Source: Agarophyton chilense (lineage: Eukaryota; Rhodophyta; Florideophyceae; Gracilariales; Gracilariaceae). From it: DNA of 64,000 nucleotides. Where the stretch lies: the NCBI GenBank assembly GCA_030374765.1, contig JARGXX010000080.1:248001-312000 (forward strand), written 5' to 3'. The translations under genes and the position numbers were made by a program. Positions within the stretch are counted from its first letter, which is position 1; every line of letters begins with the position of its first letter. Shown in pieces: positions 1-64,000 of the stretch. The notes below the pieces were generated by a model that made no database searches, was not told the DNA's origin, and worked only from the letters and a program-made list of their open reading frames with translations.

Positions 1-541
1 CGTGTTGCTCATTGAGGAGCTCAGTGCACGAGATTCGCTTGAGTTGAACTGAAGGGTCAGTGTCTGCTAATGCAAGGAACGGGTCTGCATCCGAATAATC
101 ATCAAGGGTCTCTTGTGCCTCTTCTTCAAAAGATGGTGAATGGGTCTCCATGTAGAAGCAAGGTATCTCTTCATTGATTTCGCCTTGTGTTTCGCCCATT
201 GTTTTGAGTCGCGATAGCGCGTCAGCTTGGAAATTGGCCAATCTCTTCTTATACTTCACTTCTAAATCGAATTCAGAAAGGCGTAAGCGCCATCGTGTGA
301 GAAGACCAGACGGGTCTGTAATGGACAGTAACCATCGTAGAGACGAATGATCCGTGTTGACGGTAAAACGTTCTCCTTGGAGATACGGTCGCAATGTGGT
401 TAGAGCCCAAACGACTGCAAGGCATTCCTTTTCTGAAACTGAATACTTCTTCTTAGCTGCGTTCAGCGATCTTGACCAGTAACCAATGGGTTTGCGTTCA
501 CCATCAGGGTGTCTTTGAAAACTGGCACACCCCACTTGGTA
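1..541 (-). pseudogene. Element A pol: RNase H and linker to integrase (partial)
   Basis: This minus-strand stretch continues the reverse transcriptase frame after a TAG at about 541-549. It matches the RNase H part of element B at 37310-37870, including the region that encodes YWSRSLNAAEKKYS and the ADALSRL motif that closes Ty3/gypsy RNase H domains. RNase H degrades the RNA strand during reverse transcription. The in-frame stop separates it from the RT frame, so the polyprotein is broken here. The window edge cuts it before the integrase. Confidence 0.85.
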
Positions 542-1813
542 CTAGCTAGAGTCGGTATCCACTGAGTATGGCAGGTTGGGGATGGGCAGCACCAAGACTG
601 GGGCTGTAATAATCCTTGTCTTCAGCGTGTCCAACGCTTCCACTTCAGCTTGTCTGAATTGTTCCAGCTGTACTGGTTGTCCTTTACGCAGCTTTGCGTT
701 GAGCGGTGCCGCTATATGCGAGTATCGCGGCACGAATCGTCGGTGGACGTTCCACAAGCCGAGGAAAGAACGCAATTGCTTCTGTGTCGACGGAGGTTGT
801 ACTTCGCGGAGAGCCGCTGTTTGTGCCTCTTGAATGGCAAGCTGTCCCGGCTTGATCACATGTCCTAAGTACCGGACGATGCCAGCGAACCATTCGCATT
901 TATTGAACTTCAAGGTGATACCTGCGCTCTGTCGTGCTTTGAGGATCTCGTCGACATGCCGTAAGTGGCTTTCCACATCCTGGGAAAAGATGATCACATC
1001 GTCCAAATAGACTAAAAAAGTCTTCCACTTGTATTTTGAGAGCAAGATGTCCATAGTAAGCTGGAAAGTAGCCCGTGCATTCGTTAAGCCAAAGGGCATC
1101 CTTTTGAAACGGTAGAGACCGGCGTGACACGCAAATGCGGTTTTATTTTGGTCTTCTTCCGCTACAGGCACCTGCCAATAGCCAGAGTTGGCGTCCAACG
1201 TGGTGAACACGTTCGCTTCTCCTAAGCTGTCAATACATTCGTCCATTCGAGGCAACGGGTATGTATCCCGAACTGTAACTGCGTTCAGTTTTCGATAATC
1301 GATACAGAATCGTATAGAACCATCAGGTTTTGGAACGAGCACCACTGGTGAGGCCCAAGCAGATTGAGCTGCTTCGATTAATTCTTCTTCCAGCATTTTG
1401 CTGACATTCTCCTCCTCGATTTGGAGAGTTCGCGGTCCCGCTCTGTAGGGTGGTTGGGAGATGGGTCGTGACCCTGGGACTAAATCAATGTGGTGTTCCG
1501 TAGCGGAGATCTCTCCTAGTTTTTCACTCCACATGGATGTATACTTCTTCAGCATAGACCTGATCTTCGTTCTGTAGTGTTCCGACACATGTGCTAAGTC
1601 TAGCTCATCTACCAGGCTCTCTGGATCCTTTGCCGTTTGCAATTGATCTCCAGACAGAGTTTGCAGTTCTTCGTCTGAGTCACCGACATGGGTTAATCCC
1701 AATACTTCTGCAGTAGAAATATGAGTAGGGACCACCACTGTGGGATGAGGCAAAGCTGTTGGAACAACCTGATTCTTCGGTATATGATAGTCGTTATCGG
1801 TGAAGTTACTCAC
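542..1813 (-). pseudogene. Element A pol: reverse transcriptase
   Basis: A 423-codon open frame on the minus strand encodes a Ty3/gypsy reverse transcriptase, which copies the element RNA into DNA. Visible blocks in order are SPVVLVPKPDGSIRFCIDYR (fingers), TTLDANSGYWQ (first catalytic Asp), FKRMPFGLTNA, the catalytic YLDD box at about residue 270, and YLGHVI followed by LRSFLGLWN towards the connection domain. The catalytic residues look intact. The first ~100 residues are the linker after the protease. A stop at the 3' end cuts it from RNase H, so I call it a fragment of a broken pol gene rather than a gene of its own. Confidence 0.92.
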
Positions 1814-1942
1814 TAGTATTCAAAAGGGGCTACCAGGATCAACCTGAGCAATGCCGTTAGCGATTAGCAGTCCCCGGGATTCTTAAATCCGAGTATTCGG
1901 TTGAATTACCACGAGTCCGTGTCGTTCTGTTCTTACTGGAAC

Positions 1943-2647
1943 TCAAGTTTGGGTTTGCGGCTTCAGCATGGCACTATTCGCTACTCGAATCCACGGCGAG
2001 ACAAGTCCTCGGGATTTCCCGTATTCCATAGATGGTGGAAGTGAATGTGCTTCAGAGCAACGACGCATTGGCTTGCGAACAATTGGTACCATTGATCCAT
2101 GATCTAGTTCCACTAGTTTTCTTCGCAGGCGAATGGCTTCGACAAACTTGTCACAACAATCACATCCCAGTACCACTGGTGCAGCTAACGTCTTACAGAC
2201 GATGAAGTCGACTAGGACTACAAAGCGTCCCAAACGCACCACGAGTCGAACTGTTCCCAGTGTCTTCACAACATTTTTGTTGGCATCCCGGATGTCCGGT
2301 AAAGGACAGTATCGAATACGTTCTAAGTCAGCAGGAGCGAGCTCCGATTTTCGTATAAAGTTCGGACCAGCACCTGTGTCCAGGATAGTCAATCGAAGAG
2401 ATAACAGATTCCTGTCAGAGCCGATGTCGGCATACACCTTATAGTTTCTTTTAGACATTACCATGAGGTCACTTTCCCGTTTTGACGGACAAGTATAACG
2501 TCTCCAAGGACGATATAACTCACAGTCAAACTGTACTTGCTTTCCGTCCGGCAGATTGATTCCGTACGGCGGAAATTTGGGAGGCCTCAAGAGGATCTTG
2601 GGCTTCCAAGCGCGGGAGCAGGGAGGCGATATCTCCCTGGTCAGCAC
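1943..2647 (-). pseudogene. Element A pol: aspartic protease
   Basis: The 234-codon frame carries the retropepsin signature LDTGAGPNFI (about residue 91 onward), preceded by a beta-strand-like segment and followed by GRFVVLVDFIV and PVVLGCD, as expected for a Ty3/gypsy aspartic protease that cleaves the Gag-Pol precursor. Element B lacks about 250 bp of exactly this region (2066-2318 in A), so A keeps the fuller version. The frame is separated from RT (starting at 1813) by short disrupted sequence. Confidence in the domain is high; whether it is functional is unknown. Confidence 0.85.
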
Positions 2648-2688
2648 TACGGGATCGACTAGTGCCGACCCCCTAGGGGCTCCCTCAC

Positions 2689-4624
2689 TTAGTTTTCCGG
2701 TTGCACCGGCTTATTCGCCTCAAAGGCGCCTCTTCCTACCGGGGTTCCGGGTTGTAACACTTCAGCATTCTGAGCAACCGGCTTGTCCGTCCGGCGCATT
2801 GGTGTCTGAGAAAACCAACTTTTGGCTTTCCAATTCATGCCCGCCGGTACGCGGCTCCTTTTCTCTTTTGAGAGTGCTTCATAATTCGTCATGTTACGAC
2901 TCAGATCCTTTGCAAAAAGCGTGCATTCTGCACTCAAATGGTGTTTTCCATAACATGAATAACATATCAAACCGTCACGACGGTTGGTCAACATAGACTG
3001 TGAACGGTATGCCATGCGAGTATCCACCCATCCGGGTTTCCCGTTCTTAAAACCTCCTTGTGGAGGCACCGTGTATGGACGGTACATAGGATAACGGCCC
3101 TCCATTTCCATTAGGGCTTCCTCGTCTTGAGACTCTGAGTGTGGGAGATCCACTGTAGGTACAGAAGAGTCCGTATATTCCATTAAATGGACCGCCTCCT
3201 CATGCTAGTCACTCCCTTTGGGTGCCAACGACGAATCAAGTGAGTGCACTGGAGATTACAAGGTAATCTTGTCCTCCGTCGAGTGGACGTTTCCACAGCG
3301 GTCTGAAGCTTTGTTAAGCTTTGAGCTGTACTCAGCTTCGCCCTCCTCAGGCTTTTCGGTCACATCCCTTAGGTCCCGGATCGCCTGAAGTATCGTGTTT
3401 GAAGTCGCGTAACTGAGCAGCAAATACTACGCCACCTCTGGCCATGAGGTGACGCCGCCTTCATCGGCTGTCAATTATCCGCCTACGGAACGATATAGCT
3501 CTAAAGCAAAACCCTTCAGGAAGTGTGGTAAAGACACAAATGTCTGTGGTTCACTCATCTCTAGAGTGTCTGCTTCGGCAACGAATCGAGTGAGAAACTC
3601 GATAACGAAGATGGGGGTTTTCCCATCAAATGTTAAATCATTAAGGCCGATCTTCACTCGTTTGATGTGATCCTTCACCTTCGCGGTTTCGCGTCCTGAG
3701 CACTTCTTTCTCTTCACCTTCAGACGGTAGTACCTGTAATTCAGAACCTTCCGGTAAAGCGGATTCGTGCACGGGAGCACCTTCAATCCTCTGTAAGGTG
3801 AGCCTTTTTTTATCATTTACCACGACGACGTGTTCTTCTTCCGAGATCGGGACTTTCGATGACCATCATCACTGTCGTCGTCATCTGACGTATCTGAATC
3901 ATCAGAATCATCAGTACTGGAACTGAAACCCTCCGTACTTGACGATTCATCACTCGAATCAAGTGCGGACTTCCACTTCTAACGTCGTGACTTCGACTTC
4001 TTCGAACGAGCTTCCTTCAAAGGAGCTCCTTCCTCTTCCAGCACGACTGGTTTAGCAGCAGTCTGCGCATGAACTGCTGCCTCCAGGCGTTCTAAACGAC
4101 GGTTAACTCGAGTGAGGACTTCCTCTACATCCACGGTTAAGCCGGGTAGCGCATCGGGCGTATTCCCGTACCTCTCCAGTAGATGGTTCAAATCCTCACG
4201 TAGTGTTTTTACTGATGCAGAGACCTGCTTCCCATCGTCTTGACGAACGAGTGCTTGATGCGCACTGCGTAATTGTTTGAAATCAGCGATAAGAGCAGCG
4301 ATCTGCGATTTCAACGCAACCATGCGCACACGCGAAGCGCTTGACTTAGACTTGAGACGACGCACTTCCCTGCGCAAATCATCCTCTTCTTGGGGTCCGA
4401 CGACCTCAGGGTCAACTACGGCTTCTGTGGTGGGACGTGACTGCCGCTGCCACAGGGGCTGGTACATCCGAGAGATCTCATTCATCATTCACCGAGCGTG
4501 AGCGCGACATCGCTTGACGATACAGCTGCTCTCCGGCTTCAACAGATGAGGCGAGCCTCGGTTTCGGGGGTGGTGCTGCAGGACCGGGGCGACCATTACT
4601 CGACTGGGTTCGGGTCTTCGGCAT
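2689..4624 (-). pseudogene. Element A gag, frameshifted
   Basis: Gag starts at an ATG at 4624 (MPKTRTQSS), 196 bp inside the primer binding site. It shows a proline-rich N-terminus, then a heptad-rich coiled-coil segment (4488-3979, many Leu and charged residues), a Ser/Asp tract (SSSTDDSDDSDTSDDDD), a basic-aromatic capsid-like part (3816-3475), and a CX2CX4HX4C zinc knuckle (CYSCYGKHHLSAEC) near 2930. Gag packages the element RNA. Reading requires frame changes near 4485 and 3830-3980 and it is poorly open between 3200 and 3450, so the gene is broken. Compared with element B it retains a ~520-bp coiled-coil segment that B has lost. Confidence 0.82.
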
Positions 4625-4819
4625 CCTAAACCAAACCTGAGTCCAGGTGCGAACCAAATGGTGTCTTCGACTTCTCGACCACGTGTTCAATCACGATGAA
4701 TTCCGCAATTGCCGGAGGTGGTTCGATAAACAATAACTGTAGTGATTCCACTTCTTCCAAGTATCGATATCGATTCCACGTTCCAGGAACGAATTGTTCA
4801 TTGCAGCTGACCACAGTGG

Positions 4820-4837
4820 TTCTAAGTCGGGAGACCA
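4820..4837 (-). other. Element A primer binding site (putative)
   Basis: Read on the minus strand the 18 bases TGGTCTCCCGACTTAGAA begin with the TGG expected to pair with a tRNA CCA end and lie two bases inside the 5' LTR. The same 18-mer is present in element B, and D has it exactly too. I could not identify the primer tRNA. Confidence 0.75.
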
Positions 4838-4839
4838 CT

Positions 4840-5506
4840 TGTAGTATCCGCTCTAACGGAGAGAGCAAACACCTGCTACAGCGTTCGGACTGCCGATGGG
4901 TCGCTTGCGGCGAAGGAAAAGGGGTGGTAGAGCTACAACACCAGCGAGCTGGAAGTGGGGTGTAAGGCCACTACTAGCCAGCGAGGGTGAACAGTGCAAC
5001 TGTAAAACGTTGATGGAACGTAGGTACGAGACGGCTCGTGAAGTGGATGGGGGCTGACTATCTAGTATAGCTCGTCCGGATCTCCGGTTAAGGAATCCTA
5101 AGCGAAGAACAGAATAGTCATGATGCCCATGTTGTCTCCTTTACTTGGAGTCGGCGCTCCCCTCTGGTACACTATATACTGCGTACCAGGGTGAGTACCC
5201 AAATAAATATATAAATAATACCCAGTGGTCAGCCACTTAGCCAAACCACTGTATGGGTATGATCCATAATGGACGTCTAGCTACAGAGGGTAATAAAACC
5301 AGCCACGTGGATCGCCACTACATGCGCCGTTGCAAGCCACTCCACTCGTGATACCACGTGTCCCACTAAGACAGTCTGCCTCCTGGCATCCTACGCGGTG
5401 TGCCGTCTCATAGCACAATACTGATGATATCACTCACTTATGAGTTCCAACCGCGACTTCGCGAAAAACCAACCTATCGGATTCCCCGACATAGTAGAAT
5501 ACTACA
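4840..5506 (-). repeat. Element A 5' LTR
   Basis: On the minus strand it starts TGTAGTATTC and ends GGATACTACA, a near-perfect inverted terminal pair. It is collinear with both LTRs of element B (about 715 bp each); at 667 bp A is somewhat shorter. It holds a conserved TATATAG core (near 5171-5180) and would supply promoter and polyadenylation signals. The outer boundary at 5506/5507 is defined by the return of element C sequence. Confidence 0.9.
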
Positions 5507-5934
5507 CATCGGACGAAACCCGCGGGCAGTGCGTCATACCCTTCTGCCTTCCCGTTGATACTACTGCATCGATGGACATTGCCACAGTCCTGAGGGAAGC
5601 TTGCTCGTGGGTGCGTCGCTCGGTGCGCTACGCCGCGGTGGTACAGCAAGGTCAAGATATGAAAACCGCTATGGTCAATATCCTGCGGCCGAATACCAAA
5701 TTGATGTCCCAGAGGATTACTGCCGACTTGGATGCCCGGTATGGTCTATATTTGAGCGACCGAGAGGCTTCCAATGGTGACAATTGTTTCTCAGGTGAAT
5801 CTCCGCCGAAGAAGCGTGCTTGGCTCTCTGGGCCCGGTTCTGGTGGTCCAGTTGGCTACTCGGGTGACCCTAGTCTCCGTTTCGATCCTGTAGGTTCCAA
5901 TGAGGACGACGTAGTTACTCCTGTGCCGCCCTAG
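5507..5934 (+). pseudogene. Antisense accessory ORF of element C, 5' end removed by element A insertion
   Basis: About 140 codons, completely open up to a TAG at 5932-5934, lie opposite to the pol orientation and tail-to-tail with the chromodomain gene (130 bp between the two stops). The matching stretch in element D (51468-51893) aligns without a frameshift but has three stops. The protein has a predicted helical middle part (around MDIATVLREACSWVRRS and MKTAMVNIL) and a proline/glycine/acidic C-terminus (PPKKRAW, NEDDVVTPVPP). I do not recognise the family. Sequence upstream of 5507 in the same frame is antisense LTR of element A and is accidental. Confidence 0.6.
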
Positions 5935-6063
5935 TGAGTCCTGTTGGTGTTCGGAGCGCTTCCGCAAAACTTGAGGTCATACCGAGGGCTGTTAGGCCTC
6001 TGTTAGTTACTCGAATAAGTTAAATAAAGTAGTTCTTGTGCTTTCCCAAGGTCTTTTTGTATC

Positions 6064-6882
6064 TCAAATGTGCGTGCCCCCGGACGGCGTCCAATCTTGA
6101 AAGCGTCTCAGGTCTTCCTTAGGTGTCTTCGAAGGACTGATCTTGTTCCGTGATGCGGGTGCTACGACGAACTGTCGTGCTCCAGCGAACCGTCGTGTTG
6201 GTAGGTGGTTTGGGAGGCGTTTTGGGATTATTCGGACCAATGGATGAATTATTCGGACCAGTGGTTGCCATTCCTGAAGGCCAGGCTCCGGGTGGCTGAT
6301 TCTGCGCCAATAGCGGGCGCTAAAATTAGCCGGAATGGTTTGAGGCTCTTGCCAAGTATCTTCCTCAGGTGTGTAGCCGAACCAACGGACGCGATAGCGC
6401 ATAGTTCCATCTTCTCCCATACCGGCGGAGACGATGCGCTCAATCACATATTCCGGTCGATGTTCATTTTTTGGAAGGAGAGTATGGTACAGAGAGGCGA
6501 AACCATCGGAATCGGTTGGGAGCAATGGGTCATAGTAGTTGGCACTGACCATCGTGTCTGTGGGACTACTCGAGTCCTCGGGAACTGCCTTAGTGGGTGT
6601 GGAGACTTGAGGGTCGACCTGAGGTCGTGGTGCTGCCGTTGGGCCAGGGGGCTGGGACTTTGGTGGTTTGGAGGAACTGGGAGCTCCTGTCACACGGTCA
6701 ACATACACGGTGTCCTGTAGGCCGTCAATGAGTAAAGTGATGGTGTGCTCATTGGCGTTAAAGACTTTGTATAGTCCCGTAGAACGGGGTAAGAGCTTCC
6801 GCGTAGTGCCCTTGAGTTCCTCACTGTCCTTCGGTGGCTGGTACAGGTAAACCAGATTTTCTTTCCCAATGGTCTGTGTGTT
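6064..6882 (-). pseudogene. Element C pol C-terminus with chromodomain
   Basis: The minus-strand frame from 6882 to 6064 begins with an integrase C-terminal module (KENLVYLYQPP ... LLPRSTGLYKVF, the GPY/F-like barrel), runs through a proline-rich linker, and then has a chromodomain: EYVIERIV, YRVRWFGY, EDTWQEP. Chromodomains in Ty3/gypsy integrases bind modified histone tails and steer insertion towards heterochromatin. About 70 residues of disordered tail follow. A small frame change separates it from the integrase core ending at 6883, so it is no longer part of an intact polyprotein. Confidence 0.9.
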
Positions 6883-7849
6883 TCAAACGGCTTTGTCGAA
6901 ATTGCACTTGTAGCGCCGTTTGGCTTTGGTTAGTACAGTTCTGGCCGATTGGAAAATGCGGTCAATGCGTCGGGGCGAGTAGCCTTTCGCCTGGGTAGGA
7001 GTCATCCCTTCGGTTATGTCCTGGGGTATGATAGACTCTTGAATGTCAACAGCTATTGGCGGCGGCGCTCTCGTTAGCGTTAAGTCGAAAGGCGTTGTCC
7101 CCGTGGAAGCGTGCACCTGCGTGTTGTAGGCATAAACCAGTGGCTCAACGTATTCGTCCCATTCTAATTGGTGCTCCGAAATGTAGTGCGCCAATCGGTC
7201 CAGAAGGGTGCTGTTGAAGCGTTCGGCTTGGCCATTGGTTTGCGGGTGGTAAGCCGTGGTGGTCACATGTTTGATACCTAAGGTAGCACAGACATGCGAG
7301 AAGAATTTGGATACAAACTGACTGCCATTATCCGTAAGAAGGTAGAGTGGCATGCCATATGAAAATACCCAGTGGGACAAGAAGGCCGTGGCGACTTACC
7401 TGGCCGTCGTCCTCCCTAGGGGTAGGGCTCGGATCAGCTTGGTAAACCTATCGGTTATGACCAAGACAAATCGTTTTCCATGGTACGACTTAGGCAAAGG
7501 CCAAAGTATATCCATGGCGACAAATTCCATCGGACTTGTGGCGGGGAAGAGCTTCAGTTTGGCCTGATGATTGGCGCAAGACCCTTGGATCTGTGCTCAC
7601 GATGCAAAGTTCTGTGCGGTTTGCCATAGGTCCTGCGCCATTAGTGGCCAGTAAAAAGAACTTCCTTACGGTCTTGTACATTCGTCGGCCTCCAGGATGA
7701 CCAGCCAAGCGGGGGAAATGGCCGAGATATAGGAATCGCACCATTAGTGAACTTGGTAGTACCCGTTGGAGTGCGCCATCCGGCGGTGAGAGGCGACATA
7801 GTAGTCCAAATCGGTCATAGTCGAATAGGCGTCCAAGGGTTCCTACCAA
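6883..7849 (-). pseudogene. Element C integrase
   Basis: The upper part (7849-7490) carries the HHCC zinc-binding region in damaged form (LGHFPRLAGHPGGRRMY). The lower part (7380-6883) has the DDE core: LLTDNGSQFVSKFF (second Asp), TTTAYHPQTNGQAERFN (catalytic Glu), and AYNTQVHASTGTTPFDL. Integrase joins element cDNA to host DNA. The first catalytic Asp region falls in the poorly open interval 7381-7570. Stops and frame changes show it is not functional. Confidence 0.88.
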
Positions 7850-9355
7850 TTGGGCTGTTTCCTTGCAGTACTCGTTTTCGACCTGCGCCTGTAGAAGTTC
7901 CTCAATAGTTATAGGGAGGAGCTCTTTGTCCTCCGGGGCTATCGCATTAACCTGGAATGGTGTCTAATTAGGTGGTACTGTCTCCCAGTCCAATAAGTAT
8001 ACTTCGTTCTACTTTACCTCAGGATCATCCGGTTGGACCTCACCCATAGGGTCATCTGTTTCCGTATAGTCCTGAGGTGCATCGTCTGTAAAGGGGGTAG
8101 GAATTAGGTCCTCCAATGGAGAGTCGGCAGTTCCGTCGGTTATGATTCGCGAGAGGGCATCTGCTGCCTGGTGCTTGATGCCTGGCTTAAAGGTTATCTC
8201 TTAGTCATACTCGGAGAGCCTGAGGCGCCACCTAGCGAGGCGACTCGATGCATCGGTCATATTGGGTAACCTTGGGAGTGAATCATGGTCTTTGCCAATG
8301 GTAAACCTGCTTCCCTCGAGGTACGGACGGAGTGTCAATACGGATCATACGATGGCTAGTCATTTCTTTTCCGTCGTACTGTAGTTTCGCTACGCGCTGG
8401 TGAGCGTTCTGCTCCAGTAGCCAATAGGTCGATAGTTCTTCTGTGACTGCTGTTCCTGTAGAAGTTCACAACCAACTTAAGCATCAAAGGCATCTGTGTC
8501 CAGGACGAAAGGTTTATTGGGCTTTGGTAAAGCCAGTATGGGTGGGTTCAAAAGTTTGTCCTTTAGGGTCGGAAATGCCTCTTACTGGTCGTTGGTAAGG
8601 GCTTCGAACTTCGAAGGTGTTCCCTTCTTCAGCATCGCGTTGAGAGGGGCTGAGATCTTGGCAAACCCTTGGACGAACCGTCGGTAACCGTTGCACAAGC
8701 CCACGAAGGATCGTAGTTACGTGTGGGTCCTAGGAGGCTTAGCGTGGCGAATCGCATTTGTGGTCCGTGTGACCACCTTCAGCTTTCCTGGAAGGACGAC
8801 GTGACCGAGATAGTCCACTGAGGCCTGGAAGAAAGCGCATTTGCGGAGTTTCAGTGTTACTCCAGCGTCCTGTAGGATTTTTAGCACCTTCTTTACGTGG
8901 TGAAGGTGTTCCTTTACGGTCCGTGAGAAGATTATAACGTCACCCAAATAAACCAGGGCGAACTTCCATTTGACTCTGGACAGTAAAATGTCTATTACCC
9001 GTTGGAAAGGGGCTGGTGCATTCTTCTAACCAAACGGCATGCGAGGAAATCTGAACAGACCTTCATGGGTGATGAAGGTTGTCAGCGCTCTCGCGTCTTC
9101 GGCCAAACGGATTTGACAATTTCCCGAGTTAGCGTCCAGTGTGGTAAACGCGACAGCTTCGCCTAAGGCATCCATACAGTCGTCCATGCGGGGTTTCGGG
9201 TATGAGTCCTTCTTGGTTACTGCGTTCAGCTCCCTGTAGTCGACATAGAACCTGACGGTGCCATCTTTCTTCGCCACGAGGACGAGGGGACTTGCCCATT
9301 CGGATTGGTTTGGAGGCACCGGCTCTGTTAATTGAGCTTTGAGCATCATGTCCAT
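7850..9355 (-). pseudogene. Element C reverse transcriptase and RNase H
   Basis: RT blocks are visible in order: SPLVLVAKKDGTVRFYVDYR, TTLDANSGNCQ, FRFPRMPFG, then VYLGDVIIFS at about 8939-8950 where YLDD is expected, and YLGHVVLPGK. RNase H follows (KPFVLDTDA, YWSRTL, LRPYLEGSRF, QAADALSR). The second Asp of the catalytic pair is Gly, which should abolish polymerase activity; element D keeps YLDD. Several stops interrupt the frame. Confidence 0.9.
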
Positions 9356-10437
9356 CTGGTCGCCGACATTTTCCTACCTTTAGAACCGGTGCGGTATGAG
9401 TGCTGGAAGTGTGGTCTAGCATCATCCTGGAGGTCAATTCGGTGTGTAGTGGCTCTGATTGTGCCCAACCTACCTGACCACATGGCCTGGTATTCCCTGA
9501 GGAGATCAAGTACCTGGGGCCTATACGATTCGAATTCTGCGCTGATGGTGACCGTCCCCTCCCAAGAGTCGACGTCTTCGTCGGGAGTTGGAGTCGCAAA
9601 ATTATCCATTTTGGCCTCCATAATGGTCACGGGCGCGAAGAGAGTGATGCCAATCAATTTACCTTCAGGTAACTGCACTGGTTTATCTCGGAAGTTGCTG
9701 ATTGTGACCAAAAAGGACCTGTTGGGTTGTAAGTCCATTACTCCATTGGCCATCTTGGTGAGGTGTTTCAGAACAGTTTTCGGGTGGTTCTGAATCGTTA
9801 CGAGACCTGAAGACTGGAAATGGACAGATACAGCGATTTGGGTCATCGGGGGTATCGTTATGGCCTTTGACAGGCGAACCTTATTGGAATTCGTGTTTTC
9901 AGAGACCACCGCTCGTTTGCGGTTAGCTTCTGGCCCCGGGTCGTAACCAGTTGTGTTGATGGAAGGTGCGCGGTAAAGCGTGACTTTCCTAAGGCCTGGA
10001 TAAATGGCCTTAATGTATCCATCGATAAAAGATGTCCCTAGGATTGCCTCAGCGCCTAAGTTAGGATATACGAGAAACCACGTGCGGACTTTGAATTGTC
10101 CTACCTGGAGGTAAAGTGGTACTATCCTTTTAATGTCCATTGGTCTACGTGATGCATCGGTAATCCTTGGGGTTTTCCTTGCCTGAACGAAATCTTGCCA
10201 ACCCTGTCAGAGTAGTTTAGGATGAACCAAATTGGGACCAGCACCTGTGTCAAATACAGCTGTGGTCACTCGAGAGTTGTTGGAACGAAGTCCTACGGTT
10301 ACTCGAGCTTTATAGTTCTCTTTCGTGAGGATACCGACGCGATCGTTACTGTGTTCCAATTGTGGTTCATTATGAGTGGTCCATTGTGGGTGGTTCGTAT
10401 TGGGAGGTGAAGAGCTCTTTGGCTCATGACCGTCCAA
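9346..10437 (-). pseudogene. Element C aspartic protease and linker to RT
   Basis: The protease active-site motif AVFDTGAGPNLVHPK lies at about 10205-10260 in the 10437-10207 frame. A second open frame (10140-9346) holds the rest of the protease fold (including AEAILGTSFIDGYIKAIYP, the conserved ILG flap-side motif) and the linker towards RT. Stops between 10143 and 10206 separate the two. The DTG triad is intact here, whereas element D has DTV. Confidence 0.82.
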
Positions 10438-12149
10438 TTGGTTGAGGCAGGGGCTTAATAAGGGAGGATTTGCCTCGCGTCGACCCTCTGAGAGTTTTAC
10501 GATGGCGTTTCCGTTTCTTCCTGAGGATAGGACTCCTCTTCGGGGTCGTACGTACGATATACAATGGTGTGGATCTGCGGGGCCTTGATCGGAGTGTCCG
10601 GAGGCGTGACATAGCGTTAGCTTCCAGAGGTCCCTGTGGTTCGTTACTGTGCCCCGTTATACATTCGTTCGGATCTCTGCACCCTGTTATTCTCTTTCCT
10701 GAGGGCTAGGGGTTTTTTTCGTGCGTCCTCAGGTTGATACCTCGTGCAGTCGCAACGTAGGGTCATGGAAAGGCAGAGGAAGGAAGCCCTCGGGGCGCGA
10801 ACAAAAACGCCCTTGCGGGGCGGAAAGGGAGAATACTTGGGCGTGGGTGGTCCAGTGGTCGCTCTAGTTCTGTGGGAGGTATATGATGGGGGCCCAGACG
10901 AAGGAGCGCTGAAGTTGACCGCGAGGACATCTCTCGAGTCGGCATAATGGAGTGATGATTCCATGTCGGATTCCGTGAAGCTAACCAAATGGGCTTGGTT
11001 AGATTTACGCAATGGAGTTGCGTCTCCTCTGCATATGTCAGCATTCCGCTTGGACGTCCTGTAGGTTTTGCCATAACCTTCGGCATCAGTACCGAGCCTT
11101 CGGAAGGATTATTGCGGGTTTTCCGTGGGGTAATTGCGCACATGTGTCCGAATGTCAGGGAGTAATCCCTTGATGAAGAGACGTTTGAGTCGTCCTTCGA
11201 AGAATACGTTTCCACATCGGGAAGCTTTCTTCCGTAGCTCGACTGCGAAAGCCGACTCGGTCATGTTGGAGCTCTGCCTAAAGGAGATCACTTCCTGATG
11301 GGCATTCATTACAACGTCATCCGTGGCGTAAGTTTTTAAGAGGTCATGAACAACCTGAGGGTATGACCTGAAGAGCTCACGGTCTTGAGCATCCACCAGA
11401 TCAGTTGTGCCAGATATCTTCGAAACCACTCGCCCACGCGCCTGTCCTGTAAGGAAGAATTGGAAAAGGTACAGAGCGGCGCCCTCGTGGACAACGCTCT
11501 GATCGCAGGCCGTACGGAACAAACTGAGAAACCTAAGGACAGCAATGGGATCGGAACCCAAGAACTTGTCCGTAATGGTTAGTTGCATCCGTTTGGCCCA
11601 TTTGGCGAATATGCGAGCCACCGAACCAGAATATTTCGCGGACCTGTCGGCCAGCCGGTAATTCCGGTAGTCTAGAACCTTAGGGAAAAGTTATTTGGTT
11701 GTTGTCGGTGGTCTAAGGCCTCGAACAGGAGCCTCATCCACTTCCGAGTCGTTCGTTTCGGTCGAGGCCGATTCGGAATCACTCGTGTCCGAATGGCCTC
11801 TTCTTTTACTCCTTTTGTGCTTCTTTCTACTGCAGTTACTTCTTTTCTTTCCAGCGGAATAGGGACCTAAAGGATCGATCTCTCTATCAGATCCGATGGA
11901 GCCCTGAGGTCTCTGTACCTCATATAATCCGTCGGGTGGGGCAAGCGGTATCTGTTCTAGACGCGGAGCTGCTCTTCTGCTCCTCGCTTGTCCTTCCCTT
12001 GGATTATTCTGATGGGCAACCTGTCTCTTATCTAGACGCGGAGCTTCTCTTTTGCTCCTATATTGTCTCACCATGAGGTTTTCCAGATGGTAATCCCGGC
12101 GAGGGGCGGATGACGCCGCCACTCCTGGGGACTCGGTAGGGGGTTGCAA
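10438..12149 (-). pseudogene. Element C gag (capsid and nucleocapsid)
   Basis: From 12149 down there is an Arg/Pro-rich segment with a duplicated 25-residue unit, a Ser/acidic tract, then a capsid-like region (11621-11109) typical of retrotransposon Gag (AVLRFLSLFR, then HQEVISFRQSSNMTESAF). A damaged zinc-knuckle region (CLSMTLRCDC) lies near 10750. Gag forms the particle that packages element RNA. Frame changes at about 11650 and 11010 break the gene. Confidence 0.78.
11951..12065 (-). repeat. 75-bp partial tandem duplication inside element C gag
   Basis: A block containing TCTAGACGCGGAGCT starts at 11956 and again at 12031, so the period is 75 bp (25 codons, in frame). Both units encode an APRL/R-rich segment. 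Element D has the same duplication at about 57875-57985, so it predates the split of the two copies. Confidence 0.75.
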
Positions 12150-12230
12150 TATGGAAGCCGGATGGTTGAATTGTGGAGTGGTCCTAGGGACCGTGTTGCC
12201 TGACTGGCTGGTGACTGCTCCTTAAACGGC

Positions 12231-12788
12231 CTAAATGAGGGAGTCTAAGAATAGCTCAGAATCCACGACCTTGTGGACGATTCGCGTTACGAGGTAGTTC
12301 TTATGGTCAGCGATCGCCGTGGCGAGTCGATTGTCCACAATGGAATCCACATGGGCTGAGAAGAGCTCACGGAGACGGTGCCAGAGATGGTCTGCAAGTC
12401 CGGCGGGAATATTCTCTCTAATTCCTTCGGTCTTACGGGGCTCTCCTTGTGGTGTTCCTGGCCTAGAGGTGGCCCTGGTGAGGCGTTCTCGTAAACACGC
12501 TGCTACCGTGGGTTCTCGGCAAATTCTTTCAGGGTCGCCCATGGGAGTCAGTACTCCTTGCGGCTGGCTTCTCGTGCCCCTGCAGTCGCTAACATTATCA
12601 ACCTGAGGTTCAGGCGACATCTTCGGTGTTGCAGTGGCAGCTGTTCCTGCCGTTGGAGTCCTAAGGTCGGGTCGGTTGGGTATGTTTCCTGCATCCATAA
12701 TGGCGGTTGCTTCTGTACTTTTGGTCTGTTGGGGAATTAAACCAGAGGTTGAAATCCGGATAATTCTTCGTTCCAGTGGTCCGTTCAA
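12231..12788 (-). pseudogene. Element C leader / N-terminal gag frame
   Basis: The open frame directly inside the primer binding site encodes ~185 codons of polar, Thr/Pro/Arg-rich protein. The first ATG I trust is at MDAGN near 12698. The sequence is collinear with D (58342-58715). It ends at a stop before the Arg-rich gag frame, so it is either an N-terminal piece of Gag cut by a mutation or a separate leader ORF. No domain is recognised. Confidence 0.55.
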
Positions 12789-12801
12789 TTATTCCAAAGG
12801 T

Positions 12802-12819
12802 TTCTAAGTCGGAAGACCA
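12802..12819 (-). other. Element C primer binding site (putative)
   Basis: On the minus strand the 18-mer TGGTCTTCCGACTTAGAA lies three bases inside the LTR. It differs by one base from the site in A, B and D, so both families appear to use the same primer. Confidence 0.7.
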
Positions 12820-12822
12820 AAA

Positions 12823-13267
12823 TGTAACGCAATGATGGGTGGGTCAGCGCACAGGTCTCAACCGGTGGTAGCGTGGTAGAGCGGGTTCTAAGCTTCGAAT
12901 CCTTGACGGCGGCACCCCCAGAGTACTTGGTGCAATGGGCTGGCGTTTACTGCGTAGTCCTACAGGTTGGAGCTACCGTAACGATGGCTTGAAGACCAGA
13001 GGGTGGAACTAATATACCAAAGGGGTTATTTAGTATCCTAACGGTGCCTACCGTACTCTAAGGGAGAAGCGTCACTCGAGCCAAGTAAATAGTACTGGGG
13101 AGGCGCTGAGATCTCCCTGGCACTGTACTGCTAATCTATTACGCTAATTAAAATATATTAATAATCTACATGAGTCCACCTGAGTTCGACTCGTACACGT
13201 GTCACCTCAAAGATCCTTCAGGGCCCAGTAGCTTACAGGGCTCAACCACTATCATCGCTCCTTCACA
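12823..13267 (-). repeat. Element C 5' LTR
   Basis: 445 bp; on the plus strand it runs TGTAACGCAATG ... CTCCTTCACA and matches both LTRs of element D along its length. The inner edge is fixed by the adjacent primer binding site and the outer edge by where the D copies stop matching. Confidence 0.87.
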
Positions 13268-13499
13268 TCTCTCAGCCACAAACCATCCGCACCATACGTG
13301 AGAAACATGGACTTCAAGATTGAAATCCAAATCCCACCCCATACGTCGAAACACAGACCTTAGCCAGCGTCCTGAAAACCATCAGACCATCTCCAGCCCA
13401 AAAACTCCTTCATCTTCCGCAAAACAGTTGGGGAGCTCCGATAACTCGCAGACTGAGCCCGCCTCGACATCGCACATTCTGTTAGTACCTCGCTGCTGC

Positions 13500-14060
13500 T
13501 ATGCATACACCATCACATTTACTTTGGGGTCAACTATGCTATCTTTTAAAGTACTTGCGCAGATCAAAGACACATGCAAACACTACAAATCGCTACCTTT
13601 TGAACAACTTACCTCGTACGCTGAAGCAAGTTTCGCGAATTTCTCTGACAGGAAATTTTACACCGGTATCGTCCACGTCCTTACGCAAAGCCTTATCATG
13701 TGGCATTAGAAAAACAGAGAACAGTGGCCATGTCCACGTGCGAGGCAGAATATCTATCAGCTTCCTCCGCAGCCCAGCAATCCCTGTAGCTTCAACGTCT
13801 CCTTTCTGACATTCAACAAGCTGCAATCACCGCCATCTCTCTCTTCGTCGACAACAAAGCCGCTATCAGGTTGTTAGTCAAACTGCCCCTACCAAACACG
13901 ACAAGTATATTTGATCTCCGCCAATATTTCTTGCACGAACTTGTGAAGAGCCAGCGCATCAATATTGAACACATCTCTAGCGTGTCGATGCTTGGAGATA
14001 TCTTCAAATAACCCCTAAAAGCACAATGATTCCTTTCTCTTCGAACGTCTTTGATCGTCG
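13500..14060 (+). pseudogene. Ty1/copia RNase H relic
   Basis: Three plus-strand frames together spell a copia-type RT tail and RNase H: a LLKYLR-like helix before the domain, then SYAEASFANFSDRK..TG, then KQRTVAMSTCEAEYLSA (catalytic Glu region), then LFVDNKAAIRLL, then INIEHISSVSMLGDIF with the PLKAQ tail. Several stops and shifts show long decay. It lies immediately outside the element C LTR, so C may have inserted into or beside this older element. Confidence 0.8.
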
Positions 14061-16294
14061 TACCTCTACCAGCACCGAATTCCATCAGCATGCCGAAGAC
14101 TTCTAGACCGCACAATCTCCACGCTGATGTACAGTCCGAGCTCTAGCCAGACGGCACACACGAAGCATACGTACAGTCCAGATCAAGATAGTAGCAAGAC
14201 GCTGCCGCCGTTGTTGGTTGTAAAGTGAGACTACTTTCTTTTTCCGATTGTATACAAACATACTGGTGCAGCAGGGTTTTGCTACATAATAAAGGAAAAC
14301 TGAATTTAGATTAACATGCGTCTGAGTTTCATTCACACGACGCATGTTTTGTTGGTGTTGCAAGGAAATAGATGCGCTTTTCATATTTGATGTATGAGAT
14401 CGGATATGGCTGACGAAATGCACCAATTGCTCCCATGTACATTGGCTCAGGTGTTGAGGTGTGATGCTCACTCGAACGGCCGTTGCCATTTGTGCAATGA
14501 GAGGTAATGTGCCGGCGCAGGTCCTGGTAGTACAAACAAAAGTAAAAATTTAGCAGATGCCGTCGAGGCGTGCTGCTAAAACCTTGCTTATTTGTAATTT
14601 AGGCCAGAAAACAAGAATTGTGGGTTGCTACTTAAAAACGGGACGTTCCGAAAGCGGCCGTTATTCCCGAAACAAGGTCAATTTTCCCTTCTTTAAAAAG
14701 GGCTAATAGGGACATCCGCAGAACTGAGGCAGGCTTGAAATGGAAGCGTTTTTGCCGATGTGAATTTTTGAGAATGTGCAGCGAAAATATTGGAATCCAT
14801 GGTGGAGCGGCTGTGCCGGCCTCAGGATGATACGATGGAAGGGACCTGGAGAGTTTCAAGATGGCATGACGAGCTCAGCGCTGTTTTCAGAATGGAAAGG
14901 GGAGAAGGGTTTGAGGGAATGGCGGCTCACGGTTGGCCGGGTAACGTTCATGCAGCACTAAAGTGGCGTCGACTTGCCATGAAAAGGCTGAAACCGATTG
15001 CCCGTCCATAGACCGACGTCGGGGGAAGTGCAACTCTTTCCTGAAGGTTGAATTCAAGAAAGCCATTTCGAACTATGCAAAGTGTAGTTGATTTTTGTTC
15101 ATAAGCGAGTCTCTGGTTCTGTAGGTTTCACCTAGGAGGAATACAACCGGCTGGTAAGATGAATGGTGTGCATTGGCTCGCTGCTACCTGATTGCGGGGA
15201 TTAATTGAATATTGAAAGGAATAACGTCAACGGGTTTGAGTGGTTAGCACGTGACAAGGTGTTTGTAGCGGTAAGCTCTAAAGCCGACTATCTGCAATGG
15301 TGACGTGATGAATCCCACCTGCCCCAAGAATGCGCGTTCACCCCACGTATTAATGAAGAAAAGTATTCTAGAGCATTGCATTTTCAAAGGGTTATACATA
15401 ACTCATATTTCGGGATTACAATGGGCGGTTGTTAACCATGTTCAGATTCCTCGTTTCTACTAAAAGGAAGAAGTGAATTACATTAGTCTAGATACTACAT
15501 AGGCTACAGGTTGTATACTCTGTCAATAACCGCAGAGAAACGTCCCAACATGTGATTTGAACCAGGTTGATGAAAAGCTGATATGTGGAGGGATCAGAGC
15601 CCATAAGGAGAAGAGAACCAGCAATTTAAGCTACCAGCGTCCGATTGTGAGTGTGGGCAAAGACAAATGGCAAGAACTTACAAAGAAATTGTGGAAAACG
15701 AGTAGAAAAAATGCCTTGCCATACTCACAGGGTTGTGAGCCTTATCACTAATACCTGCTTAAGAAACCAAATCCATGTCGCAATTGGTTGCAGTTTCGTA
15801 ACACTGCCGCTTCAAGGGTAACCTTTTCCAGTTTCAAATCATACGTTATTGCCAGCGTTAAACTGTGTCATGTGACAACGCGATGTCAACTTGTGCTGTG
15901 CCTATTGGTAATGGGTATGTCGCTGGGTTTCATCATATCTGTACTTCGCAAGTCACGCAGATACGCTTCGTATCAGGAAACCAGGAAGCCTCAGTGAAAA
16001 GTTGACCGGGTAACGTTTCTGCACGATTACATTGTAGGAAGCCATGAGCCTCAAGTACTCTACGGAACAAAAAAAGAACAGATCTGATAGTTCATCATGA
16101 CTTGAACAACTCAATAATGAGACAGCGGATTCCAGTCGTTAGGACTTGCTCTGCAACACTTCCATGGCGCAAATCCGAAGTACCCATATTGACGCCACCT
16201 GTACCACATGCACGTGGGATTTCGTGGCAAACAATGCGCATTCTACGATGAGTATTCTCCTCCGTACATGACAGTTGGCAACGAAACCCCAGTC
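14061..16294. other. Intergenic stretch without recognisable gene
   Basis: Only short frames without family motifs or a consistent codon pattern occur. The first ~200 bp may be the decayed 3' end of the copia relic before it. I see no RNA gene or clear repeat. Confidence 0.5.
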
Positions 16295-17728
16295 TTACTG
16301 TACCTTGACAGATATGGTTTCGTAGTCACTCTGAAGAGGTACCGGTTCTTCATCGTTTCCATTTTGTCTAGAGTCGCCACCTTCCAAAGGTGTAACGATG
16401 CCTGTTAAATGCCCTGCAGGCATTGTTAGACCTCGAACAAATCTCGGCTCTGTGCGACCCGCTGCAGTTAGACCCTTTTGGTGATGAAAATGAGTTTGTT
16501 CATCGCCATCTGTCGCCTGATGATTCGAAGCATCCACAATGCTCATAGGTGACACCATGTGCATGATTGAATCATCATGTAGGTCTCCTTCGGGTGTTTG
16601 TTCTAAAGAATTCTGTGCGTCATCTTGAGCATGAAGTCTAGCAGCATCCCAAGAATTTTGCGCAAGTTGAGCTGAGACTTGCGCAGGATTGTCTGATGCA
16701 GCCACCTGCTGAAGCACAACTTGGGGCTGTTTCGCGCTGGGAAGACGAGAGGATTGTCTTGACAACTTGCGACGTGTCGCGGGTAGTGGAACTGTCTCAA
16801 CATAGACATCGTCGGCCCAATCATCATCATGATCAGACCAAGTATCAAACGAACTGGATCGAACACGCCGTCTCCGCCGCCGACGGTCCCGTGGGGCATA
16901 TTCTGGCATCGGCTTATTCTGCGCGAGCCAGAATTGGAACAACATTCCGGCAGTCCCAATGAACAAAGCTAGCAATATGTATACCACAAGCCAGGCGTTT
17001 AGATGACCTGCTTCTGCCTCGGCAAGATCATCGGACGTCGGAAAGTGACCTGCAAAATGTCCAACTCCGAACACTGCGGCGGCGCTCCCGGCATATGCAG
17101 TACTAAATATGAGCATCTGTTTTTGAAGACAAATGGCTAACAAGCCGAAAATCAGTCCCAAAACACTCGCGGCGATGATGAACGCCAGTTCCGGATCAGA
17201 CGGATATGCAGAGGCGACAAGAGTAGTCTTAAAACAAGAAGCAAGAATGACTCCAAGCGCAGCACCAACGGCGAACATTCCAAAAGTAAGCGCCTTCAAT
17301 GCTACGAAGCCAAACATCGCGCCGCCTAGTAGCATGGCTGCGATGGATATCCACGCTGCAGCTGGAGTGTCTTCGTGCAATACGGAAGATACTGCTATAA
17401 AACACATACCGCCGCCCGATACAAAGGCAGCAAGAAATAGAACAGGCGTCAGCAGAAAGTATCCAAAGAACGAGATGGAAATGCCAGTCGGTATAGCGAT
17501 TATGCGCAAGGTATCTGAGTAACGGGTCAAAATACCATTTGCTCTCGCAATCGCACTGGCAGTGGCATTGGAAATTGCGGGGGCGATGTTATCGACATCT
17601 TGGAGAGCTCGCTGTGAGTGCAGATGTATTTGCACCGGTTGCTGATAGTAGAGCTCTCTTGAGCTGATTGGCGATGCAACAGAAAGCGTTAGAAGTGTGA
17701 GGAAGAAGGCCAGTTGTATTCCTTGCAT
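16295..17728 (-). CDS. DUF4203 / TMEM198-TM7S3-like multi-pass membrane protein
   Basis: A single-exon gene of 477 codons. I start it at the ATG at 17728 because it opens a clear signal peptide (MQGIQLAFFLTLLTLSVASP); the frame extends nine codons further only to a GTG. After a ~50-residue polar lumenal part come about six hydrophobic helices rich in Gly/Ala, starting GYFLLTPVLFLAAF and ending AWLVVYILLALFIG. This closely spaced helix pattern fits the DUF4203 domain found in TMEM198 and TM7SF3. A basic cluster (DRRRRRRRVR) follows the last helix, then a ~190-residue disordered Gln/Asp/Ser-rich tail, probably cytosolic. The specific role is unknown. It is the most convincing host gene here, and the tRNA-Val gene starts 230 bp from its start codon on the other strand. 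Confidence 0.85.
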   Translation of the reverse strand: MQGIQLAFFLTLLTLSVASPISSRELYYQQPVQIHLHSQRALQDVDNIAPAISNATASAIARANGILTRYSDTLRIIAIPTGISISFFGYFLLTPVLFLAAFVSGGGMCFIAVSSVLHEDTPAAAWISIAAMLLGGAMFGFVALKALTFGMFAVGAALGVILASCFKTTLVASAYPSDPELAFIIAASVLGLIFGLLAICLQKQMLIFSTAYAGSAAAVFGVGHFAGHFPTSDDLAEAEAGHLNAWLVVYILLALFIGTAGMLFQFWLAQNKPMPEYAPRDRRRRRRRVRSSSFDTWSDHDDDWADDVYVETVPLPATRRKLSRQSSRLPSAKQPQVVLQQVAASDNPAQVSAQLAQNSWDAARLHAQDDAQNSLEQTPEGDLHDDSIMHMVSPMSIVDASNHQATDGDEQTHFHHQKGLTAAGRTEPRFVRGLTMPAGHLTGIVTPLEGGDSRQNGNDEEPVPLQSDYETISVKVQ

Positions 17729-17957
17729 GTCAAACGAGGTGTGGCATGGATACACTGAGCCAGATGATGGATGTACGCAGCGCGTTTGCGCAAAGCGGGC
17801 GGCAGTGTGGACGGGAGCGACGCCCAGGCCTCAAAAGCTGTACTTTCCTTCGAGTGCAGTGTCAGCGGAAGGAGAGCTGCGCTGCAACATGCGTTACAGC
17901 GTGAGACTTTGCCATTGGTTCAAAAAATTAAAAAAACCAACTTACTGCCACAAATCA

Positions 17958-18031
17958 GCTCTCGTAGCTCAGTTGGTTAGAGCGCCAGCCTAACATGCTG
18001 GAGGTCAGGAGTTCGAGCCTCCTCGAGAGTA
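17958..18031 (+). tRNA. tRNA-Val (anticodon AAC)
   Basis: 74 nt fold into a full cloverleaf: acceptor GCTCTCG pairs with CGAGAGT (one G-T), D-arm GCTC/GAGC, anticodon stem CCAGC/GCTGG enclosing the loop CTAACAT (anticodon AAC, valine), variable AGGTC, and T-arm AGGAG-TTCGAGC-CTCCT, with discriminator A. No CCA is encoded, as in eukaryotic nuclear tRNA genes, and there is no intron. The D-arm and T-arm provide the Pol III A and B boxes. Confidence 0.97.
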
Positions 18032-18036
18032 TTTTT
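18032..18036 (+). terminator. Pol III terminator of the tRNA-Val gene
   Basis: A run of five T follows the tRNA 3' end directly, the usual RNA polymerase III stop signal. Confidence 0.8.
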
Positions 18037-18662
18037 CTTTGCATCGTGAAAAAGGAGACTTACTACTGTCAACCGTTTTCACCAGAACTTCTTTTATATT
18101 TACCACATCTTTTTATTTGAGCTTCAGTTTTGCACTAGCTAGCCCCCCTTCAACGCATGCATTTGCGTGAATATCATGTCACTCGTCATGAGCTCAGAAA
18201 AAGAACCTGAATTCAAGTGACTCGAGCGCCTCCAAAACTGTTCTTCTTCACGTTCCTGCACGTGGAAATATGCTTCTTTCCGACTCCTTTTACCAATCGG
18301 TTACGTCTGCATATATTTTTGTTTTAAAAGCACAGCGAGACTAGACCGAAATTTAAATGTATCCACACCAGTCTTAGTATTCTCCTCAACAAAGCTTTAT
18401 CTGAGACAATATCCCTTCTCTTCCACAGCTAAAACCTGAATTTCTCAACTCGTCCAGATCTCGAATGCAGATGATACCACATTCGAACGAACAAACAATA
18501 TTCGATTAATTCCATCCAAACCCCCTAATGTAAACACATTGCATTCTCTTTGTGCAATATAGACCAAGAGAGTAACCCCAAAAACCCAGATCCAAGAATA
18601 GCCCTGTTGGAATCACTAGCTAAGGAAGTTCGCCTGCAGGCTTTGACAAACCTCTCAGACTC

Positions 18663-19352
18663 TTACAGTACCACATTCCGTACAAGCTCATGAAGGTCCT
18701 TGACCAGAGAACACTGTCCTTGCCGAGAAACTCCAACAAGGTCGAAAGCTTTCTCAATGCCGCTCTCGAGCTCTGCAATCTGGTGAGAGAGCATATAGTT
18801 CTTTGCCCTCTCTTCGCAGAACCGAACCGCCGAGCTGGTGCGTCCTCCGTTCGAGAGAGCAACTTCCTCCTCCAGCTCTTTGATACGACATTCAAGTTTT
18901 TGTTGTCGTTCTCTGCTTGCATCCAAAAGAGACTTCGTGAAGCTAAGCTCCCGTTCTTCGAGCTCAAAGCGAGACTCGCCCGGTGGTTGTTCTTCCTTAG
19001 CTTCACATTGCTCATCGTAATTATTGTCCGGCTCTGACTCAGCTATTAATTTGTAGACGGCCGGTGCGACAAGGGAGGTGAAAATAGCAAACAGCTCGAC
19101 AAACATGTTGAAGCTCTTGAAAATTCCGTGAGCTGCTGAAGAAGATCTCAATATGCAAGCAGAAAAGGGTGGTAGTAAGAGAGGCAGTACAAAAAAGTAC
19201 GAACGCTTTTGAGACTGAAGAGAAAGCCGTGTGATGAAGTTGGTGACAACAGAAACGATTGAAAATGTTGTGGTCGACGGCAGAGATACATTTCCTGCAG
19301 GCTCGGGTACAGCTTTGCATGCGCTTAAATCCCATTCCGATTGAACACTCAC
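18663..19352 (-). CDS. Hydrophobic plus coiled-coil protein of unknown function, copy 1
   Basis: A ~229-codon open frame. Residues ~50-110 contain two hydrophobic stretches (FFVLPLLLPPFSACIL and FVELFAIFTSLVAP) that may be membrane helices or a hairpin; residues ~135-175 form a strong coiled coil with many Glu/Leu. The order of hydrophobic hairpin then charged coiled coil recalls OPA3-like mitochondrial proteins, but that is a weak resemblance. The 5' end is uncertain: the frame opens at GTG, not ATG, inside CAGGTGAGTG, a good 5' splice-donor sequence, and TTTCTCTTCAG at about 19215 would be a fitting acceptor. The true first exon could therefore lie upstream of 19353. Confidence 0.5.
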   Translation of the reverse strand: MSVQSEWDLSACKAVPEPAGNVSLPSTTTFSIVSVVTNFITRLSLQSQKRSYFFVLPLLLPPFSACILRSSSAAHGIFKSFNMFVELFAIFTSLVAPAVYKLIAESEPDNNYDEQCEAKEEQPPGESRFELEERELSFTKSLLDASRERQQKLECRIKELEEEVALSNGGRTSSAVRFCEERAKNYMLSHQIAELESGIEKAFDLVGVSRQGQCSLVKDLHELVRNVVL

Positions 19353-19968
19353 CTGAGTCCTGGAAAATCAAGCACTCGAATGAAACTTAGAAACTAGGAC
19401 GTAATGTCATTTCTGTGACTCAAACTTGTCCACGCAATTCGAAGACTAAATCAAAGAACAATGCATGACAAATTCAAACGACCAAACACGGAGATTTCTA
19501 AACTTCCACGAATCGACAGTCGACGTCGAGCACTTTGTTTTGGAAAAACAATGCTCGAATACATCCTCTCCGGGAAATCAGCCAAAGTCAAATCTGAACA
19601 TCGAGGTTAGGCTAAAAGAGAGACGACCACATATTTCACTTTTCGTTTCATATTTCACTTTTCGTTTCACGCACTCCACCATCATCAAAACAAAAGCGAC
19701 AGGGTTTCTGTGAATGTTACTTGGATTCTACTCGAGAACAAAGGTAGGAATCATTTCAGATCGTTACCTTGTACGCCTGAAGTATGTACCGCCCAGACTT
19801 CTCACATCAACGAGTGTTTACCGACTTTCTTAAACAATGAGATAAGCTCGACTCTTTTACCTTCAATTCACTTGTTTTGCTTCCCAGAACTACAAAGGAC
19901 GGCGCTAACGCTTTCACACTCTGCAGGCTGTACTAGACATGATGCATGGAGCTTGACGCAAGTTTGGA

Positions 19969-20136
19969 TATCTCTTGAAACTGTCAAAACGCATTTCAAT
20001 CAGATTTGCAGCGCATTTCACAACTCTACTATGGCGTTGAAAGAGCTCGCACAGCATGTACAGCTCATGAAATTATTCGAAGCTGTAAACATCACATTCC
20101 GTTCTTGGCATGTGCTGGAGATCTGTTTGTGTTCTT
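19969..20136. other. Spacer between duplication copy 1 and the 20-kb repeat
   Basis: Unique sequence in this window; no gene recognised. Confidence 0.4.
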
Positions 20137-20535
20137 ATTGCGCTTCAAACTATTTTATCCGGGTGAGGTATACAAAAGGATGTAAAAGGGCCTCCCGACA
20201 AAGATAGTTCGGGTACCGTGTGATAGTACGGATGATACAGCCGAAATTGCTTCAGCAATAGCAAGCGAGCCACTTCTTTTCCAGACCGAAATTGGCTCTG
20301 TCGCAACCAGAGCACTTCGACATGCGGAAGTCTTTTACAGGACATTTTTCGCTTTGTGAATCCCATCGCAAGTTTCATTGAGGAAAACATGCTGCGCTGT
20401 GTCTGCGAAACGAGTGTTTGGTGGGGCAGTGATCTCAAAACTGGTCGATGTACTCTGACAAACGCGCTGCGAAGAGAACTGTTTCAAACAGCCTCGCGAA
20501 TCAACAGAGGAGCTGTTAGAACGAAATTGTCTGAA
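20137..20535 (+). repeat. Direct repeat R, copy 1 (longer form)
   Basis: Starts near CAAACTATTTTATCCGGGTG and matches 21999-22302 in direct orientation with scattered substitutions. It contains ~95 bp (about 20218-20312) missing from copy 2. One plus-strand frame is locally protein-like (SAIASEPLLFQTEIG, RALRHAEVFYRTFF) but is interrupted, so it may be a relic gene. No family is recognised. Confidence 0.75.
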
Positions 20536-21998
20536 CAACCATATCATTACGTCTGTAACAAGACGGGTGAGGAGGGCGTGCGTCTGGTTCCACGAATCAA
20601 AAGGGGTTTGAAACAAATGTCTACCGGCATCCGTACTGCGAAACGCTAAGCGCTGTTCTTATATATTTTTGTTTTTGATGAACAGATCCGCGATGAAGCG
20701 AAGTACAGATGCGTCACGTATGAAAAATGATCTGATTTAACTTTATTTCTGAACCTGTGCGACTGTGAAGCGTGGTGAGCTTTAGGGCTGCTTTCAGACG
20801 ATGATGAGCAGTACAGTATTGCTGAACATCGAATGCGACCACAAATTGCAAAGACCAAAGAGGTTTCAATATTTTTATTGATTAAAGAAAGCAATCACGA
20901 CCATGCAAAGAAATACTCAGCAGTGATCGCCGTGCTCCTTTTGTGAGTCCAGATTACCCGCAGCACATATCATATGTGGAAATGGTGATTATTTATATCA
21001 TGTGACTTGTTTTTTCTGAGTTCAGTGCGTCCTTGAGAAACCTTAACCGGGAAAGAAAGTGGAAAATTGAGCTGGCCCAATTGGCCTCCACTTGGAACCA
21101 AGAAAATTGTTTGTTGATGGGTACATATAGTACTAGTTTTCTGCTGGACTGCTGGAGATGGAGAGCTGAGCAATGCAATACGGTAGCGTGCACTCCTTAA
21201 GATGACCATGATACTATCTTGATGGGTGAGAAGGACCCATGCAAAGAATAGGCTTCTGGCATGCAAAGCACTTGCCCATAACTTTCGGAACGACAAGCAT
21301 GAGGTAAATTTGGTAAAGCGGAGTTGACCGGTTTTGTGGAAACGAGGTTAAGGAGGATCTGGAGACAACGGTTTGTTTGAGAGGCTATACATCAATTTTG
21401 TTCTCACCGCGGTCGAATCTTGGTTCCAATCAATGCGTCGCTGTCTCTGAACTTTCCTCTTGGAGCAGAAACTCGCCCACCAGAGTCAAGGTGATCGAGC
21501 GACGAAAACCGACAAGGCAGTTCGATATATCCTTCAGAACTGGTGCAATATAAAAGTACTCTGTATGTCGAAAAAGGTTATGCCACTGTCAGCGCATTTT
21601 TTTGGAATAACAAAAATTATCAAAACTTAATAAAAATGGAAAGTCTTGCTTGGTACCGTTGTACTACTGTAGCTAGCCACGTCACATCCACCGTTCGTAC
21701 GTGCAGGGAGCATGCACAGCCATTCACACAGCCGTGAATGGTCAGCAGCATTCACAGAGAAATGCTTAGAACTGAGCATTCACGATCACCATCGTCATGT
21801 CTACAAAAGACATCCCCTTCCCACCTTGACTGGAGGCGTAGATACTTCCACCTGCACAAGCAACTGAATCAGACGGTCTTTCTCGAAGAAATCGTCACTT
21901 AAACAATTGTCCTCAGCTGCAAGTACATTATATTGCATCTGACCGCTTTCTTCGTGTGCGTTGTTGTAATGGCGGCGTTCATAAACAACTTCTCTTCC
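20536..21998. other. No gene recognised
   Basis: Short frames only. A cluster of small repeats around CATTCACA lies near 21720-21780; it is too short and irregular to call. Confidence 0.4.
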
Positions 21999-22302
21999 TA
22001 CGGTTTGTTCAAACTATGTTATCCGGGTGAGGTATACAAAAGGATGTAAAAGGTCCTCCCAGAAATTATAGTTTGGGTACCGTTTGAGCACTTCGACACG
22101 CGGAAGTCTTTTACAGGACATTTTCCGTTTTGTGAATCCCATCGCAAGTTTCATTGAGGAAAACATTGCTGCGCTGTGTCTGCGGAACGAGTGTTTAGTG
22201 GGGCAGTGATCTCATAACTGTTCAATGTACTCTGACAAACGCGCTGCGACGAGGGCTGTTTGCAAGAGCCTCGCAAATCACCAAAGGAACTGTAAAACAA
22301 AT
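21999..22302 (+). repeat. Direct repeat R, copy 2 (internally deleted form)
   Basis: Matches 20137-20535 apart from one ~95-bp internal gap and scattered base changes. Every frame is broken more often than in copy 1. Confidence 0.75.
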
Positions 22303-24190
22303 GAGCAACTACGAAGGTTGGGACTCTTCTTTTTGCTTGGATCTGGCTGAGGTCTGGCAGATCCCGCTCTGCAAGCCTTCATGCAGTGCTAGAGTACTTT
22401 CTTAAAGACTACGTTCTTTATCTTAGTTTCTAACGTTTAACAAAAATCAAGCGAAAGGTCTGTGTTGAAACGTCGCGCAGAATTATCGGTAACGTTTTTT
22501 TATAGGTGACGCTCAAGATTTGATGCGTCACAAACCCCACAAGTTCTTGGCCAGAAATGCAATCTTTGTTTCAAAAGTTCTGCTTCAGCTTGGGGAAAGA
22601 ACACGAATGTACACAGTAGAGAGAGAGAAAATAATATGGAATTGGATCAGTTCCGAAGACTTAGGCAAGAACTCATCCAGAAACTCGGTCCAATCCCTGC
22701 CTGCTTTGAATTCGTTCCTTCTGCAAATCCCTGCAGTTAGATCTAAATGCCACTAGATGTAGTTGAAAACGAAAAACTATAGGCTGAAATCAAGCTGGAG
22801 TCTTCGGCATTCCCCAGCATGGTTTTAAAACAGGTTTGCATCGCGCTTGTTCTCATAGTGTTCCTCGTAGTTCTTTCTTGGAAATCTTGAATCAAGTGAT
22901 GTATTTTCACGCCTTTTTTGACTGAACGAAGTCCTCCCGTGTAGCGGATTTGAGCCAGAAAAATATATGACTTCAAGAAAAGATATTAGAATTATTTCCC
23001 CATCCTTCATGGGATTCAAGATTCAAAAAGAACTTTACGAGTGAGTCGAATTGGTTGAACGAAAGATATATCGGTTAAGCAGACGACGCAAAAAAACGAT
23101 GGCGGTGCCGATAGGCATTTCGTTCATGGTTGTGCAGAACATGAAGAAATACAATCAAGTCTCTTGTTGTGCTCTGATGAGCAGTTTTCAATAAGACATA
23201 ATGGTTCCCTGTTTAGAAGATGGTGCTGATATGCTGCTGCGGTTAAGCTTATCGCATTGTGGGTGTGCTGATTCTCAGCGTTCCTCGGTTATCACAGTCC
23301 TTTTGAGTGAAATACCAAATCGTGCCAGTATTCGTATCTTCAAGTTTTCACGAGCTAGGCGCGCCACATCATGTAACACTCAGGTATAAAAAGGGCTACG
23401 TGACCAGATTGAAAACAGGCTACATTCAACGTCAAGCCCTGTCTCCAATCGTATGACAGCTGTAGCTCCTTGTAGATGTATCGATCTTCGTAGTAGACCT
23501 CTATTCAACAATCAACAAAGTCTGGCGTGCTCCTCAGAGATCCAACGAGACCTTCCGTTTTCTCACCTCACCCGTCTCAGTGTTTCACATCACATGTTGG
23601 ACACTTCTTCTATTTGTTGGGCTTTAAGAATGTAATGATATACATCCCCCTGATGCATTGCAATTGCACGAAGAATGCGGTCGTGGTGTGCCGTCGCTGC
23701 CTTGTCGTCGATTCGGGAAACATGACCAGCAAAGCGCTAAACACACTATACCAAAAACCTCGTGTCCTTTTCCCTGCATTGGGTTTTTGGTAAAGTTCAC
23801 ACGTATCGACAAGGAGGCCGACCACGATAGATGGAACCCGAATAGCTGGTCGCGAGGAAAAGAAAGAAAAAGAGAGATCGGAGACCAGAAACGGTGGGGG
23901 CTCTATCCCTTCTACAGAGCTTTTTGTACCAATTCTGGGTCCGTGTCATGCTGCTGTGTTGCGGCGTACGGAGAACGATATTCATTTGCTGGCTCGAAAG
24001 CTAAAACAACGACTTCGACGTCCCGGAATTGAACACCTTCGTCTGCTTCGTCTGCAACACAGATCTCATGCAAAAATCTTAGTTTTTCGTGGCGATTGTA
24101 GCACGCTCATTGTTGTGAATCCGTCAGACCAAAACTATCCGAACATCAAACCCATTCCGTTTGTACCAGGGCGGGTGGGGAGGGCGTGGG
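22303..24190. other. No gene recognised
   Basis: Contains only short frames. A Leu/Val-rich plus-strand stretch near 22815-22890 (QVCIALVLIVFLVVL) would be a membrane helix if translated but has stops around it. Confidence 0.4.
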
Positions 24191-24243
24191 CGAGCACCCA
24201 ACTAACATGCTGGAGGCCAGGAATTCGAGCCTCCGCGACAGTA
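24191..24243 (+). pseudogene. tRNA-Val pseudogene (3' two thirds)
   Basis: The anticodon loop CTAACAT, stem GCTGG, T-loop TTCGAGC and acceptor-like CGACAGTA match the tRNA-Val gene at 17958-18031 with a few changes, but the 5' acceptor and D-arm are unrecognisable. It sits at the same relative place in duplication copy 2 as the intact gene in copy 1. Confidence 0.85.
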
Positions 24244-24672
24244 GTCCGTTCAATTTTTCATGGCATTGTGAAAAAAGCATCCAATAATACCAATCGTTCT
24301 CACAAACTCATCTTTCTTCATATTTATAACATGTTTTGACCTTCAGCTTTGAACTTTGTACCCTTCGTACCTTCAACGCATGCATTTGCGTGGTTGTTTT
24401 CATGCCACTGTTACATGTGCTCACAAAAATAACCTGAATTCAAGAGACCCGAGCACCTCCAAAACTGTTTTTCTTCACGTTCCTGCACGTAGAAATAAGC
24501 TTCTTTCAACATCTTTTACCGGTTTGTTACGCCGGCGTATGTTCCTGTTTGTATACTTCAGCGAGACTGGACCGAAATTGCAATGTATCTACACCAGTCT
24601 TAGTACCCACCATCAACGACGACTTAATTGAAACATCTTCTCTTCTCCGCCACAGATAAACCCCTCAAAATC

Positions 24673-25362
24673 TTACGGCACCACTTTTTGTACAAGCTCA
24701 TGAAGGTCCTTGATCAGAGAACACTGTCCTTGCCGAGAAACTCCGACAAGGTCGAAAGCTTTCTCAATGCCGCTCTCGAGCTCTGCAATCTGGTGAGAGA
24801 GCAAATAGTTCTTTGCCCTCTCTTCGCAGAACCGAACCGCCGAGCTGGTGCGTCCTCCGTTCGAGAGAGCAACTTCCTCCTCCAGCTCTTTGATACGACA
24901 TTCAAGTTTTTGTTGTCGTTCTCTGCTTGCATCCAAAAGAGACTTCGTGAAGCTAAGTTCCCTTTCTTCGAGCTCAAAGCGAGACTCGGCCGGTGGTTGT
25001 TCTTCCTTAGCTTCACATTGCTCATCGTAATTATTGTCGGCCTCTGACTCAGCTATTAATTTGTAGACGGCTGGTGCGACAAGTGAGGTGAAAATAACAA
25101 ACAGCTCGACAAACATGTTGAAGCTCTTGACAATTCCGTGAGCTGCTGAAGAAGATCTCAATATGCAAGCAGAAAAGGGTGGTAGTAAGAGAGGCAGTAC
25201 AAAAAAGTACGAACGCTTTTGAGACTGAAGAGAAAGCCGTGTGATGAAGTTGGTGACAACAGAAACGATTGAAAATGTTGTGGTCGACGGCAGAGATACA
25301 TTTCCTGCAGGCTCGGGTACAGCTTTGCATGCGCTTAAATCCCATTCCGATTGAACACTCAC
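24673..25362 (-). CDS. Hydrophobic plus coiled-coil protein of unknown function, copy 2
   Basis: Same length and frame as copy 1 at 18663-19352, with no indel. Amino-acid differences seen are few (F/V and A/V in the second hydrophobic stretch, P/A, G/A, M/L, V/I and the last residues). Replacement changes outnumber silent ones in my hand comparison, which does not support strong purifying selection. The same GTG/splice-donor ambiguity applies at 25362. It could be a real paralogue, or a conserved non-coding or mobile segment with a fortuitous frame. Confidence 0.48.
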   Translation of the reverse strand: MSVQSEWDLSACKAVPEPAGNVSLPSTTTFSIVSVVTNFITRLSLQSQKRSYFFVLPLLLPPFSACILRSSSAAHGIVKSFNMFVELFVIFTSLVAPAVYKLIAESEADNNYDEQCEAKEEQPPAESRFELEERELSFTKSLLDASRERQQKLECRIKELEEEVALSNGGRTSSAVRFCEERAKNYLLSHQIAELESGIEKAFDLVGVSRQGQCSLIKDLHELVQKVVP

Positions 25363-25978
25363 CTGAGTCCTGGAAAATCAAGCACTCGAATGAAACTTAG
25401 AAACTAGGACGTAATGTCATTTCTGGGACTCAAACTTGTCCACGCAATTCGAAGACTAAATCAAGGAACAATGCATGACAAATTCAAACGACCAAACACG
25501 GAGATTTCTAAACTTCCACGAATCGACAGTCGACGTCGAGCACTTTGTTTTGGAAAAACAATGCTCGAATACATCCTCTCCGGGAAATCAGCCAAAGTCA
25601 AATCTGAACATCGAGGTTAGGCTAAAAGAGAGACGACCACATATTTCACTTTTCGTTTCATATTTCACTTTTCGTTTCACGCACTCCACCATCATCAAAA
25701 CAAAAGCGACAGGGTTTCTGTGAATGTTACTTGGATTCTACTCGAGAACAAAGGTAGGAATCATTTCAGATCGTTACCTTGTACGCCTGAAGTATGTACC
25801 GCCCAGACTTCTCACATCAACGAGTGTTTACCGACTTTCTTAAACAATGAGATAAGCTCGACTCTTTTACCTTCAATTCACTTGTTTTGCTTCCCAGAAC
25901 TACAAAGGACGGCGCTAACGCTTTCACACTCTGCAGGCTGTACTAGACATAATGCATGGAGCTTGACGCAAGTTTTTA

Positions 25979-26643
25979 CATCTCCTTGTCATGAAAACAT
26001 AGGTGTCATTCGAAGTGTGGATTCAGATTCTAAACACTCTAGACCCAATGAGGTAGTTGTTGCTGTTGATATTTCTCCATTAGGCTCCCGTTTTTTTAGA
26101 TTCAGTCTCTTCAGGCTGCATAACATTCTTTGAAAGCCTCAGGAGGGCACCTCTGCTGCTGAACTGAGGCATTGGAGTGTCAAGTCTTTTCCCCAGACAC
26201 ATCCGCAAGCTGCGCACAGTGATCTCTGCTTTAGCGTTTGCTGTTGAAGCATCCCAACCCGTTCAATCGAAAATATGTCATCGCCCATATCGGCATCACA
26301 CCACGCACAAAATGATGGGAGCCACGCTCTCGCACAGCCATTGTTCGTTGCTTTCCCAATCAGCCACCTACGGCAAACCCGACCAAAACCTTCTTTTATC
26401 AGGAGATATTTCGACAGTACGACCAGTATAGCAAATGAGTCACTGCGCGAGGCTCACACCTTGCAGTCATTGACTCGACGACCACCAAACCAGTGCGATC
26501 CTTCAATCTCAGCTGTTCTATTGACTCTGTATGGCTGGAATCAACCGTAGAGCTAAGACACATATCAGCTGTAGACCGTCTTGCCAATCTAAAACAGGGT
26601 CTTTTAAGGAGAAATTCGAGTCAAAAGCCGAATAAGACAAGGA
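25979..26643. other. No gene recognised
   Basis: Sequence to the right of duplication copy 2, with only short broken frames on both strands. Confidence 0.4.
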
Positions 26644-26989
26644 CGGGATTAAGCTTGCTGCGTTAGACGCCAATATGAAGAATGATCTTCAGATGGACAT
26701 GACGGACCTCTTTTCTTATTCAAGAAAAAGACAAATGTTCATCTCCTACGTTTCAATCCTGCGCAAACATAGACAAAGTTGGATAACTAAGAACCACCCC
26801 AACACGGCTGTAGCCTACATTGTTTCGGTCATCATGCCCAAACAACTGAAGATTCGTCTCGAGACCGACCTGCAATTGACAAACGCGCACATGAAGAAGG
26901 GCTCCCGGGGTTTCATGGCACATTCAAAGTTTGTAGCCGAAGCATTTCAAACTGTGGACGATAATACAGTTTCGAGACAACGAAACTAG
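26644..26989 (+). pseudogene. Gag relic of a copia-like element
   Basis: About 105 codons with a Gag-like pattern: an aromatic/basic helix region (FISYVSILRKHRQSW), then PKQLKIRLETDL and FMAHSKFVAEAF. The spacing resembles the Gag N-terminal half of the copia-like lineage whose pol relics occupy 27960-32864. No partner domains are intact around it. Assignment is by pattern only. Confidence 0.45.
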
Positions 26990-27959
26990 AGGCCCAGAAA
27001 GAAGTCAACCCAACAGAAAAAGTTATCTCGAAGCACAGAATCCCGCAGAACCAGTGCTCGAAGCCTTCTTGACTAGTGGAAATACTGATATGTTTCGCGT
27101 CAGAAAGTTTGATTAACGGTACACTGTCGATATTGAATTTGAATATCTCGCTCACAGATTTGCGTAGTAAAAGATTAGATCCCCCGCTCTACTTGGTTTT
27201 CGTGTGAATTGATTCAGCATGGTTTGCAGTTCAACCCTTAGATAGATATTCGAAAGGGTCAAGAGTCTACTGAGTAAAAGAAAAACGGTAACCATCTTTC
27301 CAACAGGGGTAGCATCGCTACTGATATTGACGAAATCTGGAAGCCTGTCATCATGGCAGAAGAAGATGGTCTGAGGAAGGTGTCGCGTTTGCGGCTCAGG
27401 GTGACGAGGTTTTTATACTCTAGAAAATGAGATTTGAGGACTTACTACAGTCCAAGAATCTTCTTTCTGTTATCGACCAAGACCGTATTAAAGACAGGAA
27501 AGTAAAGGAACTAGACTGCGAACTTCAACAGAAGATAACGAAGACTCGAATGTATCTGTTACAGTCTATCAGAGACAAACCACTGAGAAATGTAGCCTCC
27601 GACCGTAAGTGTCGAAAAACTCGGGGAAAAAGGAGGGGGGGTCGGTTACGTGTTTACCGAAGAACGCAGATTCTCCGGGTTTCCACGGGGACAGGCGAAG
27701 AGGACTGAGCGCTAGCGTAATGACCCTGGTCAGAAGGGTAAACAGTTTCATGTCGCGTAAAACAAATCCTACCGATTAGGAGAAAGAACTATGACTTTTT
27801 CTATCACTCATAAGTAGGAAAGATGCTGCGTCAATGTATGGGCGTATCGAGAGTTTAATTAGTAGACAAAAGGACGTATCGATAGTGTATTGATACAAGT
27901 CATCTATATAAGGCTTTCGATAACACTCGATTCTTTCTTAACCGTCTACGCTGCAAAGT
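26990..27959. other. Region between gag relic and copia-like RNase H
   Basis: Contains a short Lys/Arg-rich plus-strand frame (27427-27708) with no recognised domain. It may hold the decayed LTR of the neighbouring minus-strand element. Confidence 0.35.
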
Positions 27960-28200
27960 ATCTACTGTTGAAGCGAGATAAGACTATATCCGGTGTCAAA
28001 AAGTTGTTCAAGTCTAGAGCACGGCTTATTTTTCGTCAAAGCATCTACAGGATTGTCCATACCGAGAATCCAGCCGATGTTACTTATTCATATGTTGTGA
28101 TACGCTTCACGCGCGGACATATTATCCAGCATGAGACGGTTTTTGGTCGTTCGTGTCCCTTTGATGATAGATTTGAACACAGAGTCACTATCTGTCAACA
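27960..28200 (-). pseudogene. Copia-like RNase H relic
   Basis: The minus-strand frame reads LIMLTDSDSVFKSII, RLMLDNMSAREAY, then SNIGWILGMDNPVDALTK. These match the DS catalytic turn, the middle helix and the C-terminal xPADxLTK motif of copia-type RNase H. Two stops are present. Confidence 0.8.
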
Positions 28201-28399
28201 TAATCAGGGCAACGTTTTATATTCAACATCGACTGCAGTTCACGCTTCACCAGATATGCGTAGTCAAAAGCGTTGCAAAAGGATATGGTCCCGCTCCCAT
28301 TGTAGATCGAACACAACTTCGACTTTTGCAGCTGCTGTAGTTTGTTATGTTGTGCAAACCAGTTTCATACACCAAACAGATCAAATAGTTAAGTTGTGA

Positions 28400-29082
28400 G
28401 TGCAGCGACGAGGTGTTGCAGAAAGAACTTCGACTGTGCGCTCGTATGTGTAGTTCGTTCTTGTTAAGACGTTGTTAAAGCAGACCTCTGGTTGAGGTAG
28501 CTCGCGTGCGGCGGATCAGTTGGTTCATTGATTGGATGGTGGCCAAATTGAACAGCGATTCTGTAATCTGAGCCAGAAATTTGACGGGGGCCAAAATATA
28601 TGGTCTAGTGTGGGTTAACCAAGGCAATTTTTGCCACTCTTATCGAAACTCTGGACCCATAGCGTCATACTGTAGGAGCTTGATACGGTTGGGAAACTGT
28701 GTGTGGTGTAGTCTGTAGCCATTTGCTATCTTCTGGACATTGATTCCGGCAAAACTGAAGTTCTGGTACTCTTTTTCTTTGAACTCGAAGCGAACTTCGA
28801 TTAATCTGGACTAATTATCAAATTCAAGATCTCCAGTGCTGCTTGTGTCATCTACATAAGCCCCAGCTACGCCAATAAGCTTGTTATTCACTGTTTTGAA
28901 GAACAAGGACAAGTCTACGGCTGTGGACTTCATTGACAATTGGTAGCGTAAGTGCCTGATGAATATGGAGTTTCAGTAATCACCTGAGTCGCTTATCCCG
29001 TAGAGTGGCTTCAATAGTTTCAGAAGCTGATTCTCCAAAAGTCGAAATTCCGCGGATAGTTTCACGTAGATGTCGCGCATCA
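28400..29082 (-). pseudogene. Copia-like reverse transcriptase, C-terminal part
   Basis: Begins at LMRDIYVKLSAEF, followed by QLLKLLKPLYGISDSGDY, then DLSLFFK, then VAGAYVDDTSS: the copia YVDD catalytic box is intact. Several stops occur downstream. The 5' continuation is at 29863-30468 across the insert. Confidence 0.85.
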
Positions 29083-29850
29083 GCTGTGGTGCACGCCCTC
29101 TGGGAGGGGTTCTGAAGGACTTAGTAATTTTCCCGAAACATTCGGATGCGCATGGCGTAGCTGCAGCGCGCCGTGGCCCCGACTTGGGTGCAACTGACAC
29201 ACGTGTAACGTGGTTGGTCAGGGAGAGGCTGGCACAGCATTGCTGGATATGTTCTCTATTTATTTAGATTTATTACACTAGGTTAGGGAGTTTTCTACAG
29301 TACTCTACACTATATAGTGCCAGGGCGATCTCGCCCTGACACTCAGTAAACTTCCCCAACCAGGGTTCTTGGCTCTAAGTCTTTTTCCGCTTTCGCGAGT
29401 CTTCCACACTCTACGGAGGTGAAGCCGCGTTACTAACGGTAGACTTATCCACCCTGCGTCAACAGGAGACTCACCGCCGTTAGCTTGTATATCTTTCATA
29501 CCACTGCCGTGTTCTCGCCCCATTATTGAGTTTGCTACATATTTCTTTTGGCTCTCGTGGCCCATGCCCCCGATCGCCCCCACTGGGTGGTCCCCCCTTT
29601 ATCACTTGTGCACTCCCGTGGAATACAGCTCATATCTGGTCTGCTCCCTTCTAGCATCCCGCACTCTCCCCGCTTGTTTGGCGTGCCGGTGAACCTCGGC
29701 CTTACACCTCGACTTAGTCGTGTTCACTCCGGAGAGGCTCCGTCGCCGTGCTACCCTCCTTGGAGGAAGATTCGGACATCTTCGTTTGTTTCCGCCGCCC
29801 TTGGCGTTGCACTACATCAGCTGTTCGGCTGACTGCAAATAGGCCTACAA
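29083..29850. repeat. LTR-like insert (candidate solo LTR) within the copia-like RT
   Basis: About 770 bp with TGT at one end and ACA at the other, inserted between two adjacent parts of one RT domain. It contains a perfect inverted pair (CAGGGCGATCTCGCCCTG) beside TATATAG, resembling the TATATAG/CCTGG core of the element A/B LTRs. No internal coding domain is seen. About 16 codons of RT are missing at the junction and I find no target duplication, so boundaries are approximate and an old deletion could have shaped it. Confidence 0.5.
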
Positions 29851-29862
29851 AACGTTGTGTGA

Positions 29863-30468
29863 TTAGAGGAGGAAACCAAATAGTGTGGCAATTGCGACGA
29901 GTACTCGGATGGAAGACTGCTTATGTGTGGTACCCGTGTGGACCAGAAGATGTTTTGTGACATTATTGTGACCTGGGGCAGTGAAAAGCGCTTTGTAATC
30001 TTCATTATCCTTATCATTGTTCTTAATAGAAAGTGCGAAACGACAAACAAGAATGTCGTGCGACCATTCCTTATTCAATTCTTCGCGGAAGATGATTTCG
30101 TGTACAGAACGTCGTGCTAAACCTGTGAGTTCTTTAACAATCTCATTGTCAAATAATGGTGTTCTACTGCGCGCGTCTGAAGGGTGTAAAATCTCCGTAA
30201 AGTGTACTGACGGGGTTTGCTTGGACCGATAGTGGTGTAAACCCTTACAAAGGCGGTGGAGTTCACGATCGTTATGGAAAGCGGGGTCTGGAAGGATGTG
30301 TGCAATATTGTAGCGAGCAAGGCGTCCATCTATATCCAAATTAATCTCCTTGTCAATGGTCTTCGGTTTTTTGTGCTGTCCGTGTATGAATGTCGACAGC
30401 TGGTGACACGATCCCATGTAATGCGCACGCGAGAATTCACTTTTTCTGACGCCCGTTCCGACTTGCAT
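29863..30468 (-). pseudogene. Copia-like pre-RT region and RT N-terminus
   Basis: A ~200-codon open frame. The second half matches the start of the copia-like RT: IVKELTGLARRSVHEII, ILVCRFALSIKN, EDYKALFTAPGH, then SSIRVLVAIATLFGF, after which normal RT would continue with the SQDV/AYLQS block. Instead the frame ends in the LTR-like insert. Confidence 0.75.
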
Positions 30469-32712
30469 TCGTAGTTAGTGCATTTACATGAGCATTTACT
30501 ATTGCCTATATAAACACAGCTAGATGATTCAGCAGGTCATCTGGCAACGCCGGACGACAGCGCACCCGAGTGGTCTAAGAAACATAGCTACAAGTGTTAC
30601 TTCGCTCAATACTTAGTGATGAGCCAAGTACCAGCCTCATCCTCCGGCATGTCCAGCCGTACACGTTTTTTGGGACCTGAAAAGCGTCCCATGGATTGAC
30701 TGCAAAGGCAACCAAGAAGACTTTGCAAAATCGGTGGCGCTATGGACCTCTTTTCACGAGAAATTGCACAACTCAAAGACGAACAGAATAGCGTTACCGC
30801 TTCGCGTCATAATGCTGAAGAGGTAGCTGTATGGCAGGGCTCGAGATCTGTGTTCTACGATCATTGAAAAAGATGTTTCTTCAGATGGAGGAGCCAACAA
30901 GATCGTCAAATCCATCTATAAGAGAGATTCGCTGTCTGTTGTCAGTGAGATTCATCGGAACTTTATCTCGCTTCTGAACGTGAAGCGCTCTGGCAATGAA
31001 ACGTTCCACAATTTCGAACTTAGATTCGATGCACAGACGTCATAGTTTAACTCCCAATCTGGATCCGCTAAGTTTCCAGAGTCGCTGACAGCCTTCATAT
31101 TTATGGCCAACTCAGCTGTCGACAATGTTTAGCGTGTCTTGGTGCCTGCAGTGGCATCCATGAACAGCAACTTGACTGCTGCGGCGACGACGACGGACTA
31201 CCTCAACACATTGTCGCATGAGAAAATCGCGTCTGTCCTTCGCCAGTGTGATGAAGTCTCTCATGCACACTCTAACGACTCCCCGGAGCCACTTCCGATC
31301 GCTTCCAATGCAGCACAGCTCCAGCCGCGCAACCAGAACCGCCTCGACCGTTGCAACAAGGGTAGACCACTTTCGATGCACTATCCTTGTGATATTTGCG
31401 GGAAGTTTCGTCACTGGAAAAGGAACCACAACCCGGATGGTTCCTCACTCTCGCATTTCCGCTGCCTCGACTGCCCGGTTCCGTCGTAGAACACATCGCC
31501 ACCGAACAAGAATGTACAAAAGAATGATGCCCCGAAGAAGGCTTTCTAATTTAACTGTGCCACCTTGACCAGTTCGAGGGGAGCGGTCTCCGCCAATCCC
31601 GCGCCCGCCCGTCTCGGTCCTCTCCTAAAGGATAGCGCACCGCCATCGGACAAGTCGAGCTTCATCTCCTGTCTATCGAACTTGGATTCGTTCCCGACAC
31701 TCCACTTGAACCGATTCCTGCATCGCTCAACGGCCACACCAGGTGGCAGTATGGCGTGGAGGCTCATGCAAGCCCCCAGCGCAGCATACTTGGCTCGATA
31801 GCCTTGTGCGCCAAGTTTGACCTCTGAAATGAGTTCAACATTACCCACTTAGTGCTCGAAGGATCATCACAGTGGGTGATCGGGGAAAATGTCACCCACA
31901 AGGCGAACATCGTTCATTTTAGTATGAACGCTCTGTTCTTCGATACAAACGGCCCGAACGATTCACTGGAAATCGTTGACGACGACTTCTTATCATTTAT
32001 CCCTGTGGAATGCTTCGCATCATTCAAACGATACCTTGGGTCTACGCTCTACTGTTTCTCCACCGTTACGGTCAAGAAGTCGCTGTGGGCCGATGTGAAG
32101 GCTATCATTGACAAGGTTCACACGAATGTTTGCGGCCACGCACGTTTTTCGGATTTAAAGCTGTTTCTACATCGCAGCAAGCTGTGGAACTGCACTGTTT
32201 CCCAGTACGTGGCAGACGTGGTGAACGATTTCACAACCTGTCGGTCTACTGCCGTTCCACCTCCAACGAGGAAGAGGTCGATCAGCTCGCTGAACACGGC
32301 ATTCAACGACGTCGTATGCATTTATCAATTGTTTTTGGATCAAATTTGCGTGCTACATTCCATGGAAATTGTGTCTTGCTACTCCACTGCCCACGTGGTC
32401 AAGTCCCCTTCTATGCAAGAGGCAGTTACCGGGTTCGAGGAAAGTTGGATGGCTCAATTCATGCACCCACAAGCCATCAGAGAAGTAAAAGCGTTTCTCC
32501 TTGGAGCATTCTGATATCATTGCAAGCAGCTTCAAATCCCGCTCCATGCTGTGCCGCCCCGTCGTCATGCTAAAAACTTAATTGAGTCAAAGATTAACAT
32601 CATTCGCAGTGTTTTCTTGAGGCTCAAGTTGGCAGCCGGCGCGGACTTCAACTCTGACCGCTCTGCTTACATGGCCGTAACAATAAGCAATGACTTATAG
32701 GGCAATGACATC

Positions 32713-32864
32713 ATGTCAGCATTCGAGATTGCAAAAGCCTTCACCAAACCCATCAATGGCAAGCCCCATGTCACTGTGATCCCAGCAGACGTGGCAGAAG
32801 CCCGCGAACTGTTTATCGCTCTTTGCAAGCTACAGCGCATCCTTAAGTCTAAAGCTATCAAGGA
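32713..32864 (+). pseudogene. Copia-like integrase C-terminal segment, upstream half of the split
   Basis: The frame beginning MSAFEIAKAF runs to the element B insertion point. Removing B and one copy of the 5-bp target duplication rejoins this frame with the one at 42895 in phase. The segment corresponds to the post-core part of integrase in this lineage. Confidence 0.75.
32860..32864. other. Element B target-site duplication, left
   Basis: AAGGA directly precedes the LTR; its partner at 42895-42899 is AAGAA (4 of 5 match). Frame continuity of the interrupted gene supports it. Confidence 0.65.
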
Positions 32865-33580
32865 TGTAGTATTCTACTATGTCGGGGAATCCGATAGGTT
32901 GGTTTTTCGCGAAGTCGCGGTTGGAACTCATAAGTAAGTGTTATCATCAGCATTGTGGTATGAAGCGGCATCCCGCATAGGATGCCTAGAGGAAGAATGT
33001 CTTAGTGGAACACGTGGCCTCATGGGTCGAGTGGCTTACCACGGCGCGCGCATAGTTGCGATCCTTCCTAGGGGAATGCCATATTGGCAACGGCGCATGT
33101 AGTGGCGATCCACGTGGAGGGCTTTACTACCCTTTGTAGCTAGAAGTCCATTAGGGTCCATACCCATACAGTGGTTTGGCTAAGGGGCTGACCACTGGGT
33201 ATTATTTATATATTTATTTGGGCACTCACCCTGGTACACAGTATATAGTGTATCAGAGGCGAGCCCCGACTCCAAGTAAAGGAGACAACATGGGCATCAT
33301 GACTATTCTGTTCCTCGCTTAGGATTCCTTTACCGGAGATCCGGACGAGCTATAATAGATAGTCAGCCCCACACCACTTCATAAGCCGTCTCGTACCTAC
33401 GTTCCATCAACGTTTTACAGTTGAACTGTTCACCCTCGCTGGCGAGTAGTGGCCTTACACCCCACTTCCAGCTCGCTGGTGTTGTAGCTGTACCACCCCT
33501 TTTCCTTTGCCTCAAGCGACCCATCGGCAGTCCGAACGCTGTCGCAGGTGTCTGCTCTCTCCGTTAGAGCGGATACTACA
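32865..33580 (+). repeat. Element B 5' LTR
   Basis: 716 bp starting TGTAGTATTC and ending GGATACTACA. Matches 42180-42894 and element A 4840-5506. The 3' end is fixed by the primer binding site two bases later. Confidence 0.95.
33242..33248 (+). promoter_or_regulatory. Candidate TATA box in family 1 LTR
   Basis: TATATAG at this position is conserved in the 3' LTR (42556-42562) and in element A (around 5172-5178) within otherwise variable sequence, consistent with the U3 core promoter. The start site is not shown. Confidence 0.45.
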
Positions 33581-33582
33581 AG

Positions 33583-33600
33583 TGGTCTCCCGACTTAGAA
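33583..33600 (+). other. Element B primer binding site (putative)
   Basis: TGGTCTCCCGACTTAGAA, two bases after the LTR. Identical to A and D; the primer tRNA is not identified. Confidence 0.75.
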
Positions 33601-33796
33601 CCACTGTGGTCAGCTGCACTGAACAATTCGTTCCTGTAACGTGGAATCGATATCTATACTTGGAAGAAGTGGAATCACTAGAGTTATTGTTTATCGAACC
33701 ACCTCCGGCAATTGCGGAATTCATCGTGGTTGAAAACGTGGTCGAGAAGTCGAAGACACCGTTTGGTTCGCACCTGGACTCAGGTTTGGTCTAGGA

Positions 33797-35426
33797 TGCC
33801 GAAGACCCGAAGCCAGTCGAGTACTGGTCGCCCCGGTCCTGCGGGACCACCCTGGAAACCGAGGCTCGCCTCATCTGTTGAGGAAGCTCGTTCGAAGAAG
33901 TCGAAGTCACGACGTAAGAAGCGGAAGTCCGCACGTGATTCGAGTGATTAATCGTCAAGTACGGAGGGTTTCAGTTCCAGTACTGATGATTCTGATGATT
34001 CAGATACGTCAGATGACGACGACAGTGATGATGGTCATCGAAAGTCCCGATCTCGAAATAAGAACACGTCTTCGTGGTTAATGAGAAAAAAAGGCTCACC
34101 TTACAGAGAATTGAAGGTGCTCCCGTGCACGAATCCGCTTTATCGGAAGGTTCTGAATTACAGGTACTACCGTCTGAAGGTGAAGAGAAAGAAGTGCTCA
34201 GGACGTGAAATTGCGAAGGTGAAGGATCACATCAAACGATTGAAGATCGGCCTTAATGATTTAACATTTGATGGGAAAACCCCCATTCTCGTTATCGAGT
34301 TTCTCCCTCGATTCGTTGCTGAAGCAGACACTCTAGAGATGAGTGAAACACAGGCATTTGTGTCTTTACCACACTTCCTGAAAGGTTTTGCTTAAGAGCA
34401 ATATCGTTCCGTATGCGGATCATTGACAGCCGATGAAGGCGGCGTGACCTCATGGCCAGAGGTGGGGGAGTATTTGCTGCTCAGTTACGCGACTTCAAAC
34501 ACGATACGTCAGGCGATCCTGGACCTAAGGGATGTGACCCGAAAGCCTGAGGAGGGCGAAGCTGAGTACAGCTCAAGGCTTACCAAAGCTTCAGTCCGCT
34601 GTGGAAACGTCCACTCGACGGAGGACAAGATTACATTGTACATCGACGGGCTGGACCCGAGCATCAAGTCGTTGGTAGCTCGATATCGAGAGAAGCATGG
34701 AAGAGTCTCCTTTTTGGAGTTAGTTCAGTTTTCGAAAGCTGAAGGAGATGCGGCCAGAGCGCGTGGTAGCCCGCGTCGTTCAGTGGCTTTTGGAACCTCA
34801 ATGGGTAAAGATAAGATCTCCGCCAGAGTTAATCAGCGTAGAAAACTGCTACATCTGGAATCTCCAGTGCACTCACGATATTCGTCGTTGGCACCCAAAG
34901 GGAGTGACCCGCATGAGGAGGCGGTCCATTTAATGGAATATACGGACTCTTCTGTACCTACAGTGGATCTCCCACATTCGGAGTCTCAGGAAGAGGAAGC
35001 CCTAATGGCTATGAAGGGCCGTCATCCTATGTACCGTCCCTACATGGTGCCTCCACAAGGAGGTTTTAAGAACGGGAAACCTGGATGGGTGGATACTCGC
35101 ACGGCATACCGTTCACAACCTATGTTGACCAACCGTCGTGACGCTTTGTTATGATATCATGTTATGGAAAACACCATTTGAGTGCAGAATGCACGCTTCC
35201 TGCAAAGGATCTGAGTCGTATCATGACGAATTATGAAGAACTCTCAGAAGAGGAAAGGAGCCGCGTACCGGCAGGCATGTATTGGAAAGCCAAAAGTTGG
35301 TGTTCTCAGACACCAATGCGCCGGACGGACAAGCAGGGTGCTCAGAATGCTGAAGTGTTACCACCCGGAACCCCGGTAGGAAGAGGCGCCTTTGAGGCGA
35401 ATAAGCCGGTGCAACCGGAAAACTAA
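33797..35426 (+). pseudogene. Element B gag, internally deleted and with stops
   Basis: Starts at ATG 33797 (MPKTRSQSS). Shares with A the Pro-rich N-terminus, Ser/Asp tract, basic capsid-like part (PYRELKVLPCTNPLYRK) and the knuckle SCYGKHHLSAEC near 35157. It lacks ~520 bp encoding the coiled coil: sequence jumps from SSVE to EARSKK. Stops interrupt at about 33949, 34393 and 35152. The middle region (34423-35154) contains the stretch LLLSYATSNTIRQAI and CGNVHSTEDKITLYIDGL typical of Gag capsid C-terminal parts. Confidence 0.85.
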
Positions 35427-35881
35427 GTGAGTGAGCCCCTAGGGGGTCGGCACTAGTCGATCCCGTAGTGCTTACCAGGGAGAGCTTGCCTCCCTGCTCC
35501 CGCGCTTGGAAGCCCAAGATTCTCTTGAGGCCTCCCAAATTTCCGCCGTACAGAATCAATCCGCCGGACGGAAAGCGAGTACAGTTTCACTGTGAGTTAC
35601 ATCGTCCTTGGAGACGTTATACTTTTCTGTCAAAACTGGAAAGTTATCTCATGGTAGTGTCTAAAAGAAACTATAGGGTCTACGCCGACATCGGCTCTGA
35701 CAGGAATCTGTTATCTCGGCGATTGACTATCCTGGACACAGGTGCTGGTCCGAACTTTATATGGGAATCGGAGCTCGCTCTTGCTGACTTAGAACGCGTC
35801 GTTGCCCCGCAGCACCTCCACTTCCACCATCTATGGAATACGGGAAATCCCGAGGACGTGTCTCGCCGAGGATTCGAGTAG
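35427..35881 (+). pseudogene. Element B protease remnant
   Basis: The active-site strand LDTGAGPNFI is present near 35733, but about 250 bp of the protease core found in A is missing; the junction at about 35800 has only two or so bases of shared sequence and shifts the frame. The protease cannot be functional. Confidence 0.85.
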
Positions 35882-36049
35882 CGAAGAGTGCCATGCTGAA
35901 GGCGCAAACCCAAACTTGGGTTTAAATAAGAACAGAACGACACGGAATCGTGGTAATTCAACCGAATACTCGGATATAAGAATCCCGTGGGTTGCAAGTC
36001 GCTAACGGCATTGTTCAGGTTGATCCTGGTAGCCCCTTTTGGATACTAG

Positions 36050-37968
36050 TGAGTAACTTCACCGATAACGATTATCAGATACCGAAGAATCAGGGTGTTG
36101 CAACAGCTTTGCCTTATCCCACAGTGGTGGTCCCTACTCATATTTCTACTGCAGTAGTATTGGGATTAACCCATGTCGGTGACACAGACGAAGAACTGCA
36201 AACTCCGTCTGGAGATCAATTGCAAACGGCAAAAGGATCCAGAGAGCCTGGTCGATGAGCTAGACTTAGCACATGAGTCGGAACACTACAGAACGAAGAT
36301 CAGGTCTATTCTGAAGAAGTACACATCCATGTAAAGTGGAAAACTAGGAGAGATCTCCGCTACGGAACACCACATTGATTTGGTCCCAGGGTCACGACCC
36401 ATCTCCCAACCACCCTATACAGCGGGACAGCGAACTCTCCAAATCGAGGAGGAGAATGTCAGCAAAATGCTGGAAGAAGGAGTAATCGAAGCAGCTCAAT
36501 CTGCTTGGGCCTCACCAGTGGTGCTGGTTCCAAAACCTGATGGTTCTTTACGATTCTGTATCGATTATCAAAAACTGAACGCAGTTACAGTTCGGGATAC
36601 ATAACCGTTGCCTCGAATGGACGAATGTATTGACAGCTTAGGAGAAGCGAACGTGTTCACCACGCTGGACGCCAACTCTGGCTATTGGCAGGTGCCTGTA
36701 GCGGAAGAAAAACAAGACAAAACCGCATTTGCGTGTCACGCCGGTCTCTACCGTTTCAAAAGGATGCCCTTTGGCTTAACGAATGCACCGGCTACTTTCC
36801 AGCGTACTCTGGACACCTTTCTCTCAAGATACAAGTTGAAGACTTGTTTAGTCTATTTGGACGATGTGATCATCTTTTCCCAGGATGTGGAAAGCCATTT
36901 ACGGCATGTCGAGGAGATTCTCAAAGCACCACAGAGCGCAGGTATCACCTTGAAGTTCAAGAAATTCGAATGGTTCGCTGGCACCGTCCGGTACTTAGGA
37001 CATGTGATCAAGCCAGGACAGCTTGCCTTTCAAGAGAAACAAACAGCGGCTCTCCGCGAAGTACAACCTCCGTCGACACAGAAACAATTGCGTTCTTTCC
37101 TCGGCTTGTGCAACATCTACCGACGATTCGTGCCGCGACACTCGCATATAGCGGCACCGCTCAACGCAAAGCTGCGTAAAGAACAACCAATACAGCTGGA
37201 ACAATTCAGACAAGCTGAAGTGGAAGCGTTCGGCACGCTGAAGACAAAGATTATTACAGCCCCAGTCTTGGCGCTGCCCATCCCCAACCTGCCATACTCA
37301 GTGGATACCGACTCTAGCGAGTACCAAGTGGGGTGTGCCAGTTTTCAAAGACACCCTGATGGTGAACGCAAACCCATTGGTTACTGGTCAAGATCGCTGA
37401 ACGCAGCTGAGAAGAAGTATTCAGTTTCAGAAAATGAATGCCTTGCAGTAGTTTGGGCTCTAACCACATTGCGACCGTATCTCCAAGGAGAACGTTTTAC
37501 CGTCAACACGTATCATTCGTCTCTACGATGATTACTGTCCATTACAGACCCGTCTGGTCGTCTCACACGATGGCGATTACGCCTTTCTGAATTCGACTTC
37601 GAAGTGAATTATAAGAAAGGATTGGCCAATGTCCAAGCTGACGCGCTATCGCGACTCAAAACACTGGGCGAAACCCAAGGCGAAATCGATGAAGAGATAC
37701 CTTGCTTCTACATGGAGACACATTCACCATCTTTTGAAGAAGAGGAACAAGAGACCCTCAATGATTATTCGGATGCAGACCCGTTCCTTGCATCAGCAGA
37801 CACTGAACCTTCAGTTCAACTCGAGCGAATCTCGTGCAATGAGCTCCTCAATGAGCGACACGTCGATACGTTTTGTGCGTCGATACGCTCTCGTCTTAAC
37901 GGGGGCGAAGGAGCTTCCCTTTTCACTCGATTCACGAGGAATACTGTGAAGACATGTCGAAAAACATG
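36050..37968 (+). pseudogene. Element B reverse transcriptase and RNase H
   Basis: RT motifs: SPVVLVPKPDGSLRFCIDYQ, TTLDANSGYWQ, FKRMPFGLTNAPATFQ, catalytic YLDD at about 36854-36865, YLGHVI, LRSFLGLCNIYRRFV. RNase H follows (YSVDTDSSEY, YWSRSLNAAEKKYS, NECLAVVWAL) and ends at QADALSRL near 37640, with an acidic linker to integrase. TAA at 36602-36604 replaces the Tyr of DTYPLPR, and TGA at about 37529 cuts RNase H. A single ~307-codon frame (36608-37531) keeps all RT catalytic residues. Confidence 0.93.
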
Positions 37969-37976
37969 ATCAAATC

Positions 37977-39272
37977 GTGATTCCACACGTCTTCAAGAGT
38001 CGAGTACTGCATCTTGCACACTACAGCAGGCTGTCTTGTCATCCAGGAGGAACAAAGTTGTTCATGACTCTAAGAAGAGATTTTTACTGGCCTACTTTAG
38101 CAATGGACTGCCATGCTACAGTGAGGTTGTGTACAACATGTGCGAACAATCGCGTGAAGCTTTACAGGAAGCGGAAACCGATGACGTTATTCAAGGCGAA
38201 AGCGCCCTTACAATACGTCAGTATCGACATCCTAGGGGAATTGATTCGCTCAAAGCGAGGTTATCGCTACCTATTGGTAATCACCGACCGCTTCTCGAAG
38301 CTAGTGCGGATTGTGCCGCTGAAGCGGATAACCATAACCGTAATCGCACAGGCGTTTATCAAACACTGGGTATTTATATACGGACCACCAGAAGTTCTGT
38401 TATCAGATAATGGGAAGCAATTCGTTGCGAAGTTCTTTCAGAATGTTTGCCGCATTATGGGCATTCGAAACGTGTTCACCACGACCTATCATCCGCAATG
38501 CAACGGTCAGGTGGAGCGTTTCAACCGCATGCTGATAGCAGCATTACGACACTACATCGCGGACCCCCCGAAAGAATGGGACGTGTTTACAGATACTCTG
38601 TGCTACGCGTACAATACGCAAGTGCATACCTCCACAAAGACGGCACCGTTCGACCTCGTGCTCTCACGCAACCCCCCGGCTTTACCGGTTGCGCTCGACG
38701 ACGAGACAGAATTGGACGCGCCGACCCCGGCTAAGTACCATCTGAAATGGAGGAATGACCTGAAGGCCAGAGCCGAAGAAGCCGCTAAGGAGTTATCAAA
38801 GACGCAAGCTCGCTATAAGCGAAACTATTACGACAGAAGGCGAAAAGGAAATCCGGCAATCCGAGTAGGAGGTCACGTCTTCGTGCGAGTCGAAAGACCT
38901 GACAAACAGAAAGAATCGCGTCATAAGTTGTTGCCAATAGCGGCTGGACTCTTCAAAGTGGTGGACCTTGATGAAGACACAGTGGTCATCAAGACAGGTG
39001 AGGACGTTGAACGTGTATCGCACGATCGCGTTGAAGTCGCGCCTGACCCGCAAGTGAAAGTCCAGGTATCTGATAGAACTAAGGAGGCAAGGGCGATGGA
39101 AAGTCAAGGCAAAAGCCCAAGTGACTCTGGGGAGAGTGAACCGCCACCAATGGCTCGAATGGAGGAGGAAGCTCCTGATCTCCCACCGCCGGCGGTTGCG
39201 TACGCCAATCACGGACAGCTTCCGAAATATCGGGATATGCCCCGTGGCACGCACACACCCGTAAATACATAA
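37977..39272 (+). pseudogene. Element B integrase
   Basis: 431 open codons. HHCC zinc-binding domain: HLAHYSRLSCHPG and CTTCANN. Catalytic core: SIDILGELIRSKRGYRYLLV (first Asp), LLSDNGKQFVAKFF (second Asp), TTTYHPQCNGQVERFNR (Glu). Then AYNTQVHTSTKTAPFDLVLS, and a C-terminal barrel with HKLLPIAAGLFKVV. All three catalytic acids look present. A single TAA at 39270-39272 separates it, in frame, from the chromodomain segment. Confidence 0.93.
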
Positions 39273-39995
39273 ATGGGACCTGAAAGAAGGAAAGATGTTT
39301 CGGAATTTGGCCCCAAGGACTTGGAAACGAGTGCACGCGAAAACGCGCCTTTGCCGCTTCAGGCTGAACCGTCAGGTGAAGCGCCACTCGCTGTTCCGCC
39401 GATATCGGCTCCCATCCCTCGTGGGAAGGAAGAAGAAGAGGTATCGCCTCCTGTCGTGGTGCAAGCACCATCATCCACTGAACAGCGGTCAGAATCGGAT
39501 AAACCGAAGGAAGTTCACCCACGAATGGAATTGAGAAGTAGCAAGAAGTACGCTTCTATGGAACCTGGAAAACAGGATAGCTCTTTATCTGAGAAAGGTT
39601 TTCAAGGAATGAGTACACTGCCCCTGCCGGCAGAACGACAGTTAGTCGACGAGCTAACGCTTAGCGACGCTGAGACTGCTAACAAAGAGACGCTTGGGTC
39701 AGCCCTAAGGAATTTCAAACCTGATAACCGGAGTCTCGCGCCAACAGCAAAAGCATTGGGAAACGCCCAGGAATATGTTATGGATCGCATATGTGAATAT
39801 GGCGAGCATGAAGATACTGGAGAATTACTGTATCGAGTCCGTTGGTACGGTTTTCCTCCGGAAACGGATACGTGGGAACCTATACCTCATATCCCCCGTT
39901 CGCAACTCGTGCGATATCATCGACGCATGCGATTACCACTCCCCAGGGGGATCGACTTTTCGATAGTCGGGCTCATGGGCACATCCCATTTCTAA
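39273..39995 (+). pseudogene. Element B pol C-terminus with chromodomain
   Basis: 240 codons in frame with the integrase. A ~170-residue acidic, Pro/Ser-rich linker is followed by a chromodomain: EYVMDRICEY, LLYRVRWYGF, PETDTWEP, SQLVRYHRR. The aromatic cage positions (Y, W, W/F) are recognisable. Pol ends with the TAA at 39993-39995, 330 bp before the stop of the convergent antisense ORF. Confidence 0.92.
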
Positions 39996-40109
39996 GTATG
40001 GGCTACGAAGGTAGTAAAAACTCGAAAGGCGAGAAGAAAACAAGAAATCATGAACAGGAAACGTGAAGACACGCAAGCAAAGGACATTTACTGATTATCA
40101 CCTAGTACA

Positions 40110-40215
40110 AACTCGAGAAGCGAGAGGAAGGATTGAAGAACTCGAGAAGCGAAAAGAAGGATTGAAGAACTCGAGAAGCGAGAAGAAGAAGTTGAGAACT
40201 CGAGAAGCGAGAAGA
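40110..40215. repeat. 29-bp tandem repeat downstream of element B pol
   Basis: Three to four imperfect copies of ACTCGAGAAGCGAGAAG plus a GGATTGAAGA spacer; the last copies are shortened. A related half unit lies at about 40019. It sits between the stops of pol and the antisense ORF, so it could act in 3' processing for either transcript; that is speculation. Confidence 0.8.
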
Positions 40216-40325
40216 GATGAAGACTAGAAGATAGGAAGGGAACGTGAAGACACGAAGTCACCGGAGTTTTATTGATATCAAGATACCACCGCAAGGGTGT
40301 TGACTAAGAGTCTTTTCTAGGATCA

Positions 40326-42155
40326 TCAAAGAGACGTGGGATCACGCAGGTTTGCAAGAAGCTGTGCGCGATCACCCTCAACTTGGTCCACGGGAAAGCC
40401 TGCATCTAAGAGGAACTGCCTCAGCGGATCCAAGCTTGGATCTTCGACTGGCACTTCACTTGGTTGTTTGGTAAACCCATGAAAGTATTCTTGAGCAACT
40501 CCCGCCGCTGCGGATTGATCGACGAAAGTCGCTACGCCTGCCAGCTCTGGCTCGTCCTCGTAACCGAGTTCAGCCTCAGCTCCCGGCGCTTCCTCATACG
40601 GTTCCTCTCCGTTCTTGGATGGAGTAGCATCGTACACATATCCAGTAAGCTGGTTCGGTGGCATGTCACGCGGGTTCTCCCGAAGAAAGCAAGCCTGCTC
40701 GGAGGTGATCAACTGGCGCGTCCAGGGGTCGTACCAAACGAAATCTCCAGCACCTGCTGTTCGTCCAGGAGAATGGTCGTGGTGTCTTGCACGGGTTCCG
40801 CGAGCGGATTGATAAGCTGGCACTCCAGATCAATCGACACTGTCGATCAAATCCACAAGATGGAGGAAGTCGGCATGGTTCGCACGGGATCCCAGGACAA
40901 GGGAAAGATCGAGTTCTTTCGCATACTTTCGCGCTGTGGGCGACATGTACCAAACTCTAAAGGTATCATAAGCATCCCACAGGAGGAAGACGGCCATCTT
41001 GGCGATAAACTCGGTATAAACCACCGTCCAATATCCCGAGAACGGGTCGTTAACCAACGCGGACCCGATGTAGGAGATCGCCGGTGGGAGCTCCACAGGG
41101 CAACCACGAGAACTCTCGATCGCCGCCCAATGCTCCGGAATACCGATGTAGCGCCCGAAGCGCGCGTTCCGCCGGATGCGGTCAATCCCGATCATTTGAT
41201 ACGGCACCAAATAGACCAAACGTGATCGAGTACGACGTTCCCAACGGGGATAATCCCAATAGGGAATGTCACGCTTTCGAAGGAAGCGGAACTCCGCACG
41301 GAGAAGAGGTTGCTGAAAGCAGAGAGCTGCATCACGCACACCGCGCACACCGCGGCAACCGCTAACATCGACTTCAACGAGTGTCTCGATATACGAGTAA
41401 CCTTCACCGTCGGTACGGGCTTTCCAGGTATCTAGTTCCCAGTCCTGCGGGAGGAGAACCGTACTGATGAATCGGTGAAGACGCTGGTAAATCAGCTTGG
41501 TGAACCGCGTACAGGCTTCAGACAAGGTTTCCGTTGAATATCGCGCAATCGCGTTTTCTGGCAAAGAAATATGGCTTACCCAGTCGTCGCCATAAACCTA
41601 GTGTTCCGTAATACCGTCAGGGAAGTACCCAACGTGTACATACTGTTGTATCAACGCGTCATCGCGGATAGTAACTGGATCAAACCAGGGCGCTTGCGCG
41701 AAGAAAAGTTCAATGTTGTCGAGAGGATCTCGTCAATAGAAATCCGCAGGGTGCGAGTAGCTCCGCTGAGCACGGCGAGAAGGAGCTCGAATCACACCCG
41801 CAGAGGCGACTTAAGCCGCGTTCGGCATCGGGGCCACGGTTGGCTGAGGTAACGGTACCGACCGGAATCCGGTGTACGGTGTGGGGACCGAACGCTATGG
41901 ACCGAGTAGGGCAGTAGGCTGCGACGCATAACCAACAGTGTTGGACGGAGCCCCAGAAGGCACATCCTCAGAGGAGGGCTGGAACGGGTTGGATCCGGCG
42001 TTCGGATCCATCGCGAGAGATCGAGCTGAAGAGCGGTGAGGAACAGAATGCTGTTGAGAACTGTAAGAGTTGGTCGGGCGTCGAGGAATTCGTGATGAAG
42101 ATGAGTACCCGAAACACCGTTCCGACTGCGTATAAACGCTTCTTGCGTCCCCCAT
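40326..42155 (-). pseudogene. Antisense accessory ORF of element B (609 codons with five in-frame stops)
   Basis: On the strand opposite gag-pol an ATG at 42155 (MGDARSVYTQ), only 24 bp inside the 3' LTR, opens one frame that continues to a TGA at 40326-40328. It is interrupted only by stops at 41895, 41811, 41733, 41598 and 40830 (TAG, TAA, TGA, TAG, TGA) and by no frameshift. The N-terminal ~100 residues are Ser/Pro/Gln-rich; the middle is rich in Arg, Trp and Tyr (DIPYWDYPRWERRTRSR, RFGRYIGIPEHW) with a 244-codon uninterrupted block; the C-terminus is acidic (EEPYEEAPGAEAELGYEDE). No family is recognised. The open length and frame conservation argue that it was a real protein. Confidence 0.7.
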
Positions 42156-42170
42156 GGTTCGCGCTTAACT

Positions 42171-42179
42171 AGAGGGGTG
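42171..42179 (+). other. Element B polypurine tract (putative)
   Basis: AGAGGGGTG abuts the 3' LTR, the expected plus-strand primer position. It is short and ends with a T/G pair, so the exact tract is approximate. Confidence 0.55.
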
Positions 42180-42894
42180 TGTAGTATTCTACTATGTCGG
42201 GGAATTTGATGGGTTGGTTTTTCGTGAAGTCGCGGTTGGAACGCATAAGTGAGTGTTATCATTAGCATTGTGATATGAAGCGGTATCCCGCATAGGATGC
42301 CTAGAGGCAGAATGTCTTAGTGGAACACGTGGCCTCATGGGTCGAGTGGCTTACTACGGCGCGCGCATAGTTGCGACCCTTCCTAGGGGAATGCCATATT
42401 GGCAACGGCGCATGTAGTGGCGATCCTCGTGGAGGGCTGTACTACCCTTTGTAGCTAGAAGTCCATTAGGGACCATACCCATGCAGTGGTTTGGCTAAGT
42501 GGCTGACCACTGGGTATTATTTACGTATTATTTGGGCACTCACCCTGGCACACAGTATATAGTGTACCAGAGGTGAGCGCCGACTCCAAGTAAAGGGGAC
42601 AACAAGGGCATCATGACTATTCTGTTCCTCGCTTAGGATTCCTTTACCGGAGATCCGGACGAGCTATAATAGATAATCAGCCCCACACCACTTCATAAGC
42701 CGTCTCGTACCTACGTTCCATCAACGTTTTACAGTTGAACTGTTCACCCTCGCTGGCGAGTAGTGGCCTTACACCCCACTTCCAGCTCGCTGGTGCTGTA
42801 GCTGTATCACCCCTTTTCCTTTGCCTCAAGCGACCCATCGGCAGTCCGAACGCTGTCGCAGGTGTCTGTTCTCTCCGTTAGAGCGGATACTCCA
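42180..42894 (+). repeat. Element B 3' LTR
   Basis: 715 bp, TGTAGTATTC to GGATACTCCA. About 25 differences from the 5' LTR, mostly transitions, plus a small length change in the AT-rich stretch near 42525. Confidence 0.95.
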
Positions 42895-43400
42895 AAGAAA
42901 ATACCATTCACCGCCGTTGACCTCGTTGAAGTGTATGTCAAACTGGAAGTGGAGAAACGAGGACGACGTTCGCTCCCCAAGACTGTGACATCAGTCAACG
43001 CCTACAACCGCATTGCCACTGTGCCTGGAAAAGCTGGCAAGGAATTGACAGCCGCGTTTGAGGATACACACATGGAAATTCCCTGTCACGAGCTTTGCAA
43101 AGCTTGTGCAAGACGGTATTGATGCCCTGGATGACATGAATGATATTGAAATGCCACAAGAGTCCAATGACAACTCCAAATCAACTCCTTAAACTGCGGC
43201 TGCCGACTCTGATTTTGGCACAGATGCAGTAAAAGACGATGTCACAGCCAGAATAGGTGACAAAGGGAAAATCTTTCGGCCGTTAGACGACCAGTACTTT
43301 TACGGCACTGTGCATTCTGCCGCGGACGACCGGCTCGTCAGTTTGCACTATGAGGATGGGACGGTGATGCTCCTTGCGAGACTGGATGCGTGGAATGCTT
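42895..43400 (+). pseudogene. Older copia-like element: right part of the gene split by element B
   Basis: The frame resumes with KKIPFTAVDLVEVYVKLEV, an integrase C-terminal strand pattern, then AAFEDTHMEI. A further frame holds RPLDDQYFYGTVHSAADDRLVSLHYEDGT near 43275-43365, the small barrel-like module located between integrase and RT in this lineage. The RT that should follow is absent, so the element is truncated here. Confidence 0.75.
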
Positions 43401-43699
43401 TTGTTCTAAATGCGATGGACAGGAAGGTAGGACGCGGGGGCCAGAAGCAATTATTGTTTTCTACGTTATACGGTAAGTATTTACCGCGTGCAGTGGAGTG
43501 GATTTTAGGAGTGGCTTCGAACGTAGTGAGGGAGAGAAATGGTGTGGAATTTGAGCACAACGAGTTTCTTGTGGGGGACGGGAGGAGGGAGGCACGAAAT
43601 GCCGAGAGGACTGAGACGGTGGGAATTTTGGATGCCTTCATCTGGGAAGGTTCACCTTGCACTGAAAGAGCATTTCTTTGTAGATAACTTGATGAAATC

Positions 43700-45235
43700 T
43701 CTTGATGTTGTACTAGATTGCTACGTTGGAGCCTGAGAATCGGAAGAGTCGTATTTTACTCGTTTACAGAGAGTGAGTGTGGGCGAAGTGGAGAAACAAA
43801 TGGAAGAAGAAGTGGGAAAGGTAGGTGCAACACAACGAGTAATAAGAGTTGTGAACTAAGGCGACGGTTTAATGAATGGATTTACACCTGGATCCCAATA
43901 GAAACGGTTTGAGGAGAAGCGTTGGAAGCGCCAGTCGACGCTTTGTGCAAAAGTTGTGGCGGAGTAGTTCTCACGGAAGACATTGACGCAGCCGAGGATG
44001 GAGGAAGAAGGGCTTAGACCGAACCAAGGGGAGACGTTTTCAGAGGTTGAGGCTGAAGAGATGGGTATAGCTTGTACTGTGTGGTTGTGTTCGTCGTCCG
44101 TGTCCTCGCGAAAAGAGATGCAGTTGAGTGCTTCGTCAATTTTGTCTCTTTGGGGAACTACCTCGAAGAACTGAACGAATGAGAGTTCGATGGAGGTTTT
44201 GGGGGTGGTTTCTTGATGAGAGTCGAATGAGGTAGTTGAGTTTTCATACTCAGACTGTGGAGGAAGAGGTAGAGGAGGTTTTGCTAGCGGCGATGACCTG
44301 TAAGAATTTTGGAGACTTAGAGTGAGCGAACGAGGGAGCGGCGAAGATGCGATGAATGACTAGGATGTGTCCGGGTGGTAATTCTCCAATGTAGAGATGT
44401 AGAAACTGATGATGTACGCAAACTTGAAGACTGTGAGATTGAAGAGACTGATGTTGGGGTGGTGCTCGTGCAGGGATATTTTTTCGAAGTAGATGTTGGT
44501 GGAGGGGAGGAACTCAGTGCTCCCAATTTGTGACAGGGTGGTAATGGTGTCTGGAGAGAAGTGGTCCTTGAGTGAGGATTGGTTGGAGAGGCAGTTGAGG
44601 ATGAGGAGCCTGTGTGCTGTGATGGGGTCTGAAAGTAGTATGGTTCTTATGTCACGAACAAAGGCGGGCTGAAGGGGTGTGAATGGAGTTCGGGAGAAGG
44701 AGGAAAAGAGGGAAGGGTGAGAGGGGATGGTGTTTCAGTGCTGGAGTGCCTGCGACCGTTTGGTGGCGCGGATTGTTTCGGTGTGGACTGTGGATAGTCG
44801 CTTGGAGGTGTGGTGTTAGTGGGCTTTGAAGAGGGTGAGGGTGTGGTCATATATGCCAGCATCTTCGAAATGGGGGCCGCCGTATCTCAGAATGTCTTCG
44901 ACAATTTGGTCGAGTACGAGGAACTTGAGGGTGCTGAGGTTGGAGGTGTTCTGAAGGCCAATGGTGGTGACTGCCGCAAGTTTGAAGGAACGAATGTCGT
45001 CTTCGAGTCTTGTGATTGTATCTTCTTTCCATTCTTGGAAGGTGTTCTAGCGCATGGCCATGAGGAAGAGGTCGGTGTATTTGGTGAACACGGTGGTGAT
45101 GGGGGCGGTTTGCACTTCGTTGCAGCATGTGGCAAAGAAAGCGCGGATGAAGGGGAAGACCATGTCAAGAGCACGGGTTTTCCAGATTTTTATTTCTATT
45201 TCGGTGTCGCTATTGCCAGGCTTCAATTAATATTG
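43700..45235 (-). pseudogene. Degraded protein gene of unknown family
   Basis: Reading the minus strand from 45235, one frame gives coherent protein-like sequence for ~330 codons: IWKTRALDMVFPFIRAFFATCC, TITRLEDDIRSFKLAAV, DQIVEDILRYGGPHFEDAG, then AFVRDIRTILLSDPITAHRLLILNCLS and FKFAYIISFYISTLENYHP, with a few stops. Near 44360 the frame changes, and SFVQFFEVVPQRDKIDEALN and VDWRFQRFSSNRFYWDPG continue to about 43880. Hydrophobic positions are spaced as in a folded helical protein. I do not recognise it; it could be a host gene relic or another mobile-element protein. Confidence 0.6.
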
Positions 45236-45529
45236 CGCAAATATGAGTGAGGGTAGTGAAATTTTGAAATACATGCACAATGTTTTGGTATGCACACCTG
45301 ATTGAAGCTCTTGCAACCTTTGATTATGCAGTTTTGTGATAGTTCAGTTTCCCTGAAAACTAGCAACTTTGAATGAATGAGGTTCTTTTGAGAAAATATG
45401 GAACTGCATAAATGCAAATAATCATGGGTTTTCTATCCATTCTAGTTCTTTCGTGTTTGAAGACAAAACTAGCATTGCGAGAACACAGACGATTCAACTA
45501 GGGAGAGCTGTTGCTCTCTGCGTGCTGAA
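45236..45529. other. No gene recognised
   Basis: AT-rich spacer with no readable domain. Confidence 0.4.
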
Positions 45530-45700
45530 CAAATCGATGTAAAACTTCACTTCAAAGGCGGGTTTGGAAAGGAAGATGAAATAAACGTGACCTACGTTCG
45601 AAGCGAGAACAAATACGCCGACTTCCTTCCCAAGCCACTTCGACATTGTCGTTTCAAAAATAATGTAGACTGCGTTGCACTTGAAGGAGCTCGAGGAGGG
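45530..45700 (+). pseudogene. Copia-type RNase H C-terminal relic
   Basis: The plus-strand frame IDVKLHFKGGFGKEDEINVT then YVRSENKYADFLPKPLRH matches the end of copia RNase H (HIDVKYHF, V.YV.T..N.AD.LTKPL). The rest of the element is not seen upstream. Confidence 0.75.
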
Positions 45701-46379
45701 CTGTTGAGATATGTCCGACTATGCCACAAAGCCCTCCGTGTTAGGTATCGGCGGATGAATGATTGGTGCTTTCATTCTGACTCGTAAAAAGGGACTACCA
45801 CGATTCTACAGCATACCAGTGTCTATATGAACTACATGTGCTATTGTGCAAATTGGTCATAACGTCCAGATCTTATGGTGTACAAATATTACAGGCTATA
45901 AGAAATGATCTCGAAGAAGGGACAAGCTGTCTTGTATATCACCGGAGACATGCAGTACGTCGATGGAACAGGAACGTGTATATAGGCGGATCATAACTAG
46001 TGTGTACTGTCATGTTGAATTTGTGCACACTTCAATTTAATGGTACATTGTACACTGTTCTGCTTTGCTGTTGTAAGTAGGCATAAATTTGGATTACGGT
46101 TTGTTGTCATATTTGAAGATGACTGGAAGTGTTGAATGTCCCCGCTTTGTAGTCTAGGGTTTACGTAAGCTGGAGATTACACTATTGCCATAGCTAAGAA
46201 GTATGAAATTGGGAGTTCGTCTATTTCCAAATAAATTCTAGACAGAAGAGCCAGTTCCCCTCTCAACGCTCAAGTTTCTGTTCTGTCTACATCATCTCTG
46301 AGATTGGAAAGTAGAGGGAAATAAAACGTGAACGCAGGCATGGGAACTTGTCGGGAACCTTCCCTCAAAAACGCCTTTG
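45701..46379. other. No gene recognised
   Basis: May include a decayed copia 3' LTR, but no boundaries are visible. Confidence 0.35.
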
Positions 46380-46659
46380 GTCCTCGTCAAAATCTCATCG
46401 TGAAACGGCCGTCTGATTGGCCACCGCAAATGTTTTCATGCAGCGTGATATGATCAAGTTGTCTGGTTCTAATGAGCAATCTTAGGCCATTGTCCTGAGT
46501 AGAGCGATCTAACTGGACGATCTTGCTGAATACGCACGGGCTACGCAGATCGAGAGATTGTACGAATATGTATCGGATCATGGATTACGGAGGTAATAAG
46601 CGAATCATGAAATCCTTTAGATAACGTCTAAATAATCGTACCAAGGGCAGAAAGCTTCA

Positions 46660-47404
46660 TAAACCCGTCAATGTCTGAGGCTTTAGCCAGTTTCTGAAGG
46701 TTTAAACTTTTGCATAAGTAAGCAGTATCCCTTCGTTTCTGTCAAGATGGCGCGTGACTTCCGTTTTCTGATCATGAACTGACACTTCTTTCGGTAAATG
46801 TCAATCTCATGCTCCCATAGCCTCTCCAGATTATATTTAACATGACCCAAATGCTGTCCTCTGGTAGCCATTTATACAAGAAGATCATCAATGTACGCAA
46901 CCAGCAAATCATCAATAAAATAATGCATTAATTTGTTCAAGAGCGTCTAGAACGTAGTTGGCGTGTCGAAGAGTCCCATTGGCATCACAAGATACTTTTA
47001 TTGCCCATATTTGGCATTTAAGGCGGTCTTTTCACCATCGGAAGGCTTCATACATTTTTTATGGAATCCAGCTTTCAATTCCAGTTGGGAAAAGTAAACT
47101 GAACGCCCAAGCCTATCAAATATCACTTTACACTTGAATATCGGTGCATTATTCTTCTTTTTACTCGGTTCAGAGCTAGGTAGTTCAAAAATTCACGAAC
47201 TGCCTGCCCTAGCTCTATCACAGAGAAGAAAGGGTATCCAGAAGGCAACCTACTATGTCTGATCTTCCCACTCTGCAGAAAAGAGTCAACAAACTCTCTT
47301 CCTGCCACGAACTGTGTTAGTGAAGGCTGCGAGAGGAAACGGTGTGTCGGGGTTCTTTTAGGATCGGTATCCACAGTATTGTACTCCCCACAAGGTGGTG
47401 GCAA
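46660..47404 (-). pseudogene. Reverse transcriptase relic of the third Ty3/gypsy lineage
   Basis: Begins with HRFLSQPSLTQFVAGREFVD and LQSGKIRHSRLPSGYPFF (fingers), then EFLNYLALNRVK, then YFSQLELKAGFHKK and KTALNAKYGQ, KYLVMPMGLFDTPTTF, then AYIDDLLV (IDDL catalytic box) and HLGHVKYNLERLWEHEID. Several stops and one frame change. The RT type is clear, function is lost. Confidence 0.82.
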
Positions 47405-47639
47405 GCTAAATAGAAGCTTAGCCCGAAAAACTTCTCAAATATAGTGAGCAAATGCTTTAGGTTAGTGTCAGGAGGGCCCGAACACTCGACCTTTGGCGTT
47501 TTTGGTACTTTTTTATGACCATCACACAATTTCTTTCTAATCGTCGCGTGAAATACATGGAATTTTCCCTAGAGGCGTCAATCGTTCTCCGGAACTCCCT
47601 AATGCTCAAATTCGCTACTTCGAGTTCAAAAACCATAGA

Positions 47640-47840
47640 AATCGACTCAGTCCAGAAGACTTCGCTGTTAACAGTAATTTCCCGCGCTTTTTAGTTCGTA
47701 TTTGGGTTATATTCCGCACACAATGGCATCGCAAGTAGAACATCGTACATGCAGGTCGCTACAATCCATGGAGATGTGTACTCCTTCTTTTCAATGCGAA
47801 CTGTACCTGGACTTATTCAAGAGCTCTTCTCCACGAAGTC
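47640..47840 (-). pseudogene. Aspartic protease relic of the third Ty3/gypsy lineage
   Basis: The minus-strand frame TVRIEKKEYTSPWIVATCM followed by YDVLLAMPLCAEYNPN matches the C-terminal half of Ty3 proteases, where YDVILGMPWL..HNP is the conserved block. The DTG active site upstream was not found. Confidence 0.65.
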
Positions 47841-48104
47841 CTCCTTTGAATTCTTGAATATTTTATTTAGTGAACTCAAAGCAATCTTTTCTTTGTGCCT
47901 CGTAACAAAAGCCTTCGATTAAAACATTTGTAATACATCCATCATCTTTCACAATTTAAATATGTATCCCATTCATTGTCCTTTTTAGAGTCACAAACGA
48001 TATACACGGCACAGAAGAGATTCTAGTACACTTCGGGATCTGAATGAACACACTTTGAAATAAATAAGGTTCTATTGCCCGAAGTATACTTTCAAAAGAA
48101 CCCT

Positions 48105-48407
48105 TTACTTTTTCGAGCTATCTGAACTATCCTTTATTGTATTGAACTTCACTGATTTGTTGCTAATTTTATCGTTTAGATTTCCACTCTCACGGCAATG
48201 TTTATATGGGCAGCATCTCAGCCTTTGTAAGTTATAATAGGATTTGTTTTTAAGGTCTCGTAAGCATTCTCTAGATTTAATTCGAGAACTAACCTCTGCA
48301 TTGCCATTTTCTATTGGATCTAAAGTTCCTTTCTCCCCTCCAGATTCCACTTGTTCTTCCAAACAGAATCTCATGTACGCAAGCTCAACATGCAAGGATA
48401 TCTTCAT
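48105..48407 (-). pseudogene. Possible gag relic of the third Ty3/gypsy lineage
   Basis: A 100-codon frame with charged/Cys-containing sequence (CLRDLKNK, RCCPYKHCRESGNLND). The second part may be a damaged zinc knuckle. Position upstream of protease and RT fits gag; the match itself is weak. Confidence 0.35.
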
Positions 48408-48410
48408 AGC

Positions 48411-50337
48411 TTCTTAGAAATTTTTGTAGTTGGCCTACCTCAATTCAAACTGTATAATTTCTTCCAAGCCACTGACAAACGTTATTTACTTCTTACTGGC
48501 ACTAATGTCCGGAATTGTCAGGACAATATCCCAAAATTCAGAAATTTAATCAGAAACAGATGATTTCTGCATAAAACTACGAAGTTTATCCCTAGCTCTT
48601 CTTTCGTAATTTTTAAGGACGAATTTTTTTTATTGCAGCTACAAACTTATCCCACATGTTTAGTTTACGCAGATTGTTTAGAATTTTGTAACCCCAAAAA
48701 GCGGCAGTGCTCATCAACATGTATGAAGCTCAAGTAGTCGCGAACTCCAGAGATTTTCTCTGGCTTGATAGGCTTTTACTGGATCGATACCGCACTCTTC
48801 CCATGATCGTTTTCGCCCAAATTACAGTGCTGGGTATTTTCGTTATTTTTTGCAATAGAAGAAATGCGATGCTACCAACAAAACATCGGTTTTGAGATAA
48901 TGTCTGTTTTTTTTCTGCTTGCAGTTCGGTTTTCTCTCACTCCTGAGAAGAGAGCTGCCAAGAAGCCAAATTTGCGGGGTTAAGAGTCGCATTGCGACAC
49001 CGTCATCACGCCTTCCAGTCTCTATTCGGCGTCAGCTCTCTTCTGAATTGTTCAAATAGTCCCGTGAAAAGCATCTAAAACACAGCATATGGGGCACTCA
49101 ACTTGTGTGTTTTCAAACTACATAATAACACTCAGCACAAACCACTTACATAAAGGTGCTAAATTTGAAAGGATGCTGATGAGGATTACAATTTCTTGAG
49201 GGTTGTACTTAAAATGTAAGTTTCAGTTGGTGTACCAATCGTTTTCACCAAAGTTTTATACTCAGGAAGTATTTCGTCTACCAGGTAATACAGCCATGTT
49301 ATCTCTTCACCACCAGAATCCAGCTTAAAGTAAAATGAAAGATACTCTCCGAATCACACGTTTCCAACGTACAGACTAACTAATAATAGATTAAAATCGT
49401 TCATAGTACTAGGTAGACCCAAGGAAAAATTCCAAATATATAGATCTAATTCATAACTCTTATGTTTTTGTAGACTACAAATCTAATCCTTCTTAGAAAT
49501 GATTTCTTGGAGAGCTCTGAACGGTTACCTCATTTCTATTTAGGAAAATCGAGGCAACCAACTCATCCAGGAACTATAACGGTAGCAAAGCGTCTCTCTA
49601 TGGGTTAAAGCTCTTTTTCTGTAAGGTAATGTAGATACACGCTTTCCAAACATTTTACCGTTTACCAACGAAATATACTTCATTTAAAGCAAAAAGGAAG
49701 ATCCTTGGAGACGGAAATATTCGTCAAGGATGTCTTCAAAACAGACAAAAGCAATTTGTTTCAATTTGGCTACTACGTTTGGAAGAGAAAAAACACAAAC
49801 TTTTCTGAAAAAATTGCACGCCAAACTAGCATGTGAATAGAACTTGTTTTCTAATGTTGCCTCAAACATTTAGCTAGACATCGTTCTTGACCTTCGAAAT
49901 CTTTGCTAGAACAGTTGGTCAGTTAATACATGTTCGTAATAATTTCAAAATTCAGGACAGGGTTAGTCGAGATATCAGAACTGGTCGAGAATAATTGTAT
50001 GATGTCTTTGCACACAGTCAGGCTCCATGTTGGAAAAACTATTTAGACGATACAAAAGTGGTCTTTTTCATAGACTTAATGTTTGAGAATACATTTGTTA
50101 CCAGAACGAAGCTGCAATGCAACCTTCAATGTCGGCAGAAGTGTCTCTGAAATTGTTGGAACTTTTGGGGGCATTATGGAGTTTTGTAGGGTTTGATGTC
50201 TATGTTGGATTTACCTGGTGGGGTAGTGAGATCATCGGATTTCGGCGCCATGATTTATCTACTATTTGGAAAACAATCGACGCAAGCCGGAAGATCTATG
50301 TCTTCAGGGCTCTTTAGTCTGGTCCGATACTCCCACC
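48411..50337. other. AT-rich stretch without recognisable gene
   Basis: Only short frames. 50117-50317 (plus) encodes a 66-codon frame with a Leu/Trp-rich start but no family match; it directly precedes element D. Confidence 0.4.
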
Positions 50338-50783
50338 TGTAACGCAATGACTGGTGGGTCAGCGTACTGGTCTGAACCTGAGGTAGCGTGATGCAGCGAA
50401 TCCTAAGGTTCGTATCCTTGGCTGCGGCACTTCCAGATTACTTGATGAAATGGGCTGGCGTGTACTGCGTAGTTCTACAGGTCGAAGCTACGGAAACGAT
50501 GGCTTGACGACCAATTGGTGGAACTGATGTACCACAGGGGGTAGTTTAGTATCCTAACTGTTCCTACCTTACTCTAAAAAAGAAGCGTCACTCGAGCCAA
50601 GTAAATAGCGATGGCGAGGCGCTAAGATCTCCCTGGCACTGCAATGCTAATCTATTACACTAATTAAACTAAAATTATTATATAAATGAGTGCAGCTGAG
50701 GTCGGCCAGTCCACGTGGCGTCTGTAAGATACCTTAAGCCCTGACTGCGCACAGGACTCAACCGTTATCGGTGCTCCTTCACA
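50338..50783 (-). repeat. Element D 3' LTR
   Basis: 446 bp from TGTAACGCAATG to CTCCTTCACA on the plus strand; matches 58740-59185 and 12823-13267 with many substitutions. Confidence 0.9.
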
Positions 50784-50884
50784 TACCTCCCTCCCTATGA
50801 TTTGACTGTCACGGCGAAGTCCAAATTGCCTCACACATTCCTGGGGGTCTAGCTCTAATTGGATTTATTGGTGAACCTCCAATC

Positions 50885-51893
50885 ATGCCTTCGGGGTCGG
50901 AACGTCGTGATCCTCAGCGTCATAATGGTTTTGACACGAGCGGGGCCGTGCCTGACATGTCGGCGTCTTATGATCAATCCGGGGTTTAGTTGCTCCCGTT
51001 ACCAGTGAGCGCGATGGAACGTCGCATCGCCACCATTCTAGGGAGTCCTGTTGCGAAAGGGCTGACCCTTGGCGCCATGTTGGAAATTAATTTGCGTGAA
51101 GTACTGTAAGCTCACCGGTGTAGGGTGTTCCTTGACGCTTTTCATATCCGTTGTTATTCCTTTGGCGACCCTACACGCTTCGTCCGCCGTGAACCACGGT
51201 GCGCGCCATCCTGCCCGATTCGGTTTCTTTCTCCCTCCTTCCTGTCGCAGTATTCCTCCAGTGGTCGTGCGCGATGCCACAATCGCCTCTGAAGCCTGTC
51301 GGATACGCCACTCTCCCTCCTGACTTTGTCGCTTCAGTCGGTTTTCCAATCCATTTCCCGGCAGACCAGCCTGTGGGCAGCGGCGCCTTCGAACAACCAA
51401 GCGGGGAGCTCCTCGCGATATCAAGTGGCTTAGGAGCGCTCCGGGGACCGCTATGACCGTACCATGGGACGAAATCCGCGGGCAGTGCGTCATGCCATTC
51501 TGACGTACCGTGCGTATTACTGCCTAAATGGACATTGCGACAGTCCTTGGGGAAGCTTGTTCCTGAGCGCGTCGATCGGCGCGCTACGCCGCGACTCTCC
51601 AACAGGGTCAAAATCTGAAGACCGCTATGGTCAGTCTCCTGCAGCAGAATGCAAAAATGATGTCCCAGAGGGCTACTGCCGACTTAGATGCCCGGTATGA
51701 TCTAGATTTGAGCGATCGGGAGGCTTACGAGGGTGACAGTAGTTCCTTAGGTATATCTCCAGCGAAGAAGTGTGATCGGCTTGCAGGTGCCGGTCCTGTT
51801 GGTACAGTAAGCTTCTTGGTTGACCTTAGTCCTGATATCGCGCCTACAGATTTCAATGAGGACGATGGGATTACTCCTGCGCCGACCCAATGA
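50885..51893 (+). pseudogene. Antisense accessory ORF of element D, decayed
   Basis: The frame begins about 100 bp inside the 3' LTR at ATG 50885 (MPSGSERRDP) and runs opposite to pol, ending at TGA 51891-51893 about 110 bp from the end of the chromodomain frame. Stops and at least one frame change are present (for example near 50987 and 51110, and stops at 51321 and 51499). From 51468 on it aligns without gaps to the open frame in C (5509-5934): MDIATVLGEACS, MSQRATADLDARYDLDLSDRE. A helical piece near 51014 (MERRIATILGSPVAKGLT) belongs to the N-terminal part. Family unknown. Confidence 0.55.
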
Positions 51894-52005
51894 GTCATGT
51901 TGGTGTTCGGAGCGCCTTCGCGAACCTTGAGGTCTTGAAGGGGGCTGTTACGTCTCTGCTAGTTACTCAAATATAGTAATTCTTGCGCTTTCCAAATGTC
52001 TTTTT

Positions 52006-52800
52006 TTAACTCAAAGATGTGTGCACCGGGACGGCGTGCGATCCTTGAGAGCTTCTCAGGTCTTTCTCAGGTGTGGCCTGAGGATCGACTTTATTCCCTG
52101 AAGCAGGAACTACGGCGAACCGTCGTGTCGGGAGGCGTTTTGGGACGCTTTTTGGTATTGTCCAGGCCAACGATTGCCCCCTCCAGAAGGCTGCGCTCCG
52201 TGCAGCCGATTTTGCGCCAATATTGGGCGAAAAAATTAGGCGGAATGGTTTGAGGCTCTTGCAAAGTGTCTTTTTCAGGAATGTAGTCGAACCAACGGAC
52301 GTGATAGGCCATAGTTCCATCTTCTCCCCGATCGGCGAAGATGATGTGCTCAATCACTTATTTAGGTTAGTGTTCATTCTCTTCCGGAAAAAGAGTGTGG
52401 TCCAGAGAGGCAAATCCGTCGGAGTCGGTTGGAACAGATGGGTCATCGTCAATGGCATTGAGCACCGGGTCCATGGGGCTACTCAGGTCCGCCGAAACTG
52501 CCTGAGGGGGTGAGGAGTCTTTAGCGTCAACCTGAGGTCGTAGTGATTTCGATGGGCAAAGGGGCTGGGACTTTGGTTATTCGGGAGAGTTCGGGGCTCG
52601 TGTCACCTGATTAAGAGATACCGTGTCCTGTAGGCTGTCAATTAATAACATATTGGTGTGTTGATAGACCTTAAAGACTTTTTATGGTCCTGCAGAACGA
52701 AGTAAGAGCTTCTGCGTAGTGTCCTTGAGTTCATCACTGTTCTTCGGAGGCTGGTCCAGGTAAACCAATTCTATTTTCCCAAAGATATATTTATTCCAGA
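52006..52800 (-). pseudogene. Element D pol C-terminus with chromodomain
   Basis: Chromodomain blocks readable as IEHIIFADRGEDG, MAYHVRWFDY, EKDTLQEPQTIPPNF, YWRKI; the second Trp of the usual DTW is Leu. An integrase C-terminal barrel-like stretch lies upstream near 52650-52800. Frame changes separate the parts. Confidence 0.82.
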
Positions 52801-52879
52801 CGGATTTGTCGTTATTGTTCTTGTAGTGCCATTGGGCTTTGATCACTACAGCTCTATCTGATTGGGTAATGCGGTTGAT

Positions 52880-53720
52880 GCGTCGGCGCGAGTAGCACTT
52901 CGCCTAAAGAGGAGTCATTCCTTCGGTTATTTCCTAGGGTACAATAGACTCCTGAAGGTTAACAGCTATCGGCGGTGGCGATCTCCTTAGCGTTAGGTCG
53001 AAAGGCTTTGTCCCCGTGGAAGCGTACAATTACGTGTCGTAGGCATAAACTTGTTGTTCAACGTATTCGTACCAGTCCAATTGGTACGCTGATACGTAGT
53101 GAGTCAATCAGTCCAGAAGGATGCGGTTGAAGCGTTTGGCTCGGCCACTGGTTTGCGGGTGGTGTGCCGTGGTGGTCACATGTTTCATACCTAAGGTAGC
53201 ACAAACGTGGGAGGAAGTTTTGGATATAAGCTGACTGCCAGTATCCGTAAGGAGGTAGAGTGGAATGCCATATGGATATACCCAGTGAGGCAAGAAGGCC
53301 GTAGCGACATTCGTGGCTGTTGTCTTCCCTAGGGGTTGGGCTCGGGTAAGTCTGGTAAACATTCAGTTACTACCAAGACAAACCGTTCCCCATGGGACGC
53401 TTTAGGCAAAGATCCAATTATAACCATTGCGACATATTCCATCGTGCCTGCGGCGGGGAAGAGTTTCAATTTGGCCTGATGGTTGGCGCGAGACCCTCGA
53501 ATTTGTGCGCACGAAGTACAGTTCCGTGCGGGTTGAAGTAGGTCCTGCGCAATTAGTGGAAAGTAGAAGAACTTCCTTAGGGTCTGGTACAATCATCGGC
53601 CTCCAGGGAGACCAGCTAAGCGAGGGAAAAGGGCAAGGTATGGGAATCTTGCCTTTAGTGACATTGGTACTACCCGTTGGAGTGCGCGATCCAGTGGTTA
53701 GCGGAGACAAAGTAGTCATA
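52880..53720 (-). pseudogene. Element D integrase
   Basis: HHCC part near 53592-53500 (YQTLRKFFYFP, ARNCTSCAQIRG), core with LLTDTGSQLISKTSSHVC (DNG changed to DTG) and TTTAHHPQTSGRAKRFN, where the expected catalytic Glu of AERFN is Lys. Several breaks; inactive. Confidence 0.82.
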
Positions 53721-53879
53721 ATCGGTCATAGTCGAATAAACATCCAGGGGTTTCTACCTATTGGGCTGTTTCCTCACTGTACTCGTCTTTGACCTACTTC
53801 TGTAGGTGTTCCTCAATAGTTATAGGGTGGAGCTCTTTTCCTTACGGGGCGGGGCTATCGTGTTAAGCTGAGGTGGTGT

Positions 53880-55310
53880 CGAATTGGGCGGTACTGTCTC
53901 CTAGTCCAATAGGTAGACTTCATTTTCCTTTAACTCAGGATAATCCACTTTGACCTTTCACAGAAGGCATTCTGTTTCCGTATAACCCTCAGGTCCATCA
54001 TCTTTGAAGGGGGAAGGAATGAGGTCGTCCAATAGCGTGTCATCAGATCCGTCGGTAATGATTCGCGACAGGGCATTTGGTGCCTGGTGCTTGATACCTG
54101 GCCTATAGGTTGTACCATTGTCACACTCTGACAGCCTGAGGCGCCACCTAGCAAGGCGACTCGATGCATCGGTCTTATTGAGTATCCAGCGGAGAGCGAA
54201 GTGAATCATGGTCTGTCCAAATGGTAAACTTGGTTCCCTCGAGATACGGAAGGAGTGTCAATATGCACCATACGATGGCTAGACATTCCTTTTCGGTCGA
54301 ACTGTAGTTTCGCTCCGCGCTGGTGAGCGTTCTGCTCCAATATCCAATAGGTCCATAGTCCTTCGGTGACTACTGTTCCTGTAGCAGTGCACATCCCACT
54401 TGGACATCAGAGACATCTGTATCCAGGACAAAGGGCCTATTGGGTTCGGCTAAGACCAGTGTAGAATGGTTCAGTAATTTGTCCTTTACGGGTTTGAAAT
54501 GCCTCGTACTGTTCGTCGGTAAGGGCCTCAAATTCTGAAAGTGCTCCCTTTTTCACCATTGCGTTGAAAGGGGCCGAGGTTTTTGCAAACCCTTGGACGA
54601 AACGGCGGTAAAAATTGCCCAAGCCTACGAAGGATCGTAGTTCCGTATGGGTTCTGGGAGGTATAACCTAGCGGATCGCATTCGTGGTCCGTGAGACTAC
54701 CTTTGGCTTTCCTGGGAGGACGACGTGACCGAGGTAGTCCACCAAAGCCTGGAAGAAGCCGCATTTGCAGAGTTTCAGTGGTACTCCAGCGTCCTGTAGG
54801 ATTGTTAGCACTGCATTAACGTGACGAGGGTGATTCTCCACGGCACGTGAGAAGATGATTACATCATCTAAATAGACTAGGGCTAATTTACATTTAGCGC
54901 AGGACAGTATGATGTCTATTACCCGTCGGAAGGTTGCTGGCGCATTCTTTAAACGAAAGGGCATACGAGTTAATCTGAACAGACCTTCATGGGTTGTGAA
55001 AATTGTCAGCGCTCTCCTATCTTCGGCCAATTATATTTGTCAATATCCGGAGTTAGCGTCCAGTGTGATAAATACGACAGCTTTACCAAAAGAATCTAGA
55101 CAGCCATCCAAACGGGTTATCGGCTATGAGTCCCTCTTGGTTACTGCGTTCAGCTTCCTGTAGTCCACGCAGAACCTGATGGAGCCATCCTTCTTAGCCG
55201 CAAGGACAAGAAGACTTGCCTATTCGGATTGGTTACGAGGCGCCGGATCTATGACGTGGGCTTCGCGCATTTTTTTCATCTGGTTTGCGACAATTTCCCT
55301 ACCCTAAAGG
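53880..55310 (-). pseudogene. Element D reverse transcriptase and RNase H
   Basis: RT: FTTHEGLFRLTRMPF, LKNAPATFRRVID, LVYLDDVIIFS (catalytic pair intact, near 54875), YLGHVVLPGK. RNase H and tail: MGNFYRRFVQGFAK, APNALSRIITDG (ADALSR equivalent). Stops interrupt the frame repeatedly. Confidence 0.88.
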
Positions 55311-55384
55311 CCTGTACGGTATGGGTGCTGGAACTGGGTTAAAGAATTATCCTGAAGGGCAATGCAGTGTGTAATTGCTCTGAT

Positions 55385-56362
55385 TTATCCCAATCTATTT
55401 GACAACGTTTTCTGGTATTCTCTGAGGAGATCAAGTATCTGGGGCCTATGGGATTCTAACTCTACGCCGATAGCGACTGTCCCCCCGCAAGAGTCGACGC
55501 CCTCGTCGGGAGTTGGCGTGAAAAGCTTATCCAATTGGGCTTCCATGATGGCTACGGGCGTCCGTACAGTCATGAAAATCATGATACCTTTAAGTAACCG
55601 TATGAGCTTATCTCGGAAGTTGTTGATTGCAACCAATAAGAGCCTGTAAGGGTGGATATCCAGTATTCCATTTCCCATGAAGGTAAGGTGCTTCAGAACT
55701 GTTTTCGGGTGGTTTAGAATCGTTTCGAGACCTGAGGATTGGGAATGGACCGGTACAGCGATTTGGGTCATCGGGGGTATCGTTATGGCTTTTGACAGGC
55801 GAACCTTATTGGACTTCGTTTTTTCGGAGACAACCGTTCGTTTGCGGTTAGCTTCTGGCTCTGGGGCGAGACCAGTTATCGAGATGGAAGATGCGCGGTA
55901 GAACGCGACTTTCATAAGGCCTGGATAAATGCCCTTGATGTATCGATCGATAAAGGAGGTCCCTAGGATTGCCTCAGCGCCCAAGTTAGGACATACAAGG
56001 AACCACGTGCTGACTTGAATTTTTCCTAACTGGAGGCTAAGTGGTACTATCTCTTTACTGTCCATTGGTCTACATGATGCATTGGCAATCCTTAGGGTCA
56101 TTCTGGCCTGAACAAACTTGTGCCAGCCAAACGGGAGTTGCTTAGGATGGACAAATTTGGGACCAGTGACTGTGTCCGATACGGCTGTGGTCACTCGAGA
56201 GTTATTGGAACGAAGTACCGCGGTTAATTGAACTTTATAGTTCCCTTTCCTGAGGATACAGACAGGGTCGTTACTGTATTCCAATTCTGGTTCATCCTGA
56301 ACTGTCCATTGTGAGTTGTTTGTATTCGGAGGTGAGGAGCTTCTTGGCTCATGACCGTCCAA
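55385..56362 (-). pseudogene. Element D protease and linker
   Basis: 325 open codons, the longest intact frame in D. It begins MDGHEPRSSSPP as in C and includes the active-site region as AVSDTVTGPKFVHPK, where C has FDTGAGP; the Gly of the DTG triad is Val, which should inactivate the protease. AEAILGTSFIDRYIKGIYP is conserved. The remainder is the linker towards RT. Confidence 0.85.
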
Positions 56363-58110
56363 TTGGTTGAGGCAGGGACTTAAAGAGGGAGGATTTGCCT
56401 GGCGTCGACCGTCTAAGAGTTTTCCGATGGGTTTCCGTTTCTGTCTGAGGATAAGATTCCTCTTCAGGGACGTCCGCAGGGCTTACAGTGGCGTGGAACT
56501 GTGGGGCTTTGATCGGAGTGTCTGGAGGCGTGGCATAGCGTGAGCTTCCAGGGGTCCCTGTGGTTCGTTGCTTTGCCCTGTTGTTCATTCCTTCGGATCT
56601 CCGCACCCTGTAATTTTCCTCTGTGAGGGCTAGAAGGTTTTTGCGTGCGTTCTCAGGCAGATACCTCGGGCAATCACAAGGGTGGTCCATGAAGAGGCAG
56701 AGAAAGCAAGCCCTTGGGGAGCGAACAAAAACGACCTTGCGGGGCGGAAAGGGAGAATGCTTGGGCGTTGGTTGTCCAGTGTTCGCTGTAGCTCTCTGGG
56801 AGGTATAAGATGGGGGCCGGGACGCAGGAGCACTGAAGGTGACCGCCAGGATATCTCCCGAGTCGGCATAATGGAGTGATGCTCTGACTCCGTGGAGCTA
56901 ACCAAATGGGCTTGGTTGGGTTTACGCAATGGAGTTGCATGTCCTCTGGTTGTATCAGCGTTGCGTCTGGAGTTCTTGTAGTGTTTGCCATAACCCTAGG
57001 CGTTGGTAACGAGCCTTCGGAAGGAGTACTGCAGTGTTTCCCTGTGGTAATTGCTCACATGTGTCCGAATGACAGGGAGTAATCCCGTGATGAAGTGACG
57101 TTTAGGCCGTTTTTTGAAGAACACGTTTCCACATCGGGAAGCCATCTTCCATAGGTCGTCTGCAAAAGCCGATTTGGTCATGTTGGAGCTCTGCCCAAAG
57201 GATATTACTTCCTGGTGGGCATCCATTTTAACGTCATCCATGGCGTAAGTTTCCAAGTGGTAATGAACACCCTGAGGTTATGACCTGAAGAGCTCACTGT
57301 CTTGGGCATGCAAGAGGTCAGTTGTGCCAGATATCTTCGAAACCTCTCGGTCACGCCCCTTTCCTGTAAGAAAGAATTAAAAAGGGTACAGAGCAGCGCC
57401 CTCGTTGACACCGTTCTGATCGCATGCCGTACGGAACAAATTGAGAAAACTAAGGACAGAAATGAGATCGAAACCCGAGAACTTGTCTGTAGTAGCTAGT
57501 TGCATCCGTTTGGCTCATTTAGCGATTCTGCGAGCCACCGAACCAGAATATTTCGCTCACCTGTCGTCCAGCCAGTAATCTCAGTAGTCTGGAGCTTTGA
57601 GTAAAAGTTCGTTGGTTGTTGTCAGTGGTCTGAGGCCTCGAACGGCAGCCTCATCCACTTCCGAGTCGGTCGTTTCGGTTGAGGGAGATTCGGAATCACT
57701 CGTGTCCGAATGGTATCTTCTTTTGCTACATCTTTTCTTCTTTCTCCTACGGTTGCTTCTTTTCTTTCGAGCGGAGTAGGGACCTAAAGAATCGATCTCT
57801 CTATCAGATCCGATGGAGCCCTGAGGTTTCTGTACCTTATATAATCCGTCTGGTGGGGCAAGCGGTCTCTCTTCTAGACGCGGAGTTTCTCTTCTGCTCC
57901 GCGCTTGTTCCTCCCCTGGATTCTCCTGAAGGGTAAAGTGTCTCTCATCTAGACGCGGAGCTTCTCTTCTGCTCCTAGATTGTCCTACATGGGGTTTCTC
58001 TGATGGTTTTCCCGGCGAGGGGTGGGCAATACCGCCACTCTTGGGGGTTAGGTAGGGGGTTGAGATATGGAAACCGGATTGTTGACTTGTGGAATTGTTC
58101 TAGGGACCAC
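56363..58110 (-). pseudogene. Element D gag
   Basis: Collinear with C gag: Arg/Pro-rich part with the 75-bp duplication near 57875-57985, Ser/acidic tract, capsid part (HQEVISFGQSSNMTKSAF) at 57256-56996, and knuckle region with HGPP/CDCPRYLPENARKN at about 56680. Multiple frame changes. Confidence 0.78.
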
Positions 58111-58341
58111 ATTGTCTGACTGGCTGGTGACTGATCCTTGAACGGCCTGAAGGAGGGCGCCTATGAAACGCTTAGACTCCAATACCTTAGGGACGATTCA
58201 CGTAATGAGGTAATCCATATGGTCAGAGATCGCCATAGCCAGTCGCATATCCACAATGAAATCCAGATTTGGTGAGAAGGGCTCCCAGAGACAGGGCTAG
58301 AGAAGGTTGGCAAGCCCTGCGGGAGTGTTCTCTCTAAATCA

Positions 58342-58715
58342 TTAGTTGCTACGGGGTTTTCCTTGGGGTGTTCCTGGCCTAGAGATGGCCCTGGTGAGGC
58401 ATTTTCGTAAACGTTCTGTTACCGTAGGTCCTCGGTAAATCCTTTCAGGGTCGTCCAGGGGAGTCAGTACTCCTTGTAGATGGCTTCTCGTGCTCCTGCG
58501 GTCGCTAACAGTATCAACCTGTAGCTCTGGCGAAGTAGTCGGCGTTGCAGTGGCAACTAGTCCTGCCGTAGGAGTCCCATGGTCTGATCGGTTGGTTGTG
58601 ATTTCTGCATCCATAATGGCTGGTACTTCTGTAATTCTGGGCCGTTGGGGATTGAAACCTAAGGTTAGAATCCGGATAATTCTTCTTTCTGGTGGTTCGT
58701 TCAAGTACTCCTCAG
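58342..58715 (-). pseudogene. Element D leader / N-terminal gag frame
   Basis: Corresponds to C 12231-12788 (shared IIRI, IMDAE, DPERIYRGPTV). ATG of MDAEI lies near 58612. No domain recognised. Confidence 0.55.
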
Positions 58716-58718
58716 GGA

Positions 58719-58736
58719 TTCTAAGTCGGGAGACCA
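58719..58736 (-). other. Element D primer binding site (putative)
   Basis: TGGTCTCCCGACTTAGAA on the minus strand, three bases inside the LTR; identical to A and B although the elements belong to different families. Confidence 0.72.
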
Positions 58737-58739
58737 AAA

Positions 58740-59185
58740 TATAACGCAATGACTGGTAGGTGAGTGTACTGGTCTCAACCTGACGTAGCGTGGTAGAGCA
58801 GGTACTAAGGTTCGTATCCTTGACGGTGGCACTCCAAGAGTAATTGATGAAATGGGCTGGCGTGTATTGCGTAGTCCTACAGGTCGGAGCTACGGAAACG
58901 ATGGCTTGAAGACCAATTGGTGGAACTATTGTACCACAGGGGGTAATTTAGTATCCTAACGGTGCCTACCTTACTCTAAAGGAGAAGTGTCACTCGAGCC
59001 AAGTAAATAGCACTGGCGAGGCGCTAAGATCTCCCTGGCACTAAAATGCTAGTCTATTACACTAAATAAACTAAAATTATTATCTAAATGAGTCCAGCTG
59101 AAGTCAGCCAGTCCACGTAACGTCTGTTAGATACCTCAGACCCCGGCGGCTTACAGGACTCAACCGTTATCTTTGCTCCTTCAAA
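58740..59185 (-). repeat. Element D 5' LTR
   Basis: 446 bp, collinear with 50338-50783 and 12823-13267. Both terminal dinucleotide regions are mutated relative to the 3' LTR, which would prevent further integration of a copy using these ends. Confidence 0.9.
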
Positions 59186-60251
59186 TCCCCGTTCAGCCTA
59201 CTGAATATTTTTCGTCCCTTGTTCTCTCTCTCTCCTACTCGACTCATTGCCTGTCTTCCCTATTAATTCCGTGCCTTCGATCTATATTCTCCGCATTCGC
59301 TCTTCGTTGTGTTCTCCATCATATTAGATTGTTCTAATGATATCACCGCCTATCGTGCTGTTGCACTGTTCTAATGCAAACAACGCCCACCATCCTTATC
59401 TCTTTCTGTCCTGCTACCCTCCATGTCCACGCTCTCGTTTTGTGTCTCCTTTCTCTCCGGGCGTTCCTCCATCAGTGAACATTCTGGTCTTGTCCTCTTG
59501 CACTAAACCTCAATCGTATTGCCGCTCTTCCGTGGACTTCTTCTTCGTGCTCGTTTCTGTAGATGCATGCTTTCGTTAGCCAGTCCCCTCTCTTTCGTGC
59601 CCCTCGCTCTTTCGTGTTCCTTTTTGTACTCAGTATAGTATTCACTTGTAACCTTTTCCTTGCATCTGCATTAGCTTGTCTCAATGTGTCATATCCACTG
59701 ACACCATGTCGCAAGTGCTACCAGTCCCTGTGAAGGCAAATTCGAATATGCCAAATTCCCCCAGTTGCCGCAATAGAGCTGAAGAACTTTTGGAGTGACT
59801 CGTGTAGCTTCAGAATCGAATATAATAAGTATGTTAATAGCCTTTAAGCACTTAAAATTTCTTATACCGTATTGTCGTTAGCGAACTCTTAGCCGAAGAA
59901 AAGGTATATGTAGAGAATAACTGTTGATGTGACACGATTGAGCAGGCGATGCGTCCGGAGATCGCGTTGGATATTGCGTCCGCAAGGTAGATATTACCGG
60001 CTTTAAATTGGAAGACATCCAAATCACGGGCTTCAAACGCGTCTGTGTTTTCGAAATTCCCGTTTAAAGGCTAGTTAATCCAATTTTACGCTATTTTTGT
60101 GGTAGTGTTTTGAATGTATATCTCGTGAATTCATTCTTTAGTTGTTTTAGTATTTTTCTTATTCATCAGGAAATACATGCTTGATATGCTAGTTTAACAA
60201 TAAAAAAGCTAGTTGGTAAAATGAAATGTAAAAACGAGCATTATTGGATGT
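59186..60251. other. No gene recognised
   Basis: The first ~450 bp are pyrimidine-rich on the plus strand (many TCTC and CCT runs); the rest is AT-rich. No domain or RNA gene seen. Confidence 0.4.
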
Positions 60252-60515
60252 TTAAATGGCACGTGAAACACGTATTTCTTGATGAATAGGACAGCTTTGA
60301 AAAATAATGATGGATAAATTCTCAGCATATATTAGCCCCAAACTAGCATTCCGAGAACACAGAAGCGAATGAAGGATACGTTCCAAAGTCTGCATGAGCC
60401 TATTTTTATTACCTTTGTGTAAGGTAGTGATATTGTCCTCGAGCCCCCGCGAGTCCACGTGCAACGCGTGCTTGATTCCACAGTCGCCGTCGAAAGATCG
60501 GAGTGAGCTTTGCAA
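60252..60515 (-). pseudogene. Copia-like RNase H relic
   Basis: Frame reads HVDSRGLEDNITTLHKGN then RLMQTLERILHSL, matching the DS-x-DxxTTLH and basic helix of this RNase H type. Confidence 0.65.
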
Positions 60516-60871
60516 TTGGAAGCCTCGAGTGTCTTAATCCACGTATAGTAGGATCACCGCAACATAAAAGCTGTGCCTCACCTAGCGCTGCTTGTTACTC
60601 GTACAATTAATTAGGTGGTAGAGCTGCCTCTCTGAGTCGAGTTAACCAGAATGCCTGCGAGATTACCTTTCTGTTCGTAGCATCGATGGGTTCTAATGTT
60701 AAAAGCCGCACATGAGAAAGTACAAAATTCGGCGAGGATGCTCGGGCCGGTGATTGCTTAGCACAGGATGGACGGCGTCGATGCGCCAAGCTCCTTCAAA
60801 ATTTTTTCGGCTTCACGAAGGTGTCAGACCCTCAAGCAGGCTAATTTCTGGTGTGTCGCGAAAGCAGCATA

Positions 60872-61186
60872 CTACTCCACTCCCAACCCATTAAAGTGCA
60901 CCAGCTGGGCCTTCGTGAATCGTGATCTCTTCCGGAGTGTTTCTATCGTTATCCTTTTTGTGGCGTGTCTGTGATAGAAAAACCGAGCGATTGAATCCGT
61001 GTATGACTTCATATTGATGAGGAAATCGCAATTTTCTGTGTGGATGATGATGCAGACGTTGAAATAGAGTCGGGTATCTAGTAGGACCTTCTCGAATCGA
61101 AATCGGGTACAGAGACGATCAGAGAAAGCCCGCATATGCTCCACTGTTCCACTCATAAGCAGGTCGTCTGTTACCTTAGCTACCAA
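60872..61186 (-). pseudogene. Copia-like RT, palm C-terminal part
   Basis: MVAKVTDDLLMSG is the catalytic box (V/YxDD form VTDD), followed by MRAFSDRLCTRFRFEKV and RLYFNVCIIIH, the usual continuation. The usual residue before DD is altered to T. Confidence 0.75.
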
Positions 61187-61367
61187 TAGTTTGCTCTTCC
61201 AGTTGGAATCATGCAGCCTATAGAATATCCTAATCTCATATAATTAACTAATTCCCAAAACCCGTTCTAATCTGGCGTCGAAAAATAACCAGGTTTCAAA
61301 AGTCTTCTGCCATTGCCTGCAAGCTTCCACATTCCCGTACGGCAACTCAATAAGCTTCCATAGAGTT

Positions 61368-61859
61368 CTATGAGAGCCGTTCCATTCCGGAGGGGGCCTC
61401 ATATATATAAATAAAACGACTCATAGGGCCACTCTGAAGGTAGGCCCCTTGGACATCCGCATTTTCTAACCTGAAAATCAAGAAAGTGGTCAGACATAAC
61501 AGCAGACGCATCACCCCGAACTGCGCCTTTGAGGAATCTTTCCTAGTATTTTCCTTCTCACCATCTCGATAGGTATGCGGCAAAATCCTCCCTTGCATCC
61601 GGCGATGAACGGCTACCTCTTGCTTCATCTTGTCTATGACATGCGACGTAATTACGTTCGCCTCTTTGGAAACGTCGTCATACTCAACTTCGCCATATTC
61701 CTCGCCCAAGATAGAGTCGTGTTTTTCCTTGACCGTTTCATCCAAGACATATGGCTGAAAGTATTCCTGTTTCGACTGCAACAGCTGACTCTTACCCATT
61801 GGCTCAGGGACCGTAACGAGAAAGTGGTGCTTACTCAAATTAAGCTCCGTGAGCCTCAC
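61368..61859 (-). pseudogene. Copia-like pre-RT and RT N-terminus
   Basis: 163 open codons ending GVMRLLLCLTTFLIFRL and ENADVQGAYLQSGPMSRFIY, the first catalytic Asp block of copia-like RT. A gap to 61186 contains the missing middle in broken form. Confidence 0.75.
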
Positions 61860-62816
61860 CTCTTAACTTGCAGAGCTGGCATTTCTAGTATCCTTAAGTG
61901 GATTTATTAGGCAATTTGAGGCCAGAAGGGTAGGATGAAACCTGTGGTTCCGTGACACCGAAGGGGATATTATCCGTCTTGGAAGCGGTTGCCGTTGCTC
62001 GCGGAGGCGAAATGTCCGGGACCATTGTAGGAGCATAGTGGACTCAGAAAGTCTGTAACTGCTGTCGGGCATAGCATCTGAAGCTACGGTTGACTGACTT
62101 GGCGGTGGTAGCTGCTTGCCCACGAAGTTTGTCGCTTCCTCTTTCATGGAGAAGGAATTAACTCGTAGTTTACGGCTCTTTTGAGGCGATTCAAATGCCC
62201 TCGTAGGCCACACTCATAGCCCGACTATGAGATGATCTTCTGCATAACAATCCATGCCGACTGGCAACGACCACAAAAGCCTTGACCCATCTCTACTTAA
62301 AAATATTGGAACTTGTATAATAAAAGACGTCAACGGTTGTTATTGGAGTCGATAAGCTGTCAGGGATAGTATGAATAGCCCAGGATCTCAGCAACTTCTG
62401 AATCTCTCGCGTGGTAGTGGCTCTACATTGCACATCGAGATCGAAAAGGGAGTAATTCAAAGCAGTTAGACCTAGTATTGGTGAAGATTATCCCCGCACA
62501 AGTTAGAAAGAGCTCATGATACTGGACCCAGAGAAAAGGATGGAGAAGAACGAGGATAGAGCGACTATGACGTGTACCGGTACCGACGGTAGTTCCTTTA
62601 ACATGCGATCATACATGGCTTGGAAAACCCCATTATTCCTTTCGACTATCACGGTCTTATGATTCTACCAGGACAGGCGAGGATTCATGCGGATTCCATG
62701 GAATTCAAGTAACTTCCATATCTTGAGCACTTGAAATTTGGGGTCCAAACTAAAATTTCTGGTGCCCTATGAGTGTCAGTCAATCCATTTCACGTCGCCA
62801 AGGCTAGCCATTAAAT

Positions 62817-62872
62817 TGGCTCTCCTATTAGATGCCACTAAGCATTACATCGGCTCTCCTATTAGATACCAA
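62817..62872. repeat. Short direct repeat
   Basis: GGCTCTCCTATTAGAT occurs twice about 33 bp apart, followed by similar CCA(C/A)T sequence. Two copies only. Confidence 0.6.
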
Positions 62873-64000
62873 TGAACATTCTATATACCTTGTACCAGTG
62901 TCAACCATATTCAGAACTATCACATTGCTTCAGTTGTAGTCTATCCACATGAAATCTTTTTGGAGTTTCACATTGAACGCTTTCGAAATATAGTGGCGGA
63001 AACGCTCGGATGAGCGAGACTGAAATACTAGACGGATGGCGGTGTAGGCAAGGCTGTTGACAGCCCGGCGCCAACATGGGGCTGCTGCCAAACCCGAACG
63101 CAGATGCGGCGTCTAGGACACGTGGGCGATGGGATGGGAAGGAACGCTCCACTGCCGAACGGATGCCGTAAAACTAGCACGGGTACATGTGAACGAACAC
63201 TGAGACAAATTTAGTATTTGTTTAGTTTTTCGTTTCAAAAAGGTGGCCTTTGCACTAGGGCTCCGGTGCACCTAAGTACCCGGGCTAGGCCACCACCCTT
63301 GGCACTAAACGGTAAGCACGCTTAGCCTTTCGCCTTCGTCGTCTGCCCATATCAGCTACTACTCCAAACGGTTCTACTACAGTTTTCCGAGCCGTCCCTC
63401 CCCGAAGCACGTTCTTGACTGTGTTTGGTGGCAGCAACCGCCCATAATACCTGCCGCTAGCCGGTGCTTCGGTTCATACGCGTGATAAACTCACACAAGA
63501 CGCTCAACCGCTCCGTACAGTCCCGCTTTTAGGAACTATCTCACAGCTTGATTAATGTGCGAGAGTGAACTCTTTTTGACATTCTGCGATCGCCTTTTCG
63601 ATGAGCAGATATCACAGTCAGTATGACCTGTGTCGAAAGCCTTCTTAATAGAGAGAGTAAGCAGTCTGGCAGCCTGTTATAGAGCCTTCATTTCTTCGGA
63701 TGGCGCATGTGGAAACCTGTGAGTTTTATTGCCCAGGGATAAGTCTTCCCGTCCCTGTATATTTGCGAGCAAGCTCCGCGATGTCGATCTTGGATGAGAG
63801 TCTAGTTCCAGTCTGATCCGAAGGTCTCAATCTGATTCGGTCGGTGATGAATCACCTGGGCTTGGTGTTCATGGGCCTCCGAAACACTTTGGATGGAAGA
63901 GAGCTGAGATTGAGAGTGTTCTAGTATTTCTTTCCATTCACCGGAGGATCAGGGGAGATGAGTCGTCTACGAGATCAGATGTAAACGACGTAGGCAACCC
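62873..64000. other. No gene recognised
   Basis: Short frames only; no RNA gene, repeat unit or mobile-element motif is clear to me. Confidence 0.4.

Follow-up and report, generated by a model that had tools for sequence, protein, structure and literature searches.

Open reading frames that lie between pol and the 3' LTR in antisense orientation (aORF-3R) are known from the elements Grande, RIRE2, Retand and Boty (reviewed in PMC7264820). In Retand, antisense genes termed TRP28 are described from nearly all clusters, often together with tandem repeats in the same region, and TRP28 is said to occur only in flowering plants (PMC11963269). For gene23 of the maize element Grande, an upstream promoter of its own and a nuclear product are reported, and in HTLV an antisense promoter is located inside the 3' LTR (both as summarized in PMC7264820). 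Chromodomain-bearing Ty3/gypsy elements are represented in oomycetes by Chronos; the words antisense and aORF are absent from the main text of the Chronos paper (PMC5348765), and antisense is likewise not among the words used in a survey of LTR elements of plants (PMC6317226). In the open-access literature, judged mostly from titles and the first lines of abstracts, no antisense gene of such kind was recognized in a red alga.

The window, i.e. the whole 64-kb stretch of red-algal DNA analyzed here, contains an LTR retrotransposon in which a long open reading frame, antisense to gag-pol, occupies the interval between pol (ending at position 39995) and the 3' LTR (starting at position 42180). 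The features of this element, and of a further copy at the window edge, are as follows.

32865..33580, plus strand: 5' LTR (TGTAG...CTACA), from the blastn self-match, with ends read from the letters
33583..33594, plus strand: candidate primer-binding site (TGG...) directly inside the 5' LTR, read from the letters
34423..35151, plus strand: gag block (Pfam Retrotrans_gag, E 4.5e-05, 24.0 bits at a cut-off of 24.1)
36605..37528, plus strand: reverse transcriptase and Ty3-type RNase H block (Pfam RVT_1, RT_RNaseH_2, RT_RNaseH)
37950..39269, plus strand: integrase block (Pfam rve and Integrase_H2C2 on 37980-39269)
39273..39992, plus strand: end of pol with chromodomain (Pfam Chromo PF00385, E 9.1e-07)
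40110..40215, no strand assigned: 29-bp tandem repeats, 3.7 copies, in the spacer between pol and the antisense gene (39996-40325)
40268..40273, minus strand: AATAAA, candidate poly(A) signal 52 nt past the stop codon of the antisense gene, from the sequence
40326..42155, minus strand: antisense gene (aORF), 609 codons plus TGA, with five in-phase stops, from frame reading and comparison of copies
42170..42179, plus strand: polypurine tract adjoining the 3' LTR, within the aORF leader, from the sequence and a leader alignment of 46 copies
42180..42895, plus strand: 3' LTR, presumed site of an antisense promoter, from the blastn self-match
1..5508, minus strand: second family member, truncated at the window edge, with its aORF (codons 1-354) immediately outside the window

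Pfam domains in the order reverse transcriptase, RNase H, integrase and C-terminal chromodomain identify the element as a chromodomain Ty3/gypsy retrotransposon of the chromovirus-like type; because of the chromodomain, it is not a member of Ogre/Tat. Comparison of the window with itself by blastn paired the LTRs 32865-33581 and 42180-42895 at 95.7% identity. A TAA followed by an ATG at 39270-39272 separates integrase from chromodomain in the window copy; this TAA is absent in 15 of the 17 copies having that junction. The pol gene and the aORF are arranged tail to tail across the repeat-bearing spacer of 330 bp, and in many copies the spacer alignments show gaps of some 30 bp, which suggests that the number of 29-bp repeats varies between copies. 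Two types of LTR were observed in the family. Nine other copies align with the window LTR over its whole length at 91-93% identity. In the remaining ones, identity to it is 77-91% within the first 183 bp and 90-94% from position 223 onward, the part between being poorly alignable; the variable part (42180-42400) is the side nearest the aORF start.

The window also harbors another Ty3/gypsy family, with two copies (5503-13268 and 50338-59187) that are about 82% identical to each other, reverse transcriptases 44-52% identical to that of the focal element, and a chromodomain match in the first copy. Neither copy contained an aORF match in the self-comparison of the window. The first copy shows plus-strand open reading frames of 164 codons (5440-5934) and 171 codons (6205-6720, over the chromodomain). 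The former, an antisense frame, was rejected as a gene, as its differences from the counterpart at 51468-51884 are evenly spread over the codon positions (27/32/31) and the counterpart contains three stops. A direct repeat of 1.33 kb (18645-19977 and 24655-25988) is 97.9% identical between its two units, which are 6 kb apart. A 511-codon, intronless-looking open reading frame at 16298-17830 with a TM7S3/TM198-like domain (E 8.2e-23) is probably a host gene. In the genome as a whole, PF00504 (light-harvesting proteins) gave 9 matches and PF00427 (phycobilisome linker) 13, seven of the latter on one contig taken for plastid DNA and the other six on six contigs including that of the window. A Phytophthora-type ITS1 start is absent, and the pairing of light-harvesting proteins with phycobilisome linkers points to a red alga, not to the oomycete considered at first.

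The first-pass annotation of this DNA had described a minus-strand frame of 609 codons running from 42155 to 40326 and interrupted by five in-phase stops (at 41895, 41811, 41733, 41598 and 40830), with no frameshift, and re-reading of the sequence confirmed each of these points. The uninterrupted block of 244 codons it had noted is the longest one, comprising 244 amino acids when read from a TTG and 255 codons from stop to stop. The start codon, placed by that annotation 24 bp inside the 3' LTR, had to be relocated: since the 3' LTR starts at 42180, the ATG at 42155 lies 24 bp outside it, on the internal side, and the polypurine tract is situated between the two. With 1830 bp, the window aORF is 3 bp longer than the aORF of most copies (1827 bp). 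The proposal that such a frame is hard to obtain by chance was borne out by dinucleotide shuffling of the window stretch, as none of 1000 shuffles had so few stops; the best of the six frames contained at least 8 (mean, 15.2), compared with the 5 observed. Three open copies extend over 608 codons each, the maximum in 300 shuffles of each being 358. The window copy itself is a broken, dead copy of the antisense gene.

Searching the 79.8-Mb genome with the stop-free block of 255 amino acids revealed matches of 86-100% identity at no fewer than 149 places (all of the 149 that were scored, among 1470 first-look candidates); at 18 of these, as counted from the search table, 606 or more codons in a row are open and the matched block is free of stops. 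A set of 50 loci, all selected by their aORF, was assembled from 30 loci of this search, including the window copy, and 20 more. Forty-four of them contain pol, aORF and LTR together and in that order; the pol side is missing from L023 and L050, the LTR side from L019, L021 and L034, and both from L040. A filter requiring 90% coverage in one compact match was passed by 45 of the 50 loci (L025 and L037 are among the five dropped, yet are full length), and among these 45 are six stop-free copies of 1827 bp. Of 65 loci considered, one of which is rDNA, 14 had an uninterrupted run of 590 or more codons; this share does not represent a random fraction because L058-L065 had been chosen for being open. 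Nine of the 14 long-open copies start at the shared ATG and run for 604-608 codons to a TGA, and the remaining five have their first methionine further downstream. At L040 (G000:C95:2583021-2589785, positions 816-2525, plus strand), an aORF fragment is embedded in a 570-codon open stretch that extends beyond both of its ends, and the 6.8-kb locus shows neither LTR nor spacer nor pol around the fragment, which may be a rearranged remnant or a co-opted piece.

Since the first loci had all been selected by their aORF, four copies found by other means, namely by pol or by the chromodomain, were checked, and all four carry the aORF, one of them in truncated form. This is the second copy of the window (L056, found by pol), which retains aORF codons 1-354 and the LTR. 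The three others (L066-L068, from the chromodomain search) had been picked because no neighboring aORF was listed there; the aORF turned out to be present in each, over nearly its whole length and with frameshifts. Full copies without the frame, which according to the first-pass annotation would have spoken against a gene, were thus not what was found. L068 (G000:C80:337500-340120), some 50 kb distant on the contig of the window, corresponds to window positions 39273-40325 with 100% protein identity in the chromodomain block and 99.7% DNA identity in the spacer, whereas the adjoining aORF is only 94% identical, which points to recent gene conversion or recombination between copies.

Stop density in the aORF is similar to that of pol. 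Counted over 20 loci, stops per 1000 codons amount to 2.74 in the aORF, 3.96 in the reverse transcriptase, 3.62 in the integrase and 4.88 in the chromodomain block. Like the aORF-3R of other elements, the frame occurs in most copies and is conserved to a degree like that of gag-pol. Internal stops are mostly private; those at codons 115, 224 and 376 are each common to three or four of the 45 filtered copies, suggesting either that some broken copies have multiplied or that the same sites mutated repeatedly. The ATG of the aORF is kept in 41 of 46 copies, in 37 of them as AACCATGG. The AATAAA located 52 nt past the stop codon occurs in 38 of 47 copies, a conservation no better than that of its surroundings. 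In three open copies, GC content by codon position follows the order 1 > 3 > 2, and the same ranking applies to gag and integrase.

Variation among the copies mostly reflects decay after insertion, as is to be expected of retrotransposons, and the missense/synonymous ratio of singletons was near 1 (0.96 and 1.09 in two analyses). The main selection test included 53 copies and 1000 randomizations matched for mutation spectrum and CpG. Variants found in at least two of the 53 copies comprised 199 synonymous (expected, 162) and 364 missense changes (expected, 387) in the aORF frame, corresponding to a ratio of 0.76 (p = 0.002); the other two antisense frames gave 1.06 and 1.40 for such variants. 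For variants in at least three copies, the aORF ratio was 0.83 (p = 0.10, not significant), and in one control frame the singletons also deviated (0.89, p = 0.02). Sense frame 1 yielded 0.79 (p = 0.006), which is read as a mirror of the aORF signal because this frame shares its third positions with the aORF and contains 33 stops in the majority state. Shared variants were distributed over the three codon positions as 151/123/194, compared with 369/352/352 for singletons (p = 0.0012). Within the family, there is a modest signal of purifying selection, with missense changes depleted in the aORF frame. Pairwise pN/pS among 14 open copies (0.75) was dropped, as values of 0.68-1.03 across the six frames show that it does not discriminate. 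The findings that the first-pass annotation had named as evidence against a gene mostly did not materialize, as the frame is present in other copies and matches no further part of the window.

A coding sequence can leave frames open on its opposite strand, and the aORF region indeed includes a 271-codon open frame on the sense strand (40410-41222), so the aORF might merely reflect base composition or the coding constraint that acts on the other strand. This explanation is hardly tenable, because the majority state has 10, 33 and 15 stops in the three sense frames, the ratios for variants in at least two copies are 1.12 and 1.36 in sense frames 0 and 2, and shuffled sequences never reach the observed openness.

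An older and decayed relative of the aORF (L051, G000:C103:253500-256700), with about 50% protein identity, is located beside a younger copy. Over 235 codons, its differences from the open copy L014 amount to 0.315/0.238/0.443 at codon positions 1/2/3, and the third-position bias persists at A/T sites alone (0.215/0.177/0.394). No such bias is seen in the matching stretch of the other chromodomain family of the window, with its 27/32/31 differences. When the genome was searched with a piece of L051, the best of the 150 places scored, apart from L051 itself, was 71% identical to it.

Open copies, coding-type substitutions, a conserved start context and the presence of the frame in all four independently found copies lend good support to the earlier proposal that the protein was once made, and the aORF is very probably a real, selected protein gene of the element. 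Its product of 608 residues begins with a basic stretch of 135 residues rich in Ser, Pro and Gln (pI 10-11 in three copies), followed by an aromatic-rich core and an acidic C-terminal part. Searches of Pfam with window pieces and six open proteins, of PHROGs with two window pieces, and of PDB sequences with one window block and a profile of the six open proteins gave no significant match, the best PDB sequence match being PARP15 (E 0.23). No significant relative was detected in viral contigs with one window block or in prokaryote contigs with the profile, the latter being a weak scan that rested on two short N-terminal peptide patterns. Two Pfam candidates were rejected, namely Ish1 in the C-terminal block (E 0.19, far below the cut-off, and absent from all six open proteins) and E3_binding (E 0.15 and 0.24, far below the cut-offs). 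Single-sequence AlphaFold2 models of two window blocks had mean pLDDT values of 36 and 47, too poor to use, and Foldseek with the second modeled block returned nothing below E 2.9; no fold is claimed. The statement of the first-pass annotation that the product resembles nothing known accordingly holds for Pfam, PHROGs and PDB, and the profile and structure-based searches it had proposed brought no significant family, sequence or fold match.

The same annotation had considered a captured gene. Transduction by LTR elements is described in PMC7264820, and the aORF matches no other part of the 64-kb window by blastn self-comparison, as might be expected of cargo that originated in a host gene or in another mobile element. 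No support for this emerged, as Pfam, PHROGs, PDB, and viral and prokaryote contigs yielded no significant homologue, although the searches were limited to the best 150 or so places in the own genome and included no eukaryote collection, so that a host homologue could be missed. Unlike recent cargo, moreover, the aORF is common to all copies examined and appears to be selected, and we regard capture as quite improbable. A structural or replicative product, such as a particle, nuclear-import or integration factor, deserves somewhat more credit but is still rather unlikely: the basic N-terminus could bind nucleic acid, and the pol-like stop density of the aORF would fit a protein required for transposition, but Pfam detected no capsid or nucleocapsid domain, and a transcript of its own in antisense orientation would be an odd source for a protein needed in stoichiometric amounts in the particle.

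Since no homologue or fold was found, a function can be assigned to the product by analogy only. We propose that the aORF is a standard and selected part of a high-copy chromodomain Ty3/gypsy retrotransposon, and that an antisense promoter within the 3' LTR would drive it, a location that could well be correct. The transcript may end near the AATAAA found 52 nt past the stop codon. The product would then act in trans on the expression or replication of the element itself, probably in the nucleus, in line with proposals made for antisense proteins of Grande and Retand; a regulatory role modeled on these proteins is possible, and the likeliest of the functions considered. Taken as a whole, the reading of the aORF as a selected antisense accessory gene of a high-copy chromodomain Ty3/gypsy element, acting in trans on that element and broken in the window copy, appears reasonably probable. 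Convergent genes over 1.8 kb would yield complementary RNAs if both were transcribed, and the antisense transcript itself could be what matters, by pairing with genomic RNA and feeding small-RNA silencing or copy-number control, the protein being secondary or absent. The review which raises such an RNA role also states that it may coexist with a role of the protein (PMC7264820). As the sole explanation it is unlikely: an element in which only the RNA mattered would not be expected to keep long frames open, to show fewer missense changes in one particular frame or to diverge most at third codon positions. The proposed accessory gene is open to direct tests of expression and selection, given at least 149 matching places in a genome of about 80 Mb, several of them open.

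Among the described systems, the aORF-3R of Grande, RIRE2 and Retand resemble the gene reported here in place, orientation, occurrence in most copies of a family, and products without clear relatives, and tandem repeats are often found in the region between pol and the 3' LTR of these plant elements, comparable to the 29-bp repeats of the focal element (PMC7264820, PMC11963269). Grande gene23 is likewise an antisense accessory gene before the 3' LTR, and Boty of the fungus Botrytis cinerea is a non-plant element cited as having an aORF-3R; both likenesses are by description (PMC7264820). Retand belongs to a non-chromovirus lineage, whereas the focal element has a chromodomain (PF00385 at 39273-39992), and its region between pol and LTR measures 2.9-6.6 kb, compared with 2.2 kb here (PMC11963269). 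Chronos shares the chromodomain Ty3/gypsy type and a protist host, but has an extra RNase H of the plant type, while the window leaves about 0.4 kb between the reverse transcriptase/RNase H and integrase blocks (PMC5348765); in a Pfam scan of the reverse transcriptase block, the RNase H seen was of the Ty3 type only. The hosts of Grande, RIRE2 and Retand are flowering plants, whereas the host here is a red alga, and TRP28 (Transposase_28, PF04195) gave no match in the six open proteins (E up to 10) or in four window pieces (E up to 5). HBZ is the antisense gene of HTLV, and this and other HTLV-type antisense genes are driven by the 3' LTR of a retroelement, the likeness to the aORF being one of functional analogy only.

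The architecture is thus a known one, aORF-3R being no homology group, and as far as tested the protein family and the host group are new. In Pfam, the aORF protein has no match to the antisense products of the elements described before. We tentatively suggest that a red-algal chromovirus has independently evolved or acquired an antisense, LTR-driven regulator of an undescribed protein family, a further independent origin of the HBZ/gene23 kind, kept under purifying selection through many transpositions. The design of an antisense accessory gene is carried by this comparison from flowering plants and one cited fungal element to a chromodomain element from a red alga, and if it arose repeatedly, the selective reason for it should be general to LTR retrotransposons.
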